From Owenia fusiformis (lineage: Eukaryota; Annelida; Polychaeta; Sabellida; Oweniidae), in the NCBI GenBank assembly GCA_903813345.2, contig CAIIXF020000012.1, positions 18,111,520 to 18,175,519 of the forward strand: 64,000 bases of DNA, in the 5' to 3' direction. Shown here piece after piece: positions 1 through 64,000 of this stretch. A program made the translations under genes and the position numbers. Positions within the stretch are counted from its first letter, which is position 1. Every line of letters starts with the position of its first letter. The notes below the pieces were generated by a model. That model was not told the origin of the DNA and did not search any database. It worked only from the letters and a program-made list of their open reading frames with translations.

Positions 1-850
1 CAATGTCGGCGATACCTGTGAGATGGTGTAGTGTCTGGGCTAGTAAATAATGTTTTGGTATCTTGAATGATCCATTTGAAGTTGCGAGACAAATTTCAAT
101 AGAATGCACCAGCCGCTGTTGTTTCTCATTTAATGTCTTGTTCTCATTACCCTGGAGGAGATTCATTAAAAAGTCCTTAGGAACATTTGGTATGAATTTG
201 TACATTTTATTTGCAAGTTCTGATGTTCTTTGGGGCCAATTGAATGAGGGGTATTTTGTTTTGGCATTTAATATGATGTGTCTTAGATGCGACCTAGCAC
301 TGATCAATAGATCTTGTTCTGAATTGATATTCTTATGAAAAGCCTCTGTAATAGATTTTTCGGAGATGCCCCTTAAATTGCCAAATACAAGTTCATTTTT
401 CAATGAAGATTCTTTTGGACTAAAGAAATTGAGTTTATTCCCAAAATGAATACTAAGCCCACCTTTAAAGTTATCTAACCTTCTGTACTTTGGTGTAGGT
501 TTGGTTGGATTATGTCCACTCATATGTGTTTGGAACATATTGCGAAGAGAGTCTAATGTAACAATTATGGGACCACCGGTCAACACCATTTCTTCTATAT
601 ATTTGCAAATAAATGTGAATGATGAATTAATTACTTTATCACATGTATTTGTGTTTTGGCGTTTACTGGCCAGGTAATATTTTCTGCATGAATTATGGTA
701 CATTGCTTCTGCAGAAACTATGCAACGTCCACCTATTTTTGCATGCAGGGTCCAGTCTTTTTCAATGACTGCATTCAATATAGACTTCGATGCAGTATCA
801 GTTTGACATTTTGCTAGAGTTTCTCTTGTATTTCCCTTTTGATATTTCTT
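1..850 (-). pseudogene. Transposon-type ORF fragment, runs off left edge
   Basis: The minus strand is open for about 283 codons from 850 to the window edge, with no intron needed. It begins after an in-frame TAA at 851-853, which is preceded by FCDK, so the stop appears to interrupt a Cys-rich start. Visible motifs are GNTRETLAKCQTDTAS, IVSAEAMYHNSCRKYY (a Cys/His pattern) and, at the edge, LLAQTLHHLTGIADI. From memory, this combination recurs in uncharacterised, often multicopy proteins of marine invertebrates that I take to be mobile-element derived. The superfamily is not resolved. The stop and lack of an obvious start suggest a decayed copy, or an exon of a larger ORF continuing left. It lies antisense to the large gene, probably within one of its upstream introns. 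Confidence 0.5.
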
Positions 851-853
851 TTA

Positions 854-3242
854 TTTATCACAAAACGGGTACAATTGCTATAGAAGGCTGAATGTGTTAA
901 GATCTATCAATATAAGAACACAGAGTAGTTTCTGTTTATTAATTAACCATGAGTTGATATCATTGACTAATAGATGATTTCAGTCATGTTTTCTTAAAAC
1001 CAACTCCTATAATATGTTTTCAAAGTCAACTTTTTATTGATTGGTACAACCTGGAACTATGTGTAGATTTACTAGTATCCAATTGTTTATACTTCTTTAT
1101 AAGTAAGTTGTGTTTCCATGGCAATCATTTCACCAAGCATGATCAGACTTGCTATATCAACTAACTATATATACATGCATACTCTCTGAAAGTATGAATG
1201 TGATTGGAGGTACATAACATGAATTACTCAAGATAGTTACTTAAAAGTGCCACGCCCACTTTTGAGCAATCTGAATGATAGTGACCAAATAGAGTTATGG
1301 ACTAGAGTCACAGATATCATTCAATTAATCATTTTAATCATGTTATTTTACTGAAAACTCCTTAAATATGTTTTTAAAGTCAACTTCATGCTGATTGGTG
1401 CAATCCGAAGAGATTACCAGTTGTTTACCTTTTAAAGAACTGGTGGATTTATTCGAAATATTTATTATTTTGGGAATTTGTTATATATAGATACATACTT
1501 CCTAAAAATATAAATTTGATTGGAGATATATAACATAAATTATTGATGCTTATCGTATTACCCCCTCATAAAAGTAGCAAGGGGGGTATAAATGGCAATT
1601 ATTCAAAGAGGCTGAAAAACTAGACCCTATTATTTTCAAAATCAATGGCAAATGATAAACTACAAATAATTAACATAATTACAAAAATGCAATAGTGTGA
1701 GTAAAAAAGTGGTCCGAGCTCATCCACTAAATCCATGCATTCTCAAAATTCACTTGAGGTGATATTTTTGCTTGGAAATGGATTGATAAGTGAATTTTAC
1801 ATTGATATTGGACATTTTGACATAGTGTCTTAAATTCACATAGACAAATAAAATGATATCAATCTTTTACATATTCATAACACTAGCAGAAGTGCACCAC
1901 CGGCATGAGTAAAGTTTTCAAAGTATTCGTTTGGCTCATCTATTGCTGAGAAATTACTTGTCAAATTGCTTCCCATTTTTGGTACAAATGACTATGAAGT
2001 TCTCATTGCATTGCTCCGGTATGGGATCTTTCGACATGCTATCTTAAATTTCTTAGTACTAACATAACATTTACTTGATCTAATGATCTTTTTATATTTT
2101 TGTACCTTGCTTACAATACTCTTGGGCTACTTTGTACAAAGGATTGTTATCGATATGGTGAACTGAATTCAACATTGTTTTTCTCTCAAACCAATTATTG
2201 AAAACATTCTGTAAAAAACACGGTCCTTCATGTAATGATCACTGATTGACAACAATTTAATGCCAAGATAAGTCATATACATCTTATATTATTGTTTTTG
2301 TGAACAATTTTTTTACTGCAGTTTTTTGTTCCTTTCTTCCAATTCTTGAGAATGAAAGATCTTTCTGAACGTTGTCATAACAAAATAGCATATACAACAT
2401 TTTCTTAGACCTCTCAATATTACAGTTATACAAAGGAAGGTTTGGTTCATTTAACAAAAAGTATTCAAAAAATTAAAACAAAAACCCCCATTTTTTCAAG
2501 TGAACCAACTTACCTTTGTACAATTACAAAATTGAGAGACCTAAACACGTTGTGTATATGGCGTTTTGTTCCAATGGGGTTCAGATAGATGTTTCATTTC
2601 ATTCCGAACATATTATACCAAGAAAAAAAATTCTGATGGGTTTTCTAAAACAATATAGAGAAAAGTATATATTTCTTTCAAATCAAATTGTTATCATTCA
2701 AAAGATGATCATTAAACTGATGATGACTGGTTTAAGAGAAACATGTGTCCAATTCAGTTCGCCATATTGATACCAATCCTTTCAGTGCCGAGAAAATGAG
2801 AACCATTACAAAATATATCTTTGAGTGCATAGTCAGAATAACTCCACCCAGTATGTTTCAGTTTGCCTCAAGAGACAAGGCTGGCATTTGGAGCATGGCC
2901 ATTAATTTATGACCATTTTGAATAGAACAATGAATCTTGATAAAGTGAAAAACGTTGAACAAGGTTTAATTGTGCCAAATATAAACCTATGCTGAATGGC
3001 AGTAATATTAACATTTGTTTGGGTTACCCTTTTTGGCTCACCCTGTATATGTATTTTTAACAAATCACACTGTACCTTTATTACATCATTTCCAAGAAGT
3101 AGTGAAATATTGTGAGAGCCATCTTTTTATATGACTGGTAATCAGCATTGGTGTTACAGTTTGAACAAACTATTGGATGTTTGTTACCATTTGTAATACG
3201 GTCTTTCGTTTAAGTGTGACATTGACATTTATTTATTTTCAG
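854..3242 (+). other. Non-coding: upstream intron of the large gene
   Basis: No exon resembling the three missing vWA exons (MIDAS, VGLVVYSG-like, GDGA-like) is visible here, so the gene's preceding exon must lie left of the window. The stretch is AT-rich and contains the inverted-repeat structure listed at 2135-2790. Near 3030-3050 is TTTTGGCTCACCCTGTATA, resembling one end of a mariner-type element. The 84-codon open frame around 2516-2770 lies in one arm of the inverted repeat and is not supported as a gene. Confidence 0.5.
2135..2790. mobile_element. Degenerate foldback (long inverted repeat)
   Basis: The sequence folds back around a centre near 2475. GGATTGTTATCGATATGGTG (from about 2151) pairs imperfectly with the complement of the stretch near 2755-2780. 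The middle of the arms (GAATGAAAGATC..., TTCTTAGACCTCTC) pairs with GAGAGACCTAAAC and what follows to about 2610. The arms are roughly 300 bp and clearly diverged. I see no transposase, so it is most simply an old non-autonomous foldback element. The exact outer ends are uncertain. Confidence 0.5.
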
Positions 3243-3458
3243 CATTCTTTGTCATGAGAACTTATAACAATGAATCAGATACTGAGAATGTCAGAGGAAA
3301 GGCATTCCTCAAGGACCAGATGACTGCTGGAAGGGGTAACGGTCTCATAGATTTTGAAGATAGTGATGTAACGAAATTTGATACACTAACAGACATGATC
3401 ATTGAATCATTAAGCCCTAAATGGAAGGATTGGGAGGCGGAGACAGGAGAAAAATGTG
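3243..3458 (+). CDS. vWA module 0, C-terminal exon (partial)
   Basis: This single exon (acceptor AG 3241-3242, donor gtaagt at 3459) encodes FFVMRTYNNESDTENVRGKA to TGEKCG. It aligns with the last exon of the two complete vWA modules downstream (FFALETA...KCG) and has the same phases, but it is 216 nt rather than 240 and strongly diverged. The MIDAS and central exons of this domain are not in the window. Confidence 0.75.
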
Positions 3459-6400
3459 GTAAGTCGAGATGTTTATTCTTCAGACATTTGAGTGGTAGAT
3501 GATCTCTGCTTTCACAATTACACTGTATGGCAGTAGTGATTGAACCTATATTTCAGTGAGGCTACAATTGTAGGATAATGATTGGAATCATATTTCAGTG
3601 AGGCCACATGATTGTTAATGAACAAACACATATTTCAGTGAGGCCACATGATTGTTAATGATCAAACTCATATTTCAGTGAGGCCACATGTTTGACAATG
3701 ATTAAACTCATATGTCATTGAGGCCACATCAATAATAATGATCAAACTCATATTTCAGTGAGGCTACATGTTTGACAATGATTAAACTCATATGTCAGTG
3801 AGGCCACATCAATAATAATGATCAAACTCATATTTCAGTGAGGCCACATGTTTGACAATGATTAAACTCATATGTCATTGAGGCCACATCAATAATAATG
3901 ATCAAACTCATATTTCAGTGAGGCCACATGTTTGACAATGATTAAACTCATATGTCAGTGAGGCCACATCAATAATAATGATCAAACTCATATTTCAGTG
4001 AGGCCACATGTTTGACAATGATTAAACTCATATGTCATTGAGGCCACATCAATAATAATGATCAAACTCATATTTCAGTGAGGCCACATGTTTGACAATG
4101 ATTAAACTCATATGTCAGTGAGGCCACATCAATAATAATGATCAAACTCATATTTCAGTGAGGCCACATGTTTGACAATGATTAAACTCATATGTCATTG
4201 AGGCCACATCAATAATAATGATCAAACTCATATTTCAGTGAGGCCACATGTTTGACAATGATTAAACTCATATGTCAGTGAGGCCACATCAATAATAATG
4301 ATCAAACTCATATTTCAGTGAGGCCACATGTTTGACAATGATTAAACTCATATGTCAGTGAGGCCACATCAATAATAATGATCAAACTCATATTTCAGTG
4401 AGGCCACATGTTTGACAATGATTAAACTCATATGTCAGTGAGGCCACATCAATAATAATGATCAAACTCATATTTCAGTGAGGCCACATGTTTGACAATG
4501 ATTAAACTCATATGTCAGTGAGGCCACATCAATAATAATGATCAAACTCATATTTCAGTGAGGCCACATGTTTGACAATGATTAAACTCATATGTCAGTG
4601 AGGCCACATCAATAATAATGATCAAACTCATATTTCAGTGAGGCCACATGTTTGACAATGATTAAACTCATATGTCAGTGAGGCCACATCAATAATAATG
4701 ATCAAACTCAGATTTCAGTGAGGCTACATGTTTGACAATGATTAAACTCATATGTCAGTGAGGCCACATCAATAATAATGATCAAACTCAGATTTCAGTG
4801 AGGTCACATGTATGATAACGTTAAAGTCATATTTCAGTAAGGCAATGCACAAGTATATGATATTGTTTGAACTTATATTTCAGTGAGGCCACCACCAAGA
4901 CCAAAACCAGACATTGGAGGTTTAGATGAGAGCCTTCCAGCAGGTAAAATAGATGCAAACTTTATAAAAGAAAGTTTAAAAAGAGCATGGAGGATATTTA
5001 GATCAAGGAACACACAAATCATATTATCAATATCAATTATCGGGTATTATTTTGTATATTGGTTTTATCGGTTAATTCTACAGTATTTGTTGATTTTCTA
5101 GTTTTCACTTTCATGCTTTTTATTAACTGAATAAAAATCCATATTAAACATAATTAAAAGTTGATTATGACTTTTAATTATTAACGTTAGTGGAATTAGG
5201 TTATATGTGTATATATATCCTAGATTTTTTAAAATAAATTAATCACCTAGTAGTCTTATTCTTTTCATTTCAGCTTGTGGCATTGACCTTGTTATAATGA
5301 TGGATTCAAGTACCACTGTGTCTGAAGAGACCAGAGCTACTGCTGCTCAGGGTATAGAGAACATTATAAAGAAATTAGGCTTGAAAAAGGTAACACTATT
5401 CATTTGAATAAGGGCTGCCTGCTCCAGATTTTTGTAGTTAACCTCATTATCATCATTGATGATGGTTTTCTGTTATATGTTGACTCACAGGAATGACCAT
5501 GTACAAAAATTGGCATCAAAAAGCAAATATGGGACAGATTGCCCCTAGCCATTTATTCTGGAACTTCATTGGCTTATTCATGTTCTGGTGTAGATCTACA
5601 TGTAAATGAGGTGATTCCCTGACTAGGTCCCGTAAGACTGAGTTATGTCATATGACCAGAACACAAGATTTTTGATAAATGGAAAGCATACATGTAGTAC
5701 TGCAATACAAGTCATTTTTAAACCATGATTATGGTTGAAATTGTAGAATGCTCTTTGCTTGTATCACATCAATGATGGAATATTGTCATCATGATGGCTT
5801 ATTCATCATTGTCATCACAGTCAAGGTGAAATCCAATTTTGTTGTCACCCTGATTACATGAAAACTGCTCTTATTTGCACAGATGTTACAGGGTTAGATT
5901 ATTTAAATATTCCAGTTTATTTCGATCAATCATCAAATGTGTACATAAGAAAAATTGCCAAGGTTATTAGATAACATTAGCGGCAATTGTAAGGGTTAGA
6001 TGGTATCAATTTCAAGAGCTGTCAACTGCCAGGTGGCCATTTTGAATTCTGATGTCAATTATGGATTTTTATTGTCATCAGTATTCCAGAAAAATGCTAA
6101 TTGAATTATATATTTTTGTACATACATATTTCGAGACCTAAATTAGAGATGTTTTAAATTTAACTTATTTCCAAATACGTTTAATAGTATCAGCATGCAA
6201 ATGGTTTGAATAAACAGAACAATGAAAATATTGACCTACACAGAGGAATGATCCTGTTCAATTTCAGGTTGGCTTAGTGGTATACAGTGGTGCAGTCATG
6301 AATGAGATCACATTTGAAGATTCTTCAGGCACTGGTATAGCCGCAGCACTAACATCAGTTAAAGAGACATTGGCACTTCAGGGAGCTAATTATAAAAGTA

Positions 6401-7319
6401 TGATTTCACCCACCAGTCAAGCAAAGTAAGACTCATTGCATATCATTAAGGCATATAAGTTGGTGTAGGAATACATGTGTATAAAAGCTGAAGTGTCTTA
6501 ACATTTTCCGTTTCATCTGTTTACTTGTTCAAATATCAGTTGCCAAATTTTTTATATGCTCTTGGCCTCTTGGTATTGGTATGGGAGAATCAGGGACCTG
6601 CTCAATTTGAAATGGCTACTTTTTTAATGTACATGTAGTATGAATGGCCCTTTACAAACTTTGGTCATTAAATCAATAATGTTACTAAATTATTGGTTAA
6701 CAATCTCGATTTAAGAAAGGAATTTTGAAATGACTTTTCAAGTCTTGAATGGCAGTTTTTGCTTTAACTCAAATACTGTTTTATAGATTTATATAAATAT
6801 CTAGATATACATAATACTGAAACATGCTGGAAGTCTACGACACAGGTTTTAAAGATCATGCATTTGTTAAAAGGCCATTCAGTTCAAAATGAAGGAAAAT
6901 TATCTCTGACCTTCAAAATGTTCATTATTCTTTTATAGTGCCATGCTTGAGGCATTAAATAAAAATGAGATGGATTACTATCGAGCCCCAAGTATAATTC
7001 TCAATATAGGAGATGGAGCAGTCAATGCAAGAAAGAAGGGAAAAACATTTGGTGCATTTAATCAAGCAAAGGACAATTCAGCTAGTAAGTCAATAAAGAA
7101 CAATACTGTATGTGAGTCAATAAGGGATATTGAATCTGTATGTGAGTCAATGGGGGATTTTTAGATAGTACTGTTAATGAAGCTGTAGTGTTCTGGGTAC
7201 ATGCGCTCTGTGAGAGGCAAAAGTAAAAGGAACAAAACTAAATAAGTTTTTAGTTGGCTATAATGATGTCATTTTTATTATTAGCTCACATGGTGAGCTT
7301 TTGCAATCACTCACTTGTC

Positions 7320-7350
<31 letters not shown>

Positions 7351-10300
7351 CCGTCAACAATAGTGGCACGTTTTAAAACCTCTGTCGATAGGATTCCTGT
7401 TTTAAGTTATTTCTGTTCAACATAAATACAGAAAACTCCCCTATGACTCCTGGTTCAAAAGCTCGCCTATTTTCAAAATGGCCGCCATTTTGTCTTGCGA
7501 AATTCACTTTTGACTAGCACGTTTTAAAACCTCTGTCGATAGGATTCCTGTTTTAAGTTATTTCTGTTCAACATCAATACAGAAAACTCCCCTATGACTC
7601 CTGGCTCAAAAGCTCGTCTATTTTCAAAATGGCTGCCACTTTTGACCTATTTCCTAGCTTTACAAATAATTTCAAGTGTCCTACATTGTAAAAATCCATG
7701 TCAATGTAAAGAGTAGATGTATGAAATAATTTTGTTACGAGAAATCAGCAAAAAATTATATCCATTTTTTTATTTTCAGCCATTTTAGTTAACATTGATT
7801 TGTCCATCTGTCTCGCAAAATCCACTTTTGGACCATTTGCCTTAAACCCTCTGTCGATAGGATTCCTGTTTTAAGTTAATTTTGTTCAACATCAATACAA
7901 AATACTCTCCTATGATTCTTGGTTCAAAAGCTCGCCTATTTTCAATTCAAAATGGTCACCATTCTTGTCTCGCGAAATTCACTTTTGGCCCATTTCCTAG
8001 CTTTACAAATAATTTCAGCTGTCCTGCATTGTAAAAAGCCATGTCACTGTAAAGAGAAGTTGTATGAAATAATTTTGTTACAAAAAATCGGCAAAATATT
8101 ATATCAGTTTTATTTAACATTCAGCCATTTTAGTTAACATTGATTAGTCCATCTGTCTCTCAGTCAGTCCAAAAAAGTGGCTATTTTAAACCTCTGTCAA
8201 CACTTTTTAAATCCTCTGTAGATAGGATTCCCATTTAAAATAATTTTGTTCAACATCAATAAAGAAAAAAACCTGTGACTCCTGCTTCAAAATCTCGCTT
8301 AATTTCAAAATGGCCACCCTTTTTGTCTCGGGAAATTACTTTTGGCCCATTTCCTAGCTTTACAAATAAATTCAGGTGTCCTGCATTGTAAAAAGCCATG
8401 TCTTTGTAAAGAGTAGTTGTATGAAATAATTTTGTCACAAAAAATCTGCAAAAAATAATACCCGTCTTTTTTATTTTCACTTTTGAGCAACACCATGTGA
8501 GCCCAGTACCCACGGTACTAATTTTATTATAAATTACACAATGTTATGGAACAATACTTTTTGCCGATAGGGCTAACATTCCCCGATAGCTGACTACGGC
8601 AGCGAGCCAAACCAAGTATGTGAGTCGATGGGGGATGTTGAGTTAATAATATAATATCTACATTTGCATCCCCATGCTAAGTCAATGACACCCTCGCTAA
8701 AATCCTCATTTTCTCAGAAAGGCATTTGACTGAGTCTCAACAAGTAGATCCATGTGGGAAAGTATTGCTAGAATCCATTTTCAATAGTAAGAATAGGGGT
8801 TCTTAACAAGACATTGAGCTAGCTTTTTAGAACTTTTTGTTGGTCCAAATTGAAGAATGTCCAGTTTTGATTAATTTATGTAAATCATTTATTTCAGCAT
8901 TTTTTGCTCTGGAAACTGCCAATGTGAATGACCCTGAAAATATATTCGGCCACACTGTGCTAGAAACTATGGTGGAAGAACTGGATGAAAATGAAGTAAA
9001 TAAAGGGAAAGACAGGCTAGTGGATGGAAAAGATAATGATTTGGCTAGTTATAATGAAATAGCTGATAAAATGTTGAACTATGTCATTGGTGTTTGGGAA
9101 TCAGACCCAAATGCATTAAATGCTTTTTCAAAATGTGGTAAGTATGATAGCATACATGTACATATGATTGTTTTAAGGTCAAGGTGCACATTGATGAAAT
9201 TCAATGGCCATGTGCTATTTTCAGAAAAACATAACTCATTCCACACATCATCTACATCTTTCATTTTTGCACAAAAGATGCACTAGTGTACCTAGACTAT
9301 TAATTGAGGGTTGATGATTCTTCAGAATGTTTGCAAAATTAGAATATTATAAATTTATACATGTTAATCTTATTGGAATTTACGGAAAGTTCACACTTTA
9401 GCTTTGTAGTTGATGCCCAAAAGGGAAAGAACAAATGCTTTCTTCTCTGTTTCAGAACCACCTGCTCCAAATCAGGATGATGAGTTAAGTGAGTGGACAT
9501 TAAATAAGTTTATTTTGTGTCAACACTGCATAAATTTGTTTTTTAGCAAACAAAGTTTTTGATAAAAAACAACAAACTATTACCACTAAAAAAAAGTTGG
9601 CAAAGTAATGTTATGATTACAAAAGTATTATTTCAAAAATAGTAAACATTACAAATTTGCAATAATATTTTATCTTTAGTCCCTGAGTATTCAGAATGGT
9701 TTGAAGGAGAACCATGTCCAGTAACTTGTGGTGGAGGACAAAAGCAAGAAATACGATTCTGTCAGAATTGCCCAAGTCTTGATGTAAGTGAAACACGAAC
9801 AGTGGATTGTAACACAGATCCTTGCCCAACATGTAAGTTTTCTTTCTTTATTTTATGCATTTCTTATTATACTGTAGTCACAACTGTATGGCAGCCGTAG
9901 CTTCCCAAAATCGAGAGAAATATGCAGCATAAAATGTAGGGATAAGTAGTATGATGTGGATTTTCAAAATTGGTTTTGTGAAGTTATGACCGCCTAGCTA
10001 GAGAAAATGTCTCTGAGGTTTTACCAACAGCATCGACAGTGGTCCCCTTTTTGATAATAGGGAAGTTAAGCTACACATTTTGAAAATAACTTGTATGTGA
10101 AAACATAGCATAGGGACTAGTTCTCCACTTTGTTGTATGTGAATATGTAGCATGGGGACCAGTTCTCCGCTTTGTTGTATGTGAATGTGTAGCATAGGGA
10201 CTAGTTCTCCGCTTTGTTGTATGCGAATATGTAGCTTGGGGACCAGTTCTCCGCCTTGTTGTATGTGAATATGTAGCATGGGGACCAGTTCTCCGCTTTG

Positions 10301-13300
10301 TTGTATGTGAATATGTAGCATGGGGACCAGTTCTCCGCTTTGTTGTATGTGAATGTGTAGCATAGGGACTAGTTCTCCGCTTTGTTGTATATATTCTAAA
10401 GGTAAAAAGAACATAGTTTAAATGGGTTCTTGGAAAACATCAATTGAGGGGAACAGTAGTCCCTGGGGGTTTTACATTCATACAGCTTATCCTCCTTTGA
10501 TTCCACAGGATGGGCTGGCTTCTTTCATGACTAGGAAATGTACCTCAATCAAATGACATCAAAGGTTTTTGTAAACATATGGAACAATATTTTGTATAAT
10601 GTTTATGATAATGATCAAATCACCAAGGATAATATTAGACAAACACTCAATGAAACCTGAACCTGAAGAAGGTAACACCAAAACAGAACATCAAAAAGAA
10701 ATGCAAAACCAAACAGCTTTTAATGAGTATCATTATATTACAGTGCCAACTACGCCTAGACCTAAGCCAACCACTGTAGCATTGGATGACACTCCTCCAG
10801 CAGGTAAACCACCCACCTTTCCATTCTTTTTATAAAGTAATTCTTATTTAGAGTAGATTAAAATAGATATACAAAGGCTGATCCAGAAGTTCTGATAAAA
10901 TGCTGTATCTTTTTCTTAAGTGAATGAAATCACTTGAAATTTTTTTACAATCTACATATTTATATGCCTATACAGCAGGGAATTTTCAGAATGATTAATT
11001 GATAGGACTTTCTGTAATTACATTTTTCCTATCCCGTGGTATATACAGGTACTTTTATTGTATCCTCATACAAATTTGTGCCTCGGAAAATTGCAGCCAT
11101 TTACACTTCATCATTGCATCATCAATCATATGCACTTGATAAATTTCATAAATGGGTTACATATTGAATGAAATTACTAGATAGAACATGTGACATGTTT
11201 GTGATTGCAGCTTGCAGCATTGACCTTGCTATTATATATTGAATGAAATTACTAGATAGAACATGTGACATGTTTGTGATTGCAGCTTGCAGCATTGACC
11301 TCGCTATTATATATTGAATGAAATTACTAGATAGAACATGTGACATGTTTGTGATTGCAGCTTGCAGCATTGACCTTGCTATTATATATTGAATGAAATT
11401 ACTAGATAGAACATGTGACATGTTTGTGATTGCAGCTTGCAGCATTGACCTTGCTATTATATATTGAATGAAATTACTAGATAGAACATGTGACATGTAT
11501 GTGATTGCAGCTTGCAGCATTGACCTTGCTATTATGGTTGATGCCAGTCAAACTGTGTCTGAACAGTCCAAAGCTGTAATTGTTGAAGGTGTTGAGAGGA
11601 TTGTAAAGAGATTAAATCTGGAAAAGGTAATTACTTTACAGTATGACAGGCCTGTAGCCAGGGGTAGGGGGGTTAGATGGGTTTGAGCGAACTCCCCGTG
11701 GCCAAAAAATCATGCAGTTTTTCACCATTTTGAGCACTTTTAAGTGATTTTGGCCAAAATTTGTATTTATATAAATATATTGTACTCTACATTGTATTTC
11801 TATAAATACATTGTACTCTACATCGTATTTCTATAAATACATTGTACTCTACATTGTATTTCTAAAAATACATTGTACTCTACATTGTATTTCTAAAAAT
11901 ACATTGTACTCTACATTGTATTTCTATAAATACATTGTACTCCGCATTTTACTTCTATAAATACATTGTACCTTACATTGTATTTATTTTACTTCTGTTA
12001 CTCCAAATTTAGAATTGCCAGCTTAATGTGAAATAAACTGAACTAGTAATAATATTTTTTTCAGGTTGGTTTAGTTGTGTACAGTGGTGATATAATGGAG
12101 AAGGTCACATTTGAAAACTCTGCAGATACCAGTGTAGATGAAGCACTTAAAGCATTTGAAGCAGCAATGGCACTTGAGGGTGCTGGCTATAAAAATATGA
12201 TCCTACCCACTAACAAATCACAGTAAGGCTCCTGTAACAGTGCTACATTATATCATTGACAATAATTTTTGGCTTATTAAGAGCTGTATCTTAGATAGCA
12301 ACTTTCCAAAATGAATTACCAAATGTTATTGATATTGCCCCAGTGATCTTTGCCATTCGCTACATCATACCTGTAGTGCAGTCATTTCTAGCATTTATTA
12401 TTTTGTAAATTTATTTTTCAGTACCATGCATTTAGAATTATCTAAGAATGAGATGGATTACTACAGAGCCCCAAGTATAATTCTCAATATTGGAGATGGA
12501 GCAATTAATGCTAAAAAGAGAGGAAAAACATTTGGTGCTTTTAATCAAGCAAAGGACGATTCAATAAGTAAGTCATGAGTAAATATAAATACTTTGTGTC
12601 ATGCTGGTAAACAATACTGTATAAGTGATAATTTTGCCTAATCATTTGATTTGCCTATTGCCTAATTTTTGCCAGGTTCGGGAAACTAAATGTCAGAAAT
12701 ATTGTCTTCGATTTCTTGTCATTAGGAAAATGATAAAATGACCATTCGGTAAATTAACCACTAGGATTAAATACCACTCAGGGGCGGATCTGGGAACCAA
12801 CAAGGGGGGGGGGGGGCAAAACTTCTGGTCTGAGGAAAAAAAATTTGGGCCCCTAAAACCAAAAAGTGGGCCCATTTTCTTCAAAATTTGGCCTGAAATT
12901 TAAAAATAAGGCCTTACAAGGCCCATTTATGACCAAAAAGGTCCACTTTTTCAAGGCCTGTTTTGGCTCAAAATATTTTTGGGCCTAATTTTTTTTTCTG
13001 GGCCCCTCCCAGATCCGCCAGTGCCACTTACCTGTATACAGTGATCCAAATGGAAGCACATATTTCATTAAAAGTGAGGTAAAAAAAGTCTGATTTTGTT
13101 AATCATTTATTTCAGCATTCTTTGCTCTGGAAACAGCCAATATGAAAGACCCAGAGAATGCATTTGGCCACACTGTGCTAGAATCTATGGTGGAAGAACT
13201 TGATGAAAATGAACAAAATAAAGGGAAATACAGGCTAGTGGATGCAAAAGATGATGATTTGGCTAGTTATGAAGAAATGGCTGATAAAATCATGAAATAC

Positions 13301-16300
13301 GTTGTCAGTGTTTGGAATTTAGACCCAGCTGTGCAGAGGGGTATTGCTAAATGTGGCAAGTATAATTTTTGATGAATTGTTTTTATATAACTGGTTTTTA
13401 TATTGCATAATGATGGTGTGACAAAGAAGTTTGGGTCAGAGCCAAAACTAGATTTATTTAGTTTCCGATCCGACATTGAACTTTTGATACCTCCCCTTAA
13501 TCATATGTAAAACACATTTTTATTTGTGGCTATTTCCTCTTCAATTTCTAATTGTATTTTAACTAAATCTGTTTATTAACATATCAATTAGAATATTAAC
13601 TTGCCGGAAGGTGATTTGCCCCAACCTTATATATTCACTGTACACATCATGAATTTCTGATATAAGCCTATTGATTAAAAAATATACTGGAATATTAATT
13701 GGAGTATTCTGATGTGAGGTAGTTCAATAGGTTAATATACCATTTCAGAACCACCAATGACTTACACTCTTGATGGAGATTGGATTCCACCTCAAGAGGA
13801 CGAATGGAACGACTGGACAGTTGGTATTTGTGACAAACCTTGTGGTGGAGGTAAACGAACAGACACAAGGGATTGCAATGGTCTTAACTGTGTTGGAGAT
13901 GATGTCCGTGTATCTGATTGTAATACAGAACCATGTGGTAATTAATGAAGATTAATTCCTTATTGTATTTTATTTCCTTTACCACCAATACATTTCGGAA
14001 TACCTCTCGGGTTTCTCCCGTTTATGTATGGTCATAATTTGCAGAAGTAATCCTGGAAGACATACCTAGAAACTATTGCTTGAAGGAGTCCCTTGTTCCT
14101 ATATTTGAACTCATAAATACATGAAGGCAAACAAGTACACACAAAAGCCTTTTTAGAAGTCATGACCATTCAGATATCAACTCCCTGCTCAAGGTTATGT
14201 GACCAAATTCTATTACAATACAGGGATCTATTTTCTAGGATTTTGCTTTTTCTCTGCTGCTTTTCTAATTGTATGAGTATTTTGTTACTTAGAGCCAGTA
14301 GAGCCAGTGTATTCTGAATGGTTTGAAGATCAGGAATGTGACAGGAGATGCGGCACTGGAAAAAGGACTTTGATTCGTTTTTGTATCTCTGGCTGTGTTG
14401 GGGATGAACGACGTGATGAAGAATGCAATACTGATCCTTGCCCAACTAGTAAGTTACAATTGTACTTTTTTTTCTTTTTTTTGTACCTTGTGCATCGGTA
14501 AGATTGACCATTGTCCAACTTGTACGCTATTTTGTACCTAGTATATTGGTAAATGTGACCCTTACCCAACTTGTAAGTTACTTTGTACCTTATATCACTC
14601 AGATCTTTGCCCAACTAGTAAGTTACTTTGTACCTTGTAATACTATATTGACCCTTCCCCAACTTGTAAGTTACTTTATACCTAGTAACACTGACTCTTG
14701 CCCAACTTGTAAGTTACGTGTACTTTGTACTTAGTAACAGTGACCCTTGCCCTACTTGTAAGTCTTAACTTTAGTCTGTACCTTGTATATAATAGGGATC
14801 CTCACTCAACTAGAAGGTTGCATTAAATGAAATCTAGAGCAACCAGTTATACTTTATTGCAGCTGGACCTGACTGGTCGGATTGGACAATTAGTGAACCC
14901 TGTAGTAAAACTTGTGGAGGGGGAGTACTGTTAGAAACACGTATCTGTTTCACAGGAGATTGTGCTGGAGGCTCTAGGAGAACAGAAACTTGTAACACAG
15001 AGCCTTGCCCAGGTTACTACAGTCATCTTAAATAATTTAAAATACTTTACTTAAAGGACCCATATAAAGTTGAAACCACTTTGGATTATATTGACGTCTT
15101 ACCTAAAATGTTATCAAAATGTGATATGTGAAACTGTTTTTTAAATTCAAAAATTGATAAAAGCATATTTTCGAACTTTGCATGGGGCCTTTAAAGAATT
15201 AGATCGGTAAAGGAACTCGGGATATCATACCAACTAGAGAACTATTGTATCAACTTATATCAAGTTAGAGGCTTGCCCTAACGATTGGCTTACACAATAT
15301 TATTAATTGTATTTATCATGTTTTGCTATAATATTGTGAGAAATGTTATCATACAATCAGGATTATACTGTATACAGTTATTTTCCTATGTGAAATATTA
15401 TGTTATAAACTATGTTCACTTCTGTGAGATGACAATCTAAGTGAACAGTCGTTGTGTATATGAATATACAGTAACATATAGTCAATGTATTGGGTATGCT
15501 TGTATTAATAAGTGTATCCAGATACATGATTTCCAAAAATACAGGAATCAGTGATCCAGTTGCCTTTCATAACTTTATTTTGTGGAAGTTGATTGAGAAT
15601 TAGAAATCACTGCCTGTAGGCATACGAGGGTCGTTCAATAAATACAGATACGAACGGAGTGCTATTTCCATGTTTATGAAGGAATTAAAATCATTTTAAA
15701 TATCAGGTAGTTTAAAGTACATAATTTAAATATATATGAATTTCTTTTTATGTGCCAATACAATGTATTGAAATTTTGTACATACATACATACTGTAGTA
15801 CCTACAATTTCAGAGATTTTAAATTAAATTCCAAGATAGACATGAATTACATTTGTATTGGTATTCATTGAACACCCTCTGTATATATTGTTGATGCATC
15901 CCACATATGCATCACTACAAATGTTTGACATTTGTTATACAGGCTTGGTATAAAATTGCTAGAATTTATTTTTAAGTATCTAGTTATCATGAAATACAGG
16001 CCTTCATTGTAAGATCACATGATATAAAATTGTTGGATATTTCATTTTGTTTAATCAACAAGATTTACGAAAACTGTATTTCCACTGTTCTACTGGTTCA
16101 TTTGAGTTTCAAGGAAGTGTGTTTGAGATAGTGTCGTATTGCTTGTATCTGCAGTGATTCCTCCTATTGGCCAGGCTACAAGCTCTTATCGCCCTGATGG
16201 AACTGGACTCTTAGATGCATCTGGAAGTACAGATCCTGATGGCAGTATTGTTAATTACAAATGGATTTTGATAGGGTAAAATTATATGTTTTATAAGAAA

Positions 16301-19300
16301 ATAATTGAAATACTTTAATTAAAGGCCCCATATAAAGTTTAAACCACTTTGGTGTATAATATGTAGAAGTCTTATCCAATGTTATCAAAATGTGATATGT
16401 GTACTTTGTTTAAATCTAATTTTTATGTCACCACCAAAAGACTCAATTTTTGGTCCAAAATATCCCCCAACTTAAAATACCAAACTGTACAATCTTCCAT
16501 TGTTTGACTTTGGTAAAAATCTTCTTTCTTGTGAAAATTCTAAAATTGAGAAATTTCTCACCCATTGAAAGTTGCTTGATGAGTGAAATTTATAAGAGGA
16601 ACATATGGTCCTTAAAATGTTAAAGAGGCAATTTTACTTTTAATGTAAACAAAATTATATTAAGTGCCCATTCTATTAACTACACTTCATGTTTGGTAGT
16701 TCATTCTAAATAATGTCTGACAAACCTTCATTTTAGGGGTCCACCTGATGGTGTTTCAATAGTACCAAGTCAAGGCAACAACCCCAAGTCAGAGGTGTAT
16801 GGTCTTAAACCTTATCAAGAATATGAGTTTTCATTGGTTGTCGTAGACGATGATGGAGAAGAATCAGTGCCAGTTAAGACAAGACTATATTGTAAGCCAT
16901 CGTTGTAGAATCCAGTTACAGCTTTACTATTTTTTGACATTTCAACTAGGCTATAGTATAAGTCATTGTTGAAACCAGTTTCAATTAGACTATAATATAA
17001 GTCATTGTTGAGATCAGATTCACCTGGAATCACCTAGTGTTCAGATTAGCATAAATTTGGACCAAGAAAAGATGTTCACTTCAGATTATAGTTTTTAGAT
17101 GTAAAGATTTCACTGTAGAGAATATTTCAAGTCATTGTTGAGTTCACTTACAAGCACATCATATTCATTCATTGTTGAGTTCACTTACAAGCACATCATA
17201 TTCATTCATTATTGAGTTCACTTACAAGCACATCATATTCATTCATTGTTGAGTTCACTTACAAGCACATCATATTCATTCATTGTTGAGTTCACTTACA
17301 AGCACATCATATTCATTCATTATTGAGTTCACTTACAAGCACATCATATTCATTCATTATTGAGTTCACTTACAAGCACATCATATTCATTCATTATTGA
17401 GTTCACTTACAAGCACATCATATTCATTCATTATTGAGTTCACTTACAAGCACATCATATTCATTCATTATTGAGTTCACTTACAAGCACATCATATTCA
17501 TTCATTATTGAGTTCACTTACAAGCACATCATATTCATTCATTATTGAGTTCACTTACAAGCACATCATATTCATTCATTGTTGAGTTCACTTACAAGCA
17601 CATCATATTCATTCTGTTCACACTGTGTCTTGTTTTACAGTGAGTCCTCCCCAAGCCAAAGCTACAAGTGAATATGTACCAAACTCAAATGGAAAAGCAA
17701 CACTTGATGGAAGTGGAAGCATTGATAATGGTGTAGTAGTTGATTACAAATGGAAGTAAGTATGACCAAAAAAATTACCAATGGGATAAAATTTCTTAAT
17801 GACTAACGTTAAGCCAATACTGTATTGTAAAATGTATGTTCACCATGTAACTGTATTGTAATTGTTTTTTGAAGTTGCTTTAACATGTTTTTTCTTTGAA
17901 ATAAAAACAAGGTAATGTGACCAAAGCTGTCTACTTTAAGGTTTGAGTTCTGGATCAGTTACTTGCATATCAAATTATTATTTTACTCTAGGTGAAATAT
18001 GTACCCCAGAACTTGAATTTTGTGAATTTTTTCAATATTTTTTAATGAATTACCATAGTGACACCTCAACACACATCCTGTCAATGATATATGCAATGTC
18101 ATTATATCCCATTCCAATATGAATGTCAAAAGATTATTTAAAATCATTGCATACTTTTTGAAAAACCATTTCTCAAGGTGTATATGCTTATCCCATGAAC
18201 TAACTAATGATATTGCCTTTCAGTGTACCCTCTGGTCTAGTCTTAAACCACCCAGATAGTAGCAGTCCCTTTGCAACTGTCACTGGCATTCAACCTGGCA
18301 CAGACTACACATTCAATTTACTTGTAAGAGATGATGATGGCTTGGTATCTGAACCTGTTGAGACTAACCTTAGAGGTAAACATATACTGTATATTCATAA
18401 AATGTAAAGAGATTGAAAATGAGAAGTCACAAAGACAATTCATTTAAAAACACTTAAAAGATGCAGATCTTGTGGAGCATATAAAAGCACATAAAGTATA
18501 TATTTAGATATATACAAGACATTTACCATTTACAAGACATCATATTGGACTGGGGCCTTGATTTTGTATAATCCACAATCCAATCTGGATACATTTTGTC
18601 AGGTAATGATTAGGCATTGTGGGATTACTCTTGGAATTTATCCTAACATTGAATCTGATTCAATCATACAAATCTATGGCCCCAGTGCAATATTAATCTA
18701 TTCTGTTGAATATATCTTCAAACTTTGCATGGGGCCTTAAACAATTCTGTTTCTTTCAGTTGAGCAGCCTGTGGCAGTACCAGAGGTGGAGTACACTGGA
18801 GATGGTAATGGAATACTGAAAGGAGGAGCTAGTTTTGATCCAGATGGAACCATTGAAGCATACCAGTGGAAGTATGTACAGAATCTTGTAGTTATAACAA
18901 AGAAATGAAGAAATGGTTCATGACTAAGGTAGAAAGCAGTGTCACAATTAAACATGTTGGCATTCAATGTATTGCCCAATAGGCAACTGTTTTTCATGTT
19001 CATTGCCAAGAGTGAAAACTTGTTGCAATTGGCAGTCAGGCAGCTGACCCATTTTTGGAATTGTTCACTTGCCCATCGGTCTTATACTATACGCCATGTC
19101 ATTTCACATGGTGAGTCTATCGTCCATCCATCTTAATTAGAAGTCATGTCATTTCACATGGCGAGTCTATCGTCCATCCATCTTAATTAGAAGTCATGTC
19201 ATTTCATATGGCGAGTCTATCCTCCATCCATCTAAATTGGAAGTCATGTCATTTCGCATACATGTAGTGAGTCTATCCTCTATCCATCTTAATTATAAGT

Positions 19301-22300
19301 CATGTCATTTCGCATAGTGAGTCTATCCTCCATCCATTTTAATTATAAGTCATGTCATTTCACATGGCTAGTCTATCGTCCATCCATCTAAAGTCATGAC
19401 ATTTCGCATAGTGAGTCTATCCTCCATCCATCTTAATTATAAGTCATGTCACTTCACATGGCGAGTAAATCGTCCATCCATCTAAAGTCATGACATTTCG
19501 CATAGTGAGTCTATCCTCCATCCATCTTAATTATAAGTCATGTCACTTCACATGGCGAGTCTATCGTCCATCCATCTAAATTAGAAGTCATGTCATTTCG
19601 CATAGTGAGTCTATCATCCATTTAATTATAAGTCATGTCATTTCACATGGTGACTCTATCATCCATTCCTCCATCAATCTTAATGTTAATTCATTTCATT
19701 TTCATTCATCCATTTTATACTATAAATCATGTCATTTTATTGTATTCACTAACAGTGGTCCCCCTGGTGTGACAATTACTCCCATTGGGGATGGTAGCTC
19801 TGGTAGTGTAAGTGGAATCAAACCTGATATAACTTACCAGTTCTCTCTACAAGTTAAGGACAATGATGGGATTACATCTGAGCCAGTCACTACTAGCCTA
19901 TTAGGTATGCATACTAGTATTATTAGAGAGATTTCGCAACTCACTTATAGCATGTTTATTATTCCCGTATAACTTACTTCATGCACTATTTTCACCAGAA
20001 TCATGAGATATTCACCGTCTATTCGGTGATGTCTATGTGAGGAAAGTCACAAAGGTAACATAAGAAAACAAGACAGATGGAATATGAAAAACAAAGCAGC
20101 AATTGAAAAAAGTTCCTTACATATTTGACAAAATTAGTTACTAAGAAAAAGCTATAGTCAGTGCAAAATCAAAAAAAGTTCAAAATTCAAATTCTGACTT
20201 AATTATCACAGATTTTACTATTTTACTAGTTATGATATATAGCACATTTGTTTGGGGTTATTGCACATTTGTTTGGGGTTATTGCACATTTGTTTGGGAT
20301 TATTGCATATTTGTTTGGGGTTATTTTATGTTTTGAATATTATTGACCTTATAGTGCAACCTCCAAAAGCCGTGGCAAGTAGTAGCTATACTGGCAATGG
20401 TAATGGAAAATTGAGTGCTGAAGGGAGTGAAGATGTTGATGGTTCAGTCGTAGAATATAGATGGAGGTATGTGTTATAATATAATAGAATACAAAATGAT
20501 ATAATGATAATATAACACAATATAATACTACAAAATGATATTATGATAATATGACACAATATAATACTACAAAATGATATTATGATAATATGACACAATA
20601 TAATACCTGAAAATGGGATAATATAAAGCATTCTGGAAATATTAATCTCTCTACAGTAATACCTGTATTTCGAACACGTCTCTAATTTGAACATTTTCCT
20701 GTGTGAACATTTTTCTCCCTTTTGTTATCTCCCATTGATTCACATTTAAAAAAACATTAAAATGGGAACACCTGCTAATCTACAGGACAGACGGAATATG
20801 AAAAGCAAATCGGCAATATTAAAAAGAACACTTTTTGCACAAATGGAGATCCCAATAATGTTTGGATTTGACACTCTTTCAAATTAATTTGGAATGAAAT
20901 AAAAATCAAAAAATAATCTCAAATCCTTGCCCATCAATCAATTAATCAGTCAATTCTGAGAAAGAATTCTTAAATTAAAGGGATTTCAAGTATAAGTGAC
21001 AATTATTTGATAAATACAGCTTTGGTTTGTTCTTTCAAAATGAGTCTCCATACTATTCTAATCCATTTCAGTGGACCCCCTTATGCTACTATTACTCCAA
21101 GAAGTGGCAAGACACCAGAAGTATCTGGCTTGAAGCCTGATGTAAGACAGGAGTTCACTGTGGTTGCCATAGATAATGATGGTCTAGAATCTGCACCAGC
21201 AAAAACTACAATATATGGTATGTATGCACTCATTCGGGAGTCAATATTTATTTCGGATAGGGGGATGTGCTTGAATTTCTAGAGTAGTACAATACGTACA
21301 TTTAACTCATACTTTTCAAGGTTCAAATTGAATATTCCACGATTACATGTATATGTTGCAACTGTATATATATGTGATATACCCAAGAAATATTGCTCAC
21401 CTTCATTGGTGGTAAACAAAATACAACGAAATTTACAAAATTGTCCGTTTCCCACTTCCCAAATTCAATTAATCCACCACTTCCTGATAGTTATTCATTT
21501 ATATTTCAGTCCAGTCTCCCACTGCTGTAGCCACCAGTGAATATATACCAGGATCAGATGGAAAAGCAGTACTTGATGGAAGTGCAAGTTCAGATCCAGA
21601 TGGCACAATTGTGTCCTATGAATGGCGAAATGTGTAAGCGCAAAATCTTGTTATGTAACCATATAGTCTCCAATTTGGTGTCTGTCACAAATGGCAGGTG
21701 GTGACATTTTGCATGTTAATGCCTTGTTCTTATTAGTATGGGACAGGGTTACAGATGTGAAGACCAAGAAAGGGTTGTCAATTAAGCAATAGTAAAAGTA
21801 ATCAAATCAGAAAACCTTAATTTGCACAGAAATATTGAAAATAATAAATTTTCTGGTCATTTTGGGAAAAAAAAATTTATTTTTAAAAGGTATATCTTGG
21901 ATTGAGTGAAAAGTTCATCATAATTGAACAGATGATTCAATGTATGAACAATGATTTTTCTTCTATTTTCTTCATTGCTTTATAAAATGGTTTAATGATG
22001 TTTTTATATTTCTAGTGGCCCCTCTGGCCCTGTGATTATGTCTAGAGGTCCTGGGAATCCTCTGGGAGATGTCTCTGGACTAGAGCCAGGTGTTAAGTAT
22101 GTCTTTGAGCTAGTTACAACAGACAATGAGGGCCTTAAGTCATCCCCTGCAACAACAACAATCAAAGGTATTAAACTAGCACCAATACATGTATGTTGAA
22201 ATATGCCAGTTTTTAATATTTAGATATGATTACTCATGGAATCCAAATTCAGTGAAACATACCTGTTAGTGGAACACCTTTAGAACCTCTGAAAAGTGTT

Positions 22301-25300
22301 CCACTTGAGAGGTGTTCAACATGCAGAGGTTCATTAAACATTACATTATTTGGTCCTGGGACCCTGAAAAGTGTTCCACTAAGTTACTAACAAGGATGTT
22401 CCACTTGCAAAAGTGGTCCACTAAATTACTAACAGGGATGTGCCACTTACAAAACTGTTCCACTAAGTTACTAACAGGGATGTGTCATTTACATAAGTGT
22501 TCCACTAAGTTACTAACAGGGGTGTGCCACTTGTAAAAGTGTTCCACTGAGTTACTAACAGGGATGTGCCACTTGCAAAAGTGTTCTACTAAGTTACTAA
22601 CAGCGATGTGCCACGTGCAAAAGTGTTCCACTAAGTTACAAAAAGCGATATGCCACTTGCAAAAGTGTTCCACTAAGTTACTAACAGGGATGTGCCACTT
22701 GCAAAAGTGTTCCGCTAAGTTACTAACAGGGATGTGCCACTTGCACAAGTGTTCTACTAAGTTACTAATAGTGATGTGCCACTTGCAAAAGTGCTCCACT
22801 AAGTTACTAACAGGGATGTGCCACTTGAAAAAGTGCTCCACTAAGTTACTTACAGGGATGTGCCACTTGCAAAAGTGTTCCACTAAGTTACTAACAGGAA
22901 TTTGCCACTTACAAAAGTGTTCCACTATGTTACTAACAGGGATGTGCCACTTGCAAAAATGTTCCACTATGTTACTAACAGGGATGTGCCACTTGCAAAA
23001 GTGTTCCACTAAGTTACTTACAGGAATGAGCCACTTACAAAAATGTTCCACTCTACTGGTTTTACTATAATTATTAAATCATTCCACTGTGTGGTCTCAT
23101 TTATGGGAAATATTGTACACTTGAATAATGAGTTATATTAATTTTTTAGTGGAATCCCCTAAAGCTGTAGCCACCGGCGAATACATACCAGGCTCAAACG
23201 GAAGAGCAAGATTTGATGGCCAAGGAAGTTCTGATGACCGACAAATTGTATCTTATGAATGGAGAAACATGTAAGGATGTTGCATATATATTATTTGCAA
23301 CTGTTGCTGGGCCATGTTGTTCACATTTCATTATTGTGAACTGTAAAAGATTATTGTATCTGAATTGAAATATCATAGACGGAGAATCTTTCTACTTAGC
23401 AACATATCTAGATTCTGTCAAATATACATTAACATTGTGTCTCTTTCCTTGGTCTGCTCACTTCCTCATTGGACAGAACATAAAATAAATTTGTGTTGGT
23501 GTAACATATGTTTTGAGAAATAAGTTCAAATCTTGCACACCTACAAGAATGTATTATCCCCATTTAGTATACTGAATCAATGCCAAATATTTAAAGAAAG
23601 TACATGTACTGTATGTATGCCAAATTGCCAAATAAGGAAAAGACTAAAAAGAGTCACAAAGCAGAGCAAGAAAATGGAACATCTCAGATTACAACCAGCC
23701 ATACAGAAAACAAATCCCAAATATCCCATTTTATAATCATATATGAAAATAAACAATGCCTAATACCACCATGGAATAGAGATATAATGAAAAGTATTTA
23801 TTTAAACAATTATTTGTTATACCCTAGTGGTACCCCTGGCCTGGTTATTGAAGATCCTACCAGCGCAGTGACAGATGTAAGCAATGTAGAGCCAGGAGTT
23901 CCATACAAGGTAGAATTGCTGGTAACTGATGATGATGGGTTAACATCAACTACTCAGTTTGATCTGAAAGGTATGACACTATTTACTTTGGGTTAGAACA
24001 TTTTAATTGTTCAAACAAGCTTTTGCATTTGTCACTTGTGATGTGAGGTACATTTGAATTGTATAACATGAAATATTTTTTTAGTCTTACTCCAACATTT
24101 TTGATCTTTAAAATGAGAAAGAATGATTGGTCTCTGCAATATCACAACTTATTTTTGGAAATAACAAGCTACATGTATGTCTAAGTGCATGAGTACACCT
24201 TTTTCTTGTATTATTGTCATTGCTTTGTAACTAAGTGCCAATTTGATGACATGAACTTGTTCAGTGTGGTACATGAATTATTCCCAATACCTCCTTTATT
24301 GCTCTTATTAATGTTGAATTACTTTCTCTAGTTGAAAGACCTGTAGCTGTGGCTGATGCAGATTTTATTGGAGATGGCGAGGGGACTCTTAGTGCAGAAG
24401 ATAGCTTTGATCCCGATGGAAATGTTGTATCATATGAATGGAGGTAAGATTGAAACCATCATTGATGTTCATGTATACAATGAAACATGTCTATATTGAT
24501 TTTTTTGAAAAAAACGTTCAGTGTTGGTAGGTGTTCACTACAGAGAGGGTAACTTATACTGAAGTTAGTAGAATATGTGTTGAGGAAGGGTGTCTACTAT
24601 AAAGGGTGTTCACTAAGACAGGTTTTACTGTACATGTAATTATCAGTCCATTGTGTGTTCTTGAAATACATGTTCATATTATCCTTACATCCTATTACAA
24701 TCAGAATGGTTAACATCTTTTGGCTCACTCTTTATGAGACTGTTAGCTCAAAAATTACATTTTATTTGACCTCTCACATAAATATTTGAATTCCTATACC
24801 ATGGGCTTGCCTATACCAATCATAAAGGTTTCCAGCAAGATTGAACTTCCTTGTTGTATTGTGATATTTAACTTGTCATATTTCAACAGTGGTCCTGATG
24901 GTGTACAGATAATCCCAAATGGTAATGGTCGCACTGGTACAGTACGTGGTGTGACTGAAGGAACATATGAATTCAGCCTGGTTGTCACAGATGATGATGG
25001 ACTTAAATCTGAACCAGTTACTGTGGAGATGGCATGTATGTCAGTTATTATAACACTTGCTTATATATTATTTTCACTTTTGTTATTGGAGTTGTACTAA
25101 TCTATTTTTCAAATAATAAGTATATTATCATCATAATCTATTGATATGTGTACGGCTATTAGGTGTTATACTGTATTTATTTAGTAAATCGTCCAAAAGC
25201 CAAAGCAACAAGTTCATACACTACGAATGGGGAAGGATTTGTAGATGGCAGCCAAAGTCACGACATTGAAAAGGATGGAGAGATTGTCCGTTACATATGG

Positions 25301-28300
25301 AGGTATACATTTGTCATATAGTCATGCTGATCATATGTTAAATGATTATAACATTTCTTCGTCATGCTAAATGTTTTAATAAGTAGATGTCTTATGCTAT
25401 GTTTAAGCCTCAGTCACATTTGCTCTACGGTGGCCGTACTTTCACAAAATTGATATAGAAAATCTACATCGTATCTATCCCTTTATTTTATGCTGCATAC
25501 TGTAAAACACTTAATATCTGCTACATGCATTATTCGCGAGAGTGCCACCCCCGGGTCAATTTGCTACACATTATATTCCCGATATGCAAAAATTCCCAGA
25601 AGAACCTCCCGCCGAATTGAAGGATTTTTTCTCGATTTTGGGAATGTCACTGAGGCATGCATTCGTCATTTGTTTTTTAACATAATTATATTCATAAATG
25701 TATGCTTAATTCACATATTTTCACTTCAGTAATCCTGACTTGACATTCACACCACTTGGAGATGGCAGCCCAATAGCAGCCGTGTCAGGCATTGAACCTG
25801 ATGTCAACTATGAGATCACCCTCGTTGTGGAAGATAAAGATGGACTGCAATCTCTACCTGCAAAAACTAACATCTATGGTATGCTTAACCTAGGCTCTTA
25901 ATAATGTACAAGCTCAATGGTTGTTTCTCAGGGTATGATATGCCAAAATATTGGATATTTTTTTATCACACTGAAAAAGTTGAGTTTTATATTAATTGTT
26001 GTTTTGTGCTGATGTTCTTCATGCAACCACTTACATGTACAAACCATCTTCATTCACTTGATTCTCATCCCACCGAGCATGCAAAGATGCTTACAAACTT
26101 GAAAACATTATTCTTGTATGTCTGAAAAGTAAATTACACATATGGTAATATTTTTCTCCAGTCCAACCCCCCACTGCTGTAGCCACCAGTGAATACATAC
26201 CAGGATCAGGGGGAAGAGCAGTGCTTGATGGAAGTGCAAGTTCAGATCCAGATGGCACAATTGTGTCTTATGATTGGGAGTACACGTAAGTTCTATATGG
26301 TCATTCACATTTCTCATCTTTTTTTTTATTTGAATTAGTTGACGGGATTGTTGTAATTTGAATATGTGACTTAATGCTTTATTTAGAGGGTTTATTAAAG
26401 GGTCACCCTGATTGTGTATTTTAATGTCGTCCTTATGGTTTTACATTACATTAAAGGACCATTCAAAAACTTTATATCAACGCTTTTGATTTTTTAGGCC
26501 ATAGCTTTCTTCGAACTCCCCCCCCCCCTGACCAAAATTTCCTTCAAATTCATGCAGTTTTTCATCATTCTGAGCACATTTTATGTGTTTTTGGCCATTG
26601 TTGGACCAAAATTGTCAAAAGTGATCAGTACTGTACATGTACATACTGGAAACGAATGTGTCCTGAATTTTTTTAGTGCCTTTTAGAGAAAATAAAAAAT
26701 TTGACAATTAAAGAGCATTTTTCATTTTATCAAACTCTCAGTAAGGTTCATATTTAATATATTTTACCATTACACATATGATATACACAATATTGCACAT
26801 CGTATATGTACGGCAAATAAGTACACATATAATGTACACATAGAATTATGACCTGATAGGTTGAAAATTGCAATTTGAGATCATTAACAAAGGAAAGAGC
26901 CACAATTCAAAATAGTAAACTGAAAACAGTCTCTATGTGCTTGATGTTTATAGTGGACCTCCTGGAGTTTCAATAAGCCCCAGAGGTAATGGTGCCATGG
27001 GAGATGTAACTGGATTACAACCTGACAATACATATGTCTTCACCTTGGTAACCACAGACAACAATGACCTCAAGTCAAACGTGGCAACAACTGAAATAAC
27101 ATGTAAATATACTTTTTTAAGGTTAATTTTGTATAACACTTTTTAACATACTAGGAAAGCCAAGTTAAAATTAATTTAGTGATTTCTGTATGTATAATCC
27201 ATTTTGATTCTTGTTTGGGTTAAATCTGGATGTGTCTCCTCGTGTGACATCTCTCAGTCCAGTATCTGCATAAAAATGAGAAAAATTCAAAATTCACATA
27301 GTATTTACATAAATATGACAATATTAATTTTCGAAATTAACCTCTGTATTGTAAGTTCCAAGACAGTCAGGGTGCCATGAAGAGTAGACCATTTTGAATT
27401 TCCAAGTCCAATGCTCTCTTACTGGGACATCATTATATCAATGGCTACAACAATTGGTGAAGAAATTCTAAAAATCTACAAAGTTTCTGTTAATGACCCC
27501 CTGTGAAATAAAGAGACAGGCATTACAAATATATCTGTTTGCAGTGATATCTCCTGTGGCTGATGCCCAGAGTGAGTATGCTGAAGGAGGAAAAGCAACA
27601 CTAGATGCCACCAACAGTTTTGACACTGATAGTAACAAAGGAGAGTTGATGTTTGAATGGACGTAAGCATTTGTTTTTAAAGTCTATGTAAATATAAACT
27701 TTTGGTGAAAAATGCTGCTATCACCCTTTAAAAGTTGATGATAAGTTACACAAATGCTTAAGTTACCAAGATGTAAATATGTTCTAAAATCATTAATGTC
27801 AAGTATTGTGTAGGTACAGAATATCAGGAGGATTGAGGAATGATAAACTTGAAATTTTATTAAAATGATCTTTTACTTATACAATTTATTTAGAATATGA
27901 AAATTAGTTTGTTACTCTTAGCTTTTTGACTCAAGTTTTTGGTAGAGAACTTTTTGAATGTCATTTTTGTTTCTCTAACCATTGGAGTGGCACGCTGTAA
28001 TAATTAAGCTATAATAATTCAAGTGTCAAGTCATGTTAATTTTTACGCTATCAAGCTTCTCTTATCAAACAGCTATTTGCCGTATGACTGTAGATGTTCT
28101 TGTTATAGGCAAGTGAGTGGACCAAGAGACGCCTTGATAAACCCAACTGGTAAGAGCAGTAGTCCCATCGCAGATGTCACTGGAATACAACCTGATGAAG
28201 AATACGTCTTCCAAGTGGAAGTTACAGATAAACATGGCCTTACATCTACGGACACAACTTCAGTTAAAGGTATGAACATTGAGATTTGTAATGAAAACTC

Positions 28301-31300
28301 AACTCAACAAATACTCAAAACTCAAAAAATTTCAATTCCAAGGTCCATATTAGATTGAACACTCAATTGCAGTTTTACCACTAAGAAGAGCATATCTGTT
28401 AAAGTATTGAATTTATGTGGTATATTTCTAGTATTCAAGCCTATGGCCATATCTGTTTAAGTATTGAATTTATGTGGTATATTTCTAGTATCAAAGCCTA
28501 TGGCCATATCTGTTAAAGTATTGAATTTATGTGGTATATTTCTAGTATCCAAGCCTATGGCCATATCTGTTTAAGTATTGAATTTATGTGGTATATTTCT
28601 AGTATCCAAGCCTATGGCCATATCTGTTTAAGTATTGAATTTATGTGGTATATTTCTAGTATCCAGGCCTATGGCCATATCTGTTTAAGTATTGAATTTA
28701 TGTGGAATATTTCTAGTATCCAAGCCTATGGCCATAGCAACAGGGGAGTATGATGATGGTGTTGGGAAGTTGAATGGGGAAGCAAGCTATGACGATGATA
28801 ACAACATAATCAGATATAAATGGAGGTGAGTTGAAACAATAATTGGTAAAAATCTCTACATCTACATGCGTGTTATGTTGACTTAATATAGTTTAAAACT
28901 AAGGATATCTGGCAACCTATATCCTTTGTTTGTTATGTCACCACCACAAGTGGTGACACAATGTTGTAGACTCTATTTTTGTGGATGCTATTCACACAGT
29001 TTGTGTTCAATGGTTGGTGTTTGGTGGTTGGTGTTTTGCAGTTGTAGTCTGTAATAAAGGGAAGGTGGTGACATTTTGCATGCTATTGAATATTTCCCGA
29101 TGTGAAAGAAATGATGATCCCCCAGGGATTATGGTCCCCTTTCTTAACGGCCCTTACTGGCCCTGGTTGCGTATAAGATTATGAGGGAAAGAGTTGTATT
29201 TAGGTCACCATATAAATCAATGGAGTGTAGGACCATGGTTTGATAGGACCTCCTACCCTTTTACACCGGCATGGACTATAACACAATAAACATGTATTTC
29301 CAGTTCACCAGAAGGCTATCAGATCACACAGTCAGACCCCAGTGATCCTAATGCTGTTGTTGACATCCCAGTGGCCTCTAAACGCATGTTTTACATGAGC
29401 GTTACAGATGATACTGGTCTTCAATCAGACACTGTTGAAGTTGAGCTTGCAGGTACAGAACACATATGAAATACATGTATATACTCAAGATACACTTCTT
29501 ACCTTTAAATGATTGAACCGGGGATTGAACCACTTTTCAACTTGCAATCAAAGGTACCTGTAAATGCACCCATGCATGAACTCATGACAGTAAATCGATA
29601 TAAAAATATAAATAAATACATGAATAAACATTTAATATTGATATGCTAAATTTCCAATATTATTTTGTTGTTCTTTTTTAGGCCCTCCATCTGCAATTAT
29701 TGGAGTGGAGAAGGATCCAGACACTCCAAATAAGGTGACCCTTGATGGTACAGAAAGTAAGCTGCCTCCTGGCAACAACAATGCACAATACAAATGGGAG
29801 GTTGTATCGTAAGTTTATTTCAATAACATTACCTCAATTCAGAATGGTCAATATTCCCTAGTTATAATGATTTCCTCTTCAATTAGAATTACACATTACA
29901 ATTTGAGTTACTATGATAACCAAGGCCACAAAATCAACATATCTGAGCCATAGTTTGATGATACTTAGTAGAATGCAGCATGCTTTTGGGCTATAGATAC
30001 TAATCTAGTATGCACAATAATCAGTAATAAACAGTAATCTAGTATCAGAGTATGCACAAGTTTTACAGCAAAATAAGCTTCACTTCTTGAACTTGACTGT
30101 CAGGTAAAGAGGATTCCCAGACCAGAAATTTATGGACAGAAGCTCATGCATGGCTATCTAATAAGTTATGGTACCCTCTGTGTTCTAGATCTCCACCAGG
30201 TGCACCTAAAGGACAGTTTGACAATGCATTTTCTCCCAAGCCTGAGCTGTCTAACCTCGTTGAAGGCAACTATGTTGTACAGCTAACTGTCACTGACCCA
30301 GATACAGGCCTTACAGCAGTAGATACCACTGAAATTCGTGTAGCAAGTATGTACATGTATGCTAAATAGATATTTGCCACATCAGGTTTCAATATTGCTT
30401 GAACAACAATATGAACAATTCAATGCTCATCTGGGTCAATTAAGAAGAAAGATACATAAGAAACAAATATATTAGACAAAAGTAAGATAAAAATGAAAAA
30501 TGTTGTGCTTGTATATTACCTGTATTCTGTATATTACCTCAGTTCTATGTATTACCTTTATTTTACATATTACCTGTATTTTGTATATTACCTCATTTCT
30601 CTGTATTACCTGTATTTTGTATATTACCTCATTTCTCTGTATTACCTGTATTTTGTATATTACCTCAGTTCCATGTATTACCTGTATTCTGTATCTTATC
30701 TGTATTTATACAAGTTGTATAACCAATACTCATGTGCTCATGTACTTGTAGAGACAACTGACCCTGTAGCTGTAGCAGAGGGGCAATACATAAAAGATGG
30801 TAAGGGTATGCTATCTGGAATAAAGAGCTATGATGAGGATAAAGATGGGCGAATAGTCAAGTATACATGGAGGTAAATTCTGCATTAAACCATGACCATT
30901 TGCATTGATTTAAATTGTTCAGTTATCTGTAATTAAGCCTTTCTAGTAACTAAAAATAATTCAATATTAAGAATTTTTCAGAATTATGCAGTAATAAAAA
31001 TTATAACATACCTATGATGATGTATAGTGTAAAGTGTACACAAGACAGCGGGCCAATATAAGTTGTGAAAAGCCTGCGCCCGCTAACTTTCTGATTGGTC
31101 AAGGCGCTGACGTCATAACCAATCAATCGAAGATAAATCTGCGCGAGCAATTTTTCTTTTCTTATTTCAATCATTTTCAAACCATTTGTTTGTCAATTCT
31201 ATAAAAAACGGTACTCTCTGACCAGTCCACATCATCATAGGTATGTTATAAATCGTTTATGTCACTATCGTGGCACATATGCCCTCGGTTCTCAGAGATC

Positions 31301-34300
31301 AATGTCCCTCCCAAGGTCGGGCCATATATCACTGAGACCTCGGGCATATATGCCACGATAGTGACATAACCTCTAACTATTTAGTTATCTGAGCTATTCA
31401 ATAATCCAAACTAATCAGAAGTATTCAGTCATAAAAAGTATTGATCAACAATGAGAAATTAATCAGCAATAAAGAATTAACAATATTAGCAATAAAGAAC
31501 TCAGAACTTTTCAGTAATAAGAAGTATCAATCAGCAATGAAAAATTGATCAACAATGAAAAATTAATCAGCAATGATAAAAGTTCAGTAGCCAGAACTTA
31601 GAACTTTTCAGTAATAAGAAGTATTAATCAGCAATGAAAACTATCCAGCATTTAGAACTTTACTAACCAGAAGTATTTAGTAAATAGAATCAGATCTTTT
31701 CAGTAATCAGAGGAATTTGTTTATCAAAACTATTAAGTAATCAGTGTCTTTTGACTTCCAGTGTGGCCTCTGGTGATGGCACAGAGGATGTAAGAGTTTT
31801 TGAGACAAAGGCACTTGGAGTGGCTGAAGTGTATGGTATCAAGCCTGCAACAACTGCTCAGTTCACCCTTGTGGTAGAAGACAACACTGGTGCCCTCTCA
31901 CAAGAGGCTAAAACAGAGATTTCAGGTCAGTACATCAAACTAGTCACTCATAATTTCACTACAGCAATACCTATATATTCAAATACCTCTAATATTAACA
32001 CAGCATACAAGCTTTTTCTGGTTCCACTATTTATTCGCCATGTTAAAAACTTTGAAATGTGAACACCTGCCACAAATGCCAGTTTGAATACTATTGGCCA
32101 GTCCAAGTGGTGATCGGATTAGACAAGTTATTTTCATTTTCATTTTATTAACTACAGTTTATAGCACATTACTAAGCTTACTAACCAGATACCCTTTGAG
32201 TTTGACCTATACTTAGAGCAATTCAATTTGATGTAAATGTTTTAATTGATACTCCTAGGTCCTCCTATAGCCAAGGCTGTACCATCATTTGAGACAAATG
32301 TTTTAATCAATACTTACAGGTCCTCCTATAGCCAAGGCTGTACCATCATTTGAGACAAATGTTTTAATCAATACTTACAGGTCCTCCTATAGCCAAGGCT
32401 GTACCATCATTTGAGACAAAAGTTTTAATCAATACTTGCAGGTCCTCCTATAGCCAAGGCTGTACCTTCATTTGAGACAAATGTTTTAATCAATACTTAC
32501 AGGTCCTCCTATAGCCAAGGCTGTACCATCATTTGAGACAAATGTTTTAATCAATACTTACAGGTCCTCCTATAGCCAAGGCTGTACCTTCATTTGAGAC
32601 AAATGTTTTAATCAATACTTACAAGTCCTCCTATAGCCAAGGCTGTACCTTCATTTGAGACAAATGTTTTAATCAATACTTACACGTCCTCCTATAGCCA
32701 AGACTGTACCATCATTTGAGACAAATGTTTTAATCAATACTTACAGGTCCTCCTATAGCCAAGGCTGTACCATCATTTGAGACAAAAGTTTTAATCAATA
32801 CTTACAGGTCCTCCTATAGCCAAGGCTGTACCATCATTTGAGACAAAAGTTTTAATCAATACTTACAGGTCCTCCTATAGCCAAGGCTGTACCATCATTT
32901 GAGACAAATGTTTTAATCAATACTTACAGGTCCTCCTATAGCCAAGGCTGTACCTTCATTTGAGACAAATGTTTTAATCAATACTTACAGGTCCTCCTAT
33001 AGCCAAGGCTGTACCATCATTTGAGACAAATGTTTTAATCAATACTTACAGGTGCTCCTATAGCCAAGGCTGTACCATCATTTGAGACAAATGTTTTAAT
33101 CAAAACTCCTAGGTCCTCCTATAGCCAAGGCTGTACAATCATTTCAGACAAATGTTTTAATCAATACTTACAGGTCCTCCTATAGCCAAGGCTGTACCAT
33201 CATTTGAGACAAATGTTTTAATCAATACTTACAGGTCCTCCTATAGCCAAGGCTGTACCTTCATTTGAGACAAATGTTTTAATCAATACTTACAGGTCCT
33301 CCTATAGCCAAGGCTGTACCATCATTTGAGACAAATGTTTTAATCAATACTTACAGGTCCTCCTATAGCCAAGGCTGTACCTTCATTTGAGACAAATGTT
33401 TTAATCAATACTTAAAGGTCCTCCTATAGCCAAGGCTGTACCTTCATTTGAGACAAATGTTTTAATCAATACTTACAGGTCCTCCTATAGCCAAGGCTGT
33501 ACCATCATTTGAGACAAATGTTTTAATCAATACTTACAGGTCCTCCTATAGCCAAGGCTGTACCTTCATTTGAGACAAATGTTGTAATCAATACTTACAG
33601 GTCCTCCTATAGCCAAGGCTGTACCATCATTTGAGACAAATGTTTTAATCAATACTTACAGGTCCTCCTATAGCCAAGGCTGTACCATCATTTGAGACAA
33701 ATGTTTTAATCAATACTCCTAGGTCCTCCTATAGCAAAGGCTGTACCATCATTTGAGACAAATGTTTTAATCAATACTTACAGGTCCTCCTATAGCCAAG
33801 GCTGTACCATCATTTGATACAAATGTATTAATCAATACTTACAGGTCCTACTATAGCCAAGGCTGTACCATCATTTTGAGACAAATGTTTTAATCAATAC
33901 TTACAGGTCCTCCCATAGCCAAGGCTGTACCATCATTTTGAGACAAATGTTTTAATCAATACTTACAGGTCCTCCTATAGCCAAGGCTGTACCATCATTT
34001 GAGACAAATGTTTTAATCAATACTTACAGGTCCTCCTATAGCCAAGGCTGTACCATCATTTTGAGACAAATGTTTTAATTAATACTTACAGGTCCTCCTA
34101 TAGCGAAGGCTGTACCATCATTTGAGACAAATGTTTTAATCAATACTTACAGGTCCTCCTATAGCCAAGGCTGTACCATCATTTGAGACAAATGTTTTAA
34201 TCAATACTTACAGGTCCTCCTATAGCTAAGGCTGAACCATCATTTGAGACAAATGTTTTAATCAATACTTACAGGTCCTCCTATAGCCAAGGCTGTACCA

Positions 34301-37300
34301 TCATTTTGAGACAAATGTTTTAATCAATACTTACAGGTCCTCCTATAGCCAAGGCTGCACCTTCATTTGAGACATATGTTTTAATCAATACTTACAGGTC
34401 CTCCTATAGCCAAGGCTGTACCATCATTTGAGACAAATGTTTTAATCAATACTTACAGGTCCTCCTATAGCCAAGGCTGTACCATCATTTGAGACAAAAG
34501 TTTTAATCAATACTTACAGGTCCTCCTATAGCCAAGGCTGTACCATCATTTGAGACAAAAGTTTTAATCAATACTTACAGGTCCTCCTATAGCCAAGGCT
34601 GTACCATCATTTGAGACAAATGTTTTAATCAATACTTACAGGTCCTCCTATAGCCAAGGCTGTACCTTCATTTGAGACAAATGTTTTAATCAATACTTAC
34701 AGGTCCTCCTATAGCCAAGGCTGTACCATCATTTGAGACAAATGTTTTAATCAATACTTACAGGTGCTCCTATAGCCAAGGCTGTACCATCATTTGAGAC
34801 AAATGTTTTAATCAAAACTCCTAGGTCCTCCTATAGCCAAGGCTGTACAATCATTTCAGACAAATGTTTTAATCAATACTTACAGGTCCTCCTATAGCCA
34901 AGGCTGTACCATCATTTGAGACAAATGTTTTAATCAATACTTACAGGTCCTCCTATAGCCAAGGCTGTACCTTCATTTGAGACAAATGTTTTAATCAATA
35001 CTTACAGGTCCTCCTATAGCCAAGGCTGTACCATCATTTGAGACAAATGTTTTAATCAATACTTACAGGTCCTCCTATAGCCAAGGCTGTACCTTCATTT
35101 GAGACAAATGTTTTAATCAATACTTAAAGGTCCTCCTATAGCCAAGGCTGTACCTTCATTTGAGACAAATGTTTTAATCAATACTTACAGGTCCTCCTAT
35201 AGCCAAGGCTGTACCATCATTTGAGACAAATGTTTTAATCAATACTTACAGGTCCTCCTATAGCCAAGGCTGTACCTTCATTTGAGACAAATGTTGTAAT
35301 CAATACTTACAGGTCCTCCTATAGCCAAGGCTGTACCATCATTTGAGACAAATGTTTTAATCAATACTTACAGGTCCTCCTATAGCCAAGGCTGTACCAT
35401 CATTTGAGACAAATGTTTTAATCAATACTCCTAGGTCCTCCTATAGCAAAGGCTGTACCATCATTTGAGACAAATGTTTTAATCAATACTTACAGGTCCT
35501 CCTATAGCCAAGGCTGTACCATCATTTGATACAAATGTATTAATCAATACTTACAGGTCCTACTATAGCCAAGGCTGAACCATCATTTTGAGACAAATGT
35601 TTTAATCAATACTTACAGGTCCTCCCATAGCCAAGGCTGTACCATCATTTTGAGACAAATGTTTTAATCAATACTTACAGGTCCTCCTATAGCCAAGGCT
35701 GTACCATCATTTGAGACAAATGTTTTAATCAATACTTACAGGTCCTCCTATAGCCAAGGCTGTACCATCATTTTGAGACAAATGTTTTAATTAATACTTA
35801 CAGGTCCTCCTATAGCGAAGGCTGTACCATCATTTGAGACAAATGTTTTAATCAATACTTACAGGTCCTCCTATAGCCAAGGCTGTACCATCATTTGAGA
35901 CAAATGTTTTAATCAATACTTACAGGTCCTCCTATAGCCAAGGCTGCACCTTCATTTGAGACAAATGTTTTAATCAATACTTACAGGTCCTCCTATAGCC
36001 AAGGCTGTACCATCATTTGAGACAAATGTTTTAATCAATACTTACAGGTCCTCCTATAGCCAAGGCTGTGCCATCATTTGAGACAGGAGTACCTGTGATA
36101 GATGCTTCCAACAGCCTGTTGCCACCTGGTCACACTGGCCTGTACAGGATTGAACAACTCGAGTAAATACTCAATTAATGTACAGTATCTTGCCAAATCA
36201 GTCTCATACCTGTCAGAACTTGTACTATAACAGTAACTTAAATAACTTAACAAGACTGCCAAAAACCAACCACCAAATTCTGAACATTGTCCACAAAAAT
36301 GTTGGAGACTATAACATGTCACCACCTTCTGCTGGTGGTCAAGGAGGATTGACTTTTTGTATTGAAATAAGGCCAAAAGTTGTGATTTAAATTTTAGAGT
36401 GTACAAAATGTGGTTGCTTGAATTCAAATTTTGTAATCAGGACATCTCCATATATGGCAAAAAACGAGTTGGAAGCCTGGGATCCAATCCTCCTTGACTG
36501 TTGGTGACATACGCATAAAACAGTAAAAGGTGTTTCTATCCTTCTACGATCTATTTCATATATGACCTGCTTTCAGTGGACCCACTACTGCTAATATTGC
36601 TGATCCACAATCTCCAGTGACAGAAGTGGAAAATCTTGTGCCAGGGGTGTACTCTTTCCGAGTCACTGTTACTGATGAGCAAACTGGACTTGTAGACTGG
36701 ACAACTGTACAGATTACTGTCTCTCGTAAGTATGTTTGGCTAGGTTAAATACCACCTTGAGCACAGAGTACCACAACGCACAACAAGATGTAACACTCAC
36801 TATCTTCTAAAAGTCACATTGTAAAACAAGCACAAAAATAGTACATCTTTATTCTTTAGCCAGAGAGTAGTAAAACAATGGAATTGTATACCAGATTGGG
36901 TAGTTAACGCACCAAGTGTAAATCAGTGCAAAAATAGGTTGGACTCTTACTGTTGCAATCACCCAATACCCCATTTTATACACAATTGGTTAAATAGGCA
37001 TATAAATATGCCTATAAACCGTTATACACTTTTAAAAACTTTATAAACAGGGTTTAGTTCTAAACTAATAAATTCTGAATAGATTGAACAATTTTACAGT
37101 TCAGGACACTCATTTCGTCTGCCAGTGTCCAGTGACCATCACATTTAAACATGTCATAAATCAATTCAAGTTCATCATGCTGCCATTTTCAGTTCAATAA
37201 AGAAGAATTGTTAAAGCTTTTCAAGAATAAAGATACCTCAATACCATATCATCTACATTCCTGTTTCTATTAGGTGATGGAGGTTGGAGTGAATGGGTCG

Positions 37301-40300
37301 TGGGAGACTGCTCTGTGACATGTGGAGGAGGTAGTAGAACAAACACTCGTCAATGCAACAACCCTCCACCAAGCAATGGAGGAAAACAATGTTCAGGCTT
37401 AACTATAGAAACTGAATCCTGTAATGCCCAAGCTTGCCCTGGTAAGTTGAGTAACTGTGTATTTATTTTGAAAGTTTTATTCAGACAATATGGTCATATT
37501 ACACCGTTGCTAATTATGTAACTACATCTAATTTGAATATCCCAAGAACCAGTATTAAAATTAACACAGGTTCACAATTCAAGGTTTCTTACTATGTATG
37601 TCGCTGGGAGAATAACCAGCTTGAAATAATTTGAGTGTCAACATTATTGATTTACATTTATGCTAGTACACTTGCGACACTTGGAAAGTAACCATATTTA
37701 GATTAACGTTACATGTACATATTATGTAACATTCAATCCTTCATTGTATCATCATTGATTTGATGATATTACACTTAACATCTTTCAAATTATTAAAAAT
37801 ACTCGTAGTTAACTTTGCACAGTGTTTTAAATATGTTTTCTGTTTATCTCAGTTGATGGAGGTTGGAGTGAATGGGTTGTTGGAGATTGCCCTGTAACAT
37901 GTGGTGGAGGTACTAGAACAAACACTCGTCAATGCAACAACCCTCCACCAATCAATGGGGGAAAACAGTGTGATGGCTTGAATAGAGAATCTGAAATCTG
38001 TAATACACAACTTTGCCCTGGTGAGTTGGGTTTTATATTTTGCAAATTACTGTCACCCGCAGCTTCTAGGTTGAATAAAATGAAGGATTCTGAAAACACA
38101 ACAAATAAAAAAGCACAAAATAATTGTAATTTTCAGCCATACTGAATAAAATTAAACATCAGTTAAACCTGTGAGTATGAGCTCCTATCATCAGCTTCCA
38201 ACTTGAATAGAATAAAAGATTCTGAAAATACAACAAGTACAAGTACTTTAAAGCCAGACTGAATAAAATCAAACTTCAGTAAAACCTATATATCTGAACA
38301 CCTCTCCAAACTGAACATCTGATAATGTGAATGCTTTTTTGTCCCATTTTTGAATTTGCTAGAGATTTTCATGATCCCATTTTTGAATTTGCTTTAGATT
38401 TCCATGGTCCCATTTTTGAATATGCTATAGATTTCCATGGTCCCATTTTTGAATTTGCTATAGATTTCCATGGTCCCATTTTTGAATATGCTATAGATTT
38501 CCATGGTCCCATTTTTGAATATGCTATAGATTTCCATGGTCCCATTTTTGAATTTGCTATAGATTTCCATGGTCCCATTTTTGAATATGCTATAGCATGG
38601 TCCCATTTTTTAATATGCTATAGATTTCCATGTTTAAAAACTTTGTAAAGTGAACACTTGCCAATTGGAACATACAAACAGCTTAAGTTTACGAAGCTTT
38701 ATGGCAGGGATATGAATTTGATATAATTCAAAATTTGAAATAATTTAAATGCAGGATAACATTTAATGCACATGTGGCTTTTGGTAAATGATAGCACATG
38801 TTCTGTTTATATTAGTTGATGGACGTTGGAGTGAATGGAATGTTGGAGATTGCTCTGTGTCATGTGGCGGAGGTAGTAGAACAAACACTCGTCAATGCAA
38901 CAACCCTCCACCAAGCAACGGGGGAAAACAATGTGACGGCTCAACTACAGAAACTGAATCCTGTAATGCCCAAGCTTGCCCTGGTAAGATGAGTTATATA
39001 TTTTTACAAATTAATCATTGTTTTTCTTTACTTACAGCAAAGGTATTTTTCATTTACTATTCATTTAGTAAATGGAATCTATTGTATATATGTACATGTG
39101 TGTCTGGGGATGAACCTGGGGTCAGCACATTTCTTGTAGATTGTAGGTACATATGTGGGATGTTACCTACAATAGGAAATGTGCTTACTTTAACGAATAC
39201 ACCAGGTTCAATCTTCAAGACTCTTATAGGTGTGGATGGTTAACCAATCAGCATCATGCCTCATGAGGATGTTGACCAATCAGCATTATGCCTCATAAGG
39301 ATGTTGACCAATCAGCATCATGCCTCATAAAGATGTTAACCAATCAGCATCAATGTTTCAGAAGGATGTTGACCTTACTGGTCAAAATAGACAGACCAGT
39401 TCCCATCCTGAACAAATCAGCTGGCGTGGATAGAAACTAACCACATACTTAACTTTGTAGGACCTGAATCCTCCAATTGCAGGCTCCAGACATTGTCCAC
39501 TCTGAACAAGGAAGGATGATGTCCAGAGCCCTGCATTTGGAGGATGAGAACCTGTTACCATCTAATCCTTTGACTTTATATGAATAATCCATTCTGTATC
39601 ACTAGTTAATAAAGGTCAGTGAGTGGATGTATATCTACAATGGAATCATTCCAGGTATGTCTATAATACAGCCTACACAGTAACAATGTATGCATTAGCA
39701 ATTTATAACTTGATTTGCAATGGTTTAAATGGAATTGTATATGTTCGATTTGTACAGTAACTTACATTTGTACATGTGATTAATTTGCATCTACATTTAT
39801 AGTAATTATAGATGTCATGTGGCTGTCTTGTGGCATTTGTTCTTTCCTCATTGGCTTTGGAGTGGTCGATATGAATTGGCTTAGTATTAGATATATCAAC
39901 TTAGATGACTATGGAAATGAAGAAAATAATGTGCCAGGAACTGAAAATGAATTTTGCTGTACTTTTGATATTTTGTATAATAAAAGTGGAAAATTATATT
40001 ACTTTTATTATTGATTTTAATTGAAATTCACCCACATTATTTTCTTCATCTCACCATGTCATCATTTCACATTCAGTATTATCATCTCTCATGTAATCAT
40101 TTCACATTCAGTAGTATCATCTCGCATGTCATCATTTCACATATCATCATCTCTTGTGTCATCATTTCACATATTGTCATCTCTCATGTCATCATTTCAC
40201 AGTTGTCATTCATTTGTTATCACTTCACGCATTTGTTCTCTCCTCATTGCTTTTTGAATGGTCAATTTGAACGAGCTGATATTAAATATATTAACTTATC

Positions 40301-43300
40301 ATTGACTATCATTAAATATCATTGGAAGAAAATAATGTGAACATGTCATTATATCATGTCATCATCTTTTCATTTGCCATCATCTCTTATGTCACCATTC
40401 CCCCATTATTTCACATGCTGCCATGGTTTCTCATTTCATCATTTTACATGTTAACATGCCTCATGTCATTATTTCACATGTCATCATGCCTCATGTCATT
40501 ATTTCACATGTCATCATGCCTCATGTCTTTATTTCACATGTCATCATGCCTCATGTCATAATTTCACATTTCATCAAGTAAAATGAGGAAAAATTATGTT
40601 GGAGGAGTACAAAAGTTGTGTATTATGTCACCACCACAAGTGGTGACCTATTGTTATAGTCTCAAACGTTTTTATGGTGGTGGTTGGTGTTCGGCGGTTG
40701 GTGATCAGAGTTTGGCATCTGTAACAAATGGCATGTGGTGACATTTTGCATGTTTATGCCTTGTACTGTGTATAGAAGGAGGATGAGAAACACTAAACTG
40801 GTGAAGTCTTCATTACACACTATGTTGTTATAGAGATAAAACTTCATTGTGACTGGTCCAAAGTAGTGCAATAAAGTCATCCAAATTAGACTAGTCTTAA
40901 ACACATCCATTTTCCTTAAAATCCTCTGCCTTTGGAGATATTTGATGATTTCTTTGTAGTTGTTTGCAATAGGAACGTAATTTAAGTTTGCACGGAGAAA
41001 TATTTAGAATTCAGGTTTTACATTGTAATATAGCTGAAATTAAGGTTTTATCGCTCTATTTAACAAATTTTCTTTGCTATTTTGGATGAAATGGACTCCT
41101 GTTTATCTTGCTGTGGTCTTGCAGTAATCTTTTTAATAGTATGATGTCATTATTGTGCCCATAGTTGTGACACTGAAATCGTGTATAGAACTTTTTATTG
41201 CTTGGAATGTTTTGATGTGATCATTGGTGACTTTGTGTTCTTTTCTGAGCACATTGATTTCCTGACATAAACTGGAATAATCCAGTTTACCAAGATATTA
41301 AGAAGATGGTTGAATGCTGTTCTATGCAAAGGGAACTTCATAGAAACCCTTTATCAAATATGATATTAAAGCAGCTAGCAGTCAAACCACTCCCAACCAT
41401 CAAAAAGATGTTCCTCAACTCTAACATAAAGGCAGAGTGCAGTGAAGAGGGGAAATAATCAAGGCCAGAATTCAAAGATGAATCTCCAGTATAGACAGGG
41501 TGGGACAAAAAATTGGAACATTTTTTCCATCTGTTGTAACTTTTTTGCTTGTCCGAATTATCTTCAATACTTTGGAAATTGAAAAAACAATTCGTCATTA
41601 ACAGCTTGTGTAAAAATGAATACACAACCATAACATTTAAATATTCAAAGCAAGGGTTTCCTGAACATGTCCTCCACCCACCTGAATAATCAGTCTGGGT
41701 TGTATTTGACAGTCAAGTAACCAGGTAACATGACTCAAATAATGGTTTTGAGACATATTGTGTCAGTTTTGAAAGAAGCTTAGGTCTGTAAAGCTATATT
41801 ATCCAAGGGAGACATGCCTTGCTTCTCCTATAGATAACTTCATATATTTTGAATGATGGAAATTGTGTTGAGACCATTTGAAGGATACGTATTGTATGGT
41901 ATGAAAGATACTTTATTTTCAGCAGTGATGTCCCAAGCAGAGAAAATTTGGATATATCATGACACACGTCCACACACGTCCATGAACATGAGAAGCCAAA
42001 AATAATTATACATACATATTTTTATCTTTAACATTTTCACAAATAATCATTTTACCATTATCTGAATCTTTGTGAATTGAATTGCAATAATAAAAACAAT
42101 TGAATAAATAGAAAAATGTTCCAATTTTTATTGGCCCACCCTGTATATATCCACATACTGTCAGTTATATAGGAAGATTTGCTATTCTGGTTGGATATGA
42201 ATTCCATTGACTAATGGGCAATATAAATTGTATATATGGGAATATGACAGATTTCAAACTAGTGAATGATAATTCTAGGATATCCTTTGGTTTCTAGAAA
42301 TATCAATATCATCTAGAAATATTAATATTGATATCTGAATGAGAGACCGAAGTGAACGAGTGCAGATATCAATATCACCAAGTAGATTAAAATGATATTC
42401 TGAAAAAACTGTAGGATGTTCTTATTATCCTTCAATTAGTGAACAAATGTAGAATATCATTAAAAAATAAAAAGTTGGAAATCAACAAGTGGAGCATATC
42501 GTTACAATATCCTACATATATTGATTTTCCAGAGTATATCATGGCGATATCCGCTGGATATTCATTTTGCCAATAGATATCAAATTTATTTTTTAATGTT
42601 CTTATTCATTTAGCACACTAAGTAAGTGTAGGATAATATAGGAATATCCTAAAAAATATCCTTTATATCCATGAGTGGAGGTTAAAGTTCTGCTCTCATT
42701 CTACTTCCAGTTAATGGTGGCTTCTCAGATTATGTATGTGGAGATTGTTCAGTGACATGTGGAGATGATGGCGTAGAGACTTGTACACGCTCATGCACCA
42801 ACCCTAGCCCATTAAATGGTGGTCTGCAGTGTGTTGGAGAGACAACAAAGACGCAGCCTTGCACTGACTCACCACGCTGTAGATTGCGTATGTAGATTTG
42901 ACCTTGAGTGCACTATATAGAATTAGTCTACATGTTACCAATTTTGCTTAATCGGCATATATCTTCATAATTTATCATTATTCCACAGAATTGTTTTCGT
43001 ATTGCTGTTATTTGTTGTGCCAATTGATTTCAAATCCAAGGATACTAATTTATGATAATAGAATAACCCGGCCCTTTTGCACTCTAATAACGTACACCTC
43101 AACCCTAATGTACTATACTAAAACCCCTTTAAGCTAGGAATAAAGTATAAGTAATGGGTTTTAGGAGGAATAATTAGCCCTAATGTACTACAATAAAACC
43201 CCTTTAAACCCTAATGTAGCACACCTTAGCCCTAATGTACTACAATAAAACCCCTTTAAACCCTAATGTAGCACACCTTAGCCCTAATGTACTACAATAA

Positions 43301-46300
43301 AACCCCTTTAAACCCTAATGTAGCACACCTTAGCCCTAATGTACTACAATAAAACCCCTTTAAACCCTAATGTAGCACACCTTAGCCCTAATGTACTACA
43401 ATAAAACCCCTTTAAACCCTAATGTAGCACACCTTAGCCCTAATGTACTACAATAAAACCCCTTTAAACCCTAATAAAGCACACCTTAGCCCTAATGTAC
43501 TACAATGAACCCCCTCCAAAGCCTAATGTAGCACACCTTAACCCCTGATATACTACAATAAAACCCCTTTAAACCCTAATAAAGCACACCTTAGCCCTAA
43601 TGTACTGCAATAAAACCCCTTTAAACCCTAATGAAGCACACCTTAGTCCCCTGTAAAACTCTGACCACATAACACTTTACAGGTCCTACCGGTGGAACTT
43701 TAGATGAGGGAGGTTTTGGTGTTGCCGGGATTACAACTGTGCAAGCGGTTGCTACTACTACAACAGAGTCTACTACTCTCCCAACAGAAGCTACTGCTCC
43801 CCCAACAGAGGCTACTCCTACCCAGACAGTGGCTACAACAGAGGCACCAGTAGTTATAACATTACCTGTTTTTAATGAGACAGCTCTTCCACCATTTTCT
43901 AACTGTCAGTGCCCAGAAGGCTGGCTTAGTCATGGCTGTACAGAAGATGATCCCACAAGAGGATGTGCAAAATGGTATACCATCAAACCCTGAAATATAC
44001 ATATGGATGGATTACACTCCCCTTCATAAATTTGGCAATTTTACTCATCGAAACATGTTTATTTTTCGGGATTTAAAATATCAATTATAAGTCATTAACT
44101 TTTGAACTACTTGCAAAAATAAGATTCAAAGATTGAGAGGCTTTGATATTCTATCTAGTGAAAAATTTCAGTTGCCAAACTATTTGAGGAGAGTGTATTT
44201 TTATTCTATGAGCTGAATCTACTACAGATATACTGACTCTATTTTTCAAAAAAAATCGCTTCATGTTAAGCTTACTTGTGGAAGAAACCACATTTTAGTC
44301 TGAAAAGATAAGCTTCATAAAAATAAATTTATGCTTGGTTAGATATTTGGAATTAGAATTTTTATGTAACATTATCAATCTGTGATAATGAAATGCACTA
44401 GTGGATAATAATATGGCAACATTACGACTGGTATATTGAAGCAAGACTGTTCATTTTTTTGAATACCTTTTGCAAAATTTTCTAAAAGATAATTAGAGAT
44501 AAAGTTGTTAATTGAAAATAGTTTAAATGTATTATTAATGAAGAGGTCCATGTTTTAATAAGTTGCATCTTATCCTGGCCAATCTTCCCCAAGATCTTAA
44601 TATGCTCATACAACAGGTTTGACTGCAGGTATTTAAAATTTAGGTATTTAAATGAAAAACATGTAACATCCTATGTTGCAATAAAATATTTTTTTAATAA
44701 ATAAAAAATGTAGCAGGACATACCATGTGATGCCAAATAAAGTAATAATTCCAAACCTGCGGGAATGTAGACTTTTGATATAGTAAAGTATGGCTGCCCT
44801 TTGTATTGTTATTAGGTATTTCGATCAAGTGACGTGGGAGACAGCTGAGGCACAGTGTGTTGAAGATGGGGGGCATCTATTGTGGAACACTGAGGATGAG
44901 GCTGAATGTTTGGAGGACTTCTTAGAGGCTTGTATAGATGAAGAAGGTTAGTTAATTATTGTGATACTAAAGCCTGTACAGTGTATTCGTCTTAATTTGG
45001 TGCTACTTAATTTGGCGATTTTGGGAGATTGGACATATTGACGTTTATTTAATTTGGCGGTTTTTCAATGGGGGGAAATTTAATATCTATCTTACACCCT
45101 CCCGCCTAATCCACCTCAAATTTGTGAACACCTGCTAATCGGAACACTTTTGGCCTGTCCCAATTGTGTTCACATTAAACAGTTAGGTGTTTTACTTTAT
45201 ATTTATGAAGCAAACCTTGTTTAGCCCTTCATTTTCATAGCCATCTCAATATTTTTAAATCAGATTTGCAGGTATATCATTAGAAGAGCTTCATTTCAAG
45301 TTTTCACCAGTGCTTTTTGCACTTCTAAACCATGGTTAATTTTTAAGCATTCTGTGTTTACACTGAATTGCCACATGTTCTGATTTTTTATAATAAGAAA
45401 AAATAATGTCTGTTGACTATATTCTATGCTATACTTTTTAAATATTTGAAGTCAATTTATTGTGAAGAATTTACTATTATTATTGTTTAATTATTGCATC
45501 TAGATTTGAAAGGAGCTGATTGGTGGACATGTGGAACAACGCCATCTGGTGAAGAGATTGATACAATCTGGTCATGTGATGGAGGTACGTTTATTTTCCA
45601 GTATCTCCAAAATCTGACATATTGGAAAGCAGGCCCATAGCCAGCTTTTTCCAAGAAGGGTTCAGTTTTTAAAAAATTCTTGGGGTTGCTATAATTATGG
45701 GTTAGCTTCGGAGGTATTTAATCAGTAGGCAACAAATGCACAATATGATGGGGATGGATAGGTGATAAAACATTAAAATATGCTACAAGTAAGCCGTTTT
45801 TGTGATAGAAAAACATTAGTTTTATGAATATCTTACAACTGATATCTATTCCCCACTCATAGTTACAGTGTGTGGCTTAGTCTATTCACTCATCAGATGT
45901 ACTGCTCATATATTTCAATTGTCAGGAAATACTTCCGATAAAGAAAGGTTTCATCCAGCAACGCTTTGAAAAGTGGGTCAGCATCCAGTTATATTTCATA
46001 ATTATTCAATGATTATCAGTTATCATATTTCCAAATTCATTAATTACAATATGGTAAAAATAAAATGATATCCCCTAATAATACAAAATAAAAGTAAAGC
46101 ACTCCAAAATATTGCCATATTTCTGTCATTAATTGCAATCTATAATGAGGCCCAACATGATTAAGTATATGGTCCGAAAAAACGTACTGAACTGAGACGT
46201 AAGAACCTAGAATTGTACCAAACTGTACCGACCCTACTATAGTAGTAATTATCAACATAAATATATCGGTGTGACATGCCTCTCTTGGATGTTATGGGTA

Positions 46301-47766
46301 ATCTTTGACTTGAGATAGCAGAATACTATTTCATTGAAAGAATTTGTAAGAATACTGTATGTTTGGCTGATGAGTTCCAGTTGCACATGCCAGTACATTT
46401 GCTTTGTATAATTGCAGGTGTAAAACGTAGCAAAAGACATAGTCATTCTGGCCAGAGGACAGAATATAGTGGTCATTCTGGCCAAAAGACAAAGTATGGC
46501 GGCTATTCCGGCCAGAGGACAAGATACAGCGGCCATTCTGGCCAAAAGACAAAGTATGGCAGCTATTCCGGCCAGAGGACAGGATACGGTGGTCATTCTG
46601 GCCAGACAACAAGATACAACAGCCATTCTGACCAGAAAACAAAATACAGTGGCCTGTCTGGCCAGAAGACCAAATACAGCAGCTATTCTGACCAGAAGAC
46701 GAGATATGGTGGCTATTCTGGCCAGAAGACTAGATATGGTGGCCATTCTGGACAAAAGACAAGATATGGTGGCCATTCTGGACAAAAGACAAGATATGGT
46801 GGCCATTCTGGACAAAAGACAAGGTACAGTGGCCTTTCTGACCAGAAAACAAAATACAGCAGCCTATATGACCAGAAGACAAGATATGGTGGCCATTCTG
46901 GCCAGAAAACCAAATACAGTGGCCTATCTGACCAAACGACGAGGTACAGTGGCCATTCTGGCCAAAAGACGAGATACAGTGGCATATCTGGCCAGAGGAC
47001 CAAATACAATGGCATTTATGGAAGCAAAACAAATTACAAAACGGGTGGTAAAGGTGGCAGTAGCAGTGATAGCAGCCATTCTGGCCAAAAGACAAGATAC
47101 AGTGGCATATCTGGCCAGAGGACCAAATACAGTGGCGTTTATGGAAGCAAACCATATTACAAAACGGGTGGTAAAGGTGGCAGTAGCAGTGATAGCAGCC
47201 ATTCTGGCCAAAAGACAAGATACAGTGGCATATCTGGCCAGAGGACCAAATACAGTGGCGTTTATGGAAGCAAACCATATTACAAAACAGGTGGTAAAGG
47301 TGGCAGTAGCAGTGATAGCAGCAAAAGCAGTCATGGAAGCCACAGCAAGCATAGTAGCCACAGCAAACATAGTAGCCACAAGAAGCATAGTGGCCACAGC
47401 AGTAGCCACAGCAGTAGCCACAGCAAACATAGTAGCCACAAGAAGCATAGTAGCCACAGCAGTAGCCACAGCAGTCATGGCAGTAGCTCATCATCTGGCT
47501 CACATGAGCGACAACGTGTTTCAAAGATCAAGTACACAGGACAAACAAGACCAAGACCAACCATAAGAGTAACTGCGCAGACCACAACACCAGCTCCTTC
47601 CCCTAAGTGCATCACATACCGGTTCTCTAAGAATAACATACCCCAGCTTAGACCTATAGCTCGGAATTGTGCTTCTAGGCAAAACTTTATATGTATGAAA
47701 CCTTGCCTGGCCCGACCACCAGCCATTCCAACAAGTACACTTCCTCCCAGGCTTAACTTTGGTTAG
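3243..47766 (+). CDS. Large mosaic extracellular protein: vWA/TSP1/PKD/TSP1/C-type lectin (3' part, 52 exons)
   Basis: Exons were chosen from AG/GT borders and phase continuity. Their lengths sum to a single open frame of about 2,879 residues plus TAG at 47764-47766. Module order is vWA C-terminal exon, vWA, TSP1, vWA, TSP1 x3, PKD-like x14, TSP1 x4, Thr-rich stalk, C-type lectin domain with an internal repeat insert. All modules belong to secreted or cell-surface families that bind matrix, carbohydrate or other proteins, and I see no transmembrane segment after the lectin domain. Nearly all introns between modules are phase 1, the usual state for exon-shuffled extracellular domains. The start codon and signal peptide lie left of the window. 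Inference: a secreted adhesion, matrix or mucus protein. I do not recognise a named orthologue. Exons are itemised in the module entries. Confidence 0.85.
3550..4860. repeat. 80-bp (2 x 40) minisatellite carrying the next exon's 3' splice site
   Basis: About 15 dimers of 80 bp. Each half has TTTCAGTGAGGCCAC or TGTCAGTGAGGCCAC followed by about 25 bp. The real exon at 4884 starts with the same TTTCAG/TGAGGCCAC, so the array multiplies that acceptor. In the first half, units alternate CATTG and CAGTG, giving a 160-bp higher-order period; later units are homogeneous. Confidence 0.85.
4884..9137 (+). CDS. Linker + vWA module 1 (5 exons)
   Basis: Exons are 4884-4943 (Pro-rich linker VRPPPRPKPDIGG), 5274-5389, 6268-6425, 6939-7084 and 8898-9137. 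The vWA fold is recognised from the first strand plus metal site CGIDLVIMMDSSTTVS (a D-x-S-x-T form of the MIDAS), VGLVVYSGAV, and SIILNIGDGAVNA in place of the usual TDG strand. The domain ends FSKCG. Family members bind protein or matrix ligands through the metal site. Exon lengths 60/116/158/146/240 are identical to those of module 2, so the five exons were duplicated as a block. The fourth intron carries the 1.2-kb element at 7283-8515. Confidence 0.85.
7283..8515. mobile_element. Non-autonomous element with GCTCACATGGTG termini and internal tandem blocks
   Basis: GCTCACATGGTG near 7285 is mirrored by CACCATGTGAGC at about 8491-8502. Inside is a (GTCTGTCC)n stretch, then four diverged copies of a block starting CCTCTGTCGATAGGATTCC (near 7380, 7530, 7850 and 8213) with CAAAATGGCCGCC-type cores. 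No ORF is present. It lies in an intron of vWA module 1. Confidence 0.6.
9456..9832 (+). CDS. Short linker exon + TSP1 domain 1
   Basis: A 33-nt exon (9456-9488, EPPAPNQDDELS, donor gtgagt) leads to 9680-9832, a TSP1 repeat: IPEYSEWFEGEPC, VTCGGGQKQEIRFC, VDCNTDPCPT. Six cysteines and the CxxTCGGG core are present. The first Trp of the usual WxxW C-mannosylation motif is Tyr (YSEW). Confidence 0.8.
10085..10400. repeat. 42-bp minisatellite, about 7 copies
   Basis: Unit of the form TATGTGAATATGTAGCATGG plus GGACCAGTTCTCCGCTTTG. Intronic, 5' of the vWA module 2 linker exon. Because 42 is a multiple of 3 it leaves a spurious repeat ORF on the minus strand. Confidence 0.85.
10744..13355 (+). CDS. 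Linker + vWA module 2 (5 exons)
   Basis: Exons are 10744-10803 (Pro/Thr linker PTTPRPKPTTVALDD), 11511-11626, 12065-12222, 12422-12567 and 13116-13355. Motifs are CSIDLAIMVDASQTVS (D-x-S-x-T MIDAS), VGLVVYSGDIMEKVTF, SIILNIGDGAINAKKRG and FFALETANMKDPENAFGHTV. It is close to module 1 throughout. The MIDAS exon is preceded by a 75-bp tandem array that carries copies of its own 3' splice site. The last exon has a GC rather than GT donor (gcaagt at 13356). Confidence 0.87.
11161..11535. repeat. 75-bp tandem array carrying the vWA module 2 MIDAS-exon acceptor
   Basis: Five 75-bp units begin at 11161, 11236, 11311, 11386 and 11461. Each holds GTGATTGCAG then CTTGCAGCATTGACCTTGCT, which is the acceptor plus the first 25 nt of the exon. 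Only the last unit continues into the exon (11511). In the first four, the frame hits TGA within the unit. Confidence 0.9.
11665..11990. repeat. Dispersed-repeat fragment and 31-bp minisatellite
   Basis: 11665-11750 is a repeat shared with 26480-26610 (CATGCAGTTTTTCA...TTTTGGCCA). From about 11755 to 11990 a unit near TACATTGTACTCTACATTG plus TATTTCTATAAA repeats about eight times. Intronic. Confidence 0.75.
12778..13025. mobile_element. hAT-type MITE
   Basis: Left end CAGGGGCGGATCTGGGA and right end TCCCAGATCCGCCAGTG are inverted repeats of the type seen in metazoan hAT-derived MITEs. The interior is GGGCCC/AAAA-rich with a G homopolymer. I cannot define a clean 8-bp target duplication. Confidence 0.65.
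13749..13937 (+). CDS. TSP1 domain 2
   Basis: One exon, acceptor tttcag, donor gtaatt. After a linker (EPPMTYTLDGDWIPPQED) it encodes EWNDWTVGICDKPCGGGKRT, TRDCNGLNC and VSDCNTEPCG. WxxW and six Cys are present. TCGGG is PCGGG here, so the Thr that can carry O-fucose is missing. Confidence 0.8.
14293..14448 (+). CDS. TSP1 domain 3
   Basis: One exon encodes EPVEPVYSEWFEDQECDRRC, GTGKRTLIRFC, GCVGDERRDEECNTDPCPT, then donor gtaagt. The first Trp is replaced by Tyr (YSEW), as in TSP1 domain 1. The exon end and donor have been copied several times into the following intron (see 14504-14820). Confidence 0.8.
14504..14820. repeat. Degenerate tandem copies of a 5' splice site
   Basis: After the TSP1 domain 3 exon end (TGCCCAACTA/gtaagttac), the intron repeats about seven diverged copies of a 35-60 bp unit with CCCAACTTGTAAGTTACTTT. 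Each therefore carries the exon's last bases and a donor-like GTAAGT. Copies are interrupted or mutated (for example TGTACGC, AGAAGG). Confidence 0.75.
14863..15012 (+). CDS. TSP1 domain 4
   Basis: One exon encodes GPDWSDWTISEPCSKTCGGG, VLLETRICFTGDC and RTETCNTEPCPG. It has full WxxW, CSKTCGGG (possible O-fucose site) and six Cys. It ends in phase 1 at gttact, a weaker donor than its neighbours. It is the last TSP1 before the PKD series. Confidence 0.8.
15051..15194. mobile_element. Short MITE with TTAA ends
   Basis: TTAAAGGACCCATATAAAG at the left mirrors CATGGGGCCTTTAA at the right. A TTAA at each end suggests a piggyBac- or Kolobok-like target. A related copy is at 16319-16615, and a possible third end lies at 18727-18740. 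Confidence 0.6.
15624..15882. mobile_element. Mariner-type MITE
   Basis: Left end ACGAGGGTCGTTCAATAAAT and right end ATTCATTGAACACCCTCTGT are inverted repeats flanked by TA. GAGGGT.GTTCAATAAATA is a typical mariner terminus. About 260 bp, no ORF, in the intron before PKD domain 1. Confidence 0.7.
16155..16891 (+). CDS. PKD-like domain 1 (2 exons)
   Basis: Exons 16155-16275 and 16737-16891. First half: PPIGQATSSYRPDG, LDASGSTDPDGSIVNYKW. Second half: GPPDGVSIVP, YEFSLVVVDDDGEES. This is the PKD/beta-sandwich pattern (S-x-D-xDG...Y-x-W, then a V-x-D-xxG strand). All fourteen domains share intron phases 1-2-1. Confidence 0.75.
16319..16615. mobile_element. MITE with TTAA ends, second copy
   Basis: Starts TTAAAGGCCCCATATAAAGT and ends with the near-inverse CATATGGTCCTTAA. 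The first 80 bp match the element at 15051-15194. In the central intron of PKD domain 1. A GTCACCACC motif lies inside. Confidence 0.5.
17143..17615. repeat. 37-bp minisatellite, about 13 copies
   Basis: Unit TTCATTCATTATTGAGTTCA plus CTTACAAGCACATCATA, with a few GTT/ATT variants; very homogeneous. It ends about 25 bp before the PKD domain 2 acceptor. Confidence 0.9.
17641..18375 (+). CDS. PKD-like domain 2 (2 exons)
   Basis: Exons 17641-17755 and 18224-18375. Motifs: PPQAKATSEYVPNSNG, LDGSGSIDNGVVVDYKW, then TFNLLVRDDDGLVSEP. The exon follows directly on a 37-bp tandem array in the intron. That array does not include the acceptor. Confidence 0.75.
18760..19904 (+). CDS. PKD-like domain 3 (2 exons)
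   Basis: Exons 18760-18871 and 19756-19904. Motifs: VEQPVAVPEVEYTGDGNG, FDPDGTIEAYQW, GPPGVTITPIGDGSSG, YQFSLQVKDNDGITSEP. The central intron is largely filled by a 57-bp-type tandem array. Confidence 0.75.
19085..19740. repeat. About 57-bp minisatellite, about 11 copies
   Basis: Unit includes AAGTCATGTCATTTCACATG plus GCGAGTCTATCGTCCATCCA, with length variants lacking the AATTA segment. It occupies most of the central intron of PKD domain 3, ending near the acceptor at 19755. Confidence 0.85.
20238..20620. repeat. Two short tandem arrays either side of PKD domain 4 exon 1
   Basis: 20238-20330 holds four 21-bp units (TTGCACATTTGTTTGGGGTTA). 20480-20610 holds three to four units near 39 bp (ACAATATAATACTACAAAAT...). 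The coding exon 20355-20466 lies between them. Confidence 0.75.
20355..21217 (+). CDS. PKD-like domain 4 (2 exons)
   Basis: Exons 20355-20466 and 21072-21217. Motifs: VQPPKAVASSSYTGNGNG, GSEDVDGSVVEYRW, GPPYATITPRSG, FTVVAIDNDGLESAP. It has the same first-exon length (112 nt) as domains 3 and 7. Confidence 0.75.
21510..22167 (+). CDS. PKD-like domain 5 (2 exons)
   Basis: Exons 21510-21633 and 22016-22167. Motifs: SPTAVATSEYIPGSDG, SASSDPDGTIVSYEW, GPSGPVIMSRGPG, FELVTTDNEGLKSSP. Its first exon is nearly identical in DNA to that of domain 9, pointing to recent duplication or gene conversion. Confidence 0.75.
22290..23055. repeat. 39-bp minisatellite, about 19 copies
   Basis: Unit GTGTTCCACTAAGTTACTAA plus CAGGGATGTGCCACTTGCAAAA. 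The 39-bp period keeps frame, producing artefactual repeat ORFs on both strands. It grows out of a dispersed repeat (AGTGGAACACC..., 22265-22330) also seen near 20660, 24530, 32045, 38280 and 45125. Confidence 0.9.
23150..23970 (+). CDS. PKD-like domain 6 (2 exons)
   Basis: Exons 23150-23270 and 23828-23970. Motifs: ESPKAVATGEYIPGSNG, FDGQGSSDDRQIVSYEW, GTPGLVIEDP, YKVELLVTDDDGLTS. The first exon belongs to the same sub-group as domains 5 and 9. Confidence 0.75.
24332..25035 (+). CDS. PKD-like domain 7 (2 exons)
   Basis: Exons 24332-24443 and 24890-25035. Motifs: VERPVAVADADFIGDGEG, DSFDPDGNVVSYEW, GPDGVQIIPNGNG, YEFSLVVTDDDGLKSEP. Confidence 0.75.
25185..25878 (+). CDS. PKD-like domain 8 (2 exons)
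   Basis: Exons 25185-25302 and 25730-25878. Motifs: NRPKAKATSSYTTNGEG, SQSHDIEKDGEIVRYIW, PDLTFTPLGDG, YEITLVVEDKDGLQS. The intron before it is only 149 bp, the shortest between two modules. Confidence 0.72.
26162..27102 (+). CDS. PKD-like domain 9 (2 exons)
   Basis: Exons 26162-26285 and 26954-27102. Motifs: PPTAVATSEYIPGSGG, SASSDPDGTIVSYDW, GPPGVSISPRGNG, YVFTLVTTDNNDLKS. The Gly after the acidic pair in the last strand is Asp (NND), unlike most copies. Confidence 0.75.
27545..28269 (+). CDS. PKD-like domain 10 (2 exons)
   Basis: Exons 27545-27662 and 28109-28269. Motifs: ISPVADAQSEYAEGG, SFDTDSNKGELMFEW, QVSGPRDALINPTG, YVFQVEVTDKHGLTS. Phase continuity across acceptor tatag/GCAAGTG decides the second-exon start. 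Confidence 0.7.
28380..28735. repeat. 57-bp tandem array carrying the PKD domain 11 acceptor
   Basis: Six to seven units with TATTTCTAGTATCCAAGCCT plus ATGGCCATATCTGTTTAAG. The real exon begins TTTCTAG/TATCCAAGCCTATGGCCAT at 28717, so each unit repeats the acceptor and about 20 coding bases. Upstream copies vary (TATTCAAGCC, TATCAAAGCC). Confidence 0.88.
28717..29452 (+). CDS. PKD-like domain 11 (2 exons)
   Basis: Exons 28717-28825 and 29304-29452. Motifs: SKPMAIATGEYDDGVG, YDDDNNIIRYKW, SPEGYQITQSDPSD, FYMSVTDDTGLQSD. The acceptor and first coding bases are the last unit of a 57-bp tandem array (28380-28735). Confidence 0.7.
28933..29075. mobile_element. TGTCACCACC-family repeat
   Basis: GTCACCACCACAAGTGGTGAC at 28936 forms a small palindrome, followed by a GGTTGGTGTTTGGTGGTTGG stretch and GGTGGTGACATTTTGCATG. 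Same family as 40622-40765. Intronic. Confidence 0.55.
29682..30346 (+). CDS. PKD-like domain 12 (2 exons)
   Basis: Exons 29682-29808 and 30189-30346. Motifs: GPPSAIIGVEKDPD, LDGTESKLPPGNNNAQYKW, SPPGAPKGQF, YVVQLTVTDPDTGLTA. The loop before the YxW is PPG-rich, a feature shared only with domain 14. Confidence 0.72.
30505..30700. repeat. About 36-bp pyrimidine-rich tandem repeat
   Basis: Units of TATTACCTGTATTTTGTATA and TTACCTCATTTCTCTG alternate upstream of the PKD domain 13 acceptor. The resulting T-rich tract leads into the exon at 30752, but the splice site itself is not repeated. Confidence 0.75.
30752..31925 (+). CDS. PKD-like domain 13 (2 exons)
   Basis: Exons 30752-30872 and 31762-31925. 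Motifs: TDPVAVAEGQYIKDG, SYDEDKDGRIVKYTW, VASGDGTEDVRVFE, QFTLVVEDNTGALSQ. Its central intron holds two foldback MITEs (31002-31250 and 31255-31371). Confidence 0.72.
31002..31250. mobile_element. MITE with 22-bp perfect inverted ends, CRE and CCAAT boxes
   Basis: 31002-31023 and 31229-31250 are perfect inverted repeats (core ACATACCTATGATGATGT). The interior has ATTGG at 31094, the palindrome TGACGTCA at 31108-31115 and CCAAT at 31119, all within 30 bp. No ORF. Intronic. Confidence 0.75.
31255..31371. mobile_element. Short palindromic element
   Basis: Arms TTATGTCACTATCGTGGCA and TGCCACGATAGTGACATAA (about 35 bp with ATATGCCC beyond) enclose about 45 bp. It sits 4 bp from the previous element. 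Confidence 0.65.
32255..36085. repeat. 3.8-kb, 61-bp tandem array carrying the PKD domain 14 acceptor, about 62 copies
   Basis: Unit: TTTTAATCAATACTTACAG then GTCCTCCTATAGCCAAGGCT, GTACCATCATTTGAGACAAA, TG. The bases after TTACAG are the start of the exon at 36048 (GPPIAKAVPSFET). A few units carry CTCCTAG instead of CTTACAG, and some are 62 bp (CATTTTGAG). As 61 is not a multiple of 3, read-through shifts frame and meets a stop. Rare variants recur 1,712 bp apart, showing an internal segmental duplication. Confidence 0.93.
36048..36725 (+). CDS. PKD-like domain 14 (2 exons)
   Basis: Exons 36048-36162 and 36577-36725. Motifs: GPPIAKAVPSFETGVPVIDA, PPGHTGLYRIEQLE, GPTTANIADPQSP, YSFRVTVTDEQTGLVD. 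The Trp of the usual YxW is replaced (YRI). The exon start is the terminal unit of the 61-bp tandem array at 32255-36085: only this last copy continues into sequence that encodes a domain and ends in a donor (gtaaat), so it is taken as the functional exon. Confidence 0.7.
36255..36510. mobile_element. Copy of the TGTCACCACC dispersed repeat
   Basis: Contains CACAAAAATGTTGGAGACTA, ACATGTCACCACC and, 180 bp on, TTGGTGACAT. It matches the family at 28935, 40625, 50820, 51245, 57850 and 59350. It lies between the exons of PKD domain 14; the minus-strand frame across here is a shadow. Confidence 0.55.
37274..37441 (+). CDS. TSP1 domain 5
   Basis: 168-nt exon: GGWSEWVVGDCSVTCGGGSR, TRQCNNPPPSNGGKQC, ESCNAQACPG, donor gtaagt. 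It has canonical WxxW, CSVTCGGG (O-fucose-type) and six Cys. It is one of three nearly identical 168-nt exons. Confidence 0.88.
37853..38020 (+). CDS. TSP1 domain 6
   Basis: 168-nt exon: VDGGWSEWVVGDCPVTCGGG, QCNNPPPINGGKQCDG, EICNTQLCPG, donor gtgagt. The sequence is very close to domains 5 and 7. CPVTC replaces CSVTC. Confidence 0.88.
38340..38630. repeat. 33-bp minisatellite, about 9 copies
   Basis: Unit TTTGCTATAGATTTCCATGG plus TCCCATTTTTGAA, frame-keeping on both strands and so giving artefactual ORFs. It is flanked by halves of the GAACACC dispersed repeat (38275-38335 and 38640-38670), into which it has expanded. Confidence 0.88.
38816..38983 (+). CDS. TSP1 domain 7
   Basis: 168-nt exon: VDGRWSEWNVGDCSVSCGGG, QCNNPPPSNGGKQCDG, ESCNAQACPG, donor gtaaga. 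Same length and phases as domains 5 and 6. The O-fucose-type Thr is Ser here. Confidence 0.88.
40030..40575. repeat. CATT/CATCA-rich tandem repeat
   Basis: Degenerate TCATCATTTCACATGTCATC units of 20-30 bp, most regular at 40440-40570 (ATGCCTCATGTCATTATTTC). Two segments around 39820 and 40235 also share CATTTGTTCTTTCCTCATTG, so part of the region was duplicated. Confidence 0.7.
40622..40765. mobile_element. TGTCACCACC-family MITE, best copy
   Basis: Starts TTATGTCACCACCACAAGTG, runs through GGTGGTTGGTGTTCGGCGG and ends GTGGTGACATTTTGCATG. The ends are inverted (GTCACCACC / GGTGACA). Other copies occur in both orientations across the window. Confidence 0.6.
41495..42144. mobile_element. Mariner-type non-autonomous element, about 650 bp
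   Basis: ACAGGGTGGGACAAAAAATT at the left mirrors AATTTTTATTGGCCCACCCT at the right, with TTGGAACATTTTT continuing the terminal repeat. No transposase frame is visible inside. A related end type occurs at 60400-60647. Confidence 0.7.
42711..42887 (+). CDS. TSP1 domain 8 (divergent)
   Basis: 177-nt exon: VNGGFSDYVCGDCSVTCGDD, RSCTNPSPLNGGLQC, TQPCTDSPRC. The WxxW motif is lost (FSDY) and an extra Cys precedes the core, so disulfides may differ from the other copies. It is separated from domain 7 by a 3.7-kb repeat-rich intron. Confidence 0.78.
43085..43650. repeat. About 51-bp minisatellite, about 9-10 copies
   Basis: Unit AACCCTAATGTAGCACACCT plus TAGCCCTAATGTACTACAATAAAACCCCTTTA in pieces. 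It lies just upstream of the stalk/lectin exon; the acceptor (TTTACAG at 43682) is outside the unit. Confidence 0.85.
43683..45584 (+). CDS. Thr-rich stalk + N-terminal two thirds of C-type lectin domain (3 exons)
   Basis: Exons 43683-43974, 44816-44946 and 45504-45584. The first encodes a Thr/Ala/Pro/Glu stalk (TTTTESTTLPTEATAPPTEA), likely O-glycosylated, then CQCPEGWLSHGC. Next come WYFDQVTWETAEAQCVEDGG and HLLWNTEDEAECLEDF, then ADWWTCGTTPSGEEIDTIW and SCDGG. This is the C-type lectin order: CPxGW, TWxxAxxxC, the GGxL strand, the WxxCG strand. I see no EPN/QPD plus WND pair, so sugar binding cannot be claimed. The rest of the domain is in the next exon after a long insertion. Confidence 0.8.
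46418..47766 (+). CDS. Last exon: decapeptide and Ser/His repeats inserted in the lectin domain, then its C-terminal part
   Basis: Acceptor attgcag at 46417; stop TAG 47764-47766. After GVKRSKRHS come about 23 copies of a decapeptide of the type HSGQKTRYGG (variants with YSGQRT, LSDQKT). Three of the later blocks end in YGSKxxYKTGGKGGSSSDSS. A Ser/His/Lys stretch (SHSKHSSHKKHSGHSSSHS) follows, then RPRPTIRVTAQTTTPAPSP. The end, KCITYRFSKNNIPQL, RPIARNC and NFICMKPC, matches the closing strands of a C-type lectin domain (C...L...C...FIC). The repeats therefore lie inside the domain, between SCDGG and KCITYRF. They are basic and rich in Tyr, Gly, Ser, Lys and His. The overlapping long frames in other phases and on the minus strand are by-products of the 30-bp period. 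Confidence 0.82.
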
Positions 47767-47904
47767 TCATGTAATGATGCATGGCGACACTGAGATGTTT
47801 GTTTTTCGGATGGGCTGATGATGGTTCAATATTCGACTAGACTTGGCTTCCTTATATTAATTCTAAATGAGTAATACAATTTTATATATATAGAGACTAA
47901 TAAA
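47767..47904 (+). other. 3' UTR of the large gene with candidate poly(A) signal
   Basis: After the TAG at 47764, the first AATAAA is at 47899-47904, directly against the left end of the element at 47905. No other hexamer is seen between. The transcript end is inferred. Confidence 0.45.
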
Positions 47905-49603
47905 TACCCAAGTGAAAAAAGTCAATGGGAAAATATTGACAATAAATAGGTAATACTCTATTAATTCTTAGCTAACAAATACCTGAAAAATTTATCATGC
48001 AAATTAGAGAGAATTACGTTAATAAATAGGTGTTAATAATAAGGTATTGTTAACATTCAACGCTCATGTAGAATATTGACTGATTATTAAATGAAAATTA
48101 CATTGTAATAATTAGGTAAAATTAGAAATCTAATAATCATGTATTGATTATCTTCCAATAATAAGCTATATGTTAACAGAATATTACCTAAATATTGTAC
48201 ATATTTATTGTGGTAATATTCTCTAATTTGCATGATAAATTTTTTAGGTATTCGTTAGCTAAGAATTAACAGAGTATTACCTATTTATTATTTGTTGCAT
48301 TACTCTTACCCAAGATGCATTATGGTCTACAAAATTTATTTTCTACTATAAGAACCAAAAACATTAAATAATATGTAAAATTAGATGGGTAGGGACACAC
48401 AAATTCGAAGTAAATGTGTGACGTATATGTAATTTGCGTGAATATTCAAATCTGGCCATGCAAAGCGTATAAATTAATTCATGGCAAAGTCCAAAGTTTT
48501 TCAAAATTTCTTGCAAAAACTATACAGATTTTGTCAAAAATCTCCCACAAAAGTACCACTTTTTGCAGAATTTACCGCAAAAACTATTGCTTTTATTAGA
48601 AAAAAACTGGAGATAATCCGCTTTTTTAAAAAAGTACCATTTTTTTCAAATCTACCGTAAAACTCCAGTTGTTTCAAAATTCACCTAAAAAACTCCTGAT
48701 TTTTAAAAATCTACGGCGAAAACTACAAATTTTTTTAAAACTACCAGATTTTGGAAAAATCTCCTGTAAAAGTACCACAATTTTTGGAAATCTCACGCAA
48801 ATTTTTCATTTTAGGTTGGCCCTGGGTATGTAAGATGATATAAGCAATTATTATGGGACATCACTGATAATTTTACCCATTCAGAATTGTCCTGAAGGCC
48901 AGAAGGCTCACAGTTATTGAAGAACCCTCTAGGCTAGGCCTCCAGCAGTATTTATCTTCATAATCTTTATAAAATACCTTATAATTTTTACTGCATGGTA
49001 CAATTGGTCATACACAACACATTTATGCTTGACCAGTTTGACTGTATGATGAATTAAAATTTAGCCTTCATAAATTCACAAAGAAAAGAAGATTTGCCCA
49101 TCTAAACTGGAATAAAACAGCAATACTTACATTTTACCTCTCACAAAGTAGACATGCAGAATGTTCAAGTATGTCAGTAACTTCTGAATCTATATTTGAT
49201 TGGTCATTTTCATACTATTGTTATAAAATCATAAAATTACCCAAATCTCTTACAGTTGAACATTCTTTGTCAGCCATTTTTCTTTTGGTTTAAAAAGAGC
49301 GGGAAAGTTAATATTTTGCTAATACTCACTGCCACATTTCTTATAAGTCCAATCTTAACAATTAGCTAATTTTTATCACCTAGGGTAGCAAGGATGACAA
49401 AAAGTTACCCAATTATTCAAAGAGCATTATAACATAGTTGTTAGAATAATAAATAGGTGTAATAAATAGCTATTTATTGGCATTCAACTTTCATTGATTT
49501 AATGCTCATTTAACAAATAGGTTAACTTTTATCAAAATGCATAATTATTAGACCAAAGTTAACCAATTATTACATGAGAATTGCCATGTCTTTTTACTTG
49601 GGT
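47905..49603. mobile_element. 1.7-kb non-autonomous element with CCCAAGT ends and TA flanks
   Basis: Left end TACCCAAGTGAAAAAAGTCA and right end ATGTCTTTTTACTTGGGTA are inverted, with TA at both borders. Near the left, arms at about 47925-48010 and 48215-48305 (TAGGTAATACTCTATTAATT and its complement) form a long hairpin. TAATAAATAGGT motifs recur inside, and 48480-48800 is built of degenerate AAAACTAC/AAATCTACC units. No coding potential seen. Confidence 0.6.
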
Positions 49604-51616
49604 ACTTGATAATATGAGGTATACAAAAAGTAATTTATTGAATCGTTATCTCTGTCTGAAAAACAAATCCTTACAAAGACAATAAATTATGAATGGATGA
49701 CAGACCACCGCAGCTTAACATGGACTCTGAATGAGGCACCAAGATATTATGAAGAGGTTAAAGAGAGATTCAAAGTTGTTATCATCATCAAATCTTTACT
49801 TTTTTTATTCTGTACATGTATAACAATATAAGGGAGTAGTTACATAATATAATTATTCAAATTCTAATGGTTTAATTAAAAAGTTGTTATTTTAATAATT
49901 TATTTATTTTTGTTACTTTTGTTTGCATTTTAACTGTCGCATTATTTTAATTTCAAAACCGTGGACAAATTAATCACATTTGAGAATATAATGTAGTTTG
50001 AGACTGTTTCAGGATAGATGAAGTTCTTGAATCCAACTCTTGTATTGCAGCAATGTTCTTTGATAATAACAACCATATGTATATATGTAACTAGAAACTA
50101 AATGTCCAAATAAACCGAGTCATCTCTTAACCTCTGATTAATGCTTTAGTTTAGTGTAGAGAATTATATTTCAGTTAACTTGTAATTATATCCAGAATAA
50201 ATGTTTATGTTATTTTATAGATCTGCAACGAAATAAAAGTTGTGTTTCAGTTGATATTGAGGAAGTGTGTGTATACTGTAAATTGCTTTAATTTGATGGT
50301 TGTTTTAATTTGGCGGATTGATCAAAATTAAGTCTCATGTCATTTTTGGAAAAATCCCCTGGACTTTAAGTCTCATTGAGAATTATTGCAACATCTTTAT
50401 TGTAACCCCATAATTACATTGTAGTTTATATATGAAGGTAAAACCTCTGTGTCACTCAAAAGCCTGGTTGTGTGACTTCCTAGCTGGCCCTCTAATATCC
50501 ATATTTTACTGATCCAACAAATTAAATAGCACCCAAAAATTCAAAATGTGCCCAATCTGCCAATTAAACAGCACCAAAAAGCAATTTATAGTATGGTTAA
50601 ATTATGACATTTTGACTTGTACCACATCACCACTGTCCATTTGGACCTTCCTTCCTTGAATACATCTATGTATAAAACTCTTCTGTTGTGAATGTACTAT
50701 TATCACTGCCAAATGAGAAACAATAGAGTTCTACAGCACATAGCATTCAAACTAAAATTGCTTTCACTTCTCCAAAAAAATGGCAGTGTACGGGAAAGTT
50801 TCGATTTTTATAGGAAAAACACCACAAGGGATGACATATTGTTATAGTCTCCACCTTTTTGGTGGACGATGGTATGTAACAAATGACAGGTGGTGACATT
50901 TGCATATTAAGGCCTTGTAATGTATGTGATACACACTGAGCAAATAAAATTGTGAATGCAGATGAACACATGTATTCTAGTGGTTGAATGGTAATAGAGT
51001 GATGTTCATTTGATTGAAGCAATTATATTTGAGTCCCACAGAATGCAAGTCCACATTATAAATCCAATGAATAGCAACATGCAGATGTAAATGGCCGTTG
51101 TCAGAGTGAGAGTATATAGATTGGCATTTTGGTGTGACAGCATAGAAGCTATGTGTTACTGATGGGGGGACTAAATGTGTAAAACGTTATCTGCCAGTGT
51201 ATGTGAAATCTTCTCAGAGTACAGTAATAACAAGGAGATAACATACATATGTCCCCAACTGCCATTTGTTACAAACGCTGACCACCAGACACCATCACAA
51301 AAAAGTTGGGAGACCATATCTTAAAATTAACTCTTCAACCTATGAATATAGATAAATGTTTCTCAGACCTAGGCCCCATCAAATATTGTGTGCATATCAG
51401 TATATAGCATACTCTCAATTTTTATGTGACTTTTGCCATCAAATTATCCAATTTCTTGAAAACTAAGAGGAATGGTATTTTAAAAACTGTCAACACTATC
51501 AGAATTTGAATATTTCTAATTTGACACTCGGGGAAAATATAGGCTAGTTGTTTTGTGGATATTGGGCAGTTGGCTGCAATTTCAAAAAAAGATGTCACTG
51601 TTAAAATATTGAAGGA
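49604..51616. other. Intergenic; two repeat copies, no gene seen
   Basis: AT-rich. Fragments of the TGTCACCACC family occur at about 50810-50920 and, in the opposite orientation, at 51240-51330. No exon-like frame with splice borders was found. Confidence 0.5.
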
Positions 51617-53838
51617 TTTAAGCCCTGGACTCAGTGCATTGTGTGCTGAATCATTCCATTGAAGGTGTTGTTTCCAAAACTACCCTTAAGAAAAAAACCA
51701 TGGTATTCCATGGTGCGCCCATGGTTTTCCATGGAAATTCATGGTTTTCCATGTTATTTTCCATGGAAATTCATGGACGCCCATGGTAATCTTCCATGGA
51801 TATTTACCATGATTTTCCGTGGTAATTGTTGGTTTGGTAATTGGTTTTTAATGGATGTGTCATGGAGATGTAAAATTAACAATTTTGGTAGGATTTGTAT
51901 TTACCAAAATCTCCAAAATGAATGTTTTGATATATCCCAGTTAGACTGAGACTTATCATTGAGAAAAAAGGGTGGACATTTCATTTTGAAGGTATAGCAA
52001 GAACATTCATCGAATGTTAGACTCAGCTTACAAATGAGAAAATATGTGAAACAGCAGAGCAGAGAGTAGGCCACAAGATTTCAAAAACAATTGTGCAAAG
52101 GTCTTTTGTGTAGATCAAGACTAGATAGAGATTGCTTATTTTTTAGGCCAAACACTTCTTTCCTTTGAAAAAGATTAAGTCAAACTAGACCAAGCTCTGT
52201 TTTATTTCAATACTTTCTTTAATTTTCAGTTTTAAAAATCAATATGAAGTAATTTAAGAAGTAAATAACTCATTTTCTTAAATTACATTTCGTACATTTG
52301 AGAATACAATCAAAAACCATGGTTTCTTTCTTTGAAGTTGAGAAAACTGCAATCAAAAGCCATGGAAGACGGTTGATTGCAATCGAAAGCCATGCTTTTC
52401 CATGGTTATTTCTTTGATGTTTTGGAAAGTGCAATCAAAAGCCATGGTTTTCCATGATTATTCTTTTGATCTTTTGAAAGTCCATGGTTTTCCATGGGCT
52501 ATTTGTTTGGTCTTTTGGAAGCAGAAAAATGAATAATACATTATGTTTCTAAATTAAGTCCCATTCAACTTTTATAAGCATATTATCTGAAAAAATACTC
52601 AGAAAAGTATATACTTTTACAGAATTTTGACTTGAAATTGAGATGGGGGATTAAACACAAGCCTATGGCTGCAAACTGAAATGTTATACCTAAGTGATAA
52701 AAATTCAATTTGTCTATGTAAGAATATTTTATTTAAAAAGAAGTTGCATGAAGGAAGGGGAGGGGGTTAACAACACCATTTGGCTTAAAACATGAAACAT
52801 AGTATAAGTAATTAAAATTGATTTGTCTTTGAATAGGAATAAATCATCATTTGCATAATTTTTAAATATTTGGTTGCCATTATTCTATGTTAATTAGGTG
52901 TCTTAACTCTCAAATTAATGTCAAAAGATTAATCTCTTTACAACAGATTATAAGAGTTCATTTGCATAATTCTTAAATATTCTGATCTTAATTGTTATTA
53001 TATATGATAATCTTACTCTTTCTAATGCTCCCTCTTCAGTAATTATTATTGTCTGTGAGTGTAGACAGTGCAAGTCAAAAACTCATTGTTGATCAAATAA
53101 AACCAAATAGGATTTACTCCAAGTAAAAATGTTTATTCAGTCTGCAATAAGGGAATCCAGTGAGCTGATTTTATCACTTATTTTGTCTTTTTTTTACATA
53201 AGTGCCAAAGTGAAATGATAGCAAAATCCAGCAAACAAATTATTACTTTTAATTGTGGGGTCAAATCATCAATTAAAAAAATATTAAGTAAACAGTTCTT
53301 TGTCATATGTTCTATGTACAGAATGTACTAAACATATATTTAGATTGTAAAAACATGGTTGTATTTCAGGCCTGAAACCAGCTTTTGTCAAGAAGGTTGA
53401 CTTTCTCAAAGATTTTGGGGTGGGGGGGGGGGTGTCATATTCTTTTATCTATGATTAATGAGACTAATTCTCAATCCAGCTTGGATTCATTCGTTAAAAT
53501 ATTGATTCAATTTTGAAGATTTTGGTAAAAACAAAACCTGCCAAAATTGTTGATTTTACAACTCAAGTGTCATGGTAAAAACATGGCATGTTCATGAAAA
53601 AACAATTACCAAACCACCAATTACCACGGAAAATCATGGTAAATATCCATGGAAGATTACCATGGATATCCATGAATTTCCATGGAAAATACCATGAAAA
53701 ACCATGAATTTCCATGGAAAACCATGGATTACCATGGACGCACCATGGAATACCATGGTTACCATGGCTTTTTTCTTAAGGGTATGCATGACCACACAGT
53801 GTGGAATGAAGCCACATTGCATTGAGTCTTGGGCTTAA
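51617..53838. mobile_element. 2.2-kb CCATGG-rich foldback element
   Basis: Arms of about 170 bp run inward from ACCCTTAAGAAAAAAACCAT (51682) and its inverse ending CTTAAGGGTA (53784). They are packed with CCATGG, TTTTCCATGGAAATTCATGG and similar palindromes. An outer, more diverged pair (TTAAGCCCTGGACTCAGTGC at 51617; TGAGTCTTGGGCTTAA at 53838) extends the fold. More CCATGG motifs lie at 52315-52510. No ORF was found, so it is non-autonomous. Confidence 0.7.
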
Positions 53839-55650
53839 TTCTTTTCACACATTGCAAATGTTTTCTACGTAATTACCTTGTCACCTAAACTATTGTTTAA
53901 CAAGTGACCTTGAATGCGTTGATGGTGATATAATGTACTGCGGGTATCTGAAATACTGTGTTTGGATTGGCTAGAATCAAACACCTTGCCTAGCTGTGTG
54001 AATTCATTATTACGGAGGGATTTTGAAATGCTGCACTGTTTCACTTATGCTTTATACATAGAGGATCTGTAGACATTATATTTAAGTAACACAACTACAT
54101 ACAACTACAAGCAGAATTTAAGATGTTCTAACCAATATGTCCTTTTCTATGACACAAAAAGTTACTGGAAAAGTTACTCCCTAGATATTTTCCTGGCTTT
54201 AAGGATGTACTATTGCACAATCAATATTGATTAGTAAATGAACTAGTAGGATGGATGGTGTCACTAATAAAAATGCATACTGACATGATTTGGATAACAT
54301 TGAAAGAAAGGATAACAAAATAAATTACCAACACATGTTTAAACTTTCCGAAACCCACTCTTTATTACAAATACTGTAATAATTTCTAGTAATTGCATTA
54401 CAAAGACATTATTAATAACTAGAAAATAATCAACTCCAGGGAGAAGTGAATCCCACCAAACGACATACTTTATTTAGAAATAAGAGTAGGCATTTTGTTA
54501 AAGAACAGTTGCTTAAAAAAGCTCAATTTTAAGCTGACACGTGGACTGACTACATACTCATATTTCCCCAAAAAATATTTCAAAATAAGTATAAATTCAG
54601 AAAACAGTAGGCCTATACTATATACAAGTCAAGCAAAAATGTCAGATTATTATTTGAATAAGACCAAAATTGTTAACCAAAAATGTATCTTTTTGGAAAG
54701 TGGAGGCCATTTTGAATTGAGCGACCATATGGTAATGCATCATATTTTAAAAATACATCAAACATTTAGGCCTAGTTAAAGCAAAAATGGCAATTATTTT
54801 GGTAATTTCCTCAAAGATTGTAAACTTGTCATTGGTTGTAAACTTCATTTTTTTATAAATATGATTCAAGTTGGAAAATTGCATGGCCATATTCAGAAAT
54901 GCCGAGATGAACAAGAGGCTTTTATTTCCATGAGGTATCAGCCAATGAAATAAAGCAAATCTGACAGCCAGTATTTGAGTTATCACCCACTATACAAATA
55001 AATGGATGGCTTCTCTATCCCTACTCAAACTTCGTCAAGTGGGATAATCAATTGCACTACAGAATATTATTACACATATTTTTTAATGATGTTTACTTAA
55101 CACCAACAGTTGCACTACTGATTATGCATTATGATTTTGCAATCATAAGATACATCCAATATGACTGCAAAAGCATTTGGAAATTCATAATACTTTACAA
55201 AATCTCAAGTTACTGTAATATTGCTAAACTTTAAACTTAAAGTTCTGTTAGTTGGAAAAACTGATGCAATTACTGCATACTAAGAATCTGTAGGAAAAAA
55301 TCGATACAAGAAATTTGAATGGCAAAAAAAGTGATTACTAAACAATGAAAGTGACAACCATTTTATTAACCATTTTTATTAAAAATGTATGCTTCCAAAT
55401 GTCTGCTTGGTTAAATAGAGTAGAAGTTAATAGAGAGATTTAGTACATACATAAAAGCACAACGTTTTATAAGTGATGGCTCCATATAAATGGATAGAGC
55501 TGCGCAACAAATGATGACATAGTACACACCCGTTATAAGTTATAAACGTACAGGATTTATAAACATGCTTATAAGTGCGAAATCTCTCTAATGAAAAGGC
55601 TTATGACACTGATGTGATGATGATGATGCAAAACTATCAGAAGAGACCCT
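53839..55650. other. Intergenic; nothing recognised
   Basis: AT-rich sequence with short open frames lacking splice borders or recognisable motifs. No clear repeats apart from simple A/T runs. Confidence 0.4.
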
Positions 55651-55891
55651 TAATGGCCTAGTCACATAGCCCGGCCGATGAGGTTACGATGAGCCAGAAA
55701 AAAACTACCATTTTGAGACAGACTCCGTACAGTCACCGGCCGGTGTTCGGTCGGTCGCCTGAAGATGTCCGGATGGAGTCCGTTCACGTCACCGAGCTCT
55801 GCTTCCGATGAGGAGAGCTGGGTGGCACCAAAAAAATCCACCGAGCTCTACCGATGCCGGACATCGGCCGGGCTTTGTGACTAGGCCATTA
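55651..55891. mobile_element. GC-rich MITE, 241 bp
   Basis: TAATGGCCTAGTCACA with CCCGGCCGATG mirrors CATCGGCCGGGC with TGTGACTAGGCCATTA. Much richer in G+C than its surroundings, with repeated CCGGCCGG, GGTCGGTCG and CACCGAGCTCT. TTA/TAA at the ends would fit a PIF/Harbinger-type target. A fragment (CTCAGTCACATTTGCTC, CGGTGGCCGTAC) may exist near 25410. Confidence 0.7.
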
Positions 55892-56404
55892 GCCATAATT
55901 TTCTACAATAATAGTTCAGTTCAATATAAAATGTTTAAATATCTATAAACGGTAGAAAAATGAACAAATACAAATGAAGATTCGTAAATTCATCATTGCC
56001 ACTGCTCCCTTATTCATTTCAATAAGTTGAGAATGATAGTACATGTGAATAATAAATATGTCACAATTTGTTGATCATACTTATTACTATATAAAAGCTT
56101 CCAAGTCAAATCATGTTATCACTTTGCAATTTACATCCATACAAATAAAATTATTGTCATGCTGGATATTGAGAAATGGAGTTGTATATAGCAAGAATAC
56201 GATCTGACATAGATCTTTGTGTTAATAAAAGGATTAATTAACTGTTTTAGAAGAGAATTTATGCAATTTTTCTTCAAGAAATAAAAGGGATCAAAATACT
56301 TTTTTCTTGGAATTGATTTTCTCAATTAATTTCAGCTCAATATATTTCCTAATTGTGTCTAATCTTGCACTTGCACCAATATCAAACAAGGCATTAACAT
56401 GACA

Positions 56405-57972
56405 AAATGTCACCACCTAAAACAATTTGGTCAATTTAAAGCAAGTTGGAAAATACCTTTTGACCTTGAGAAGGTCATTGAAGGTCAAAGGTCAAATCTA
56501 AAGTCAGATTTGAACTTCTGAGAACTTGTAAAGTCAAATTTGAACTTCTGAAAAGATGTAGATGATTTTGAAAAAAAAATTTGGTCAATTTGAAGCAAGT
56601 TGAAAATAGACCTTTTTGACCTTGAGAAGGTCATTGAAGGTCAAATGTCAAATCTGAAGTCAGATTTGAATTTCTGAGAACATGAAGATGATTTTGAAAA
56701 AAAAATTAGTCAATTTGAAGCAAGTTGAAAAAGACCTTTTTGACCTTTTTTGACCTTGAGAAGGTCATTGAAGGTCAAATGTCAAATCTAAAGTCAGATT
56801 TGAATTTCTGAGAACATGTAGATGATTTTGAAAAAAAAATTTAGTCAATTTGAAGCAAGATGAAAAAAGACCTTTTTGACCTTTTTTGACATTGAGAAGG
56901 TCATTGAAGGTCAAATGTCAAATCTAAAGTCAGATTTGAATTTCTGAGAACATGTAGATGATTTTGAAAAATAAATTTAGTCAATTTGAAGCAAGTTGAA
57001 AAAAGACCTTTTTGACCTTTTTTGACTTTGAGAAGGTCATTGAAGGTCAAATGTCAAATCTAAAGTCAGATTTGAATTTCTGAGAACATGTAGATGATTT
57101 TGAAAAAAAAAATTTAGTCAATTTGAAGCAAGTTGAAAAAAGACCTTTTTGACCTTTTTTGACTTTGAGAAGGTCATTGAAGGTCAAATGTCAAATCTAA
57201 AGTCAGATTTGAATTTCTGAGAACATGTAGATGATTTTGAAAAAAAAATTTAGTCAATTTGAAGCAAGTTGAAAAAAGACCTTTTTGACCTTTTTTGACT
57301 TTGAAAAGGTCATTGAAGGTCAAATGTCAAATCTTAAGTCAAATCTAAAGTCAGATTTGAATTTCTGAGAACACTTAGATGATTTTGAAAATTTTTTTTA
57401 GTCAATTTGAAGCAAGTTGAAAACAGACCTTTTTGACCTTTTTTTGACCTTGAGAAGGTCAAATGTCAAATCTTAAGTCAGATTTGAATTTCTGAGAACA
57501 CGTAGATGATTTTGAAAAAAAAATTTAGTCAATTTGAAGCAAGTTGAAAACAGACCTTTTTGACCTTTTTTGACCTTGAGAAGGTCATTGAAGGTCAAAT
57601 GTCAAATCTAAAGTCAGGTCAAATGTCAAATCTAAAGTCAAATCTAAAGTCAGATTTGAATTTCTGAGAACATGTAGATGATTTTGAAAAAAAATTTAGT
57701 CAATGTGAAGCAAGTTGAAAAAAGACCTTTTTGACCTTGAGAAGGTCATTGAAGGTCAAATGTCAAATCTAAAGTCAGATTTGAACTTCTGAGAACATGT
57801 AGATGCTTTAGAAAAAATTGAAGTCAGTCTAAACAGTATTTGTTAAGTTATAGGAAGTTGTAAGAAATTGTTACAGACGCCGGACGCCAACCTCCAACCA
57901 CCAACCGCCAACCACCAACCGCCGTCGCAAAAAAAAAACGGAGACCATAACAATATGTCACCACTTTTGGTG
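56405..57972. mobile_element. 1.6-kb element: 130-150-bp tandem units between TGTCACCACC-type ends
   Basis: Begins AAAATGTCACCACC (56405) and ends TTTTGGTGGTGACATAA (57972), the ends of the dispersed family. Between are about ten units containing GACCTTGAGAAGGTCATTGA, AGGTCAAATGTCAAATC, AGTCAGATTTGAATTTCTGA, AATTTAGTCAATTTGAAGCA. The right flank also has the family's CCAACCACCAACCGCC tract. It is therefore a long relative of the short copies, expanded by an internal array. Confidence 0.7.
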
Positions 57973-58019
57973 GTGACATAATTATATACCATGTTTGTTT
58001 CTATCATACTTATTCTCAC

Positions 58020-58260
58020 TATGACCTCAGCAAACTCATTTAGAGTTTCAAGGTTTTCATTTACCCCTGCAGTGCCTCATATACTCTTGCAAGGCCAAAT
58101 AAACTCTTACTAGGCCTCAAATACTCTTATAAGGCCTTATAAAACCTTACAGGCCTCGTATATTCTTATGGGGCCTCATATACTATTATAAGGCCTTGTA
58201 AACTCTTAAGGGTCCTCACCAACCCTCATATACTCTAAGTAGGCCTTATTTACTTTTAAG
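58020..58260. repeat. About 20-bp degenerate tandem repeat
   Basis: About ten imperfect copies of ACTCTTATAAGGCCTCATAT. Directly downstream of the minus-strand stop at 58276, so probably in or next to a 3' UTR. Confidence 0.6.
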
Positions 58261-58275
58261 AGTTCACAGTTCACA

Positions 58276-58855
58276 CTATAAGTCAACAGTTTTCATTCCC
58301 AGTAGGCCAATAATGGGTTGTTTTTGTTTCTGCTCCTTGGCAAGTTTATCCTGAAATATATAAAAGTTGAGTTAGGTCAGGTTAGTATTAAGGTTGATAG
58401 GGTGAAAAGAATATTCTAAACATTATAACTTAATCAGATCTTGGCAGTGAAGGCTGTAAAAATGTGAAGTAAAGCTAATGAATGTTTTCTTGCCCACTTT
58501 ATGACAAGATTATTTACTTGTTCATCTTCTGGCATTGTGAAGTGTACTGAGTGATTCGCATTAATGTTATTGTTGTTGATGTTTTACAAAGCTGAAGAAG
58601 CAAACATTATCGGCAGCTACCACATTAATGTTAACAGGATACTTTCTTATGACACAAATTACTGTCTGATACACCCCACTCTTACACAAACTTTTCCCCC
58701 AACATAATCCCTACCTTCTCCTGTTGTTGTCTGATGCGCACCATCTCCTCCCTGAGCTTGTTGAGAATGCTATACTTTGGTTCTGGGACTTTCTTGCCCT
58801 CCTCATCCTTATCACCAATGGGGTTCTGCAGACCTGTCACTGCAGCTGTGTCTTC
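58276..58855 (-). CDS. Two last exons of a minus-strand gene or isoform (C-terminal 71 aa)
   Basis: Exon 58855-58715 (47 codons, acceptor ttccag, donor gtaggg) encodes EDTAAVTGLQNPIGDKDEEG, KKVPEPKYSILNKLREEMVR and IRQQQEK. Exon 58350-58276 (acceptor tttcag) encodes DKLAKEQKQKQPIIGLLGMK and TVDL, then TAG. Both join in phase 0. The charged heptad-like stretch NKLREEMVRIRQQQEKDKLA looks like a short coiled coil ending in a conserved-looking tail. I do not recognise the family. The exons could be an alternative 3' end of the gene at 61087-63609 or the end of another gene whose other exons I could not place. Confidence 0.65.
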
Positions 58856-59349
58856 CTGGAATGTTATATACACACTTGGAAATTATGATTGTAAAATGTC
58901 ACCAGTTCACACTCTCGTTCATTTTGAACCAAGGCATTAATTAAAGGGTCACCATTTGCTGAGTTAAGGCAAACAAGATATTACAAAAGTGTAACAATTT
59001 GTAAGAAATACCAAACACTGACTGTCATATGATGTAACAAGGGATGGCTTATGTAACAATTTTTTGTAAGTTGACACAAGTATGCAAATATTTTTTTGTT
59101 TTATGATTTTTTGAAAACATTTCTTATGATACCTTTTTCCTTGTTCACTGGTGACAGGAACAAAAATTCACTCATGGACCTATGGACCTATGTTATATTA
59201 CTTTATTGCATGTTAATTTGAAATAAAAGTATTGTGAACTGAACTGAATGGTTTATTGTTACTAACTGGCTAAATGGATAATCCACAGGCAAAAGTTTGA
59301 ATTGTACCAAAGTAACAATATTTTACAAAACTTTAGGCCTACAAGGTAT

Positions 59350-59445
59350 TAACATGTAAAATGTCACCACCTGCCATTTGTCACAGACACCAACCACCGA
59401 ACACTGTCCACAAAAAGTTGGCGACTATAAAAAATATGTCACCAA
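59350..59445. mobile_element. TGTCACCACC-family repeat, inverted copy
   Basis: AAAATGTCACCACCTGCCATT, CACCAACCACCGAACACTGT and AGTTGGCGACTATAAA, ending TATGTCACCA. It is the reverse orientation of the copy at 40622. Confidence 0.6.
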
Positions 59446-60399
59446 TGAAACTTGTAAAGATCAGAAACATAGTAATATTATTTTCAAGAGATAAAAAAAT
59501 ATCTGTTTAATATAGCCTAATAGTTGATACCATCTCTTTTGTTTGCTGTCAGTTAGTCAGTTCAGCGGGCCCACGTAACCAGGGCCCTTTCTTAATATCA
59601 CATCATTGGACTCTTTCATACTTGAATTGCTCAGTTCACACAAAATGGACTCTTTCTTACTTACCCAGTTCACAAAACATGAGACTCTCTATGGGGCACT
59701 TATCACTTATTTTAGAATAATCCCCGATTTTAGAAAATATATTCAAGTTCTTGCTTAGTAAGGTGATATACATACCTGAAGAATTAGGCCAATAAAATCA
59801 GTCCCATATAGAATGTGTACCTAACAACCAGTCATTTTATGGTATAAATATTGATTACCAAAGTTACCAAATTGAATCTATCTCTGGTAAAATGTAAATC
59901 TTGCAGTCTCTGTAGATGAAACAGATGAGTACTTTTGCTACAAACCTTGAATAGTACTTTGATTTGTGCATGACCTCTAGTATAGCCAGGATGAGGTATA
60001 CCGAGCTGCTTAACTACAAGCTTTTTTAACATCCTTTGAGAAATATTCCTCTATTTATGACAAGTTGTAAATTAATTGTATAATTTTTTAATTAAATTAA
60101 TTTTAATTAAATCATCAATTTTTCACTTTTTAACATGTTTGGAAATATTTTTCGTCATATCACTTTTTTCTTCCTGGCTATGTCACACCTTTAGACTGTT
60201 CAAAAATCAAAACATATTTTGTCACCAAAAACTATTTATTCAAACTAAAATCTACAATGAACAACTACTAACATTATAATAACTACATGTGATAACTACA
60301 TTGACTTTCATTTTAAACATATCAATTGGGCCATTAGCCACCATAAAACATACAGTACATGCAATCATATACATAAGTCTAGAAAATTCTATCTACTAG

Positions 60400-60647
60400 T
60401 ACAAGGTGGGCCAAAATCAATACAAAAATTGACATTAATTTTCACATTATGCAGTGTCTGACAGCCTTCATCATTGTGAAGATAATTCAATAACCCATGG
60501 TACATGTATTACATCAATAGTATAACATATACATAGAAATATATGTTTTTCCAAGGCAGGGAGTGAGATTTCAGATAAATAAGAATGACATATTTCCCAA
60601 CAGTTTATCTGGACATTAAAACTTGAGTGTTTTTGGCCCACCTTGTA
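60400..60647. mobile_element. Mariner-type MITE, 248 bp
   Basis: ACAAGGTGGGCCAAAA at the left and TTTTGGCCCACCTTGT at the right are perfect inverted repeats, flanked by TA on both sides. No ORF beyond a chance frame. Confidence 0.75.
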
Positions 60648-61086
60648 TGAACATATGTACCTTAAACGGTACTTCAAGAAAGCGAGGGATTCCTTAAATA
60701 TCATACACGGATGCTCATCAGTGTTTTATCAACAGGTCAAATACTTAAAGACTTAATTATCTAACAAGAGCTGTCAAGTTGTGACCAAAGTGAAATGTAT
60801 TTGAATACAAGGACGGACACTTATTAATAAATGATGATGCACTTAAACAGGAAGGAGATCAATCCATCCATTAATTATCAATTTTGTTTTGTGCACTAAG
60901 AACTAGCGGATTGAATATCATTTTCACAGCAACTGAGCGAAGCTAAAGTGCTTTAGGCAATCAGATGTTAAAACAAAATGTTGTCATTATGAATAGTCCA
61001 CAGAGAAAATTTGTCCTCAAAATGAATTGCCTGAGAATGTCATTCTAAAATGTCCTCATAAATGTTGGACATATGTAATATTGATA

Positions 61087-63609
61087 TTACATCATTTCAG
61101 TGGCAGACATCTCGGCTTCAGAGTTCTGGGATCCTTCAGATGTCACTGTACTAGCTGGGGTGTCAGGTGGTGCCAGGCCAGGTGCCACGATTTGTGGCAC
61201 ACCACCAGGTGCCATGTTTTGTGGTATGCCATAATTAGAATCCATGGAAGTACAGGAGATGGTCTGCATGTACTGTTGCTGAAGCACACCAGTGTATGGA
61301 TTAGAATAGTAGACTGGCTGAACCAGAGCATAGCCAGGGGGAATACCCTGGTGCTGTGGTGGAGGGGGTGGGGGGCTTGGAGGTGGGGGATGCATGTAGG
61401 GATTATACTGTAGCTGGGGATTCATATTCAGATGTGGACGTGGTCGAGGGGGAGGGGGTGCAAGTTTTATTTCAATATTTTTCCCCTTCGCTGATTGATG
61501 AGGCCCAGGGCTTGAGGATCTAGAGTGACGATGTCTCGCCTCTTTGATGTCCTCCTCTTTGATGCCTACATAGGTAGTGTCTGGGAACTGGGTGGCCTTG
61601 TGGAAGACCCCATGTCCTGTCCAGTCTGTCTGTACAGCAGCTTGTGCCAGCTGGTCATCACTAAGAGGTGCAGTGTCAGTCTGTGTAGCCATGTGGTATG
61701 CCACCAGTTCAAATGATTCCTGTATATCCATGATGTCACTTCGTCGCTTTCGGGTCACTTTTATAATTGGCATGGCCTCTGATTGGCTAGATTTGTTGAA
61801 GGTATCCATGAGACTGCGGGTCATTACAGTTTGGCTTGCTTGATGAACTGTTGGAAATTCTTCATGCAGAGGAATCCAGTCGAATCTGCGCTTTTTTGCC
61901 CCATCTTGCTTTTTCTGATTCTCAACATGACAATCTTTAGCATCTTCAGTCAACTGGCTGACAGTAGGTGTTTCAACTTGTGACTCAGTGTGTACTAAAG
62001 TTACTGACTTTTCTTCAGTCTGAGTCAATGAATTTGATTGGCTTGGACCCACACAAGAGTTAGCATGCAACATCATCTCTGATTGGTCAGCTGTTTGTGT
62101 CGATGAATTTGATTGGGTCAATGCACCATTGTTGTGCAGTTGCAGAACATCAGTTTGTGTGGCTGTATTACATTGGGTATGTACAGGGGTGGCATCTATC
62201 TCATCCAGTCCATCATTTTCATCCTTATTATCATCATACTGGAGCACATAGTAGAAGAGTTGCTCATAGGGTTGGAACACAGCTTCTCTGGCTAATTCTC
62301 GCACATCCTCATCAGTAACTGGCAGAACTGGTAATGCAAATTGAAACATCTCACCATCTAAACAGCTTTTATCTTCATAAACAGGGCATTTATCATCATG
62401 TTCCTGAACCTTGTTATCCTCTGCAAAGCCTTCACCAGAATGTTTGGGCCCTTCATTGTCATCATCAATATGGGTCTCGTCTGTCATTGTTTCATCGGTT
62501 GATTCATCCAAAAGCATAGGAATCCCATCTTTCCCATCCTGCTCAAGTACCATACCTGACCCTTCATTTGCATCATCTGCACTACCTTCAGCATCACTTA
62601 GGCTTGTGACTCCCATAGCTGCATCAACTCTATCAACTACCTCCAGACAAGTTTGCTGGACATCCTTAAACACAGCATCTTCATCCCCTGACTCCTGGAC
62701 ATCAGGCTCGCCTGTTGAGATAGAAGACTCGGAAATTCTCATGTACGTTTCTATACCATCATTCTCTGCTTCAGGGTTTACTTTGGAACTATCAACGATG
62801 CTTCTCGTTGTGACATCAAAGTCCCGTTTAGTTGTAAAGCTTGAAGGTTTAACTTTAGGAAATGTCGGGGATGTCTCGGAGGTGCTATCTACAACTGATA
62901 TATCATCCAGACTGAAGTCAACATTGTTTGAGTTTATATCAAGTCTGCTTTGATTACAATCAATGCGACTTATGTTGATATCTGTGTTATTTAGATTGAT
63001 ATCAGCATAACTTAGATTGGTTTCAGCATTGTTGAGATCAGCGTCAATCTCTGATCTATCAGGACTAAGCAGGTGTGACTTGTTACTCGTGTATAGAGAA
63101 TCTTGAACTGGCTCGTTGGTAGTGACATCTATGGGTGTAACTGTGTCCAAACAGCTTTCAGGAGCTCCACTTATCTGAAATACAATCATATACTGGTAGG
63201 TGCAAGATTAAATAAATATTTGATTTTGAATGAATAACATATAATCATTCCAATGTTTCATCTCACCAAGTGATAATACGAGTAAAATATTAAATGAAAT
63301 GACGTCCAACAACTTGCAGATTTGTGATACTATTCATTGAGGTCAAATAGCATTTTTGGTGATTTCTAATTTCATAATTTAAAACAGATCTAAGTATCAA
63401 TTCTAATCTTATCTATGGCAAACAAATAAATGCAAAAATAACAACAGAATGAATAAAACAAAATAAATAGCTTAATTATTTAAGGTATGTTTAACGTCAG
63501 TACAAACATTTGTTGTTGAAACATTAAACAATATTTGTGTTGAATTACTGTAGCATGCTGAATATTTCATAGTTTCACTTACCAAGCATGCTTCACTTCT
63601 TGGTTCCAT
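61087..63609 (-). CDS. Disordered protein with TQT-motif cluster and Pro-rich tail (2 exons)
   Basis: Exon 63609-63583 starts ATG and encodes MEPRSEACL, donor gtaagt. An in-frame TGA lies 16 codons upstream, supporting this start. Exon 63174-61087 (acceptor tttcag) continues ISGAPESCLDTV in phase 0 to TAA at 61087-61089. The product is about 704 aa. The first half is acidic with Asn/Asp repeats (NLNNTDINIS) and one more ordered-looking segment (LAREAVFQPYEQLFYYVLQY). The middle has TATQTD, SSTQTA, SLTQTE, QASQTV, MATQTD and AAVQTD, resembling binding sites for dynein light chain LC8. KKRRFDW and RKRRSD could be nuclear signals. The end is APPPPRPRP, then PPPPSPPPPPPQHQG. I do not recognise an orthologue. 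The LC8 role is inference; the first exon is less certain than the second. Confidence 0.75.
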
Positions 63610-64000
63610 CTGATTGCAGAGTTTTGTTACACTCTGCAGTCATTTCTTCCAGTGTAATTCACTGGTCATGTGACCAGCATAAATCAGTGATGTGTGCAAA
63701 TCTTAGATGTGTCAACTCAGTGGTAAAGTCAGTTGCCTGTTCATTAGTGATGTCACTTGTTGTCATATGTCTTTCAGGTCCAAAATGATTTGGATTCAAT
63801 GTATTTATTAAACCTAGTCTTAAGGAGACTGATCAGCCTTATGCTATTAATACGTCTCAGAGACAACTGGCAGATGGGACCCTTCAGATAAAATGTGAAT
63901 TTCCTGTCTATTTGATCTTTGATCAGTTATGTGAACAACATGGAAAGAAATCAAATGGGGATAATTTTTACAAAAGATGAAGAACAATAAAATCGAAAAG
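63610..64000. other. Upstream side of the minus-strand gene (5' UTR/promoter region)
   Basis: Presumed 5' UTR upstream of the ATG at 63609. I see no clear TATA box or GC-rich island. Short frames here do not carry splice borders. Confidence 0.35.

Follow-up and report, generated by a model that had tools for sequence, protein, structure and literature searches.

In the window, a 64,000-nucleotide stretch of DNA (C12:18111520-18175519), a 61-bp unit made of the end of an intron and the start of the following exon is repeated 63 times, an exact copy number that rests on one assembly. So many near-identical copies in one run are not a chance event. The array is probably a boundary-spanning minisatellite, of the kind named "mirage", that was amplified near-neutrally and is masked by splicing. 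The kind itself is already known, and what is new here is the size, the lineage and the prevalence of such arrays. The anatomy of the array, the coding outcome of each of its acceptors, the duplication of a block of its units, and further cases at acceptors and donors were all observed. The array and the exons around it are located in the window as follows:

31762..31925, + strand: upstream exon, second half of PKD domain 13, donor TTTCAG/GTCAGT (open frame, splice-site scores and sister-exon similarity)
31926..36047, + strand: intron of 4122 nt (gene model)
32235..36085, + strand: array of 63 copies of the 61-bp intron-end/exon-start unit (Tandem Repeats Finder, unit splitting and genome search)
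36048..36162, + strand: authentic exon for the first half of PKD domain 14 (from phase 1 to 2)
36577..36725, + strand: next exon, second half of PKD domain 14

Tandem Repeats Finder gave the array a period of 61, 63.0 copies and 96% matches, and the units lie head-to-tail inside a large gene on the + strand. After splitting, 55 of the 63 units are 61 nt long and seven are 62 nt, while the first was cut by the script at 63 nt. The unit consists of 24 nt of intron end, with a branch-point-like AATCAAT followed by TTACAG or a variant of it, and about 37 nt of exon start (GTCCTCCTATAGCCAAGGCTGTACCATCATTTGAGAC). Twenty units are identical to the consensus, AATCAATACT is present in 58, and an AG stands at the acceptor position in 61, units 7 and 8 being without it. 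A search of the 498-Mb, 525-contig assembly with the unit, in which very common words were skipped, placed all 63 matches within the array itself, and assembly searches recovered neither the array nor its downstream exons a second time. An earlier note on this DNA had described the unit as 61 bp with a branch-point-like motif, TTACAG and the exon start, and this composition is seen in the split units. The array that it reported is real and ends where it said, but the start shifts from 32255 to 32235 according to Tandem Repeats Finder, and its "about 60 copies" become 63.

The host gene was modelled simply, from splice-site and codon scores, with 35 exons. It contains thrombospondin type 1 exons (the single one scanned matches TSP_1 with E 5.8e-11) and paired PKD exons, of which the first halves run from phase 1 to 2 and the second halves from phase 2 to 1. 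There are 14 first-half PKD exons in the model and the array exon is the 14th, in agreement with the "PKD domain 14 exon" of the earlier note. This exon is 115 nt long, starts inside the last 61-bp copy and ends at the donor CGA/GTAAAT; translated by hand together with the next exon, it matches Pfam K319L-like_PKD (E 1.1e-9). The array intron is the longest of 34 modelled introns, for which the median is 461 nt. Its first 309 nt are unrepeated and carry their own donor, and the start of the array exon agrees in phase and place with the starts of its 13 first-half PKD sisters, indicating that the intron predates the array. The intron after the array exon holds a dispersed repeat of about 150 bp (36349-36501), with at least 39 other genome matches of 78-86% identity among the 40 of 941 candidates that were scored. 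Elsewhere in the window, at 46444-47322, a 30-bp tandem repeat (SGQKTRY-like units) is followed by Ser/His-rich repeats, all within a 485-codon open frame on the + strand.

When the 61 AG-bearing acceptors were read to the donor at 36162, the frame was open only from the last copy, and the other 60 led to a stop 11-44 codons into the exon. The acceptor scores range from -3.3 to 6.0, and 44 of the 62 decoys score exactly the same as the authentic site (4.4), suggesting that position rather than strength should choose the acceptor. Exon definition predicts choice of the exon-proximal site, and use of that site is the simplest rule that would yield the protein. The last acceptor, 36048, is thus presumably the site used. 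With regard to the cryptic frame-shifted transcripts proposed in the earlier note, the premature stop that they would meet from all but one of these acceptors is present in the DNA, but the use of a decoy is only possible.

In the explanation that we favor, a tandem duplication would have copied a 61-bp piece across the pre-existing intron-exon junction, and slippage and unequal exchange would then have amplified it to 63 copies, with the 28-unit block described below as the latest step. Exon definition would pair the downstream donor with the nearest acceptor, which is the only choice that leaves the exon short (115 nt) and the frame open, and transcripts using a decoy acceptor would meet a stop and should be degraded. 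Since splicing would mask the array in this way, the repeat may be close to neutral. Last-acceptor use, decay of mis-spliced RNA and a slippage origin are what we infer here.

The variation among the units bears on this neutrality. The AG letters of the decoys vary at 1.6% per site (2 of 124 cells, a count of low power), compared with 1.9% for the whole 61-bp unit and 1.6% for its exon part, and the most variable positions are the three letters directly before the AG (5, 6 and 7 of 62). The AG is thus roughly as variable as the remainder of the unit, and there is no visible constraint on the decoys and no visible purging of them. Among the units, 27 distinct point variants occur in an ordered arrangement. 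A recent higher-order duplication of 28 units pairs units 9-32 with units 37-60, and 23 of these 24 pairs in its core are identical. Of the three readings offered in the earlier note, neutral expansion is therefore the best supported, by the AG variation and by the recent block. In addition, a hexamer in the unrepeated intron lies exactly 61 bp upstream of the same hexamer in the first unit, which raises the possibility that the first duplication arose from a short direct repeat across the junction. The two features are:

32704..34226, + strand: core of the higher-order duplication; its second copy lies 1712 bp downstream, and the two differ by one mismatch (33866)
32226..32231, + strand: ATTTGA in the unrepeated intron flank, read from the sequence, with a presumed role

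The array is not the only one of its kind. At least 15 further splice-site arrays were found in the examined part of the genome, including three in the same gene and two in PKD loci on C1:

11157..11535, + strand: acceptor-spanning array in the same gene, 75 bp x 5, authentic exon 11511-11626
28391..28736, + strand: acceptor-spanning array in the same gene, 57 bp x 6, authentic PKD exon 28717-28825
14437..14763, + strand: degenerate donor-spanning array in the same gene, six GT-bearing copies downstream of the exon end at 14448
3895-4653 of PKD locus L006 (C1): acceptor array, 64 bp x 12
2583-3258 of PKD locus L004 (C1): acceptor array, 61 bp x 11

The translation of exon 11511-11626 begins CSIDLAIMVDASQTV..., and we take it to be a VWA domain from its appearance. 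The exon end at 14448 reads CCCAACTA/GTAAGTTAC. The decoys lead to a stop in 5 of 5 cases at the 28391 array and in 4 of 4 at the 11157 array. In L004 the authentic site is CACAG whereas most upstream copies have CAAAG, so the authentic site is the better one there. Six dynein arrays also span junctions, at acceptors in L021 and L029 and at donors in L022, L024 and L026 (two), although the L029 array includes only about 3 nt of exon. In the myosin locus L030 all four arrays span junctions (two donors and two acceptors), and in L031 the single array does not. Wherever the exon could be placed in the PKD, dynein and myosin cases, the real site is the copy nearest to the exon. Several other arrays end about 1 to 30 nt from an acceptor without crossing it (17132-17614 and 20238-20325 in the window, 7388-7603 in L003 and 2881-3120 in L015).

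The repeated acceptors might instead be active, serving as a reservoir of U2AF, SF1 and U2 or as decoys for them, with the length of the array tuning the splicing of the exon. The 62 extra copies (60 with AG) within 4 kb, 44 of them scoring like the authentic site, would suit such a role. In the window gene, moreover, the mirage acceptors 11511 and 28717 are the weakest and third weakest of 35, and 36048 scores 4.4. However, when site strength was compared over the window and the dynein loci, with four L030 sites left out, neither the mirage acceptors (n=7 vs 158 others, P 0.47) nor the mirage donors (n=5 vs 165 others, P 0.17) were weaker, and the decoy AGs are kept no better than other positions. 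An active role is thus unlikely. Compensation for weak sites, which the window gene alone had suggested, was rejected on the same comparison, and the splicing-factor sink of the earlier note finds no support, the related weak-site test having failed.

An artefact, in which the assembler over-expanded or duplicated a truly short array, is also quite improbable. The 1712-bp block is indeed present twice with very few differences, as such an error would leave it, but the ordered patterns of the 27 point variants speak against this, as do the 675-bp downstream flank, which is single-copy except for the dispersed repeat, and the occurrence of the same kind of array at many other junctions. Recursive splicing, in which an early acceptor rebuilds a donor from the AG/GT found in nearly every copy and stepwise removal gives the same product, is very improbable: the unit junction CAG/GTCCTC occurs in the consensus and most copies and re-splicing would yield the correct mRNA, but as a donor it stands at the 3rd percentile of 165 donors and its GT belongs to the glycine codon at the exon start, and we rejected this reading because the rebuilt donor is weak. 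Frame-preserving use of the units was rejected as well. Among the periods of 15 junction-spanning arrays (61, 75, 57; 61, 64; 87, 71, 41, 58, 59, 30; 64, 83, 91, 260), 4 are divisible by three, which shows no frame preference.

The frequency of arrays at junctions was estimated in a repeat-blind sample of 15 dynein heavy chain stretches of 10 kb and 2 myosin stretches, chosen from Pfam hits. Arrays with at least 3 copies and a period of at least 25 were scored, which covered 19 of the 20 in the 17 stretches; the L025 array (8810-9877), near which no exon was placed, was left out. Exon edges came from between-locus similarity and a small splice-site matrix, and several were placed by eye, namely one in L022, one in L017 and one added in L024, while a false block inside the L022 array was removed. 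For L030, the exons at arrays were placed by eye with the open frame and the splice signals as guides, and the L031 exons are raw Pfam match blocks. A junction is spanned by 10 of the 19 arrays, four of them contributed by the one locus L030, where random placement in the same stretches expects 1.81 (P ~1e-6). Without the by-eye L024 exon the count is 9 of 19 (expected 1.71, P 8e-6), and with denser placeholder exons as the L030 null the expected count is 2.93 instead of 1.81. The dynein loci alone have 6 of 14 spanning (expected 1.18, P 4e-4), or 5 of 14 without the by-eye exon (P 0.002), and dynein repeats of 1.8 to 3 copies have 4 of 13 (expected 1.35, P 0.03). In the PKD stretches L003-L014 (120 kb), 2 of 7 distinct arrays under the same thresholds span a junction, as judged by eye on incomplete exons. 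In the window gene alone, arrays are not enriched at junctions (3 of 15, expected 2.07, P 0.34), with the 14437-14763 array among the 15 but scored as non-spanning, since the repeat finder's edges miss the junction. The non-spanning arrays are not clearly nearer to junctions, with 2 of 8 (dynein, P 0.08) and 3 of 12 (window, P 0.14) within 30 nt.

Splice-site repeats look common in this probably annelid genome. The tolerance of the array is straightforward, and the unexplained excess at junctions is the interesting part, since neutrality alone does not explain why 10 of the 19 scored dynein and myosin arrays span one. As a tentative suggestion, which we hold to be possible rather than probable, tandem arrays of this genome may preferentially arise, or preferentially survive, at splice junctions: duplications close to exons would be frequent, purely exonic copies would be purged, and copies straddling a junction would be hidden by exon definition and so become a main class of within-gene tandem repeat. 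Lancelets and this probable annelid may then share a splicing-linked instability. To judge from the number of such arrays in dynein and myosin genes, a whole class of duplications may be shielded by splicing, with consequences for gene annotation and for ideas on the origin of tandem repeats and of new introns. The choice of a splice site among dozens of near-identical acceptors is also a natural experiment, in which strength is near constant and position varies, so the exon-proximity rule becomes directly measurable.

The host genome is probably that of an annelid. It contains a let-7 match of 67 bits, above the cut-off, a full-length bantam-like match of 53 bits, below the cut-off of 61, and three matches to Eryth_link_C (erythrocruorin linker family) above the cut-off in one cluster, whereas a search by mitochondrial COX1 gave no match. 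Of these markers, let-7 points to bilaterians, bantam marks protostomes, and the erythrocruorin linker family marks annelids.

Boundary-spanning minisatellites, or mirages, have been described in lancelet genes, and in the portions of these accounts drawn on here they have tandem units of 10-72 and 150-160 bp across real splice junctions, 3' or 5', many with intact AG/GT, and are reported without interference with regular splicing (PMC3087553, PMC3902484). As far as those portions go, our array is similar in its minisatellite-size unit (61 bp x 63), in the predicted exon-intron boundary that the unit spans, with a last copy that would start an open, in-phase PKD exon with a Pfam match, and in the AG kept in many copies (61 of 63). 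It differs in having 63 units, against the 6 and 3 given for two haplotypes of lancelet BflGb6, in its probably annelid host, and in being known here from DNA alone. No mirages outside lancelets were found in the literature searched, most subscription journals lying outside its coverage. Earthworm metallothionein is another annelid gene with large intronic minisatellite arrays, which the available text places within intron 1 with no mention of junction spanning (PMC12783039). Intron gain by tandem genomic duplication, in the AG/GT proto-splice-site model as outlined in the part of the source used, similarly involves tandem duplication of an AGGT-holding piece (PMC3087553). However, here the intron predates the array and the duplicated exonic segment does not make up the whole intron; intron gain is ruled out by the 309 nt of unrepeated intron and by the intron place shared with the sister exons. 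Introner-type elements are ruled out too, as they are dispersed and all 63 unit matches, from the search that skipped very common words, are at one locus.

Some smaller observations concern duplications at exons elsewhere in the genome. L017 (6533-6815) and L027 (5623-5869), both in gene orientation, hold two-copy duplications of 140 and 121 bp, each with a donor site, which are possibly an early stage of such arrays. In addition, G000:C9:37986009-37994334 (minus) holds twelve separate matches to myosin head model positions 18-84, which together resemble a set of alternative versions of a single motor exon within a gene for myosin heavy chain.
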